Of a stretch of DNA of 26,445 bases, positions 1 to 26,445 are shown piece by piece (positions within the stretch are counted from its first letter, which is position 1; every line of letters begins with the position of its first letter). This DNA is from a virus. The position numbers were made by a program, and so were the translations under genes. The stretch covers positions 1 to 26,445 of the IMG/VR virus record IMGVR_UViG_3300005613_002292. One strand, 5' to 3'. The notes under the pieces were generated by a model. It did no database searches and had not been told where the DNA came from. It saw only the letters and a list, made by a program, of their open reading frames with translations.

Positions 1-86
1 AAGGCTTGCCCCCCGTTCTTTACTTTCTTGGTGCTGTCCGCCAGCACGCCCGCATTGAAGTCATCTATTGTTACTATGGGCTTCAT
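1..86 (-). CDS. Partial virion-region protein, 3' end outside window
   Basis: Only the first 28 codons are present; the gene runs off the left edge. It opens with ATG at 86-84, which forms an ATGA overlap with the stop of the preceding 115-aa gene, so the two are probably translationally coupled. The visible N-terminus begins MKPIVTIDDFNAGVLADS. Phrases like DDFNAGVLADS resemble the start of some phage virion proteins I have seen, but this is only an impression. Its place next to fibre-type genes suggests a tail or virion role. No domain can be assigned from so short a piece. Confidence 0.6.
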   Translation of the reverse strand, partial: MKPIVTIDDFNAGVLADSTKKVKNGGQA

Positions 87-430
87 TGTTTTCTCGGTTT
101 TAATTTATAAGCATCTGGGTCTTTAAAATCTTTTTCAATCCAAGTATTTAGTTTGTCAATAACGTCTTTTTTGGTTTTTACCTCTGCGAATATGACCCTG
201 CTCTGTCCGTTTTCTATGATACATCGCTTGTCGTTCTCGCAATCCTTTTTGATTTCCTGAATCTTGGCGTTGTATGCCTCAATCGTAGCCCTGTATTCCT
301 CATAAGTCATATACTTTACAGGGCTAATACTTAAAAAGTAAGCAACAATGGCTGCTACTATTGCGGCAGGTATCCCCAACTTCTTAAGTCCTTCATGCAA
401 GTTGTCTGAATTGATTTGTATTGTTGGCAT
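83..430 (-). CDS. Small membrane-anchored protein, function unknown
   Basis: This is a 115-aa protein with one predicted membrane helix near residues 19-35 (Ile/Val/Ala-rich), preceded by Lys16-Lys17. A charged, probably helical soluble part follows (about 40-115), with two cysteines at about 64 and 70. No signal-peptidase site is evident, so it may stay anchored with its C-terminal part outside or inside the membrane. It starts at ATG 430 without a clear Shine-Dalgarno sequence and ends in an ATGA overlap with the next gene. Position after the fibre-like gene would fit a holin, spanin-like or tail accessory protein, but the sequence does not decide between these. I do not recognise a family. 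Confidence 0.75.
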   Translation of the reverse strand: MPTIQINSDNLHEGLKKLGIPAAIVAAIVAYFLSISPVKYMTYEEYRATIEAYNAKIQEIKKDCENDKRCIIENGQSRVIFAEVKTKKDVIDKLNTWIEKDFKDPDAYKLKPRKQ

Positions 431-448
431 AATTTATATACTGGTCAA

Positions 449-2305
449 TTAGATATCGCCCGACTCAATACCAAGGTGGGTAGTATTATAATTAAAACTT
501 CCCCCGCCCTGAAGAATAATTACATCATCAATCTCACTCGTATCTGTTTCCAAATTCAAAATAAAGCTCATTAAATCTCCTGCCTCTACAACATTATCTG
601 TCTCATCGTAGTTAATCGTGAATAGTACTTCATACACCTTAAATTGCGTCCCATCGGTAGTAGTTGCGACTTCCTGTGTTTGGGTTTTGGTTGCCGTATC
701 GCCAGTTCCGTTGTAATAACAGACCAACTTCAAATCTACGGTGTCGTTTGCGTTACCGCCAGCGTTAAGGGCAAAATATATCTTGGCAGTCAAATCAGAA
801 ACTCCGTCCCAATCGTCGTGGACATCTACGCCAAACTCTAATGTTTCGCCAACAGCATTTAATTGCCATCCGCCCACCGTGTTAGCTCCCGCATCGGTCC
901 AAGTTGCCCCAGAACTCCCAGGGTCAAAAGAGCTAATTGGCAAGTGGTAATACCTTCTATAGCTTGCAGATGAGTGCCTAACCCAATCAGCTGCCAAAAT
1001 CTCGTCTCCGCTTGCCGTTAAGGTTATGTCCCCATTAGTATCTACTGCAAAAATTGCATTGTCTGTGCCATCAAAAGATAGTTTCAGTTGATTGCCATCA
1101 TTTAAGATTTCTAACGGAGTATCAGGCCCCGTCGTCCCGATGCCGACGTTGCCGCCGTCTTTGACTACAAACACCTGTGTCGTAGAGTCTTTGAGTTGAA
1201 GAATATCACCTGTGCCATCTTGCCTAATCATAGCAGCTATACCTGTTGACCCCGCATTGTCATGATGCACATTCAAAAGAGTATAGGAAGAGCTTGTACT
1301 TCTATAAACATTAAGCAGTGCCCCCGGAGTCACTGTACCAACTCCGACCTGGCCCGTAGAACCCTCTATAAATAGGGGAGTTTTAGTTACGCCCCCATCG
1401 TTTACTTGAAAATAAATATCCTTGTCTTGAGTCGCTTGTTTGAAATAAACGTCATCGGAAGAAAGACTGATTTGAAGATCGCTTCCCGCTCCAATATGCA
1501 CTCCTGTATCATCCCTAACATCCAACTTCGCCCCCGGCCCCGTTGTCCCGATGCCGACGTTGCCGTCTTTATTGATTGTCATCCTGATAGGAATATCATC
1601 ACCAATACCTGCTGTATTCTTAGTAGCAAAATGAAGACTGCCCTGTGACTGAGAATCAGTTCTTTCAAAAATCATAGCCGCACCAACATTTGTCATTTCT
1701 GAAGTTTGAGCAAAACCTAACCCAACAGCTAAATTGTTTGTGTTAGCTATGTTGTGTATAACAAACCCCAATTCAGATATGTCAACATCAGTCCCACTTA
1801 TAGCATTTCCGCTTTCTATCATATGAAGTTCATGAGTTTGCCCTGTTGTGCCAATGCCAATTTGACCAGTCGCATTAACATCAATTGCCTTCGGATCACC
1901 ATCAGAAGCCCAAAGCTCGGAATGTTTATGTCCTGGATCAATGGAAGAAGAAGATGTTACAAGATCATCTACATATTTTTTAATCGATTGTTGTGTAGAA
2001 ATTTTAGTAGCTGAATCAGAAACCATGTTATCCTCATCTAATACAGCCGTACCACTCACGTCAGTATTTAATACTGCACTTGTAAGCGTTGGGCTTGTAA
2101 AAGAAGGACTTGAACCAGAAGTTACATCCTGATCGATATATGAATGATCTGAACCATCAGAACCAGCATGAGTAGTGTTTAAATCTATGGCTGTTCGGTT
2201 TTCCTGCAAAGCACTTTCTACTTCAGTTGCAGTAATTTTAGAACCTGCATCTGTAATTTTTATTTCTTCAGCTTTATCTATTGGTGCGTGTGTTATTTTA
2301 CTCAA
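449..2305 (-). CDS. Tail fibre / receptor-binding-like protein with GNVGIGTT repeats
   Basis: This 618-aa protein has the composition of a phage fibre: rich in Gly, Ser, Thr, Asp and Asn and almost free of Cys. A motif of the form G(N/Q)(V/I)G(I/V)GT recurs at about residues 148, 248, 318 and 385, each followed by a short beta-rich block (such as GPGAKLDV). This pattern is common in long phage fibres and fibre-like surface proteins. The N-terminal STQQSIKKYVDD (103-114) is also typical of fibre proteins. The C-terminal 170 residues look like a beta-sandwich that could be the receptor- or glycan-binding head. No intramolecular chaperone domain is seen. The start is TTG at 2305 overlapping the previous stop as TTGA, with no strong ribosome site, so coupling is inferred. 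Confidence 0.8.
   Translation of the reverse strand: MSKITHAPIDKAEEIKITDAGSKITATEVESALQENRTAIDLNTTHAGSDGSDHSYIDQDVTSGSSPSFTSPTLTSAVLNTDVSGTAVLDEDNMVSDSATKISTQQSIKKYVDDLVTSSSSIDPGHKHSELWASDGDPKAIDVNATGQIGIGTTGQTHELHMIESGNAISGTDVDISELGFVIHNIANTNNLAVGLGFAQTSEMTNVGAAMIFERTDSQSQGSLHFATKNTAGIGDDIPIRMTINKDGNVGIGTTGPGAKLDVRDDTGVHIGAGSDLQISLSSDDVYFKQATQDKDIYFQVNDGGVTKTPLFIEGSTGQVGVGTVTPGALLNVYRSTSSSYTLLNVHHDNAGSTGIAAMIRQDGTGDILQLKDSTTQVFVVKDGGNVGIGTTGPDTPLEILNDGNQLKLSFDGTDNAIFAVDTNGDITLTASGDEILAADWVRHSSASYRRYYHLPISSFDPGSSGATWTDAGANTVGGWQLNAVGETLEFGVDVHDDWDGVSDLTAKIYFALNAGGNANDTVDLKLVCYYNGTGDTATKTQTQEVATTTDGTQFKVYEVLFTINYDETDNVVEAGDLMSFILNLETDTSEIDDVIILQGGGSFNYNTTHLGIESGDI
1125..1154 (-). repeat. Fibre-gene direct repeat, copy A
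   Basis: A 30-base segment matches 1536-1565 with one mismatch and codes for the GNVGIGTTGP motif of the fibre-like protein. The near identity at DNA level, stronger than the other two motif copies, suggests a recent internal duplication or gene conversion. Confidence 0.8.
1536..1565 (-). repeat. Fibre-gene direct repeat, copy B
   Basis: Second copy of the 30-base segment at 1125-1154, in the same reading frame of the fibre-like gene. Recombination between the two would delete about 137 codons without a frameshift. Confidence 0.8.
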
Positions 2306-2928
2306 TCTAATTCGGCTAAGAATCTGACTGGTTGTCCTGTAGCATCAGCGATTCCCCAAACCGCCCCATCATATTTATCTAAAGTAACAGAATCATTTAA
2401 TCTTAATCTAATTCCATTATTCAAAGTTACACTATTATCTGTCCCTACACAGACAGTTGAATTAGAAATATTTTGTACTAATAAACTTCTTCTAGTTGTA
2501 TCTGAAGCAATAATCTGTGTAGCTGTGTTTATAACAGTAACATTGCTAAAAGTAGCATTTGAACCAAGATTAGGTTTAGATAACACAACAGTTGCTAATC
2601 CTATAAAGGCTTTTGAGTTTGAAATTGTTACATTACCTTTTAATGAAGAAACAGCAACAGGAGGAATACTGCCAATGTCAACCGTAGCCAAACCAACATA
2701 ATTAGCGCCAGTATTTAAATCCGCTGTTACTGAATCGCTTGCAGATGTTAAATCTCTAATATCAAAATTTACTGCTTGCACAGTTACATTTCCTTTAATA
2801 GCAATTTGCTCTCCTGAAACAAAATCGGCCATTACATAAATAGTGGCCGCTGAAACCAAACTAACCTTTTTAGCATTTATTGATTCTTCATGTTCGTCTC
2901 GCTGTATTTGAGCTGGTTGTTTAGACAT
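2302..2928 (-). CDS. Probable virion structural protein, beta-rich
   Basis: This is a 208-aa protein rich in Ser, Thr, Val and Asn with little charge, typical of beta-structured virion or fibre-base proteins. The C-terminal part, from about residue 135 (TQIIASDTTRRSLLVQNIS...), reads like the small beta-sandwich module found in many phage structural proteins, where a line such as RRSLLVQN is followed by a short VGTD strand. I base this on memory of similar proteins and not on an alignment. It overlaps the preceding gene by 8 bp and the fibre-like gene by 4 bp, so it is probably made together with the fibre. A baseplate, fibre-connector or head-decoration role is possible. Confidence 0.7.
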   Translation of the reverse strand: MSKQPAQIQRDEHEESINAKKVSLVSAATIYVMADFVSGEQIAIKGNVTVQAVNFDIRDLTSASDSVTADLNTGANYVGLATVDIGSIPPVAVSSLKGNVTISNSKAFIGLATVVLSKPNLGSNATFSNVTVINTATQIIASDTTRRSLLVQNISNSTVCVGTDNSVTLNNGIRLRLNDSVTLDKYDGAVWGIADATGQPVRFLAELD

Positions 2929-3397
2929 ATTTTTTACCTACATTACTTAATGCTTCTTTAATTTCTTGACGGAATTTAGCAGACATTTTTTTACGAAGTT
3001 GTTTTTTTGCTTCAGTCTTTATAGCTCTCTCCCTTCTTTTTTGCTCTCTTATACTTCTTTTTCGTTCTTTCTCTTCCTTTGCTTTTAGGCGATCACCATC
3101 ATTTGACAATCTCATGTTTTGGTAAAGATAATCAACTAATGTTTTACCTCTAAAAGACACTCCAGAATCTTTAATTACTTTGGCAAGATAACCGATAACT
3201 CCAGAAGTATCTTTTGATTTAGACCTTTTACCAGTCCAATCATAAATAAAAGACATTTTTCTAACTGTTTCGGAGTCGCCTCTTTCGTGTTTGTCCACTC
3301 CTACATAATCTGATAAACGGTGATATGTTGGATTGTACTTAGAATTAATTTCTAATGAAACTTCTTTTGGTGTTTCTTCCTGATTTGCTGATTCCAT
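2921..3397 (-). CDS. Basic, coiled-coil protein of unknown function
   Basis: This 158-aa protein has a C-terminal half (about 95-150) that is extremely rich in Lys, Arg and Glu and probably forms a long charged helix or coiled coil. The N-terminal half contains aromatic and charged residues but no motif I recognise. The ATG at 3397 directly follows the T-run of an intrinsic terminator and has no Shine-Dalgarno sequence, so its expression depends on read-through of that terminator or on another start. No better start with a ribosome site is visible before Met48. The position between the glycan island and the fibre genes suggests a virion assembly or nucleic-acid-binding role, but this is a guess. 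Confidence 0.65.
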   Translation of the reverse strand: MESANQEETPKEVSLEINSKYNPTYHRLSDYVGVDKHERGDSETVRKMSFIYDWTGKRSKSKDTSGVIGYLAKVIKDSGVSFRGKTLVDYLYQNMRLSNDGDRLKAKEEKERKRSIREQKRRERAIKTEAKKQLRKKMSAKFRQEIKEALSNVGKKYV

Positions 3398-3426
3398 AAA
3401 AAAACCGCCATATTTTCTTATGGCGG
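3398..3426 (-). terminator. Intrinsic terminator at the end of the glycan island
   Basis: Read on the minus strand, CCGCCATA and TATGGCGG form a perfect 8-bp stem with a 6-base loop (stem bases 3426-3419 and 3412-3405), followed at once by seven T (3404-3398). It lies 12 bases after the stop of the last glycosyltransferase gene. The T-run ends exactly at the start codon of the next gene. Confidence 0.85.
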
Positions 3427-3438
3427 ACTCTAATCTTA

Positions 3439-4173
3439 CTAGATTTTGCGTCTTTTGAGATATCTTAACACTGGATATGTTCCTTTGTCAAGTAACTCCT
3501 TTTTTCTTTCTTGATACTTACCATGTATCCCATTATTCTTTTCCCAGTCTTTTAATCTTGGATGTTCTAATGAAAAACTTTCATTTCCTTGGTCAAGAAA
3601 AAACTTATATCCTAAAGCATTAAGTCTTTCATTTACACCATAACCATCCATACCTACGAAAACTTGATCTGCTCCTTCATCAAATCCACCAACTTCATAC
3701 AATGCTTTTTTACTACAAGCACACAAATTCCACTCAATATCATTAAAATAAACTTCATAAAAAGCACCTAAGTCTGTTCGTTTCCTTGGGTCTTGCCAAG
3801 TGATAGCACTCCAACTTCCATCCTTGTATTTATGTCCAACTGCACCGATTAGACTTTTTTTATTATTCTGATAACAATACCAAAACTTTTCTAAGCAATG
3901 CGGTGTAGCAAAAGTGTAATCCTGCCAACTAACAATTAATTCTCCCCTAGTTTGTTTAATAAGTTTATTGTAAATGCGATTAAGAGACCAAAAGCCACCT
4001 TTAAAATCGTCTTTAACCCACTTGATAGATGAACCATTGTATTGTAACTCTTTAGGATTAAATTTTGAACCAATTAACCATTCAAAGTCATTAAAAGTTT
4101 GCCTGTGAAGCGCCTTTAGAACGATTCTAAGACCTTTTCTCCTTATGCTTGGTGTAATGATGCTAATTTTCAT
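3439..4173 (-). CDS. GT2-like (GT-A fold) glycosyltransferase
   Basis: This 244-aa protein starts MKISIITPSIRRKG, the usual first strand of GT-A glycosyltransferases of family 2, with the donor-binding acidic motif probably at SWQD (82-85). A later GGFDEG block (about 164-169) and an acidic DGYG fit the acceptor side. There are no membrane helices, so it should act in the cytosol with a nucleotide sugar as donor; donor and acceptor are unknown. I chose ATG at 4173, not the in-frame TTG at 4185, because GGAG lies 6 bases ahead of it and it makes an ATGA overlap with the previous stop. It is the last gene of the glycan island before an intrinsic terminator. Confidence 0.8.
   Translation of the reverse strand: MKISIITPSIRRKGLRIVLKALHRQTFNDFEWLIGSKFNPKELQYNGSSIKWVKDDFKGGFWSLNRIYNKLIKQTRGELIVSWQDYTFATPHCLEKFWYCYQNNKKSLIGAVGHKYKDGSWSAITWQDPRKRTDLGAFYEVYFNDIEWNLCACSKKALYEVGGFDEGADQVFVGMDGYGVNERLNALGYKFFLDQGNESFSLEHPRLKDWEKNNGIHGKYQERKKELLDKGTYPVLRYLKRRKI
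3462..3491 (-). promoter_or_regulatory. Candidate sigma-70 promoter before the terminator
   Basis: On the minus strand TTGACA (3491-3486) is followed after 18 bases by TAAGAT (3467-3462). The -35 box is perfect and the -10 box matches 4 of 6. It lies inside the 3' end of a glycosyltransferase gene, about 50 bases ahead of the terminator at 3398-3426, so a transcript from here would begin with a short leader holding that terminator, as in an attenuator. AT-rich coding DNA gives such matches by chance, hence low confidence. Confidence 0.3.
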
Positions 4174-4724
4174 TTTAATCTCCAAATAAGGTATTCATCT
4201 TTTTTAATAATAGAACCACATTGCCTACAATAATAAAACTCTCCACCTGGCATACCGTCTGGATATTCAATTAATGGTCCAAGAGTAGTATTCTTTCTCT
4301 TAAAATCAAGTCTCCTTCCACAAATTAAACAAAAATGTTCATGTTCAAGACCAAACTTTTTATAAGGAAAATAAAACTCTCCTTTACCTAGTTTTTGATA
4401 ATACTCGTCCTTTATTATTTTACCAGTGCCTTTGCCAACCGGTTTTAAAACTGGCACAGTTTTTTGTTTAATAAACTTATATGCTGTCAATCTATGCCAG
4501 CCATCTTTTATATAACCCTCTTCATCCACAATAAGTGGCGGTAAAACAACATCATTTAAAAGCAATTCAATATAAACATTGAGTTTTCTATCAGTAATAG
4601 TTTTGCCAATTTTTTTACCCATAGAAATATCAACCTTTTTAGTAGGCCATTCAACAATCTCCCAATTCTTATTCTGACCATCGCACACTTTTATTATTTT
4701 TGCTAAGTTTGGATAGTATTCCAT
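4170..4724 (-). CDS. ParB/sulfiredoxin-fold protein with C-terminal zinc ribbon
   Basis: This is a 184-aa protein with two parts. Residues about 20-100 carry IKDGWHRLTAYKFI (72-85), the DGxHR signature of the ParB/sulfiredoxin superfamily, whose members include DNA-binding partition proteins, nucleases and free-serine kinases. Residues about 132-175 hold two CxxC pairs (CLICG and CRQCG) that should bind zinc. The combination suggests binding of DNA, RNA or a nucleotide ligand, but the exact activity cannot be read from sequence. It sits inside a run of glycosyltransferases and overlaps its neighbours by 22 and 4 bp. A role as a small kinase or transferase supplying the glycan pathway is as possible as a regulatory role. 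Confidence 0.7.
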   Translation of the reverse strand: MEYYPNLAKIIKVCDGQNKNWEIVEWPTKKVDISMGKKIGKTITDRKLNVYIELLLNDVVLPPLIVDEEGYIKDGWHRLTAYKFIKQKTVPVLKPVGKGTGKIIKDEYYQKLGKGEFYFPYKKFGLEHEHFCLICGRRLDFKRKNTTLGPLIEYPDGMPGGEFYYCRQCGSIIKKDEYLIWRLK

Positions 4725-5359
4725 TTTAATAGCTTCACCATCCTTTCTCTTAAGTCCCAGTGGTTTTTAGCTTTGTAATAACCCACGCCACCATCAGGCA
4801 AATTAGTAATATATTTATTATCTTCTACAGCGGGAATGACTTTTGATTTATTAATCATACTTAAAATTAAATCTTCTTCTCTACCAAGATTTCCCAACTC
4901 TTTTTCTGCTTCAAACATTTTTAATAAAGCAGTTTTACATGTAAAGATTGTTCCGTTGCCAACCAATAAATCTACTTCTTTAGGTTTATCAATAGTATTA
5001 GCCCAAATGTTTTTAGCCGATCTATATGAATTGTCTTTTGAAAGTATCTTTCCCCTATAACCAAAGCAACAGCCCTTTTCAGCATGATTAGCAAAATTCT
5101 CTAGTGTTTTACTTCTAATAGTCATATCGTCATCTATAAAATAGTAGTAATCACTTGGTTTAAGCAAGGCAACCGCATATCTTGCTCTACCTCCATAATT
5201 AAAGTTGCTATTAATAGCCCCTTTGATTCTTACTTTTGGATTGTTGTTAAATACTATGATTTTAGGTTTAATAGAACCCCCTTTTAAATCATCAACAATT
5301 CGTTTTATGTTTTTAACCCGTTCTGGCCAATAATGAAGTATTACTGTAGTAATTTTCAT
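4703..5359 (-). CDS. GT2-like glycosyltransferase
   Basis: This is a 218-aa protein with a GT-A type layout: an N-terminal Rossmann-like half (MKITTVILHYWPERV), then YYFIDDDMT (72-80), whose DDD should bind the metal and nucleotide sugar. VGNGTIFTCK and GREEDLILS further on resemble the acceptor-side and catalytic-base region of family 2 enzymes. It is shorter than most (250-300 aa) and has no membrane segment. ATG at 5359 overlaps the preceding stop as ATGA. Donor and acceptor are unknown. It belongs to the same coupled operon as the other sugar transferases. Confidence 0.75.
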   Translation of the reverse strand: MKITTVILHYWPERVKNIKRIVDDLKGGSIKPKIIVFNNNPKVRIKGAINSNFNYGGRARYAVALLKPSDYYYFIDDDMTIRSKTLENFANHAEKGCCFGYRGKILSKDNSYRSAKNIWANTIDKPKEVDLLVGNGTIFTCKTALLKMFEAEKELGNLGREEDLILSMINKSKVIPAVEDNKYITNLPDGGVGYYKAKNHWDLRERMVKLLKWNTIQT

Positions 5360-6081
5360 TCTATAAATCCCTTTCCGTAATTAGCACTCATCTGATCAGG
5401 ATAAAGTTTATTCCATAAATCTTCTGGATATTTACCCCATTTCTTTTTAAAGTATTCCCTATTTATTTTGTCATACTTCGCTCTCTGTCCATCTGAAATA
5501 CTATCAAGTATTTTGAAAGTATGACTGCCCCAATGTTGATATTGAGCTTTGGTTGTATAAGCAGTTTTCCAACCTGCTTTTCTAAATCTTAACCAAAAAT
5601 CCCAGTCATCATAAGTACCTCTACCATCAAACTTTTCATCATAAAACTGTATTGCTTCTTTTCTTATTAAAAAGAATGAGCTAGTACACCATCTTTCTTT
5701 ACCAGTTATCCACACTTTATCCCCATTGTAAAAAGGCGTATCATAAAAAATCTCGTGAAAGTGAACCGAGCCAACCTTTTTATCCTTAAAGATATCTAAA
5801 GCTACTTTAAATATATTTTTTGGCACTCTAATATCATTGTTGCTAATACAAATAAATGGTGATTTTGCCAATCGCAAACCATTATTAACAGCTCTAGTGT
5901 AACCGTAGTTTTTATTAAGTCTAATATAAGTATCGGCAACCTCACGTAAATAACCAGCTCCATAAGTAGAGGCATTATCAACCAAGATAAGCTCGCTTTT
6001 AGGCAAGCTCTCTATTGATAATTGAGTTAAATTTAATGTTTCAGCAGTTGCAATCCAACAAGGTATTACTGTGCTAACCAT
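5356..6081 (-). CDS. GT2 glycosyltransferase (rhamnosyltransferase-like)
   Basis: This 241-aa protein has clear family 2 features: LILVDNAST (31-39), NYGYTRAVNNGL (58-69), the metal-site equivalent SNND (80-83), and GTYDDWDFWLRFRKAGW near 155-171. These phrases match the WbbL-like branch of GT2, which includes many rhamnosyltransferases, although substrate cannot be deduced. It is soluble, with no membrane helices. ATG at 6081 has AAGGA 5 bases upstream and the gene overlaps the previous one by 8 bp. It probably adds one sugar to a growing glycan together with its neighbours. Confidence 0.85.
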   Translation of the reverse strand: MVSTVIPCWIATAETLNLTQLSIESLPKSELILVDNASTYGAGYLREVADTYIRLNKNYGYTRAVNNGLRLAKSPFICISNNDIRVPKNIFKVALDIFKDKKVGSVHFHEIFYDTPFYNGDKVWITGKERWCTSSFFLIRKEAIQFYDEKFDGRGTYDDWDFWLRFRKAGWKTAYTTKAQYQHWGSHTFKILDSISDGQRAKYDKINREYFKKKWGKYPEDLWNKLYPDQMSANYGKGFIE

Positions 6082-6880
6082 TTATTCCTTTTAACACTGC
6101 TTTTAAGTAACAATCGGCAGTATAATTTTTTAATATAAACTCTCTTGGTGTCAAACCAGACTCCTTATATTCTTTAATATAGCTATAAGTTTTTCTGTTT
6201 CTTACTGGCTCTAAAACTTCGGGTAGTATATTACAACTCATCGCTTCTAAAACCGTTCTTTCTGAACCATGAATCGCAGGAATGATAACTTTTTCAGCCC
6301 TTCTGTAATAATCCCTTATTTTTTCTACTGGGAAATATCCTGTTTCTATATTTACACCAGTTTTTTTACAGGCTTCTAATTCTTCTTTTCCGTCTGGTTG
6401 AACCGTGCCGACACAAGTCAATCTGTTGCCTAAATAGGCAATATTAGACTGTAGTTTCCAATTGCTAAAAGTAGCAGGATAAAAGTATTCAATGTCTTTT
6501 TTAACCTTTTTAGGAGTAAAAAACTCAGCATCGGTTCCAAATGCTTTAATTGCTCTAACACCCAGCCTTCTAACCGCCTCATAGACAGGCGTTGATTCAC
6601 AAAACACCACATCAAAGCCTTTTAAATTATCAGGGTCATCAGGAGTTGTAGTTAAAAACAGTCCTCTTTTAGCATTATAAGTTGATTTCATTCTTGAAAA
6701 ATTGCTGTAGCTACCAGACCAAGCTAAAATCCAATCATATTCCTTTTTAGGTGTTTCAAATAACAACCAATCTACATTATGTATTTTCTCTAGTTTCTCT
6801 ATACAAGCCCTCAACCCATCACGCCATAAAGGCATAATCTCTTTTGCTTTATCCCACTCCCAAATAAGCGCAATATTCAT
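6074..6880 (-). CDS. GT-B fold (GT4-like) glycosyltransferase
   Basis: This 268-aa protein (ATG at 6880, not the GTG at 6895) has a GT-B pattern: an N-terminal domain ending in CESTPVYEAVRRLG, and a C-terminal donor domain with AIHGSERTVLEAMSCNILPEV (about 205-225), the usual glutamate-rich donor loop of GT4-type enzymes. It is short for the family, which normally has 350-400 residues, so the N-terminal domain is reduced. The chosen start makes an ATGA overlap with the previous stop and has AAGGG just upstream. No membrane helix is seen. Its place in the glycan operon supports a sugar-transfer role; the donor is unknown. Confidence 0.75.
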   Translation of the reverse strand: MNIALIWEWDKAKEIMPLWRDGLRACIEKLEKIHNVDWLLFETPKKEYDWILAWSGSYSNFSRMKSTYNAKRGLFLTTTPDDPDNLKGFDVVFCESTPVYEAVRRLGVRAIKAFGTDAEFFTPKKVKKDIEYFYPATFSNWKLQSNIAYLGNRLTCVGTVQPDGKEELEACKKTGVNIETGYFPVEKIRDYYRRAEKVIIPAIHGSERTVLEAMSCNILPEVLEPVRNRKTYSYIKEYKESGLTPREFILKNYTADCYLKAVLKGING

Positions 6881-7593
6881 AATAACCCTTTCCACTTTTC
6901 AGGTATATTTTCCTTTTCATTCATTCCAATTTGAAAATGCGCTTTGTCTTTTTTAAATCTACCTCTATTACAAAATAAATTCCAGTCAACTTTTTGTAAA
7001 TGCACCATAATTAAGTCTGGATCAGCTATTGACTTAAGATATTCTCCTATTCCTAGTTCAACTTTACTAGCTCTTCCCGCGTCTTCTTCTACATAATGAT
7101 AACCTTCTACATAATTAAGCGGTGCTTTAGAAATAGCAGGCTTGAAATAAGAAGGATGCGGCCACCAAATCTTTCTTTGAGATAAAATAGGTTTTTCCCA
7201 GTCTATTCCTCTTTCACCTTTTAATTGTAAAACCTCTCTACCGGTACAATAAACAGTCTCCTTGTCCATTTTAGTAATATAGTCATCTAAACTCTTATAC
7301 TTTTCAGGATTAACAATAATAAACTCATCAGCTTCAGCAAATATTACAACGTCATAGTCTTGTAAAAGTTTTCTTTGATATTGTTTGCCAGTCTCCTTCA
7401 TAAAAGTTTTACCATAATGACTATTATCATCTAAATAAAACTCGGTAAAATTAAAGTTCTTTTTGGCTCTTTCTACACTTCCATCAGTAGATTTATGATT
7501 GATAACAAAAAGATCAAATTGACTATAATGTTTTAACCACAGAGGTAAAAACACACTTTCATTTTTAACAACCGTAAAGACTGCTGTTCTCAT
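6877..7593 (-). CDS. Glycosyltransferase of the Glyco_tranf_2_4/GT92-like type
   Basis: This is a 238-aa protein. The start, FTVVKNESVFLPLWLKHY (6-23), followed by INHKSTDGS and IFAEADEF (84-91), is the pattern of the PF13704-like glycosyltransferases, with EAD as the metal-binding acidic motif. It is a clear paralogue of the gene at 9010-9753: both share WWPH, K-AISK-P, GYHY/GFHY and ADPDLIMVH. I moved the start to ATG 7593, which has GGAG upstream and an ATGA overlap, in place of GTG 7611. There are no membrane helices. Its close pairing with the GT75-like gene suggests linked steps in one glycan. Confidence 0.8.
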   Translation of the reverse strand: MRTAVFTVVKNESVFLPLWLKHYSQFDLFVINHKSTDGSVERAKKNFNFTEFYLDDNSHYGKTFMKETGKQYQRKLLQDYDVVIFAEADEFIIVNPEKYKSLDDYITKMDKETVYCTGREVLQLKGERGIDWEKPILSQRKIWWPHPSYFKPAISKAPLNYVEGYHYVEEDAGRASKVELGIGEYLKSIADPDLIMVHLQKVDWNLFCNRGRFKKDKAHFQIGMNEKENIPEKWKGLL

Positions 7594-8453
7594 TTCATAA
7601 ACTCCTTCCACCGTTCTAACTTTTTATGATAAACCTTAAAATACCTATCTGTATCTTCACCTTTCCAATATTCTTCATTTAATCTAATACCCTTAGCTTC
7701 CTTTTCAAGATTGTTAAACACATTACTGGCTTTCTCATGATAAGCAGCAGCAAAACCAGAAACTACAGCCCAACCACGCTTGTCTATCTCCCTCTTAGAG
7801 TTTATGCCACAAAAAATATCATCAAATCGGTGAACATTATAAACTCTAGGCGCCATATACATAAAAGGCAACATTTTCCTTTTAAAAGCTAAATTCATAC
7901 TAGACATAGGATAATAAACTCCTTTAGGAATAGGCTCTTTATAAAACTTAATGTTAACGTTTCCTTTAACCAACTGAGTAGGAGCATCATAATCAGCTAT
8001 ACCTCCCCAAATTCCATGTGATAATACCACCTCAGCCTCATTTCTAACCCCATAAGGAAAACCCCTTGTATATTCTGTTCCTGTCCTTGTCCAACTAATA
8101 GGCACTCTCATATTAAGAGCGTTAACATGATCTTGAACAGTATCTCCGATCGGTTTTAAATCATCATCTAAAGTAATAATATATTCAACCTCTGGACACT
8201 GCTTGGCAATATAAGCAAAACCCAAGTTCCTAACAGCAGCGGTAAGATTAGTAATTAAATCATTGTATTTACCCATTACCTGCTTGACCGACAATCTTTT
8301 ATCGTCACAAGTCTTTAAAACAGGCTCTTTACCATCATAAACAATAAAAACCCGACAGTTAAAATTCCAGTCTTTTAAAAACTGCCCTATCTTTTTAGGT
8401 CTTATTGTCGGAATAACGACAGCACAAGTTTTATCCTTTATTTTTTCTTGCAT
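7590..8453 (-). CDS. GT75-like protein (UDP-arabinopyranose mutase / RGP family)
   Basis: This 287-aa protein matches the plant reversibly glycosylated polypeptide family along its whole length. Visible landmarks are AVVIPTIRP (11-19), TLDDD (94-98, metal site), RGFPYGVRNE (130-139), IADYDAPTQLVK (152-163), YPMSSMNLAFKR (181-192), RFDD (209-212), and HEKASNVFNNLEKEAKGI (239-256). Family members interconvert UDP-L-arabinopyranose and UDP-L-arabinofuranose and glycosylate themselves reversibly on an arginine in the region matching 130-137. The inferred role is supplying a furanose donor, or using a related sugar, for the neighbouring transferases. It overlaps its neighbours by 16 and 4 bp. Family placement is strong; substrate is not proven. 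Confidence 0.85.
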   Translation of the reverse strand: MQEKIKDKTCAVVIPTIRPKKIGQFLKDWNFNCRVFIVYDGKEPVLKTCDDKRLSVKQVMGKYNDLITNLTAAVRNLGFAYIAKQCPEVEYIITLDDDLKPIGDTVQDHVNALNMRVPISWTRTGTEYTRGFPYGVRNEAEVVLSHGIWGGIADYDAPTQLVKGNVNIKFYKEPIPKGVYYPMSSMNLAFKRKMLPFMYMAPRVYNVHRFDDIFCGINSKREIDKRGWAVVSGFAAAYHEKASNVFNNLEKEAKGIRLNEEYWKGEDTDRYFKVYHKKLERWKEFMK

Positions 8454-9013
8454 ATTTGAAACATACTTTCTGTTCCTTCTTCGTTGATATAGTTTGTTCT
8501 TTCACTAAACAGATATCTTAAAGCATAAACAGCTGGCTTGACATAATGTTTTTCAGCATGATAATAATCATGAAACAAAATGTAGTTACCAACTCTCACT
8601 TCTGGCACCCAAGCGGCAATATCTTTTCTTACTGACAACTCTTGATGATCACCATCAATAATTAGCAAATCAATTGGTTCGTGCCATGTTCTACTACCTT
8701 CAACAGAATCAACATGATGCAAATGCCAATTTTTAATACCTTCCATATTTTTAAGACATTCTTTTTTCGCAGCCTCTCCCCTGATTATACCGTCATCCTT
8801 ATATTCATAATGAGAAATATAAGAATCAAATGAATGTATTTGACTTTTAGGTGAAGACAAACAAAGCATCTTGCTTGATCTTCCCATATAAGAGCCAATT
8901 TCTACAATTGTTCCGTTCACTTTAGAGGCATAATCATACAATACTTCACAATCACACTCAGGCATCCAGCCCCTTATATGCTTTACTTGATTAAATACTT
9001 CTTTAAATGTCAA
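8438..9013 (-). CDS. Class I SAM methyltransferase (Methyltransf_24-like)
   Basis: This is a 191-aa protein with the SAM-binding motif GTIVEIGSYMGRSS (34-47), an acidic strand end HSFDSY, and LLIIDGDHQELSVRKD about residues 115-130 (motif with metal or substrate contact), then GNYILFHDY. This order is that of the Methyltransf_24 family, which often methylates sugars or small hydroxylated groups. The TTG start at 9013 is supported by AAGGAGG four bases upstream and by a TTGA overlap with the previous stop. Its location between two transferases suggests O-methylation of a sugar in the phage glycan. Substrate is inferred only. Confidence 0.8.
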   Translation of the reverse strand: MTFKEVFNQVKHIRGWMPECDCEVLYDYASKVNGTIVEIGSYMGRSSKMLCLSSPKSQIHSFDSYISHYEYKDDGIIRGEAAKKECLKNMEGIKNWHLHHVDSVEGSRTWHEPIDLLIIDGDHQELSVRKDIAAWVPEVRVGNYILFHDYYHAEKHYVKPAVYALRYLFSERTNYINEEGTESMFQICKKK

Positions 9014-9753
9014 AAAACCTCCTTATATTTTAACGGGATTAAGGAACATTTTCCTTTCCGTTTACTAACAAATTTATAAAAAGGAGTGTCTGCACCCTCC
9101 CTTTTTGTTTTTAATCTTTCAAACTCTTCAGCATCTATAAATCTTGTATGCACCATAATTAAATCTGGATCAGCTATTTTTTGTATATAGTCCTTTATGC
9201 CAAGTTCACACTTTGCGGCTTTAGCAATAAAACTTTTAGGATAATGAAAGCCCCAAACAAACTTTTGTGGCACTTTTGAAATTGCTGTTTTATAATGAGC
9301 GCTATGCGGCCACCAATGCTTCCTTTGTTTCATCCACGGTTTATTCCATTCCATAGCTAGTTCGTCTTTATGCTGTATAATTTCTTTACCAGAACAAGTA
9401 ACTTCTTTCCTTTTTACTTTTTTAACATAATCCTCAAAATCTTTATACTTGTCTGGATTTGCAATAATAAACTCGTCTAAATCAGTATAAACTACATAAT
9501 CATACTTTTTTAACAGTCTTTTCTGCTGTTCTTGTATTGCATTCACACATAAATCGTGATAATCACCAGTCCCCACAACACCAAGTTCTTTTAATTTAAT
9601 TTCTTCAAATTTATATCCATAAGTAGGTAAATCTTTTTGTTTATCACTCAAATTAACCACATAAACATCAAAATTAAATTGACAATAATACTTTAACCAA
9701 TGTTTAAACCAAAAGTTATAATTTCTAACATAAACCAAACAAGCTATTTTCAT
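9010..9753 (-). CDS. Glycosyltransferase, paralogue of the 6877-7593 gene
   Basis: This is a 247-aa protein starting MKIACLVYVRNYNFWFKHWL, with YVVYTDLDEF (86-95) as the acidic metal motif. It shares long stretches with its paralogue at 6877-7593 (DEFII-NP-KYK, WWPH, AISK-P, ADPDLIMVH), so one arose from the other by duplication. The N-terminal VKNE motif of the paralogue is VRNY here, a change at a usually conserved place. I chose ATG 9753 because it overlaps the previous stop as ATGA; the earlier in-frame ATG at 9780 would overlap the upstream gene more. It is soluble. The pair flanks a methyltransferase and the GT75-like gene, hinting at a four-gene functional unit. Confidence 0.78.
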   Translation of the reverse strand: MKIACLVYVRNYNFWFKHWLKYYCQFNFDVYVVNLSDKQKDLPTYGYKFEEIKLKELGVVGTGDYHDLCVNAIQEQQKRLLKKYDYVVYTDLDEFIIANPDKYKDFEDYVKKVKRKEVTCSGKEIIQHKDELAMEWNKPWMKQRKHWWPHSAHYKTAISKVPQKFVWGFHYPKSFIAKAAKCELGIKDYIQKIADPDLIMVHTRFIDAEEFERLKTKREGADTPFYKFVSKRKGKCSLIPLKYKEVF

Positions 9754-10349
9754 ATTACTATTAAGCCAAATCCTGACCAATGAAGGTCTGGTAATGATAA
9801 TTTAGGATATTTAATTTCATCCCATGCTTTAATCATCCCATCATTAAGTCTAATATCATCTATTAATATAATTGTTCCTTTTTTAAAGTATTGATCATAT
9901 AATTTTAGTTCAGTATGTAACTGGGTGTAGTTATGATCTGTATCAAAAAACCACAAATCAGTCTTTTCAAGCTGGCAATCTTTAGGCCATGTTGCTAAAT
10001 CAAGATCATTTCCTCTTATTAGCGTTAGATTAGGATAATCTTGCTTAATAAATCTAAATTCTTCTTCAGGTTCAGGAATAGAACAAGCGTAAAGCATTGA
10101 ATTTTCAGGTAAGGTTGATAACATCATTAAAGCTGAAGCGCCACCAGCAGACCCAAGCTCTACGACTTGTTTTGGTTTAATTGCCTTTACAAGTGCGGCT
10201 AAATAACGATAATACCTTGATGTAGAAACATTATTAATATCATTAAGACTACCTTGATTGACATGTTTAAGATAAGGTTGAATCTTTTTCATGTCCAACT
10301 TAACTAGTTTGTCTCTAGCTAATTTGTCTATCTCTTTAGGTGTTACCAT
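9750..10349 (-). CDS. Class I SAM methyltransferase
   Basis: This 199-aa protein has QVVELGSAGGASALMML (60-76) as the SAM-binding loop and LWFFDTDHNYTQLHTEL near 130-146, the pattern seen in Methyltransf_24 and cephalosporin-hydroxylase-like methyltransferases. GTIILIDDI follows, the expected strand after the catalytic region. The N-terminal 55 residues are helical and may bind the substrate. It overlaps the small zinc-finger gene by 7 bp and the next transferase by 4 bp. Sugar O-methylation is the likeliest role given the neighbours, but protein or nucleic acid substrates are not excluded. Confidence 0.78.
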   Translation of the reverse strand: MVTPKEIDKLARDKLVKLDMKKIQPYLKHVNQGSLNDINNVSTSRYYRYLAALVKAIKPKQVVELGSAGGASALMMLSTLPENSMLYACSIPEPEEEFRFIKQDYPNLTLIRGNDLDLATWPKDCQLEKTDLWFFDTDHNYTQLHTELKLYDQYFKKGTIILIDDIRLNDGMIKAWDEIKYPKLSLPDLHWSGFGLIVI

Positions 10350-10522
10350 TTTTTGATTCGTTCAGAACTAGGCATTTTTCCCGTTACTGGATCTCTATGG
10401 CGTTGTTGATATTCGTAATTAGCATTACAAATCTTACTATGACAAACTTTAGGCTTTCTTTTTGGATTCCAATAAGGAATATCTTTACCGCACATAATAC
10501 ATTTGGTATGTAAAACCTTCAT
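10343..10522 (-). CDS. Small zinc-finger protein
   Basis: This is a 59-aa basic protein with CIMC at residues 8-11 and CHSKIC further on, giving four cysteines and a histidine that could hold one zinc ion. The start is ATG 10522, which has a strong AAAGGAGG site five bases ahead; the longer in-frame version would begin inside the previous gene. It lies 2 bases after the preceding stop. The conserved fold looks like small phage zinc fingers that bind nucleic acid, but no partner can be named. It is the only clearly non-enzymatic small gene in the middle of the glycan island. Confidence 0.7.
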   Translation of the reverse strand: MKVLHTKCIMCGKDIPYWNPKRKPKVCHSKICNANYEYQQRHRDPVTGKMPSSERIKKW

Positions 10523-10524
10523 TT

Positions 10525-11304
10525 TTACCTCCTTTGGTAAGAAAAACAAACTAAACCATCTTTACTAAAAAGGTCTCCTATTTTATAATCTTTTAAAAGC
10601 TCCTTGATTGTTTCTTTTGTAAACACTCTTATATGTCCTCTCGGTAGTTTGCCATCCCATTCCCAACCGCCCTCAATATTTCCCATACCATTACCATAGG
10701 GACCATCTGGAGTGGTAACATAAACCCATCCCTTAGGTTTAACCATCTTAGCCATATGGTCTATAAAATCCTTTGGATCAACTACTACATGTTCAAATAC
10801 TTCCATACAGGAAACAAAATCAACCTTTTCCTTTGGCATAAAAGTCGTTATATCTTCTTGAACAAACTTAGCTTTAACACCCAACTCTTCAGCTCTTTGT
10901 CTTGCTACTTTAAGAGCGCCATTGGTCATTTCAACTCCAGTGGCTTTTATTCCACATTTACTAGCATAAATAACTATACTGCCAACATAACAGCCAAGAT
11001 CAATCATAGATTTAGATTTATATTTTTCTAAACCATCAACAATCCACTGATAACGAGCATATCTAATACCTGGATTAAGTGCTATAGCAGCTGGTTCAAT
11101 ATTTTCGCAGTCGTCAGCAGGAACATCAAGTAGCTTCTCTAACCACTTTGGCTCAAAAACATGACGAACTATACCGTAAGTATTTTTTCGTTCTTCGTCT
11201 AAATCTAAATCCTTAAAATGTTCTAGTAGTTTCCACGCCTTAAGTGGTTCATCTTTGATTACTAATTCTTTTCTAATTATTTTAATAGCTGATTTTATGT
11301 CCAT
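10525..11304 (-). CDS. Class I SAM methyltransferase (Methyltransf_11/23-like)
   Basis: This 259-aa protein carries SMIDLGCYVGSIVIYASKCG (SAM loop, about 99-118), GVEMTNGALKVARQRA with an acidic ribose-binding Glu, FVQEDITTF and SCMEVFEHV, followed by PKGWVYVTTPDG. This is the standard motif order of Methyltransf_11/23 enzymes. An N-terminal 90-residue helical region precedes the core. It overlaps the split GT4 gene by 23 bp. Such enzymes within glycan clusters often methylate a terminal sugar and so cap a chain; that role is inferred from context here. Confidence 0.8.
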   Translation of the reverse strand: MDIKSAIKIIRKELVIKDEPLKAWKLLEHFKDLDLDEERKNTYGIVRHVFEPKWLEKLLDVPADDCENIEPAAIALNPGIRYARYQWIVDGLEKYKSKSMIDLGCYVGSIVIYASKCGIKATGVEMTNGALKVARQRAEELGVKAKFVQEDITTFMPKEKVDFVSCMEVFEHVVVDPKDFIDHMAKMVKPKGWVYVTTPDGPYGNGMGNIEGGWEWDGKLPRGHIRVFTKETIKELLKDYKIGDLFSKDGLVCFSYQRR

Positions 11305-12010
11305 ATTTCTTTTGCATTTGAACCGGTAATAATTTAGCCAATGACTTATCTTTTTTTAATAATACATCCATTGCTTCTTTTAAATCGTCTTGTTTAAATT
11401 CATTAGACCACTTCTCCGCCACTTTTCTCCACCCAAAGGTATCCTTGCCCCACTTCATCATTGGTTTTCTAATTTCTTCTTGTCTTTTGTGATCTTTTAA
11501 AAGATTAATCAACTGCTTTTTATATTCTTCCTTTACTTCTGGTTCATAAATGTCGCCTTCAATTTTAATTCCATGTTGAACTGTAGTTTTTAAAGCAGCA
11601 TAGTTAACACAAACGGGAATAGCCCCCCATGCTTGAGCCTTCATGGCGCTTATACAGCTTATTTCTCCAAAGTGTGTAGGATAAGTCCATAAACCACATT
11701 TTTTATACCACTTCTCAATCTCTGGTTGTGAAACACGCCCATGATGAGTAATACCATCTGCTTTCATCATTTTGTCCATTTTCTCCTTCCACGCCATTGA
11801 GGCTGGATTATTAGCGTAAAAACGAACAAATAACTGCCAGCCATAGAAAATATGAAGCTCCGCTTGTGGAACTGCCTTTTTAACATCAGGCCACATTTTC
11901 AACAAATGCTCCAAGCCACGATCGTACGAACTACAGTACAAACACCAATAGGGATTACGCTTTCCCAAGTTTTTTTTGCCAATATTTTTTGTTATAATTT
12001 GTTTTTCCAT
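11282..12010 (-). CDS. GT4 donor-domain half of a split glycosyltransferase
   Basis: This is a 242-aa protein. From about residue 18 it matches the C-terminal Rossmann domain of GT4 enzymes: YCSSYDRGLEHLLKMWPDVK (25-44), ELHIFYGW, HHGRVSQPEIEKWY and THFGEISCISAMKAQAWGA. The second glutamate of the usual E-x7-E motif (E116) is Lys124. The N-terminal acceptor domain is absent and is found instead at the end of the next gene upstream (12204-14042). The two parts would join at the GT-B hinge. The first 16 codons overlap the HNH reading frame in another frame, so they may not be ancestral. ATG 12010 has only a weak AAGAAG site. It may work as a two-chain enzyme or be inactive. Confidence 0.8.
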   Translation of the reverse strand: MEKQIITKNIGKKNLGKRNPYWCLYCSSYDRGLEHLLKMWPDVKKAVPQAELHIFYGWQLFVRFYANNPASMAWKEKMDKMMKADGITHHGRVSQPEIEKWYKKCGLWTYPTHFGEISCISAMKAQAWGAIPVCVNYAALKTTVQHGIKIEGDIYEPEVKEEYKKQLINLLKDHKRQEEIRKPMMKWGKDTFGWRKVAEKWSNEFKQDDLKEAMDVLLKKDKSLAKLLPVQMQKKYGHKISY

Positions 12011-12200
12011 GACACTTCTTACATAGACTAATTAAATTTTTAGGATCAATATTTTTTTTATCATAATCAATATGATGGCAAGATAGCTTGCAACCTAATT
12101 CTTTTTCTGTTTTGCCACAAATTTGACAAGTATAATTGTCTCTTTTCCTTATCTGTCTTTTTAACTGTCCATTGAAATCTTTTGTATATGGCTCGGTTGT
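11955..12200 (-). pseudogene. HNH endonuclease domain without start codon, inserted in a GT4 gene
   Basis: An 81-codon open frame directly follows two stop codons (TGA TAA) that end the upstream glycosyltransferase. It reads TTEPYTKDFNGQLKRQIRKR, then DNYTCQICGKTE, SCHHIDYDKKN and NLISLCKKCHGKTNYN. This is a complete HNH core: two CxxC zinc pairs, the catalytic His in HHIDY, the Asn and the final CH. There is no ATG, GTG or TTG in the frame. It is in the same frame as the upstream gene but separated by the stops. The usual N-terminal DNA-recognition part of homing HNH enzymes is missing. I read it as the decayed remainder of a homing-type endonuclease; stop read-through or a non-standard start cannot be excluded. 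Confidence 0.75.
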
Positions 12201-12203
12201 TTA

Positions 12204-14042
12204 TCATAAATCAACTCCATTACCTGTAATCATTATTTTATCATCAGGTATATCGGGCAAGTTTTCTCTATGCCACTGACTTAAAACCATAATTTTAGTA
12301 ATTTTATCTAATCGTTCTTTGGTATAGTCTAGCTGATTTTGAATGTCGTGGCACCAAATGTAAATCTTTTTAGCATTATAATTTCCGTCAACAAAATTAG
12401 GCTGTCTCCAAGCTATTACAATATTAAAAGTGTCTTTAGCGTTAAACTTAAAATAAGGTTTGTATGTAACTCCGTCATATTCCCCTTCATCTGCTCCTGG
12501 ATCAGCATAGACAGTAACCTTCCAACCTATTTTAGCCAATTCCTTACTCATGTAAATAACTGCTTCCTCACTTCCACCTATAAAGGATTGTCCTGGCTTA
12601 TCTAAAGACTTAGGCGACCATGGGGTATAACTAAATCCACAAACAATAGCAATTTCATTTTCTCCCCATATTCTCGGCGGAATAACCCTTTTGCTAAGCT
12701 CTGACATAAAAGGATTGTTAACAATTAAATTAGGCAATGAAAGCAATAATGGTTTTAGTTTCTCCTTTTGTCCTGATTGTTCTAAATGTTGAGATAAACT
12801 TATTACACTTTTAGTTAACTTCTTTTGAAGAACCAAATTGTTAGTAAACTTTACTCTCTCAGCCATAGATTTATTATTAGGTAAAAGCTCTTTAAGTTTT
12901 TGAGAAGCCGCCCACGCCTCATCAATTTTACCAGTGTGAATAGAAGCATGAAAAATAATCTCTAAAGCTCTTGCCATTAAATCACGGGGATTACTTACTA
13001 ACGTTGAACGGGGACTTTTGATTTTAGAAGCTAATTTAACCCAGTGTAATGCTCTTTCCCATTCCTTTTTAACCAGATAAGACATAGCTAGATTAAGATA
13101 AGCACCAGGAAACCTGTCATCCTCTATTAAAGAATTATGACCGCATTTTATAGCATTGTTTGTTTCTCCAAAAGCACGATAAATCTCTACTAAATATTCC
13201 CAGCATTGTGCCCGTTCTTCTGCCCATCCCGACTGATTCTCGCCACTTACATAAGCCAAAAACAATGTTTTAGCTGATTTTAAAAACTCCTTATTCTTAG
13301 TAGTCAACCAAACGTCAAAATGAGCTTTACCTAAATAATAAATAGGACGAGGGTCTTTGCCTTTTGTTTCATAAAGACTTAACTCCAAGTTTTTAATATT
13401 TCTTAATAATGCCTTTTTTGACCTTTTTGAATTAGATAAATGAAGAACATCACACCAATCATTTTCCCCTTTCTTTGTAGGTTTTTGTTCGATTAAGGTT
13501 TCATGAATACAAGCTATCCACTTATGAACGCCCGTATTTCTAATTATCCTTTCTCTCAAATGTTCAATCAAAATATTTCTAACTTTGTTATTAACAATCT
13601 CCGCCTGATAAATGTAATTCATGAAAACACTATCTAATTTATTTGCTTCTGCCCATTTAATAATTTCCCTTAACCTATTACCTCTGAAAATATCATCAAC
13701 ATCTAACCATATCATCCATTCAAATTCCTTTGGTGTTTGAGCTAAATTATGATTTCTCGCTTTATCAAATAAGAAGATTTTGTCACCAACTTCTATCTCT
13801 GGATTTAAACCAAACTTTTTTAACCACTTAATATGTTTCTTTTTAATAATTTTAAAAAACTTTTTAGGTTCATAATCAACTACAGCACCATATTTTTCAG
13901 CCACTGCTTTTAAGTTGTTATTAGTTGGAGTTGTAATGGTAATAAACATTCCGTCCACTTGCCCATAAATAGAATTTAAAACTCTATTAAGTATTTTTGG
14001 GTCTTCATGCCCCGCCACAATCATGTTTAAAGCGATTTTCAT
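12204..14042 (-). CDS. GT2-TPR-GT4 glycosyltransferase, truncated in its GT4 domain
   Basis: This is a 612-aa protein with three parts. Residues 1-220 are a GT-A domain with WLDVDD (112-117) as metal site. Residues about 230-390 form helical TPR-like repeats. Residues about 463-612 are the N-terminal half of a GT4 GT-B domain, with FIGGSEEAVIYMSKELAK (487-504), VTVYADPG, IYIWCHD and ITGNGVDL at the very end. A normal GT4 continues after NGVDL into the donor domain, but here two stops occur and an HNH domain follows; the missing half is encoded at 11282-12010. The GT2 part looks intact. ATG 14042 overlaps the previous stop as ATGA. It probably built two linkages of one glycan before the split. 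Confidence 0.85.
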   Translation of the reverse strand: MKIALNMIVAGHEDPKILNRVLNSIYGQVDGMFITITTPTNNNLKAVAEKYGAVVDYEPKKFFKIIKKKHIKWLKKFGLNPEIEVGDKIFLFDKARNHNLAQTPKEFEWMIWLDVDDIFRGNRLREIIKWAEANKLDSVFMNYIYQAEIVNNKVRNILIEHLRERIIRNTGVHKWIACIHETLIEQKPTKKGENDWCDVLHLSNSKRSKKALLRNIKNLELSLYETKGKDPRPIYYLGKAHFDVWLTTKNKEFLKSAKTLFLAYVSGENQSGWAEERAQCWEYLVEIYRAFGETNNAIKCGHNSLIEDDRFPGAYLNLAMSYLVKKEWERALHWVKLASKIKSPRSTLVSNPRDLMARALEIIFHASIHTGKIDEAWAASQKLKELLPNNKSMAERVKFTNNLVLQKKLTKSVISLSQHLEQSGQKEKLKPLLLSLPNLIVNNPFMSELSKRVIPPRIWGENEIAIVCGFSYTPWSPKSLDKPGQSFIGGSEEAVIYMSKELAKIGWKVTVYADPGADEGEYDGVTYKPYFKFNAKDTFNIVIAWRQPNFVDGNYNAKKIYIWCHDIQNQLDYTKERLDKITKIMVLSQWHRENLPDIPDDKIMITGNGVDL

Positions 14043-14452
14043 AATGCCTTTGCTATTCTAAATTTAGGAAACTTTTTAAGAAACTTTTCAAAAAACTCTT
14101 TATCCATTTTTAGCTCTTGAGGACTATATAATACCCTAATCATATTATGAACTCTTACTGGTAAATCAAGCATTGCCCTACCATAACTTCCGCCTTTTTT
14201 AGTAACACCTCTAAATCTTTTGCTACCTACTGATGTTACTTTTCTACTAGCTTTTGTTTTTTCCAATGTAATAATAAACGACTTATACTCCTTAGGTCTT
14301 TCTGCTGTCCATACTTTTAGAATTTCCGCAATAACAGTCCATATACCTTTAGTTTTTTTGAAGTGAATTAAGTGGTCAACAGTTTTAACTGCCCCAGCTG
14401 GAGCATATTTATAAGCAGAAATTAAATCGTGATGTTTTTTTAAGTCTTTCAT
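14039..14452 (-). CDS. Unknown basic protein following the capsid gene
   Basis: This 137-aa protein is rich in Lys and Arg, with no motif I recognise. It has helical stretches at both ends and a GSKRFRGVTKKGGSYGRA segment in the middle (about 76-93). It follows the major capsid gene after 94 bp and overlaps the GT2-TPR-GT4 gene by 4 bp, so it joins the capsid genes to the glycan island. Head-completion or minor capsid proteins are common at this position, but so are acceptor proteins for glycosylation; neither can be shown. ATG 14452 has no clear ribosome site. Confidence 0.65.
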   Translation of the reverse strand: MKDLKKHHDLISAYKYAPAGAVKTVDHLIHFKKTKGIWTVIAEILKVWTAERPKEYKSFIITLEKTKASRKVTSVGSKRFRGVTKKGGSYGRAMLDLPVRVHNMIRVLYSPQELKMDKEFFEKFLKKFPKFRIAKAL

Positions 14453-14546
14453 TTTTAAAAGGGTGGTACGGTACTTGTAACCTATTACTAAGCTACATTG
14501 CCGCTCCAGCTGCCACCCGCAGCATCAATTATTTTAAATAATTATA

Positions 14547-15485
14547 TTATCCCCCCGTTGCATAGCCAGAACGTCTTGCTGAAGACCTTTCTGCTAAATA
14601 CTCCAAAGTAACCTCGCCAATAATGTGACCATTTTCACGATCTCCATCTTTAGAAAGTCTTTCCCTCTTTGGAGGTCTCAAATAAGCAAGCTTCCACTTG
14701 TCTTCTTTAATACCAATTATCTGAGGGCCTGGAGTAGTTGATGCACTAGGAACGTCCTTGTGAGCAAAAAGTTTGTGAACACCTCCATCAGACTCGTAAA
14801 CCTCGACTGGTCTAGTAAGTCTTTTATCAGTAGCATCCACGTACTTTGTCGAGCCAGCTGTAAAAGTAGAAATCTTTTGCTTCAATCCGAACGTAGTCAA
14901 AACTGTATCAAACACATCTGAATGACCAACATCATCCCATACATCTTTAACCATGTTATTAAACTCGGTTTCAGATAATGAACTTCCAGAATTCCTATTA
15001 GTATAGTGGCTTGTAATGACGGACTTAAGTCCTGCCATTGTTCTTGCAACACCAGACGAACCAGAGGCTAAGGCTCCCTGAACAATATCATACTCAAGCT
15101 GATTTTTCCACTCTCGGAGTGCTTTACTAGCTTGATAATCCAATGGATCGCCCATGCCTGCATGGTCAACGTCCCTTTCCGTGCCAGAAACCCTATATGT
15201 CTGCTCGATAATTTCACACCAATTATGTCGTCTTACAGGTTGAGTTAAGTCGCTATAAGTAGCGGCTGCACCTTCGACTGAAGTTGACTGACTGGTTTTA
15301 CGAGAAATATAGTCTTCTAGCCATTCGTGGTGAACTTGTTTTGCTGTGCCTCTACCAAGCATAGTTGCTAAAGGATTGTCGTCTGGACTTACATCAGTAA
15401 TAATATCCAATAAATCCTCTCGCATTGCTTGATCGCTGTCCGTAGAGCCAGCAGAATCCACCCATGTTGCTAATCCGTATGCCAT
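14547..15485 (-). CDS. Major capsid protein, SU10 type
   Basis: This is a 312-aa protein whose layout matches the SU10-type major capsid family (DUF5309, HK97 fold). It has DVSPDDNPLATMLGRGTAKQ near 31-50, HHEWLEDYI, an SVEGAAA block, and the VSGTERDVDHAGMGDPLDYQ region followed by ALREWKNQLEYDI. It would form the shell of the icosahedral or prolate head. Start ATG 15485 has AGGGGGTG upstream. It follows the scaffold gene by 21 bp, as usual. Family membership implies a tailed phage, and SU10 itself is a podovirus, but the tail type here is not proven by this gene. Confidence 0.92.
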   Translation of the reverse strand: MAYGLATWVDSAGSTDSDQAMREDLLDIITDVSPDDNPLATMLGRGTAKQVHHEWLEDYISRKTSQSTSVEGAAATYSDLTQPVRRHNWCEIIEQTYRVSGTERDVDHAGMGDPLDYQASKALREWKNQLEYDIVQGALASGSSGVARTMAGLKSVITSHYTNRNSGSSLSETEFNNMVKDVWDDVGHSDVFDTVLTTFGLKQKISTFTAGSTKYVDATDKRLTRPVEVYESDGGVHKLFAHKDVPSASTTPGPQIIGIKEDKWKLAYLRPPKRERLSKDGDRENGHIIGEVTLEYLAERSSARRSGYATGG

Positions 15486-15506
15486 ATTATTTCACCCCCT
15501 CTCAAA

Positions 15507-16268
15507 TTAAACTTTTGGGAGGTTCTTTATCCTTTCATGGATAGCGTCTATGTCTCCTCTTCTTGTTCGTGCTTGCAGCTCGGCAAGATCAGTTGACGGT
15601 AAACGTTTATCAGAACGCCCCGATGCCTCAAGAGACGCTTGCTCTTTTGGCGTTAACTGTTCAAGAGCCTTGTCAGCACCTGCCTTTTCAGCCTTTTTAA
15701 GTTCTTTCTTGCTCAAACCAGCGATTTTATCAGCCGCCTCTTTAAAGGTAATTTTCTTACCTCTTAAAAGCGAATTAGTTAAAAGCCCTGTAACAGCATC
15801 GTGAAATCCTTCATTGAACTTGCTCCCCTCAGGGTCTAAACTAGGATAAGAAGCAAAAGCCTCTCTTTCCTGTTTCTCGGTTTCTACAACCGCAAGTCCT
15901 TGAACTTGGCGAGACAGATTATTTACTTGCTGTCTCAGCTCTACATTCTGCTGTGCCACTCCTTTTGGCTGTTGAGCGGGCTTGGGTGTGCCTTTCAAAG
16001 CAGTAAAAATTTGTTCTGCTTTTATTCGCTTTGACCTTTCATCTGCAAGTCGAGATTTTAACTTCTCAAATTGCTCGGTCGTGCGCTCTTTCACACCAGC
16101 AGGCAACTCGGCTTCTTTGCCTTCAACTCCTTCTTTGCCTTCCCCACCAGTTGGCGGGCTAGCTTCCGAAGGAACTGTCGGTTCAGGCGTTTGTTTGTCA
16201 TTAGGCATTGATGACGGCTGAGTCTCTGCCTTCTCAGCATTTACTTCTGCCTTTGGTTGGTCTATCAT
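15507..16268 (-). CDS. Capsid scaffolding protein
   Basis: This 253-aa protein is highly charged. It has a Pro/Glu-rich, disordered N-terminus (1-60) and a long helical or coiled-coil middle (about 60-130 with ERTTEQFEKLKSRLADERSK). No catalytic motif for a protease is seen. This composition and the position just before the major capsid gene are typical for a scaffold that guides head assembly and then leaves. The C-terminal 50 residues are basic and could contact the capsid protein. ATG 16268 has AAAGGAGGT upstream. It is the first gene after the promoter at 16324-16351. Confidence 0.82.
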   Translation of the reverse strand: MIDQPKAEVNAEKAETQPSSMPNDKQTPEPTVPSEASPPTGGEGKEGVEGKEAELPAGVKERTTEQFEKLKSRLADERSKRIKAEQIFTALKGTPKPAQQPKGVAQQNVELRQQVNNLSRQVQGLAVVETEKQEREAFASYPSLDPEGSKFNEGFHDAVTGLLTNSLLRGKKITFKEAADKIAGLSKKELKKAEKAGADKALEQLTPKEQASLEASGRSDKRLPSTDLAELQARTRRGDIDAIHERIKNLPKV

Positions 16269-16319
16269 TCCAACCTCCTTTCTTATGCGATTTAAACTGC
16301 CGCATACAGTGATAATATT

Positions 16320-16335
16320 CCAGCTTATAAGCTGG
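16320..16335. repeat. 16-bp perfect palindrome over the -10 box
   Basis: CCAGCTTATAAGCTGG reads the same on both strands and contains the TATAAG -10 element of the promoter described at 16324-16351. It could be an operator for a dimeric regulator or the start of a transcript hairpin. Confidence 0.7.
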
Positions 16336-16351
16336 GCTTTAACTTAGTCAA
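16324..16351 (-). promoter_or_regulatory. Candidate promoter for scaffold and capsid genes
   Basis: On the minus strand TTGACT (16351-16346) is followed after 16 bases by TATAAG (16329-16324); each matches the sigma-70 consensus in 5 of 6 positions. It lies in an 86-bp gap between a small zinc-ribbon gene and the scaffold gene. Transcription would start near 16317, giving a leader of about 50 bases. Confidence 0.7.
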
Positions 16352-16354
16352 AGC

Positions 16355-16573
16355 TCAAATCACAAGCTGACCTTTTCTATAAATATGTCCGTCCTTTACT
16401 ATATCATGAACTCCTAAGAAAAAACCAATTCTACATTTTTCACATTCAGCCTCTTTTGCTTTTACAAGTTTAAAATAGTGATCGCATTTAGGCGGTTCAC
16501 CTAACTTAATTTTAAAAACATCAGCGTCTTTAAAATACTTACTATTACTTGATGGTAATGCATTTAAAGTCAT
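16355..16573 (-). CDS. Small zinc-ribbon protein, unknown function
   Basis: This is a 72-aa protein with C30-D-H32 and C44-x2-C47, enough to bind one zinc ion. The rest is beta-like with a terminal GHIYRKGQLVI. Genes of this kind are often found between the portal and scaffold genes of phages, but the role is not known to me. It overlaps the 81-aa gene by an ATGA and ends just before the capsid promoter. It may be a head-assembly accessory or a nucleic-acid-binding protein. Confidence 0.7.
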   Translation of the reverse strand: MTLNALPSSNSKYFKDADVFKIKLGEPPKCDHYFKLVKAKEAECEKCRIGFFLGVHDIVKDGHIYRKGQLVI

Positions 16574-16815
16574 GTTCTCCCTGCTTGATCATCTACATCA
16601 GCTTTAATATCTGGTGCTACTGCTTGCTGTGTGCTTGTTCCCCATTTAGACGTCGCATTGCTTGCTAGGGTTGTTCTATTGGCGTCATCAGGTAAAACTT
16701 TACTTTCATTAGCCTGTAAGTGCCATTTAAAACCTTCACTATCCCTAACAGTCATACTGTTAATATCAGTATCTTTACCCTCTTGTGGAATGTTTCTTAA
16801 TCTTATTGTACCCAT
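16570..16815 (-). CDS. Small unknown protein in the head region
   Basis: This 81-aa protein is beta-like at the N-terminus (MGTIRLRNIPQEG) and polar, probably disordered at the C-terminus, without a recognised motif. ATG 16815 has AAGGAGG three bases upstream. It lies 12 bases after the 101-aa gene and overlaps the zinc-ribbon gene by 4 bp. A head-associated accessory role is suggested only by position between portal and scaffold genes. Confidence 0.7.
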   Translation of the reverse strand: MGTIRLRNIPQEGKDTDINSMTVRDSEGFKWHLQANESKVLPDDANRTTLASNATSKWGTSTQQAVAPDIKADVDDQAGRT

Positions 16816-16827
16816 TTACCTCCTTTC

Positions 16828-17133
16828 TTATTGGCCAATTTTAAACTTAATATCTTCTTTGCTATATTTCTTTTTATTCAAAGCCTTTAATGTTTGCTCT
16901 TGCTGTTCTATAAACTGCAATATCTCAACTATAACCTTTTTAAACATACTAGCAGTTATAGCTGCATAATTAAACTCTCTTTCTGTTTTAAATTGTGTTG
17001 GGTCGGGAAATGTTTGGTCTCGCTTGACTTCCAACCACGGGCCTAGCACCTTGAGCCATCCCTCTGATTGGGACATTTCCTTGACCTGGCCTGCCTGCTT
17101 GCGGGCCAGTTCCTCCTGTTTGGTTAATTTCAT
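16828..17133 (-). CDS. Small helical protein overlapping the portal gene
   Basis: This is a 101-aa, mainly helical protein. Its ATG at 17133 has AGGAGG a few bases upstream, and its first 48 codons lie inside the 3' end of the portal gene in another frame (146-bp overlap). The last part, VIVEILQFIEQQEQTLKALN (67-86), looks like a coiled-coil or helical pair. The overlap zone has clearly higher G+C than the genes around it. Function is unknown; genes at this place may act in head assembly. The strong ribosome site and 53 further codons past the portal stop support it as a real gene. Confidence 0.72.
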   Translation of the reverse strand: MKLTKQEELARKQAGQVKEMSQSEGWLKVLGPWLEVKRDQTFPDPTQFKTEREFNYAAITASMFKKVIVEILQFIEQQEQTLKALNKKKYSKEDIKFKIGQ

Positions 17134-19033
17134 ATTCCTCCTCTACTTTTTCAAAATACTTTTCAGCATCTTTTAATCCTGCATCCTCAAATGAATCTTC
17201 TAAAAGCTCTTTCATTTTAATTTTTGTGCCTTCTTGTGCTAATAAAGTTATTGTATTCGGGTCTCTTGCCAATTCAAGTAATTGCCTTTTCATTATGCCC
17301 TCTTGCTGATCAGTTGGCAACTCCATAGATTCTACATCTGGAATAAAATCATAATTACCCGATAAATCTTCTGGTGTAAGAATTAAATGTCCAACTTCGT
17401 CCCCATCCTCCATTTCAAGTTTTGGTTTAATCCCATCATCTGTTTTAATTGGAAACTGAGGATAACCAAAGCCTTGAATGTCAATTTTAGCCCCATTCTC
17501 CATAGCATCTGCCATTTTCTTTGCCTGCTCATCACTAACTGTGTAATTATCTAATCCCCTGTTCTGAAAGTATCTAATCGCTTCTCTACCCACTATTCTA
17601 ACAACCTTCTGTTGTTCTCTCGGATCACTAAACAGAAACTGTTTATTCATTGCGTGCCAAAACATCATTTGCTTTTTAATTGCTTCTTTTAAGAAAAGTT
17701 GATTAAATTTATCTCTAGCATTCTTTTGAGTTTCGCTTGCTCTAATTTCTGTAGCTGTTTTATCCTGCTGTCCTGGCACCATACCTGAAGTTTGAGCCGA
17801 TGTCTCACCAACCGCCTCTTGTAAAGAACCAACTAAGAATCTATAAGTTGAGGCAAATTCTGAAACACCTTTTATACTAGCTTCATGAGGAATTACATCT
17901 GTCGCTGGATCGTTCATTATCCATTTCTTTCCTGGACCAAATTCTAAAGTATGCATTTGAACCCCAGTTGATCTAATCTTTAATGGTGTGTATAAACTCA
18001 TGTTGACTGAATCCAAATATTGACAAATCAAAGCATTGATAGCTCTTTGTATTCTCTCAACTGGCTCAACTTCTGAAAGTCCATAAAGATCATCATCAAT
18101 CGGATAATACTTAAGCATAACCACTGGAATTTGCTGATGATCATAAGGATTGGGAATGTCTCTTAAAACAATACCGTGCTTAGGGGCAAAAGTAATCCAC
18201 CTATCATTTCTATATTCCGTTATCACCTCTATTGTTTTATATACTTCGTCCCGACCTAAAAAGTCTTGAAGTCCTTTAAGTGATTTATTCTTAAGCATAT
18301 AGTTAGATTGTCTTGTATCTCCAGCTTTTTTATTTTCTTTCTTTGAAGCGTCTCTCAAAATATCAAGGTTCTTGTAAATTGGCTTGCCTCTAGCAATGTC
18401 ATTAACTCTTCTCAATTCATCAAAAGTTACATATTCCCTATACTGAAACCAGTTTTTGATTGTAGAATAAGAAGGATTAGCCAATACATCTCTTGGAGAT
18501 AAAACTTTAAAGTCATTGCCATCATAAAAGGGAACTGATTTAACTTTACCTTTTTCCTTTTTAAATCCCCTGTCATATCTATATTTACACAAAGCAAAAG
18601 CCGCACCATATTTTCTAGTAATTGTATCCATCATTGCCCATTTAGCCAGCATTGCCATAGCGTCAACTCTTTCGTTCTCATCCCACTGAAACATTAATAA
18701 CTCATTGTTAATTCTAGCACCTAAAGCATCTCCACCTTCTCTTGGCACCATCCTACCTTTTAGTTTATTAGCAAGAAGTCTTGATGTCTTTTCAAATATA
18801 AAGGTAAAAACACGAGGATCAAATACTACTGAACTATAAGGCCAGTCTGAAGTATCAATGTGGGAACGGAAAAGCTCATCAACTTTGTCCATTTTGGGCC
18901 TGCGAACATCCAAGTCGTCCTCTGCCATTTGTTTATGGCGCATAACGTCAACGAAGGTTATTTTTTCTTGACTTGTTCCTTTAACAGAAAGTGTTTCTAG
19001 CGGATGTTTTGCCATAATAAAAGAACTGCTCAT
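16988..19033 (-). CDS. Portal protein
   Basis: This 681-aa protein has the size and composition of P22/SU10-like portal proteins. It forms the twelve-subunit ring at one vertex through which DNA enters and leaves. Visible family-like stretches are DVLANPSYSTIKNWFQYREY, NPYDHQQIPVVMLKYYPID and SEVEPVERIQRAINALICQYLDSVN, followed by the QEAVGETSAQTSGMVPGQQ and KTATEIRASE region that is common in these portals. The C-terminus (about 635-681) is Gly/Pro/Arg-rich and disordered and is overprinted by the next gene. ATG 19033 has AGGAG upstream. A consensus promoter lies about 75-100 bases ahead. Confidence 0.9.
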   Translation of the reverse strand: MSSSFIMAKHPLETLSVKGTSQEKITFVDVMRHKQMAEDDLDVRRPKMDKVDELFRSHIDTSDWPYSSVVFDPRVFTFIFEKTSRLLANKLKGRMVPREGGDALGARINNELLMFQWDENERVDAMAMLAKWAMMDTITRKYGAAFALCKYRYDRGFKKEKGKVKSVPFYDGNDFKVLSPRDVLANPSYSTIKNWFQYREYVTFDELRRVNDIARGKPIYKNLDILRDASKKENKKAGDTRQSNYMLKNKSLKGLQDFLGRDEVYKTIEVITEYRNDRWITFAPKHGIVLRDIPNPYDHQQIPVVMLKYYPIDDDLYGLSEVEPVERIQRAINALICQYLDSVNMSLYTPLKIRSTGVQMHTLEFGPGKKWIMNDPATDVIPHEASIKGVSEFASTYRFLVGSLQEAVGETSAQTSGMVPGQQDKTATEIRASETQKNARDKFNQLFLKEAIKKQMMFWHAMNKQFLFSDPREQQKVVRIVGREAIRYFQNRGLDNYTVSDEQAKKMADAMENGAKIDIQGFGYPQFPIKTDDGIKPKLEMEDGDEVGHLILTPEDLSGNYDFIPDVESMELPTDQQEGIMKRQLLELARDPNTITLLAQEGTKIKMKELLEDSFEDAGLKDAEKYFEKVEEEYEINQTGGTGPQAGRPGQGNVPIRGMAQGARPVVGSQARPNISRPNTI

Positions 19034-19106
19034 AATGTAGCTTCTCCTAAAGGACGACTACGTTATTTACAGTTCTTACCTTATTAAGTCTCGAACTTAT
19101 TAAATT

Positions 19107-19135
19107 AATATAACACTCATTCTTTTTTTTGTCAA
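19107..19135 (-). promoter_or_regulatory. Near-consensus promoter for the portal gene
   Basis: On the minus strand TTGACA (19135-19130) is followed after exactly 17 bases by TATATT (19112-19107). It lies in the 116-bp gap between the MurB-like and portal genes, beginning 15 bases after the MurB stop, and gives a leader of about 65 bases with the portal ribosome site AGGAG near its end. Confidence 0.85.
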
Positions 19136-19149
19136 GCTTTGTCTTAATG

Positions 19150-19926
19150 TTATTTCCAGACAACTATTTCTAACTCCAGATTAGTTTTATCCTGTATCCT
19201 TTTTACTAATGTCAATACTTCTTTTGAAGTTGCCCCGCCAGTATTTAAAATAAAAGAGGGAAACATTGGAGAAACTACTGCTCGACCCTCCCATTCTCCA
19301 ACCATTTTCGCTTTTCTAATTATGTCATTTCCACCCCAACTCCCCTTAAACCAACAGCCAGCTGAAGGAAAAGAAGGATAGTCCCTTTTACGCTTCTCCT
19401 GTATTCTGTTATAAAGCTCTATCAAGTTTTTGGCGGGTTTCATTTGAAAAATAGCACTAAGAACAATCCAATCATGAAAAGCGCTTGTTCTATGTCCAAA
19501 ACCGCATTCCTCTTTGGTAAACAATTTTACTTTCTTTGTTTTCCGATTAAGAGCTTTAACACTAATTAGATAATCTGAAATTGTGCCAAGAGACGCACCT
19601 GCGTTCATAATTATAGCCCCACCGATAGTCCCTGGTATTCCCGACACGTGGACAAGTCCTTTTAAACCCTTCTTAGCGGTTATCAAACCCGCTTTCTTTA
19701 ACAAGAAGCCCGCACCTACTACTAACCTTGTTCCAGTGAGTTTAAAATCGTTCAACTCAATTTTTATAACTTTATCAACTCCCCTATCAGAAACTAAAAT
19801 ATTAGTCCCAGCTCCCAAGATATAACCATTTAAATCTATTGCCATTAAGTCTTTTAAAGACTTGATAATGTGAAATCGTTTAGCAGGACCCCCTATTTTA
19901 TAACTTGTCCGATTTTTTAATTCCAT
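19150..19926 (-). CDS. murB: MurB-like UDP-N-acetylenolpyruvoylglucosamine reductase
   Basis: MurB uses FAD and NADPH to make UDP-N-acetylmuramate, the second committed step of peptidoglycan synthesis, in the cytosol. This 258-aa protein shows SYKIGGPA (8-15), YILGAGTNILVSDRG (35-49), VSGIPGTIGGAIIMNAGA (94-111), GHRTSAF (144-150), PSAGCWFKG (187-195) and a final LELEIVVWK. Thus both FAD segments, the arginine (146) and the terminal Glu are present. The catalytic Ser of the E. coli enzyme is replaced by Cys191; I cannot say whether this lowers activity. It is short compared with the usual 300 aa but complete. It overlaps the pyruvyl transferase gene by 29 bp, and its place between terL and portal is unusual. 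Confidence 0.88.
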   Translation of the reverse strand: MELKNRTSYKIGGPAKRFHIIKSLKDLMAIDLNGYILGAGTNILVSDRGVDKVIKIELNDFKLTGTRLVVGAGFLLKKAGLITAKKGLKGLVHVSGIPGTIGGAIIMNAGASLGTISDYLISVKALNRKTKKVKLFTKEECGFGHRTSAFHDWIVLSAIFQMKPAKNLIELYNRIQEKRKRDYPSFPSAGCWFKGSWGGNDIIRKAKMVGEWEGRAVVSPMFPSFILNTGGATSKEVLTLVKRIQDKTNLELEIVVWK

Positions 19927-20947
19927 TAATTATTAATTGATAAACCATTTCTGCTTTTCTTCGGACGCTCGGAATAGTCTTCTCCAATCCTTTTCTGATT
20001 TCCTTTTTATTCTTCCAAACCTTAACAGCTTGTTTAAATATTTCTTCAGCAGTCGGCATTAAAAGCATTTCTTTATAAGGATAATCAATCATTTCTAACA
20101 ATCCTGGCATTTTAAATCCTATGTCTGGTGTCATTGCCACAAATGGAGTACAAGCAGAAGCAGAATAAACTATCCCGTGATATCTATCTGACACTAAAAT
20201 TCCATCTTTAAGAATATCAATTAGTTGTCCAGCATCAGGTCTATCATCAACAACAAATGATTTATGATTCATCATCTTTGCTATTTCTCTAGCTTGCACT
20301 CTATCATCACGACTACCATGACCAATAGGAATAAACACAACAGGTCCCATTGTTTCTACTGCCATATCAGCAAATCTTGCTACTTCTTTTAAGTTATTAG
20401 CAAGATAACCCCTAATACCTATTTTAACTGCATTTTGTGGAAGAGCTTTAAATGGTTTAGGCTTAACAGTAAAAACACCATCAGGAAGTAATTTAATATG
20501 GTCCCCTTTAGCACCTATATCTTCAGTGATTAATTTATATGAATCTTTCTCTCTAGCAACAACTAAATTTGCTTTATTTAATACAATCTTGCCTAACTCC
20601 TTAGTTTTGTCGCTTAGATTACCTATAAAAGTCTGAGAACCAAAGAAAGTCAATTTACCAAGAGATTGAGCAATCCTAAAATAATTAAAATGATTAATCA
20701 TATCGTCCCCATTCATATAGCCACCACCTTGACTGATCACTACATTTGATTCTTCTAGTGCTTTAGATGACAACAATGGCATTACTTTTACATAATCAAG
20801 CTGTTCTAAATCCCATCTTTCGGTTTTCTGCGAACAAATAGTGAAAGTAGCAGAAAAAGCTTCTTTTAAGTGATTCATCATACTTTTCCAAATTGCCACA
20901 TCTCCTGTGTTGCCTGTCTGCCAACAATGAGTGAATAAGATTTTCAT
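19898..20947 (-). CDS. Polysaccharide pyruvyl transferase (CsaB-like)
   Basis: This is a 349-aa protein of the PS_pyruv_trans family, which adds a pyruvate ketal from phosphoenolpyruvate to sugars of cell-wall or exopolysaccharides. Motifs are GNTGDVAI near the start, VVISQGGGYMNGDD (about 70-83), LVVAREKDSY, LLPDGVF and ILVSDRYHGIVYSASACTPFVA, where the His lies in the donor site. ATG 20947 was chosen because GGAGG lies 7 bases ahead and it overlaps the previous stop as ATGA; the ATG at 20953 is too close to that site. In CsaB systems the product anchors S-layer proteins. Beside MurB it suggests the phage alters a host surface polymer. Confidence 0.87.
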   Translation of the reverse strand: MKILFTHCWQTGNTGDVAIWKSMMNHLKEAFSATFTICSQKTERWDLEQLDYVKVMPLLSSKALEESNVVISQGGGYMNGDDMINHFNYFRIAQSLGKLTFFGSQTFIGNLSDKTKELGKIVLNKANLVVAREKDSYKLITEDIGAKGDHIKLLPDGVFTVKPKPFKALPQNAVKIGIRGYLANNLKEVARFADMAVETMGPVVFIPIGHGSRDDRVQAREIAKMMNHKSFVVDDRPDAGQLIDILKDGILVSDRYHGIVYSASACTPFVAMTPDIGFKMPGLLEMIDYPYKEMLLMPTAEEIFKQAVKVWKNKKEIRKGLEKTIPSVRRKAEMVYQLIINGIKKSDKL

Positions 20948-21228
20948 TTCCATACCTCCCTAATCATAAAAGACTTAATGTTTACATTGTCTGTTTCTTC
21001 TGATTTAATTTGAGTTACATTATTATTTTGGACAAATGTTCTTATCGTGCCATAACCTGTCCCAAGTCCAATATTGCCCAACGCTCTAATATATCTAGGA
21101 ATGATAAGTGGATTAACTCCTGTTTCTGCTAGTGCTACTTTAATCATATACAATTCAGGGTCTAACTTCCTAATAACGTTCCAGTAAGTTTCTAAGTTTG
21201 CTTTTTCTACTGTTGGTAATGATTTCAT
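20944..21228 (-). CDS. Small unknown protein after large terminase
   Basis: This is a 94-aa protein with a helical N-terminus and a PLIIPRYIRALGNIGLGTGYGT segment (40-61), ending in a charged tail. It overlaps terL and the pyruvyl transferase gene by 4 bp each, so it is probably co-translated. I do not recognise the family. Small genes in this place may aid DNA packaging or regulate late genes, but nothing in the sequence decides that. Confidence 0.7.
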   Translation of the reverse strand: MKSLPTVEKANLETYWNVIRKLDPELYMIKVALAETGVNPLIIPRYIRALGNIGLGTGYGTIRTFVQNNNVTQIKSEETDNVNIKSFMIREVWK

Positions 21229-22535
21229 AAACCTATGCGAAAACTTTTCTTGCCAGTTGTGCCAAATCTATACTGATCTGGCGGCATTTTGTTACTACTT
21301 ATCTTTTTGTAACTAACAGCAAAATATCCTAAGGCGTCTACAGCATGATCGTTAGCTTTCTCTGGTATATCAGGTTCATTTAAATCTTGTGCTTGTGTAA
21401 CCGCCTTCTCTTTCCAACGATAAGTCTCAAACTCTGCTATTGTGTTGACACAATTCTTAAATACAAACAGACTAGGATTACCCTCATTTGAAACATTTTG
21501 AACAAAATGACCAGGGATAACTTTAAGTCTTTCTGCTATCTTCTCAATTCTCAATCTAATCCAACTTTGTTGTTGTGTGCCAGTTTCTCTAGTGGCTGGA
21601 GTTATGAAAATGCCTCTATCGGCAAACTCTTTAATCCATTGCGCTCCGCTTGGATCACCATAACTATTAATTACATTTTCAGAACGAGGATTAGCATTAA
21701 TTACTCCAGCATGATAATTGATAATCTTACCAGATTCATAATGTTCATCAACAATAAACCAATTATCATCAGAATCAACCACAATCCATAAACACACAGT
21801 TGGATTAGTGGACCCAAAATCAAAACAACGGTAAACATCACCTGATATTTCAATTGGTTCAATTACATGTATATCTCTATCAAATCTCTTAAAGACTAAT
21901 CCGGTAAACTTCCTAAAGTCTGCTAAGTATTCTTGAGCAAAAGTATCTTTTGTTAATGACTTTTTTGCTTCGTCTATTTCTCCTTTTGGTAAAACAGGAT
22001 TTTCATAGCTTGTAAAACGCCACGACTTATACAGTCCAGGCTTTTGGCCTAATTTATAAAGGTCGTAAAAATGATTAAATCCTTTTGGTGTTGAAATGAA
22101 AATAGCAGGGGCTTCGTAATCTGTTAAAGTAGGTCTTAACACTTCGGACCACAACCAATTCCAATTCCTAATACTTGCAATTTCGTCAATAACTAATCCC
22201 CTTAACTTAACTCCTCTTAAATTATCAGGATTCTCTGCTCCTTTGAGTTCAATAATACTTCCATTAGTAAGTTCAATAGATAAATAAGGCCTGCCAATAA
22301 TCTTTCTAATCCATTTATTAGGTATCTCTCTTCTTATATCTCTCCAATGAATCATTTCAGACTGTTTATAAGTAGGGGAAACAATCCAATATAATCCTTG
22401 CTGTTTTAATGCCCATCCCAATACAGTCATTCGGCTTAAAACTGATTTACCTGCTCGTCTACCAGCACAGACAACTTTAAACCGATGATTATCCCTTTTT
22501 ACTTGGCTCTGCCACTTCGATAGTTTGACCCTCAT
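21225..22535 (-). CDS. terL: Large terminase subunit
   Basis: This is a 436-aa packaging motor. The N-terminal ATPase has Walker A GRRAGKS (25-31), Walker B LVIDE (114-118) and the coupling motif FISTPKG (146-152). The C-terminal RNase H-like nuclease has DFGSTNP (239-245), YGDPSG (292-297) and NDHAVDALGY (396-405), giving the usual metal-binding aspartates D239, D294 and D400 or so. It docks on the portal, cuts the concatemer and drives DNA in with ATP. ATG 22535 overlaps terS by 47 bp, which is more than usual but leaves the N-terminus complete. No motif is missing. Confidence 0.95.
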   Translation of the reverse strand: MRVKLSKWQSQVKRDNHRFKVVCAGRRAGKSVLSRMTVLGWALKQQGLYWIVSPTYKQSEMIHWRDIRREIPNKWIRKIIGRPYLSIELTNGSIIELKGAENPDNLRGVKLRGLVIDEIASIRNWNWLWSEVLRPTLTDYEAPAIFISTPKGFNHFYDLYKLGQKPGLYKSWRFTSYENPVLPKGEIDEAKKSLTKDTFAQEYLADFRKFTGLVFKRFDRDIHVIEPIEISGDVYRCFDFGSTNPTVCLWIVVDSDDNWFIVDEHYESGKIINYHAGVINANPRSENVINSYGDPSGAQWIKEFADRGIFITPATRETGTQQQSWIRLRIEKIAERLKVIPGHFVQNVSNEGNPSLFVFKNCVNTIAEFETYRWKEKAVTQAQDLNEPDIPEKANDHAVDALGYFAVSYKKISSNKMPPDQYRFGTTGKKSFRIGL

Positions 22536-22923
22536 TGTCTAAATATTCTAACTTCATATCATTAATATTAATTTGAGTTAAATGAGATGGAGTATCTTTC
22601 ATTCCATGATTGACTTTAAGTAAAAATATAGCCATTGCTTGATTAATTTCTTTACCACCATACATCCCATCATTCATTAATTGATTCTTCTGTCTATCAA
22701 CTAATTTTTTTATTGATGCGGAAAACTTTGGATATTTCTTAGTCCATTCCTTTATAGTTTCACTGATTACACCAATGTATTCGGCTAAACCCTCTATTGT
22801 TGGTAATGCCATATTCTCTCTACCACACATTGACATATACTCTTCTATTTTCGCAAACACTTCAGGATTATACTTAGTTGGTCTGCCACCTTTTTTATGA
22901 GGTCTTGTTAATTTTTTGGTCAT
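22489..22923 (-). CDS. terS: Small terminase subunit
   Basis: This is a 144-aa protein with the pattern of the phage DNA-packaging gp3-like small terminases: KKGGRPTKYNPEVF (10-23), LPTIEGLAEYIGVISETIKEW (a helix-turn-helix, about 40-60), a middle helix with KKLVDRQKNQL, and MAIFLLKVNHGMKD (97-110). It recognises the packaging start in the concatemer and regulates the large subunit. ATG 22923 begins inside the end of a small 43-aa gene. The order terS-terL is as expected. Confidence 0.9.
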   Translation of the reverse strand: MTKKLTRPHKKGGRPTKYNPEVFAKIEEYMSMCGRENMALPTIEGLAEYIGVISETIKEWTKKYPKFSASIKKLVDRQKNQLMNDGMYGGKEINQAMAIFLLKVNHGMKDTPSHLTQININDMKLEYLDNEGQTIEVAEPSKKG

Positions 22924-23026
22924 TTAATTTCTCCATTATCAATCTAACAACCTTATTAATTCTGTTGCCATGCTCACTCCAAAAGTATTTTTTAAGAATC
23001 TTTTTTATTTTTTCTTCTAAAGTCAT
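22895..23026 (-). CDS. Small helical protein upstream of terS
   Basis: A 43-codon frame starts ATG 23026, overlapping the stop of the previous gene as ATGA, and ends 29 bases inside terS. It reads MTLEEKIKKILKKYFWSEHG and continues to NRINKVVRLIMEKLND, a basic helical peptide. The coupled start and the open gap support translation; the AT-rich, Lys-rich composition keeps confidence moderate. Function unknown. Confidence 0.55.
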   Translation of the reverse strand: MTLEEKIKKILKKYFWSEHGNRINKVVRLIMEKLNDQKINKTS

Positions 23027-23331
23027 AGTATCTCTTTTCTTATTTTCTTATTCCTGCCATAAACCCATATTTCCTTTATACAAGACTTAGGCATTTTAAA
23101 CTTCTCTATTGCTGTTCTATGCGCTTTTGGCACGCCGCCATGTCCCTTTACACTAATAAATCGTAATACTGATTCCTTTTTAGGCCAAATCGCCATAATA
23201 TCAAAAAGTGAAAAATAATCCACGCCATACCCTTTCGGCATTTTCCTGCCTGAAGGACGAATTTTCCAATCTACAAGCCATCCTTCTACTTCTAATTCTT
23301 TCTGACATTTCTTTTCGTATTTACTCCTCAT
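23023..23331 (-). CDS. Possible PD-(D/E)XK-superfamily nuclease-like protein
   Basis: This 102-aa protein has SLFDIMAIWP (41-50) followed by VLRFISVKGHGG (about 55-66) and a later helix, the spacing of a restriction-endonuclease-like core where Asp44 and Lys63 would be active-site residues. The usual acidic residue before Lys is Ser61 here, as happens in degenerate members. Similar short proteins in phages resemble VRR-NUC or Holliday-junction-resolvase-type enzymes. A role in trimming or resolving DNA before packaging would suit its place just upstream of terS. Assignment is tentative. It starts at ATG 23331 and is followed by an ATGA overlap. Confidence 0.55.
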   Translation of the reverse strand: MRSKYEKKCQKELEVEGWLVDWKIRPSGRKMPKGYGVDYFSLFDIMAIWPKKESVLRFISVKGHGGVPKAHRTAIEKFKMPKSCIKEIWVYGRNKKIRKEIL

Positions 23332-23337
23332 GTCTAA

Positions 23338-23448
23338 TTATAATAAACCTAATAACAATAAAATAAAAGCCGTTAATCCAAACCAAGCAGTAATAAAAAG
23401 TAAGCAAGCTATTAAAAAATCTATGTTATCGTTATTTGGTTTTTTCAT
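23338..23448 (-). CDS. 36-aa single-helix membrane peptide
   Basis: A 36-codon frame from ATG 23448 to TAA 23338 reads MKKPNNDNIDFLIACLLFIT and then an Ala/Trp/Phe/Leu-rich run to the end. Residues about 11-36 form one strong membrane helix after a polar, Lys-containing N-terminus. AAGGA lies just upstream, inside the end of the previous gene, which it overlaps by 17 bases. It could be a small inhibitor or holin-like peptide; no family is evident. Confidence 0.6.
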   Translation of the reverse strand: MKKPNNDNIDFLIACLLFITAWFGLTAFILLLLGLL

Positions 23449-23671
23449 TAATCCTTTTTCTTAATTCTTTTCTTAATTGATTTCTATGTCTTCGTTTCTG
23501 ATATTTTTTCCCTCTCCACACTTCTTCATTCTTGTCAACACAATCTAACGCCCATTTCTTACAAATATCAACTAAAACATCAACTACGCCAATATCATCA
23601 AACTCTACATCATAGTCCCCTTCATAAAAGGTAGCTTGAATTGTTTTGCCAATCTCTTCTTTAAGTTTCAT
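23432..23671 (-). CDS. Unknown small protein with basic tail
   Basis: This 79-aa protein has an acidic middle (YEGDYDVEFDDIGVVDVL, 16-33) and a strongly basic C-terminus (RGKKYQKRRHRNQLRKELRKR). Start ATG 23671 is chosen because it has AAAGGA upstream and a modest overlap, while the longer frame begins with TTG. It overlaps both neighbours. The basic tail could bind nucleic acid. Not recognised. Confidence 0.65.
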   Translation of the reverse strand: MKLKEEIGKTIQATFYEGDYDVEFDDIGVVDVLVDICKKWALDCVDKNEEVWRGKKYQKRRHRNQLRKELRKRINEKTK

Positions 23672-23924
23672 AAATCCTTTCAAGTTTTTCTATCAATTCC
23701 TTTAACTCCCGCCTTGCCCATTTGCCCTGTGTTAATGGGATTTGTGCCCTAATAACATGAAGTGTAGTTAATATTCTTGACACCATCTCCTTAATCTGTT
23801 TGGTATAAAAGAATTCGATATTTTTAAGATGATAACTTCCTTCCTCTGTTAAAAAACCATTATTCTGCCATATTTCATGACTTAATCTATCAAATTCTTT
23901 TTCTATCTGTTTAAGTGTTTTCAT
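23661..23924 (-). CDS. Unknown helical protein
   Basis: This 87-aa protein is predicted almost entirely helical (for example IEKEFDRLSHEIWQNNG and RRELKELIEKLERIYE). ATG 23924 has AAGGAG six bases upstream; the in-frame TTG just before it is less likely. It follows the 147-aa gene by about 50 bp and overlaps the next gene by 11 bp. No family is recognised. Confidence 0.68.
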   Translation of the reverse strand: MKTLKQIEKEFDRLSHEIWQNNGFLTEEGSYHLKNIEFFYTKQIKEMVSRILTTLHVIRAQIPLTQGKWARRELKELIEKLERIYET

Positions 23925-23975
23925 CAACTACTCCTTTCTTTAAAATATAAATAAATTAGGTTATTGGTCATTTTT

Positions 23976-24419
23976 TTATTCTAAAAAGTAATCTTGTTTA
24001 AGAGCCAACCAAACAATATATTCATCTTTATATTTCAAAATATATTCTTTAGATTCATGATCGCTAAGACGATCATTTAAATATTCCAATAATATTTCTT
24101 TAGCCTGTTGAGCGTCTTTATAAGTTATTTCTGACACTCTTCTCCTTTCTATGCCTTTAACCTCTCGGGCATTTTTTAAATAATTGTCTATTTTTTTGTT
24201 AAAATCTGAAACAGCCTTATTATAAGCAGATAAAGTATTATTGCTTACCACTTCATATTCGTCTTTAAATTCCATCTTCAACTTCTCAGCCATTTCCTTC
24301 TCTGCTTTAGTGATTTCTTGAGAGATGAAGTGTTTAACCCTATCAGCTCTTGCCCATAAACCAGCAGCGTGTTCTGGAAATTTCCTGTCAAATTCTTTCT
24401 CCCAACTAGCTTTTTTCAT
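23976..24419 (-). CDS. Helical unknown protein containing the 46-bp repeat
   Basis: This 147-aa protein is charged and helical, with a long coiled-coil-like region (about 30-85). The segment NYLKNAREVKGIERR (about 78-92) is encoded by a 46-bp sequence repeated exactly at the end of the HIT-like gene at 25437-25829. Inside the repeat is AAGGAG, followed four bases later by an in-frame GTG, so a shorter product of about 55 residues could also be made. I chose ATG 24419 with GGGAGAG upstream over TTG 24437. The protein may be a chimera of two ancestral genes joined at the repeat. Function unknown. Confidence 0.65.
   Translation of the reverse strand: MKKASWEKEFDRKFPEHAAGLWARADRVKHFISQEITKAEKEMAEKLKMEFKDEYEVVSNNTLSAYNKAVSDFNKKIDNYLKNAREVKGIERRRVSEITYKDAQQAKEILLEYLNDRLSDHESKEYILKYKDEYIVWLALKQDYFLE
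24140..24185 (-). repeat. 46-bp direct repeat, copy 1
   Basis: Perfectly identical to 25445-25490. It lies inside the 147-aa gene and codes for NYLKNAREVKGIERR in the same frame as the other copy. It carries a ribosome site (AAAGGAG). Confidence 0.9.
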
Positions 24420-24457
24420 TTTTCTATTCTCTCCCAAGGATAACTTAAGTTCTCCGT

Positions 24458-24499
24458 AGTGTAGTCAATGCCTTCCGACCTTGACTACACTCGGAAGGC
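24458..24499 (-). promoter_or_regulatory. Two interlocked, mutually exclusive inverted repeats
   Basis: One stem pairs 24458-24468 with 24481-24491 (11 bp, core GTGTAGTCAA/TTGACTACAC). Another pairs 24470-24478 with 24491-24499 (9 bp, GCCTTCCGA/TCGGAAGGC). Each has a 12-base loop containing an arm of the other, so only one can form at a time. They fill the gap between two genes, directly after the stop of the 85-aa gene and about 40 bases before the next start. No T-run follows either stem. Confidence 0.75.
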
Positions 24500-24757
24500 T
24501 TAACCTTTCATCATATTTTTAACAGCAACTTCAAGTAATTTATTCTTCAATTCCTCTTGGAATCTACCATCTTTTATAATTTCATTGAAAATCTTTTCAG
24601 TTATAGCCTTAAGAGATTTATATATTTCGCTATCTTCATCTTCAAATAGCTTTTTGACAGGACTATCATATCCAGTCATCACGTCTTTTAAAATTTCAGC
24701 AATATTATCGTTAAGCACTTTTCTGATTTGCTCATCTGTAATTATTATCTTAGTCAT
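24500..24757 (-). CDS. Unknown small acidic helical protein
   Basis: This 85-aa protein begins MTKIIITDEQIRKVLND and is mostly helical and acidic, with KVLNDNIAEILKDVMTGYDSPVKKLF resembling small phage proteins that share a TGYDSP motif. I recall this motif from several phage genomes but not a function. ATG 24757 has AAAGGAGGTG eight bases upstream, which overrides an earlier in-frame start at 24820. It is followed directly by the interlocked inverted repeats. Confidence 0.72.
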   Translation of the reverse strand: MTKIIITDEQIRKVLNDNIAEILKDVMTGYDSPVKKLFEDEDSEIYKSLKAITEKIFNEIIKDGRFQEELKNKLLEVAVKNMMKG

Positions 24758-24774
24758 GTTTTTTTCACCTCCTT

Positions 24775-24852
24775 TCATCTCATCAACCCAACACAAACCA
24801 AAAGTGCTAGGTTGGTACAAATAAAATATAAATAGATTAGGTTTATAATCAT
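24775..24852 (-). CDS. Possible 25-aa hydrophobic peptide
   Basis: A short frame from ATG 24852, one base after the stop of the glycine-repeat gene, reads MIINLIYLYFICTNLALLVC and ends five residues later. It is hydrophobic enough to span a membrane. There is no strong ribosome site. A related start (MTNNLIYLYF) occurs at 23971-23942, so the DNA is duplicated. Weak case. Confidence 0.3.
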   Translation of the reverse strand: MIINLIYLYFICTNLALLVCVGLMR

Positions 24853-24853
24853 T

Positions 24854-25090
24854 TTAGCCAGAGCCAGAGCCAGAGCCAGAGCCATAGCCATCGCCATCGC
24901 CAGAGCCAGAGCCATAGCCAGAGCCATCGCCATAGCCAGAGCCATGGCCAGAGCCATCGCCATAGCCAGAGCCATGGCCAGAGCCAGAGCCATAGCCATC
25001 GCCAGAGCCAGAGCCATAGCCAGAGCCATCGCCATAGCCAGAGCCAGAGCCAGAGCCATCGCCAGAGCCTTTTTTATCTATTTCTTCCAC
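24854..25090 (-). CDS. Glycine-X dipeptide repeat protein
   Basis: This 78-aa protein consists of MEEIDKK followed by 71 residues in which every second one is Gly and the others are Ser, Tyr, Asp or His (GSGYGDGSGYG and similar). It has no hydrophobic core and is probably disordered or forms an open, flexible rod. The start is GTG 25090 with GGGGGTG five bases ahead; it overlaps the DUF6948-like gene by 13 bp. I recall similar Gly-rich proteins next to DUF6948 genes in other phages, but not a function. The repeat DNA is open in the other two minus frames and one plus frame too; those frames lack ribosome sites. Confidence 0.75.
   Translation of the reverse strand: MEEIDKKGSGDGSGSGSGYGDGSGYGSGSGDGYGSGSGHGSGYGDGSGHGSGYGDGSGYGSGSGDGDGYGSGSGSGSG
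24857..25069. repeat. 213-bp GCC-NNN hexanucleotide repeat tract
   Basis: The tract is made of GCCAGA, GCCATA, GCCATC and GCCATG units, 71 codons long, coding for the Gly-X protein. A larger 30-base unit (AGAGCCATCGCCATAGCC...) is repeated near 24925-24985. Such tracts change length by slippage in whole codons. Confidence 0.95.
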
Positions 25091-25440
25091 TCTTGCACCC
25101 CCTTTATGCTTTTCCTTGCTTTTTCAGTTACAGGAATAACCTCAATCACTTCAGTTAATTGATGTTCGCCTTCAATCTCACAGGGAAATTTACAGTTTTC
25201 AGGTTTAGAAACACCATCAACTGCTAGTTGAGAAAGAGAAGCCGCCCCATCCCAATACCAAAGCCTTCTTGAATTAAGAAGTGTAGCTTCTTTACCCTTC
25301 CTGCTTTTAAGATATCCAGCGAATACCCCTGCTGAATAAGTCCTTAGAATTACATAATCAAGCCCTTTATTTTTACTAGCGAGCTTTTTAGAACTAGCTG
25401 GCACATATTCTATACCATCAATCATTACTGCTTTTTTCAT
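25078..25440 (-). CDS. DUF6948-like protein
   Basis: This 120-aa protein has YVILRTYSAGVFAGYLKSRKG (29-49), LLNSRRLWYWDGAASLSQLA (54-73) and a closing VIEVIPVTEKARKSI, the order I recall for DUF6948 phage proteins (RTYSAGVFAG ... RRLWYW-GA ... IPxTexA). The function of the family is unknown to me. It overlaps the HIT-like gene by an ATGA; its ribosome site GAAAGGAG is part of the 46-bp repeat. The glycine-repeat gene follows immediately, and this pairing seems recurrent in phages. Confidence 0.72.
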   Translation of the reverse strand: MKKAVMIDGIEYVPASSKKLASKNKGLDYVILRTYSAGVFAGYLKSRKGKEATLLNSRRLWYWDGAASLSQLAVDGVSKPENCKFPCEIEGEHQLTEVIEVIPVTEKARKSIKGVQEWKK

Positions 25441-25829
25441 GCTTTTCTCCTTTCTATGCCTTTAACCTCTCGGGCATTTTTTAAATAATTATTTATTTTC
25501 TCCTCATTTTCCTCTTTTAACAAATTTATAATTAAACCCCTTTTGAAATTTTTTGAAGGAATAAAATGTCTATGATAATGAAAAACCTCTTGTAATTTAG
25601 GCGGGTGGACAAAAGTAACTGGTTGAGAATAGTGTTTTTCCACCCATTTCCACGCTCTAATAGAACATTCTTTAAAACCTTCGGGCAATTCTTCTTCTTT
25701 TCTGACATGCTTTTTAGGAATTAAAAGGCAATGACCTTCAACTACAGGAAATTTATCCTTAAAGAAAATATAATTATCGGTTTCAAAAATAATCTCATGG
25801 TCTTGTAAATTGCAAAAAGGGCATTTCAT
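25437..25829 (-). CDS. HIT-family protein with appended C-terminal tail
   Basis: This 130-aa protein has CPFC (3-6), FPVVEGHCLLIPKKHVR (27-43) and EVFHYHRHFIP (about 81-91), the HxHxH histidine triad with the middle His as the likely nucleophile. HIT proteins hydrolyse or transfer nucleotidyl groups. The triad spacing fits a HIT hydrolase of small size. The last 20 residues (NYLKNAREVKGIERRKA) come from the 46-bp repeat shared with the 147-aa gene and are not part of the HIT fold. It overlaps the second HIT gene by an ATGA. Nucleotide or nucleotide-sugar handling would fit the sugar-rich genome, but the substrate is unknown. Confidence 0.8.
   Translation of the reverse strand: MKCPFCNLQDHEIIFETDNYIFFKDKFPVVEGHCLLIPKKHVRKEEELPEGFKECSIRAWKWVEKHYSQPVTFVHPPKLQEVFHYHRHFIPSKNFKRGLIINLLKEENEEKINNYLKNAREVKGIERRKA
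25445..25490 (-). repeat. 46-bp direct repeat, copy 2
   Basis: Perfectly identical to 24140-24185. It forms the end of the HIT-like gene and holds the ribosome site of the DUF6948-like gene that follows. Confidence 0.9.
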
Positions 25830-26445
25830 CTTTTAATCTCCTTTAAATTAGTTAATCTTCTTTGAAAAATAATCTTGCTTTCATCATCCAATTCCTTCCA
25901 ATCAAGAAAAGGTTGTTCTGGTTCAGTCAACTCATCAATAACTCTCCTGAAAAACTGTGATGGTAATTCATGACCATCCTCAGGCACAAGAAAACCATGC
26001 TCGCCTTGTCTAAACATAAAATAGCCATTTCCATCAACTAGTCTATTTAATTGCTTAATCGTAGAAAGACCGTCAAAATGAACATACTGCGGTTTTACTC
26101 CCGCCTGTCTGGTTTTTTCTACTACTTGTGCTAGCATATTTCTATTAGTAGGAATTAAATGAGTATGGGCGTGAAGAACCGACTTAACCTTAACCTTATC
26201 AGCCAGCTCACCATGCTCAAACATAATAAAATCTCTATCGGCTAAGTGTTTAACTAGTCCGTCCATCTCCTGATCAAATCCTTCTGGTAAATGGCTAAAA
26301 GCTTGATAATGCTCTCTCGGAGTTATAAGATAATGAGGTTCATCAACTACTGGATAGGCTTCACCAAAAGCTAGTAAATGAGGAGTTTCTGCTACTATTA
26401 GTTTTGCTCCTAATTCTGGCAATAATTGCCTGACATTTTCAGCAT
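25826..26445 (-). CDS. HIT-family protein, 5' end outside window
   Basis: This frame is open to the right edge; the residues ahead of the internal TTG at 26422 read AENVRQLL, so the start lies beyond 26445. The visible part (at least 206 residues) has HTHLIP preceded by HA (HAHTHLIP), the histidine triad, and AYPVVDEPHYLITPREHYQAF, the matching upstream strand and helix. The C-terminal 90 residues are extra relative to a minimal HIT protein. It is a distant paralogue of the next gene. A nucleotide hydrolase or transferase activity is inferred from the triad. Confidence 0.82.
   Translation of the reverse strand, partial: AENVRQLLPELGAKLIVAETPHLLAFGEAYPVVDEPHYLITPREHYQAFSHLPEGFDQEMDGLVKHLADRDFIMFEHGELADKVKVKSVLHAHTHLIPTNRNMLAQVVEKTRQAGVKPQYVHFDGLSTIKQLNRLVDGNGYFMFRQGEHGFLVPEDGHELPSQFFRRVIDELTEPEQPFLDWKELDDESKIIFQRRLTNLKEIKR

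Follow-up and report, generated by a model that had tools for sequence, protein, structure and literature searches.

A soluble glycan-building and methylating gene set beside the capsid gene of uncultured podovirus-like phages, probably acting on their own virions

Virion glycosylation has been shown in few cultured systems among tailed phages. In mycobacteriophage Corndog (cluster O), an O-methyltransferase and three glycosyltransferases (GTs; gp35-gp38) are encoded in the virion structural operon (PMC4351075), and the capsid and tail tube of cluster O phages were reported to be glycosylated (Freeman 2023, as relayed in PMC11600133 and PMC12619734). In the chlorovirus PBCV-1, soluble viral GTs (A064R and A111/114R), one of them with a predicted methyltransferase domain, glycosylate the major capsid protein in the cytoplasm (PMC5408694). 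A literature search for the layout described below in other phages returned the mycobacteriophage and chlorovirus cases only. The kind of system is thus known, and its designation as undescribed in the original prediction was too strong, since GT and O-methyltransferase genes within a phage structural operon had already been documented in cluster O (PMC4351075; PMC11600133); what is new is how large and modular the gene set is, and that the two domains of a GT-B enzyme are encoded apart.

The window analysed here takes in an entire IMG/VR record, which is a fragment, linear and 26,445 bases long. What appear to be the late genes form a minus-strand array of terminase, portal, scaffold, capsid, g19, the island, g04, g03 and a fibre-like protein. 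The capsid gene anchors the locus, and together with the portal (SU10_portal, 4e-7, 0.6 bit under its cut-off) it places the record in an uncultured lineage of podovirus-like phages whose capsid is of the SU10 type.
14547-15485, minus strand: major capsid protein (SU10_MCP; Pfam PF17236, 3e-65)
14039-14452, minus strand: g19, a conserved 137-aa protein between the capsid gene and the island, without a Pfam match, which most relatives also have after the capsid gene

The ORFs of the island were found at 3439-14042 on the minus strand, with the coordinates originally given, and comprise eight glycosyltransferase-type ORFs, one GT75 NDP-pyranose mutase, three SAM methyltransferases and two small Cys-rich proteins (enzyme family names are Pfam annotations). 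The predicted coupling by short overlaps was also found: between 3439 and 14452 there are 14 junctions, of which 13 show overlaps of 4-31 nt; these may in truth be shorter because start codons were set by longest-ORF choice. The sole non-overlapping island junction measures 193 nt and contains an HNH remnant, and a gap of 94 nt separates the capsid gene from 14452. We consider it probable (about 0.68) that this modular, capsid-linked locus encodes a cytosolic line building an O-methylated glycan on virion proteins.

The island resembles the cluster O cassette in carrying GT and O-methyltransferase genes, here for soluble enzymes, within a structural block, and PBCV-1 in its predicted chemistry of virus-encoded, soluble, cytosolic GTs with a methyltransferase. 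The cluster O cassette consists of four genes between portal and protease, whereas in the window 12 sugar or methyl ORFs follow the capsid gene of an unrelated capsid lineage, with the addition of an NDP-sugar mutase, a TPR-GT fusion, a split GT-B enzyme and swappable sugar-biosynthesis genes. PBCV-1 is a eukaryotic virus with scattered genes and six GTs expressed early; in the window the genes cluster beside the capsid gene, and the virus is a small tailed phage.

Relatives were collected by capsid alignment, which yielded 25 related loci in IMG/VR, and included two kinds of circular Manatee Spring phage records of about 42.6-42.9 kb. A capsid search of 84,980 genomes gave one contig, from a Moraniibacteriota MAG, with 43% capsid identity; a wider capsid search of its class gave weak matches only, a GT2-TPR search of 384 genomes of that class gave no second match, and a search for the host with the HIT protein gave no match. 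After removal of duplicates, 19 distinct relatives had enough sequence beyond the capsid gene. As had been expected of related contigs, the island was present in them: a GT2-TPR-GT4 protein lay downstream of the capsid gene in 19/19, mostly behind g19, and g05, g08 and g09 recurred in a fixed order. Because it recurs in 19 distinct relatives, the layout is more than chance. One further relative, MW202497, carries the GT2-TPR-GT4 gene between terminase and portal, which counts against the reading favoured here. Among other SU10-capsid GenBank phages (288 records, capsid below 60% identity), no GT2-TPR-GT4 match was obtained except in four Manatee Spring records, and the island therefore marks this lineage.

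All island genes were under purifying selection, with dN/dS of 0.05-0.27 against relative L002; the terminase, portal and capsid genes gave 0.07-0.09 in the same comparison. In the relatives, 127 of 157 island junctions overlap, and accessory sugar genes vary from phage to phage around the core. They include NAD-epimerases or GDP-mannose dehydratase-like proteins, DegT aminotransferase, a two-domain sugar C-methyltransferase, GFO/IDH/MocA, hexapeptide transferases, PIG-L, polysaccharide deacetylase, radical SAM and FkbM enzymes, together with cytidylyltransferases (6/51 ORFs), and are by family predicted to act on NDP-sugars or glycans. The most divergent island genes between the window and L002 were g10 and g11, and the L002 island has one extra methyltransferase, both of which point to exchange inside the island. 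Such differences in gene content, the insertion of HNH and other small genes, and the divergence of g10 and g11 beyond that of their neighbours would also be expected of a moron hot spot, where sugar genes simply gather on the tail side of the capsid gene and share no single product. This account is very improbable in view of the invariant g18/g17 core, joined in most relatives by g05, g08 and g09 in fixed order, the purifying selection on every gene, and the restriction of accessory genes to glycan functions and small HNH or zinc ORFs.

About eight sugar transferases had been predicted, and eight glycosyltransferase-type ORFs were indeed found; two of them, g18 and g17, are halves of one GT-B enzyme, and the product of 7590-8453, initially taken for a transferase, is instead a GT75 mutase and a ninth sugar enzyme. 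The remaining sugar enzymes are as follows.
3439-4185, minus strand: g05, GT-A glycosyltransferase, the last island gene in most relatives (AlphaFold2 pLDDT 89)
4703-5359, minus strand: g07, GT2 glycosyltransferase (Pfam 4e-4)
5356-6081, minus strand: g08, GT2 glycosyltransferase (Pfam 1e-9)
6074-6895, minus strand: g09, GT4-type glycosyltransferase (Pfam GT1/4, weak; PF13692, 7e-4), conserved in the lineage
6877-7611, minus strand: g10, GT2-type glycosyltransferase (Glyco_tranf_2_4; Pfam 9e-10)
7590-8453, minus strand: g11, GT75 NDP-pyranose/furanose mutase (Pfam RGP, 4e-32)
9010-9780, minus strand: g13, GT2-type glycosyltransferase (Glyco_tranf_2_4, weak; Pfam 1e-3)

No Pfam match was obtained for g05, and its model matched chondroitin polymerase, SpsA and TarP in Foldseek with E of 2e-11 to 9e-11. 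Homologs of g09 in relatives ranged from 30 to 87%, and g13 is homologous to g10 (38% between the g13 homolog of L002 and g10). The g11 protein matched the UDP-arabinopyranose mutase of PDB 8cid (7e-15), and alignment to 8cid/7yua and L009 showed that the GT75 catalytic set is kept (D96-D98 as DDD, R130, D212 and H239). These correspond to the DDD motif, the autoglycosylated Arg, the general-base Asp and the Mn-binding His of GT75 mutases (PMC9937993), which g11 shares with MtdL and OsUAM1; it differs from the solved members in being phage-borne and shorter. Because g11 keeps these four features, it probably supplies a furanose donor, and UDP-arabinose as its substrate would be a guess from the nearest solved structure.

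The three SAM methyltransferases originally named were each recovered with Pfam, at 8438-9013, 9750-10349 and 10525-11304, and two small Cys-rich proteins accompany them in the island.
8438-9013, minus strand: g12, SAM methyltransferase (Methyltransf_24; Pfam 8e-15)
9750-10349, minus strand: g14, rhamnosyl-O-methyltransferase-like SAM methyltransferase (PF13578, 4e-12; PF04989, 4e-5)
10525-11304, minus strand: g16, SAM methyltransferase (Methyltransf_23; 2e-21)
10343-10549, minus strand: g15, 68-aa Cys-rich (zinc-finger-like) protein with homologs in most relatives
4170-4724, minus strand: g06, 184-aa protein with Cys pairs

The g14 protein is weakly similar to the NCBIfam rhamnosyl O-methyltransferase (7e-4, below cut-off). 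Pfam gave insignificant matches only for g15. For g06, the ParB-like motif is apparent by eye only, Pfam gave no ParB match and weak zinc-ribbon matches only, and the structure model was of low confidence (pLDDT 38); a search of IMG/VR with g06 returned no relatives, and the protein is present in the phage of L002 (84-85%).

That the island encodes soluble enzymes for building and methylating glycans, linked to the capsid region and kept across the lineage, was borne out by the 19 relatives, the dN/dS values and the absence of membrane segments. As predicted, the island products have no membrane helix (no 19-residue segment reaches hydropathy 1.6), and no membrane protein that could be a flippase or polymerase was found in the islands of the window and 16 relatives. 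Among 151 island ORFs of at least 100 aa in relatives, none was a clear membrane protein; three marginal hydrophobic segments were seen, two of them in methyltransferase Rossmann strands. The lack of a clear membrane protein suggests that assembly is cytosolic and proceeds without a flippase, which fits protein acceptors and is also compatible with lipid-linked ones. Peripheral GTs without membrane helices also work on lipid-linked glycans in cell-surface polysaccharide clusters. The enzyme families of the island are those of such clusters, which by sequence argues against a virion acceptor. Bacterial O-antigen and exopolysaccharide (EPS) loci resemble the island in their modular GT and sugar-tailoring genes, variable centre and fixed flanks, but the island has no flippase, polymerase, ligase, ABC export or lipid-carrier initiating enzyme.

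A second glycan site was found between terminase and portal, where the two genes overlap.
19898-20953, minus strand: polysaccharide pyruvyl transferase, CsaB-like (PF04230, 2e-25; CsaB, 2e-19, below cut-off)
19150-19926, minus strand: MurB-like UDP-N-acetylmuramate dehydrogenase (8e-52, below the curated cut-off)

To judge from their families, both are cell-wall-type functions and count against a virion acceptor. The enzymes might instead alter glycans on the host surface (lipid-linked oligosaccharide, wall polymer or S-layer glycan), with flipping and polymerisation left to host proteins, and so mask receptors against re-adsorption by progeny or competitors. Besides the MurB and CsaB-like genes upstream and the families shared with O-antigen/EPS clusters, this explanation is favoured by the cytidylyltransferases of some relatives, as in wall-decoration pathways, one of which (in L029) lies by eye beside a LicD-like ORF. 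It is a serious rival but the less likely reading, because no membrane-bound step occurs in any island of the lineage, the locus lies between head and fibre/tail genes in all relatives but one, and an operon shared with the capsid gene means late expression by the usual phage logic.

A custom sugar coat on the phage's own particles is made probable by the sharing of the island, in varied versions, among all relatives. In the proposed virion-glycan pathway, the soluble enzymes would be produced together with the head proteins and would draw NDP-sugars from the cytosol, some of which would be reshaped, as by the GT75 mutase to a furanose. The sugars would then be joined stepwise by GT-A and GT4 transferases, including the invariant GT2-TPR-GT4 protein, split here at the GT-B domain boundary, and O-methylated by the three methyltransferases. 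The acceptor would most likely be a virion protein, namely the capsid protein, g19 or the fibre proteins encoded directly after the island, and particles would already be glycosylated on leaving the cell. We infer in this way that the enzymes form one pathway with a given sugar order, that methylation is O- rather than N-linked, and that the acceptor belongs to the virion. Glycosylation of the phage genome (hypermodified bases) by the transferases as a block to restriction, for which phage GTs are known and one relative has a cytosine-C5 DNA methylase, is scarcely credible: among the 25 families shown for 77 ORFs from the early regions of five relatives there was no thymidylate synthase, hydroxymethylase or base-activating family, the island sits with capsid genes, and sugar C-methylation, NDP-sugar remodelling and pyruvylation are steps suited to glycans.

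If the virion reading is true, a lineage of about 42-kb phages gives roughly a quarter of its genome to a conserved and reshuffled glycan set. Sugar-coated capsids would then be a lasting trait, diversified by the exchange of genes, and this would bear on how particles adsorb, how stable they are, how they are recognised and how the phages are typed. The island would also be a source of new soluble sugar enzymes, among them the predicted phage GT75 mutase and split GT-B enzyme. More tentatively, and with some doubt, the locus may be the virion counterpart of a bacterial serotype locus, in which a fixed core (GT2-TPR-GT4, g09, g08 and g05) would attach the glycan to structural proteins. Each phage would owe its own coat to exchangeable sugar genes (furanose mutase, deoxy/amino-sugar enzymes, methyltransferases and CDP-activated groups), and the core GT-B enzyme would work as two polypeptides.

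Expression of the capsid and glycan genes as one late transcript, from a promoter ahead of the scaffold gene to a terminator at 3398-3426, had been proposed. Ahead of the scaffold gene all candidate promoter sites scored below 10/12, and two signals lie at the island end.
3462-3491, minus strand: sigma70-like promoter TTGACA-18-TAAGAT with TG before the second hexamer, inside the end of g05; similar sites occur in relatives
3398-3426, minus strand: GC-rich hairpin CCGCCATA...TATGGCGG (3405-3426) followed by T7, which directly abuts the g04 ATG (3397)

The order promoter, hairpin, T7 and ATG was kept in 10/12 viruses examined, with differing stem sequences. The hairpin with T7 is thus present as described, but a conserved promoter precedes it and the T7 abuts the start of g04, and it may terminate the island transcript, act on the fibre/tail genes as an attenuator or structured leader, or do both. 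This arrangement argues that transcription of capsid, island and tail genes is probably more complex than a single transcript with a terminator at its end. The best late-strand promoter (19135-19107, 11/12) lies upstream of the portal gene, with a like site in L002, so the capsid gene and the island could share a transcript starting before portal.

The island core at the capsid side is divided as follows.
12204-14042, minus strand: g18, GT2 (GT-A), TPR-like middle and N-terminal GT4 (GT-B) half (PF00535, PF13439)
11955-12200, minus strand: HNH endonuclease remnant between the GT-B halves (reading frame; Pfam HNH, 8e-5)
11282-12010, minus strand: g17, C-terminal (donor-binding) half of the GT4 enzyme as a separate ORF (PF00534, 4e-11)

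The g18 protein, which has a homolog in the 19 relatives and is the invariant core of the island, matched PHROG 13126 beta-1,4-glycosyltransferase (1e-22). The cut in the GT4 domain falls exactly between its halves in the window and most relatives, and in L009, L013, L024-L027 and L029 GT2-TPR-GT4 is a single fused protein. Split GT-B enzymes such as Alg13/Alg14 have their two Rossmann halves on separate polypeptides; the island enzyme differs in being GT4-type, with the N-half fused behind GT2-TPR, an ATGA overlap, and fusion in other members. In split members the second-half ORF begins in the ATGA overlap, and because SD-like GGAG codons precede it in several of them, re-initiation is favoured over frameshifting, for which no shared slippery heptamer was seen at the g18/g17 junction. 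The HNH remnant has no ATG, GTG or TTG start in its frame and is absent in L002 (portal 85% identical). Other inserts at the split junction are an HNH-like ORF in L003 (by eye) and methyltransferases in L018 and L021.

The following features of the window and of other contigs were noted.

3394-3491, - strand: promoter, GC hairpin and U7, with conserved layout
11955-12200: HNH endonuclease remnant, usual start codon missing
19150-20953: genes for a MurB-like protein and a polysaccharide pyruvyl transferase, between terminase and portal
24856-25069: hexanucleotide array AGCCAG, approximately 36 copies with 82% matches
25437-26443: pair of neighbouring HIT-domain genes, at the end of the record
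L029 1-10625: contig within a Moraniibacteriota MAG
L051 (IMG/VR 3300020195_000062): GT75 mutase (45%) on a further phage contig

Ahead of g04, the gene after the island, the promoter is followed by the GC hairpin and then by U7, which touches the g04 start codon. The hairpin stem covaries among relatives, and a similar layout was found in the related loci L002/L031, L005, L006, L009, L013, L016/L036, L018, L020 and L021. The element heads the fibre/tail genes and may be either a terminator/attenuator or a structured leader.

The HNH remnant was inserted between the two GT-B halves, and its 3' part overlaps an N-terminal extension of g17 (the C-terminal half) in a different frame. The MurB-like and pyruvyl transferase genes overlap each other; both were detected in the relative L002 (73% and 77%, respectively), and the latter also in L004. 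The L051 mutase lies next to a dTDP-glucose dehydratase-like gene, methyltransferases, glycosyltransferases and HNH ORFs.

L029 carries ORFs for capsid, GT2-TPR-GT4, a deacetylase, a cytidylyltransferase and a LicD-like protein. It is the sole pointer to a host of the lineage and hints at Moraniibacteriota solely through co-binning. The second HIT-domain gene had no match among 188 genomes of the class of this MAG. The AGCCAG array can be translated as repeats rich in Gly/Ser/Asp/Tyr or in Ala/Met/Leu.

Follow-up and report, generated by a model that had tools for sequence, protein, structure and literature searches.

The stretch of DNA analyzed here (the window) is an IMG/VR contig of 26,445 bases that is viral, with genes for a terminase, an SU10-like portal and a major head protein, and in which no tRNA or known RNA family was found. 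On the minus strand, an open reading frame running from position 8453 to position 7590 encodes a 287 aa protein, P0003, that is homologous to the GT75 enzymes, also known as reversibly glycosylated polypeptides (RGP). The coordinates given in the initial annotation are right, with the correction that the gene is on the minus strand, the plus strand being interrupted by many stops across the same interval; the four motifs that it listed are all present in the order given, namely, RGFPYGVR (residues 130–137), DYDAPTQLVK (154–163), YPMSSMNLAF (181–190) and HEKASN (239–244). Elsewhere in the window, the segment that separates the portal from the terminase (19150–20953, minus strand) codes for a MurB-like protein, the match to UDP-N-acetylmuramate dehydrogenase scoring 176 bits and so falling short of the curated 259, and for a polysaccharide pyruvyl transferase resembling CsaB. 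At 25437–26422 (minus strand), two HIT-domain proteins are encoded side by side, which is unusual for a phage, and positions 24856–25069 hold about 36 copies of the 6-base unit AGCCAG, an array that is open in several frames, reading as Ala/Met or Gly/Ser/Tyr/Asp repeats.

The GT75 gene belongs to a one-strand run of overlapping genes, located between the head protein and a tail-fiber-like protein, that encodes GT2-, GT4- and Glyco_tranf_2_4-type proteins along with three methyltransferases (all coordinates in this paragraph are on the minus strand; values are from Pfam unless indicated otherwise). Its upstream neighbor, a Methyltransf_24 methyltransferase (8438–9013; 8.4e-15), overlaps its start by 16 nt, and its downstream neighbor, a glycosyltransferase-like Glyco_tranf_2_4 protein (6877–7611; 8.8e-10), overlaps its end by 22 nt, which suggests that these genes share one transcript. 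Farther downstream are a possible Glyco_trans_1_4 glycosyltransferase (6074–6895; 6.5e-4, below the cut-off), a GT2 glycosyltransferase (5356–6081; 1.3e-9) and a possible second one (4703–5359; 3.8e-4, below the cut-off). Upstream of the adjacent methyltransferase, the run continues with another Glyco_tranf_2_4-like protein (9010–9780; 9.8e-4, below the cut-off), a Methyltransf_24 methyltransferase resembling CmcI and rhamnosyl O-methyltransferases (9750–10349; 3.8e-12), a Methyltransf_23 methyltransferase (10525–11304; 2.4e-21), the C-terminal half of a GT4-type glycosyltransferase (11282–12010; Glycos_transf_1, 4.4e-11), and a gene for a GT2-like region plus the N-terminal half of a GT4-type enzyme (12204–14042; GT2, 2.9e-5; Glyco_transf_4, 7.8e-5; phrog_13126, 1e-22). 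Three phages, those of the window (11960–12210) and of two related loci discussed below, L186 and L185, have the GT4-type gene divided at an identical point: a short HNH-like reading frame lies in the break in the window and a 160-aa HNH protein in L186 (9914–10396), and in L185 there is no insert, with the two halves overlapping by ATGA. Among the window genes searched, we recognized no DNA-modifying enzyme, and DNA is accordingly not the target that we favor for the glycan.

P0003 is a GT75/RGP homolog by every test that we ran. The Pfam RGP profile (PF03214) matches it with an E-value of 4.2e-32 and 112.1 bits, against a curated cut-off of 23.8, a result confirmed on the record that excludes a chance match of motifs; PHROGs gave no family for this protein. 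In a phmmer search of the PDB, P0003 matched a UDP-arabinopyranose mutase (8cid; 6.8e-15) and the MtdL entries (about 6e-5), and a profile built from six relatives retrieved, at E-values up to 0.01, GT75 structures only (about 1e-31 for MtdL and 3.5e-30 for the rice protein OsUAM2). The comparison of a predicted structure with a plant UDP-arabinopyranose mutase (UAM), which the initial annotation had proposed, gave the same answer. The AlphaFold2 model of P0003, made with 52 locus-derived sequences as input (pLDDT 95.8, pTM 0.92), aligned in VIA-align with OsUAM2 at Z 27.9 (271 residues, 2.5 Å) and with MtdL at Z 25.7–26.3, whereas the best structure from any other GT-A family reached Z 14.6, so that GT2 or another GT-A family can be rejected. 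The match to OsUAM2 spans residues 4–287, that is, the GT-A N-terminal region, the GT75-specific core and the C-terminal helices. The proposed GT75 membership is thus upheld by sequence, by predicted fold and, as follows, by the active-site residues.

Following the residue numbers used in the structural study of MtdL (PMC9937993), we mapped the essential residues onto 93 relatives (all codons on the minus strand). Arg130 (codon 8064–8066) is the arginine that had been flagged near residues 130–137; it aligns with Arg159 of MtdL and Arg158 of rice OsUAM1, the proposed nucleophile, which is autoglycosylated in plants (PMC9937993), and is Arg in 93 of the 93 relatives. The DDD motif (Asp96–98, codons 8160–8168) is predicted to bind the metal and the nucleotide, and its first and third residues, the equivalents of MtdL Asp109 and Asp111, are invariant in the same set. 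Equally invariant are Asp154 (7992–7994; MtdL Asp195), Arg209 (7827–7829; MtdL Arg257, which contacts the beta-phosphate and the sugar) and Asp212 (7818–7820; MtdL Asp260, the proposed general base), and His239 (7737–7739; MtdL His287, an Mn2+ ligand) is kept in 92 of the 93; Ser185 aligns with MtdL S228. P0003 therefore retains Asp96, Arg130, Asp154, Arg209 and Asp212, the positions at which mutation abolishes MtdL activity and which are conserved across bacterial and plant enzymes, as well as the metal ligands Asp98 and His239. Inactive OsUAM2 lacks the equivalents of Asp111, Arg257 (Thr in this protein) and His287, whereas P0003 has all three, and we reject an inactive OsUAM2-like paralog.

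P0003 is a genuine and probably active GT75 enzyme, and by analogy with the family, a mutase role is likely. It is also conceivable that P0003 acts chiefly in self-glycosylation or sugar transfer, as a GT-A enzyme devoid of mutase activity that would pass, for example, a sugar from Arg130 to another acceptor. Members of GT75 do autoglycosylate the conserved arginine with sugars on which they have no mutase activity, UDP-Glc in the case of AtRGP2, and some plant members have no mutase activity (PMC9937993), but the catalytic set of P0003 is that of the active mutases, unlike that of OsUAM2, and we consider this possibility quite unlikely.

The positions that select the substrate are another matter. 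At MtdL position 13 (Thr), which is involved in base selectivity, P0003 has the plant-like Pro15, and MtdL Gln229 is replaced by Met, as in most of the relatives. Position 86 is Ser in MtdL, Asp in the active plant enzymes and Thr71 in P0003; position 87 is Asp in MtdL, Ser in the active plant enzymes and in the L185 ortholog, and Ala72 in P0003. At position 87, Asp to Ser and Asp to Asn changes kill MtdL and a Ser to Asp change kills AtRGP2, S to A being outside the mutations tried (PMC9937993). Thr71 and Ala72, at predicted base and sugar contact positions, match neither MtdL nor the plant enzymes. Given that the characterized GT75 enzymes act on UDP-Ara, UDP-Gal, GDP-Fuc or GDP-L-Gal (PMC9937993), and that the catalytic core is intact but positions 86 and 87 vary, neither the sugar nor the base can be read from the sequence.

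Relatives of P0003 are widespread. The viral collection yielded 85 confirmed GT75-relative loci, of which 80 were kept, and the genome collection yielded 252 stretches, with the 80 that were kept being mostly haloarchaeal, along with some from Patescibacteria and others. The gene is therefore not unique to this phage. Moreover, UniProt/BFVD already names a phage ‘Reversibly glycosylated polypeptide (Fragment)’ (A0A6J5N5Z7), and a passage in a 2025 paper mentions phage GT75 in soil, with Xu et al. 2024 as the source, all of which lessens the surprise that the initial annotation attached to a phage-encoded GT75. A GT75 phylogeny, also proposed there, places the window within a clade of phages: in the careful tree of 94 rows, it falls among 8 rows (96/93) nested within a larger group of 24 rows (100/100), from which OsUAM2, MtdL, and the archaeal and patescibacterial rows stand apart; the tree leaves out the active plant class-1 RGPs and says nothing on kinship with them. 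In a quick tree of the same rows, the 24-row group consists of phage contigs and one Saccharimonadales contig, and the GT75 genes of patescibacterial chromosomes cluster separately.

Two close phages show how the gene is maintained. In L185, the head protein is 93% identical, the gene order is the same, with the methyltransferase at 8438–9013 again next to GT75 except for one extra methyltransferase in between, and the GT75 proteins are 65.9% identical with dN/dS of 0.23 (0.07–0.31 for the other island genes compared), that is, the GT75 gene is under purifying selection and keeps its position within an island of glycosyltransferase and methyltransferase genes that adjoins structural genes. In L186, the head protein is 73% identical and the island is similar, except that the stretch from the methyltransferases to the Glyco_tranf_2_4 gene lacks GT75. 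Retention in L185 under selection combined with absence from L186 indicates that the gene is selected where present but is accessory in the island. A decaying or neutral passenger might be invoked on the grounds that the gene is missing from the homologous L186 island and evolves faster than the capsid gene (66% vs 93% identity), but the open frame, the invariant active site, the dN/dS value and the position kept in L185 all argue against this reading, which we deem highly improbable.

The genes encoded near GT75 in related phages bear on the identity of the sugar. In the window itself, which may represent only part of a genome, there was no match to PF16363, PF01370 or PF00984 and no nucleotidylyltransferase; the donor could also come from the host. 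The phage of locus L090, the nearest to the window by tree path, encodes an NDP-sugar dehydrogenase core with the GxGFxGxCxPKD motif, an SDR closest to UDP-glucuronate decarboxylase (E-value 2e-47) and a second SDR closest to UDP-glucose 4-epimerase (3e-30), all on the GT75 strand and within about 31 kb. The UXS-like, 4-epimerase-like, NDP-sugar-dehydrogenase-like and GT75 genes of this single phage record are located at L177:12611–13462, L177:4718–5545, L178:3329–4162 and L090:8010–8882; the record also holds an aminotransferase gene and many glycosyltransferase genes. By its sequence relationships, the L090 set would suit UDP-L-Araf, with possible steps from UDP-Glc through UDP-GlcA, UDP-Xyl and UDP-Arap to UDP-Araf.

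The L090 set, together with the plant-like Pro15 and the HxKASN loop, is compatible with P0003 being a UDP-L-arabinopyranose mutase that makes UDP-L-Araf from UDP-L-Arap provided by the host or by phage genes outside the fragment. However, the L090 assignments reflect nearest solved relatives only, the genes concerned are spread over about 31 kb of an island that also includes the aminotransferase and other sugar genes, the window lacks the dehydrogenase, UXS-like and epimerase-like genes, P0003 has Thr rather than the plant Asp at MtdL position 86, and what the sister subclade encodes instead is an RmlB-type hexose 4,6-dehydratase, so that we regard this specific assignment as unlikely.

In that sister subclade, each of the 9 loci (L098, L099, L102–L104, L106, L107, L002 and L003) has an SDR gene immediately upstream of GT75. 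These SDRs carry STDE and YxxSK motifs; for the five that were scored, the best NCBIfam model is dTDP-glucose 4,6-dehydratase (198–227 bits, below the equivalog cut-off of 365), and dTDP-glucose dehydratases are the best matches of the two that were compared with the PDB. Because the dehydratase gene is directly upstream in every locus of this subclade, phage GT75 appears to be tied to donor synthesis. An RmlB-type SDR is also found downstream of GT75 in 3 of the 4 members of a separate GT75 clade, at distances of 39, 121 and 2,167 nt. This recurrent pairing, the epimerase-like SDRs in other GT75 phages and the ability of plant GT75 enzymes to make UDP-Galf (PMC9937993) would all fit a mutase acting on a dTDP- or UDP-linked 6-deoxyhexose, or on some other hexose donor, whose product might be a deoxyhexofuranose or galactofuranose. 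On the other hand, the RmlB-like proteins score under the equivalog cut-off, their direct product would have a ketone at C4 and could not form a furanose before reduction, and the window has no RmlB-type SDR. It counts further against a hexose mutase that we know of no GT75 enzyme that uses dTDP-sugars. All in all, we consider this reading possible, albeit somewhat unlikely. A full dTDP-sugar pathway in the GT75 phages is rejected, given that no RmlA-type nucleotidylyltransferase was found in 26 records.

Further variation was observed in the relatives at L008, L088, L089, L091 and L092, which encode an NDP-sugar dehydrogenase shortened to about 257 aa (L008:888–1658) that keeps the catalytic CxPKD (CLKKD in L088), apparently without the C-terminal nucleotide-binding domain. 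A conserved protein of about 160–174 aa in the GT75 islands (L008:3687–4208, L088, L091, L092, L094 and L097) belongs to no NCBIfam family and, by eye, looks like a shortened NAD-binding protein. Taken together, the GT75 part of the initial annotation stands, but its ‘UDP-arabinopyranose mutase’ and ‘L-arabinofuranose’ are not established: Thr71/Ala72 differ from the active plant enzymes, none of the sugar-nucleotide genes sought is in the window, and related phages pair GT75 either with an RmlB-type dehydratase or with UXS-like and epimerase-like proteins. L-Arabinofuranose is possible as one of several options, and of the leads obtained, the repeated pairing of GT75 with a dehydratase and the gene set of L090 are the most interesting.

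With regard to the host, locus L008 makes up one end of a contig in a Saccharimonadales MAG, the rest of which, by eye, carries bacterial housekeeping genes (valS, tsaD, groEL, argS and tatC), with tail-protein-like genes nearby. The only RGP match in this MAG is in the L008 island, and an assembly error is possible; among 379 sampled genomes of the phylum of G001, the group that holds this MAG, only 3 have an RGP match. The Saccharimonadales contig (L166–L167), which otherwise looks chromosomal, carries a phage-type GT75 island and tail-like genes and is a possible host link for this phage clade. A relative of the head protein of the window was found in only 1 of the 379 genomes, and the terminase gave distant matches only, to many cultured phages.

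The interpretation that we favor, with reasonable although not high confidence, is that P0003 is an Arg130-dependent NDP-pyranose/furanose mutase that supplies a furanosyl donor to the glycosyltransferases of the phage. By the precedent of characterized family members, such a GT-A-fold, divalent-metal-dependent enzyme would reversibly convert an NDP-pyranose to an NDP-furanose through a sugar bound covalently to Arg130, Asp212 acting as the general base and Asp98 and His239 holding the metal. The genomic context suggests that the donor would be used by glycosyltransferases of the same overlapping gene run and that the virion or the surface of the infected cell is the most likely site of the glycan. 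To our knowledge, no phage or archaeal GT75 member has a measured activity, and none of the neighboring enzymes in the window is known as a furanosyltransferase. Further points against this interpretation are Ala72 at MtdL position 87, Met in place of MtdL Gln229, the existence of plant GT75 proteins devoid of mutase activity, and the lack, in this 26-kb record, of any donor-forming gene from the families searched.

More tentatively, a large, previously uncharacterized lineage of phage GT75 mutases, partly with patescibacterial (Saccharimonadota) hosts, might make rare furanose donors, in some phages through full phage-encoded routes, either a plant-like one from UDP-Glc to UDP-Araf, as in the L090 phage, or a 4,6-dehydratase-linked one to a deoxyhexofuranose; we lean against this broader scenario on present evidence, but if it holds, the latter route would represent a new GT75 substrate class. 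Few enzyme types make furanose donors and few bacterial GT75 enzymes have been characterized, so that this diverse phage clade, in which the active sites are intact, the substrate-selecting positions vary and several members are linked to sugar-nucleotide enzymes, offers testable catalysts. The clade also offers a testable idea of the sugar that is put on the phages themselves or on their hosts, and would afford a rare view of the glycan chemistry of phages that infect Patescibacteria, a group difficult to culture.

Among the closest known systems are the bacterial GT75 enzymes MtdL and Hyg20, which are GDP-L-Gal/GDP-L-Fuc pyranose mutases (PDB 7xpr–7xpv and 7yua). P0003 shares with MtdL the fold (about 268 residues aligned, Z about 26) and the catalytic set, with Asp96–98, R130, D154, S185, R209, D212 and H239 corresponding to DDD 109–111, R159, D195, S228, R257, D260 and H287. 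It is, however, only about 22% identical to MtdL, is shorter (287 aa vs about 376 aa), differs at Thr13 (Pro), Ser86 (Thr), Asp87 (Ala) and Gln229 (Met), and is encoded in a phage glycan island rather than in an antibiotic cluster. With the plant UAM/RGPs (OsUAM1, AtRGP2 and OsUAM2), P0003 has in common the RGP profile, the RGFPY and HxKASN motifs, the conserved Arg and the fold, but it is about 60 residues shorter and has Thr/Ala instead of the plant Asp/Ser at MtdL positions 86 and 87; the solved plant structure used in the comparison, OsUAM2 (8cid), is of the inactive class. The uncultured Caudovirales phage protein A0A6J5N5Z7 is 39% identical to P0003, has the same fold and is likewise phage-encoded, although it is known by annotation only. 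UDP-galactopyranose mutase (UGM) is FAD-dependent and unrelated in fold to the GT-A-fold P0003. The type of reaction is nevertheless the same, that is, pyranose/furanose interconversion on an NDP-sugar (PMC9937993). Finally, phage RB69, with its arabinosyl-hmC DNA, and Shewanella phage Thanatos, with a UDP-xylose pyrophosphorylase, illustrate pentose and UDP-pentose metabolism used by phages for glycosylation; unlike the proposed role of P0003, these systems concern DNA bases, and the respective reports mention no mutase or furanose (PMC6024577, PMC12838424).

Follow-up and report, generated by a model that had tools for sequence, protein, structure and literature searches.

A Phage Gene Pair for a Pyruvyl Transferase and a MurB-like Flavoprotein as a Candidate Lactyl-Ether Module

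A viral DNA record of 26,445 bases from IMG/VR (the window) carries overlapping genes for a polysaccharide pyruvyl transferase (PVT, PF04230) and a MurB-like FAD reductase among its packaging genes. By analogy with known enzymes, we consider it probable that the two proteins constitute a two-enzyme module that places enolpyruvate from phosphoenolpyruvate (PEP) on a sugar hydroxyl of a glycan specified by the phage and then converts this group by reduction into a 1-carboxyethyl (lactyl) ether. We also lean toward a broader proposal in which PF04230 PVTs, combined with any one of three unrelated flavoproteins (MurB-like, FrhB-like, or nitroreductase), serve generally, and independently of peptidoglycan, to form the lactyl ethers on surface sugars of bacteria and archaea. 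Tailed phages would have acquired the modules with a MurB-like or an FrhB-like reductase and would use them to modify glycans of their own. Lactyl ethers on O-antigens and capsules have been known for decades, and the pairing of PVT with a flavoprotein is a directly testable enzyme candidate for their formation.

The gene pair in the window and in related phages

As a preliminary description of this DNA had stated, both genes lie between those for the large terminase subunit (terL) and the portal protein and are tightly overlapped (Table 1), with intact ORFs that share 29 nt. The PVT ORF includes a further in-frame ATG at 20947, which is the end coordinate used in that description. The PVT matches the Pfam family PS_pyruv_trans (E = 2e-25; 90.7 bits versus a gathering cutoff of 25.3), and the MurB-like protein passes the Pfam cutoffs for both FAD_binding_4 (E = 8.1e-10; 39.0 versus 26.4 bits) and MurB_C (E = 3.5e-10; 40.4 versus 27 bits). 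PHROGs provides a family for neither gene. The small ORF that separates the PVT gene from terL overlaps the former by 10 nt and the latter by 4 nt.

Table 1. Features of the window that are relevant to the gene pair
Feature	Coordinates	Strand	Basis or content
Glycan island	3439..14042	-	Several glycosyltransferase ORFs, RGP (UDP-arabinopyranose-mutase-like) gene, methyltransferase genes
Major capsid protein, SU10 type	14547..15485	-	Domain/family match
Portal protein, SU10-like	16988..19033	-	Domain/family match
MurB-like FAD reductase, 258 aa	19150..19926	-	Intact ORF and Pfam domains
PVT (PF04230), 351 aa, GNTGDVAIW type	19898..20953	-	Intact ORF and Pfam
94-aa ORF between terL and PVT, function unassigned	20944..21228	-	Conserved in L002 and L005
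Terminase large subunit (terL)	21225..22535	-	Domain/family match
Terminase small subunit (GP3_package)	22489..22923	-	Domain/family match

The glycan island, at about 10.6 kb, occupies 40% of the contig and is flanked by tail-fibre-like genes and the capsid gene. Elsewhere in the window, positions 24856-25069 hold about 36 copies of a hexamer (consensus AGCCAG, 82% matches), through which several reading frames stay open on both strands, and a low-complexity stretch (GRGCGRGRG) at the start of the related contig L002 resembles this array. Two neighbouring ORFs with HIT domains, an unusual phage cargo, lie close to the contig end (25437-26422).

An assembly chimera or bacterial contamination could in principle have placed host genes into a phage contig, a concern that the preliminary description had named as a ground for discarding its reading, and MurB is indeed a common bacterial gene. 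A scan of base composition across the window did not find a break, and the genes overlap on a single strand. Moreover, a strict pattern search of a genome collection with the motif of the phage MurB-like protein recovered no cellular member of exactly this subfamily; a similarly strict genome-wide search for the phage PVT likewise gave none of its own subfamily. The decisive observation is an independent contig, IMGVR_UViG_3300031227_004701 (L002), in which the order is terS, terL, 94-aa ORF, PVT, MurB-like gene, an additional ORF, and portal. Identity to the window is 77% for the PVT, 74% for the MurB-like protein, 84% for the portal protein, and 93% for the capsid protein. Because the same gene order recurs at 74-77% identity for the pair, the window arrangement is not a chimera, and we give this explanation virtually no weight. 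The additional ORF of L002 (L002:7532-8374), which is absent from the window, encodes several paired cysteines, has no Pfam match, and is perhaps a mobile endonuclease.

The pair is a trait of a sub-lineage, since five contigs related by terL (L008-L012) lack it and instead have, after terL, no more than one small ORF and a distant portal. Other phages with the same pair, which the preliminary description had proposed to look for, are represented by the sister contig L002 and also by an unrelated phage, IMGVR_UViG_3300001533_001058 (L006). The latter differs from the window in its terminase (PF04466), portal (PF04860), and capsid (PF05065) families, and carries glycosyltransferase (GT) genes and the pair in the order GT-GT-PVT-MurB-like-GT immediately after the portal gene. 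Identity to the window is about 43% for the PVT and 44-47% for the MurB-like protein. Thus, the PVT adjoins one flavin reductase in the window, in L002, and in L006, and the recurrence in an unrelated phage shows that the pairing is more than chance.

A further contig (L005) shares with the window the 94-aa ORF (77% identity), the PVT (67%), and the portal protein (78%), and the ORF that follows its PVT gene, in the slot occupied by MurB in the window, encodes an FrhB_FdhB flavoprotein. At this position, therefore, the PVT is retained although the reductase belongs to a different family. The same contig has a different and apparently frame-split terminase-like gene (L005:1073-2531), as if terL had been exchanged and the cargo kept.

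The phage MurB motif was found in viral contigs only in L002 and L006 besides the window, and a second viral motif search yielded four more contigs, all of which were devoid of homologues. The phage PVT gave zero matches against 50,697 phage records, and hence no annotated phage among them carries the pair. Matches to the MurB-like protein in the phage collection reach 22-35% identity and come mostly from unannotated faecal contigs.

Pairs of PVT and flavoprotein genes in cellular loci

Plasmid-borne pairs in glycan loci were collected by a tblastn search of plasmids and by reading of the annotations. In Paracoccus aestuarii pAES7, the PVT and the MurB-like protein are fused into a single protein of 845 aa. 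The pair lies between glycosyltransferase and flippase genes in Natrinema pellirubrum, a member of the haloarchaea, which are not known to make peptidoglycan. It is also present in a glycan locus of Cetobacterium and in Novosphingobium, where the two genes overlap by 4 nt, and in Levilactobacillus brevis the two genes are separated by one flippase gene. As a separate observation, a MurB-like gene on the conjugative plasmid pBCJ2315 of Burkholderia cenocepacia (L023:7127-8840) lies beside a carbamoyltransferase gene, outside a wall cluster.

To count neighbours from the PVT side, a single search was made with the Cetobacterium PVT as the query, and 16 plasmid loci were inspected, excluding the query itself. 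A flavoprotein reductase is located within about 3 kb of the PVT gene in 11 of these 16 loci, where the counts are small and plasmid-derived: three are MurB-like (all already known from the MurB search), five are FrhB proteins, and three are nitroreductases. Two kinds occur together in none of the 16, and the PVT and reductase genes are separated by another gene in four of the 11 loci that have a reductase. One of the FrhB loci, in Marinibacterium, encodes a PVT-FrhB fusion, which makes two independent natural fusions when the PVT-MurB-like protein of P. aestuarii is included. A PVT-FrhB pair is also present on pSymB of Sinorhizobium meliloti. Because three unrelated flavoprotein families interchange beside the PVT, and because both fusions exist, a single reaction that follows the PVT step appears to be open to different flavin reductases. 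The FrhB family includes BciB, which is a vinyl reductase.

The remaining 5 of the 16 loci have none of the three reductase families nearby. These loci fit ketal-forming PVTs, and the presence of a PVT gene is by itself not enough to indicate the module. They also lend some support to an alternative in which the product of the phage PVT is an ordinary pyruvate ketal and the MurB-like protein has an unconnected function, the two being mere neighbours in a cargo region. Ketals are the products of those PF04230 enzymes whose products are known, and the phage PVT shares its invariant residues with the ketal-forming WcaK. Nevertheless, phages that are not related to each other carry the pair, as do plasmid loci from several bacterial phyla and from an archaeon, and a fusion protein combines both parts. 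Three unrelated flavoproteins also interchange beside the PVT, and no such flavoprotein reductase is found in the colanic acid locus, where WcaK forms a ketal. We therefore regard the ketal alternative as unlikely and continue to favor a lactyl-ether module.

Residues and family membership of the two proteins

Arg134, Asp158, and His259 of the phage PVT are invariant in all 15 PVTs compared, including WcaK. The protein is predicted (pLDDT 85.7) to adopt a GT-B-like fold, and the model matches sugar enzymes of GT-B fold; a solved pyruvyl transferase is absent among the structure matches listed for the model, which says nothing about family membership. Against the CsaB equivalog TIGR03609 (ketal pyruvyl transferase), the protein scores 70.3, which is below the cutoff of 213.1. 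Its sequence is of the GNTGDVAIW type, and most of the cellular module partners belong to another PF04230 subfamily. Because of this difference in subfamily (GNTGD in the phage), the chemistry proposed for the phage enzyme is carried over by analogy.

For the MurB-like protein, sequence alignment places Arg146, Cys191, and Glu253 at the positions of the catalytic residues Arg159, Ser229, and Glu325 of Escherichia coli MurB, and the protein has the motif FPSAGCxFKGxWGG...SPxFPSFILN. In a comparison of 13 sequences, the catalytic Arg and Glu are present throughout, whereas Ser, Cys, or Thr occurs at position 229. The preliminary description had correctly located Cys191 at the catalytic Ser position, but the residue is not special: Cys occurs naturally at position 229 in the solved Thermus MurB 2gqt (SAGCAFKNP), and a special catalytic change at Cys191 was accordingly rejected. 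An AlphaFold2 model built from three sequences was too poor for site inspection (pLDDT 41).

The contacts on the nucleotide side of the substrate are altered. Those made by MurB to the diphosphate include Asn233 and residue 288 (residue roles in PMC12844806), the latter being Gln288 (PMC10058398). All three phage MurB-like proteins have Gly in place of Asn233, Phe at 288, and Val at the position of Lys275, and the ligands for the substrate diphosphate that would mark a MurB are thus not present in the phage protein. Asn233 is variable among true MurBs as well, whereas His or Gln at 288 is constant in the canonical MurBs compared, with His in the true type II MurBs of the set. Most pair-type proteins have neither His nor Gln at 288, and the Paracoccus fusion has Gln. 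Retained catalytic residues together with altered nucleotide-side contacts are compatible with the MurB reaction being carried out with a different acceptor.

Comparison with the NCBIfam MurB equivalog models also sets the phage proteins apart from canonical MurBs. The window protein falls below every cutoff (175.9 versus 259, 123.7 versus 224, and 120.4 versus 144.5), as do the MurB-like proteins of L002 and L006. Five separate pair-type proteins, from the phages, Natrinema, Cetobacterium, and Novosphingobium, are under all of the cutoffs, and the L. brevis protein passes one model. As controls, the canonical MurBs of Paenibacillus, Stenotrophomonas, and E. coli pass. In a small tree, the pair-type proteins are separate from canonical MurBs with moderate support.

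These data bear on the possibility that the MurB-like protein functions as a genuine MurB in peptidoglycan and sustains host wall synthesis during infection while the PVT modifies another polymer. Its MurB_C and FAD domains, the retention of catalytic Arg, Cys, and Glu, and the fact that its best solved relatives are MurBs (about 1e-31) are what would be expected of such an enzyme. Yet it misses all equivalog cutoffs that three canonical MurBs pass, its diphosphate ligands are replaced, the same kind of pair resides in a haloarchaeal glycan locus, and an unrelated FrhB protein takes its place in L005. We consider this explanation very improbable, and the proposal in the preliminary description that MurB keeps wall synthesis going is not upheld. 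Production of MurNAc for the wall was likewise rejected on the basis of the archaeal pair and the FrhB replacement, and peptidoglycan synthesis by the pair is unlikely. The conserved pairing of a PVT with a flavoprotein suggests that MurB-like enzymes have roles beyond peptidoglycan, one of them in an archaeon. Annotation pipelines currently name such proteins ‘murB’ or ‘FAD-binding protein’.

Lactyl-ether polysaccharides, proposed route, and comparison with known systems

The O-antigen locus of E. coli O124/O164 has the order wzx-FrhB-PVT-GT. We take the O124/O164 O-antigens to be of the lactyl-ether type, and O124 presumably shares a lactyl-glucose antigen with Shigella dysenteriae type 3. 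The sugar 4-O-[(R)-1-carboxyethyl]-glucose has been described from S. dysenteriae (PMC10609480). The O124/O164 PVT is annotated in two pieces in strain TUM18780 (L043:7148-8283) and in two other strains, and as one gene in two further strains.

Klebsiella capsules offer a second point of contact, and we take K66 to be of the lactyl type. According to one survey, K8, K22, K37, and K66 have pyruvyl transferase genes and capsules that are not pyruvylated, and 79 Klebsiella loci include 35 pyruvyl transferases and only two nitroreductases and one F420-type gene (PMC4616057). In the K22 capsule the lactyl ether is 4-O-[(S)-1-carboxyethyl]-glucuronic acid, as stated in the title of a reference cited in PMC3857182, and the same source gives K37 the same cps genes and structure except for acetylation. 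We infer that the two nitroreductases and the F420-type gene are those of K22, K37, and K66. The module would explain the presence of pyruvyl transferase genes without pyruvate in K22 and K37. An enzyme assignment for lactyl ethers was not found in the open-access papers searched, and we do not claim priority.

In the proposed first step, the PVT would take PEP and a sugar hydroxyl in the manner of known pyruvyl transferases. Ketal formation involves attack of a sugar hydroxyl on C2 of PEP and departure of phosphate. Without ring closure by a second hydroxyl, proton loss would release an enolpyruvyl ether, so that a protein of a different scaffold would arrive at the outcome of MurA. Using FAD and NAD(P)H, the MurB-like flavoprotein would then reduce the enolpyruvyl double bond to yield the lactyl ether, in the same way as MurB acts in the peptidoglycan pathway. 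The assignment of both genes to enolpyruvyl or pyruvyl sugars in the preliminary description holds, and its ‘muramate-like or pyruvylated sugar’ product comes close to a lactyl ether on a glycan.

A different order of steps has also been considered, in which the PVT closes a ketal first and the flavoprotein opens it reductively to give the same product. Known PF04230 products are ketals, and lactylated mannose occurs in one O-antigen while otherwise similar repeats carry a 4,6-pyruvate ketal on mannose (PMC8466920). The same pair of structures fits one pathway that operates with or without a reductase. MurB, however, acts on the enolpyruvyl C=C rather than on a ketal, and the phage protein keeps the catalytic residues for that reaction. 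Ketal opening is consequently quite improbable in our estimation, and reduction of an enolpyruvyl ether is retained as the second step.

The acceptor would probably be a sugar of a glycan made by the phage's own glycosyltransferases rather than UDP-GlcNAc, with the glycan island as its likely source. Because the genes overlap within a run encoding virion parts, the likely product is a glycan of the virion or of the host surface that would be synthesized in the late phase of infection. The island and the position of the pair among virion genes also suggest a glycan of this kind, and we slightly favor the virion over the host surface. An acidic sugar decoration would thereby be added to the phage-encoded repertoire.

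The closest precedent for this two-step logic is MurA/MurB, where enolpyruvyl transfer followed by flavin reduction produces the lactyl ether of muramic acid. The phage reductase is a homologue of MurB in which the catalytic residues are retained, whereas the first enzyme is a PF04230 protein rather than MurA. In addition, the reductase lies outside the MurB equivalog models, lacks the diphosphate ligands, and is encoded in glycan or phage loci. With WcaK and CsaB, the phage PVT has in common the PF04230 domain, the invariant Arg, Asp, and His, and the predicted GT-B-like fold, but it is partnered with a flavoprotein reductase and scores below the CsaB equivalog cutoff (70.3 versus 213.1). PVT genes beside or fused with those for FrhB or nitroreductase flavoproteins in capsule, O-antigen, and EPS loci (E. 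coli O124/O164, K. aerogenes p35_D, Bacteroides, and S. meliloti pSymB) share the combination of a PVT with a flavin reductase, and differ from the window in that the window reductase is MurB-like and the pair sits inside a phage packaging module. Finally, phages with glycosyltransferases that modify virions or host sugars resemble the window in its large glycosyltransferase island beside virion genes; what sets the window apart is its PVT, which is unmatched in the 50,697 phage records.
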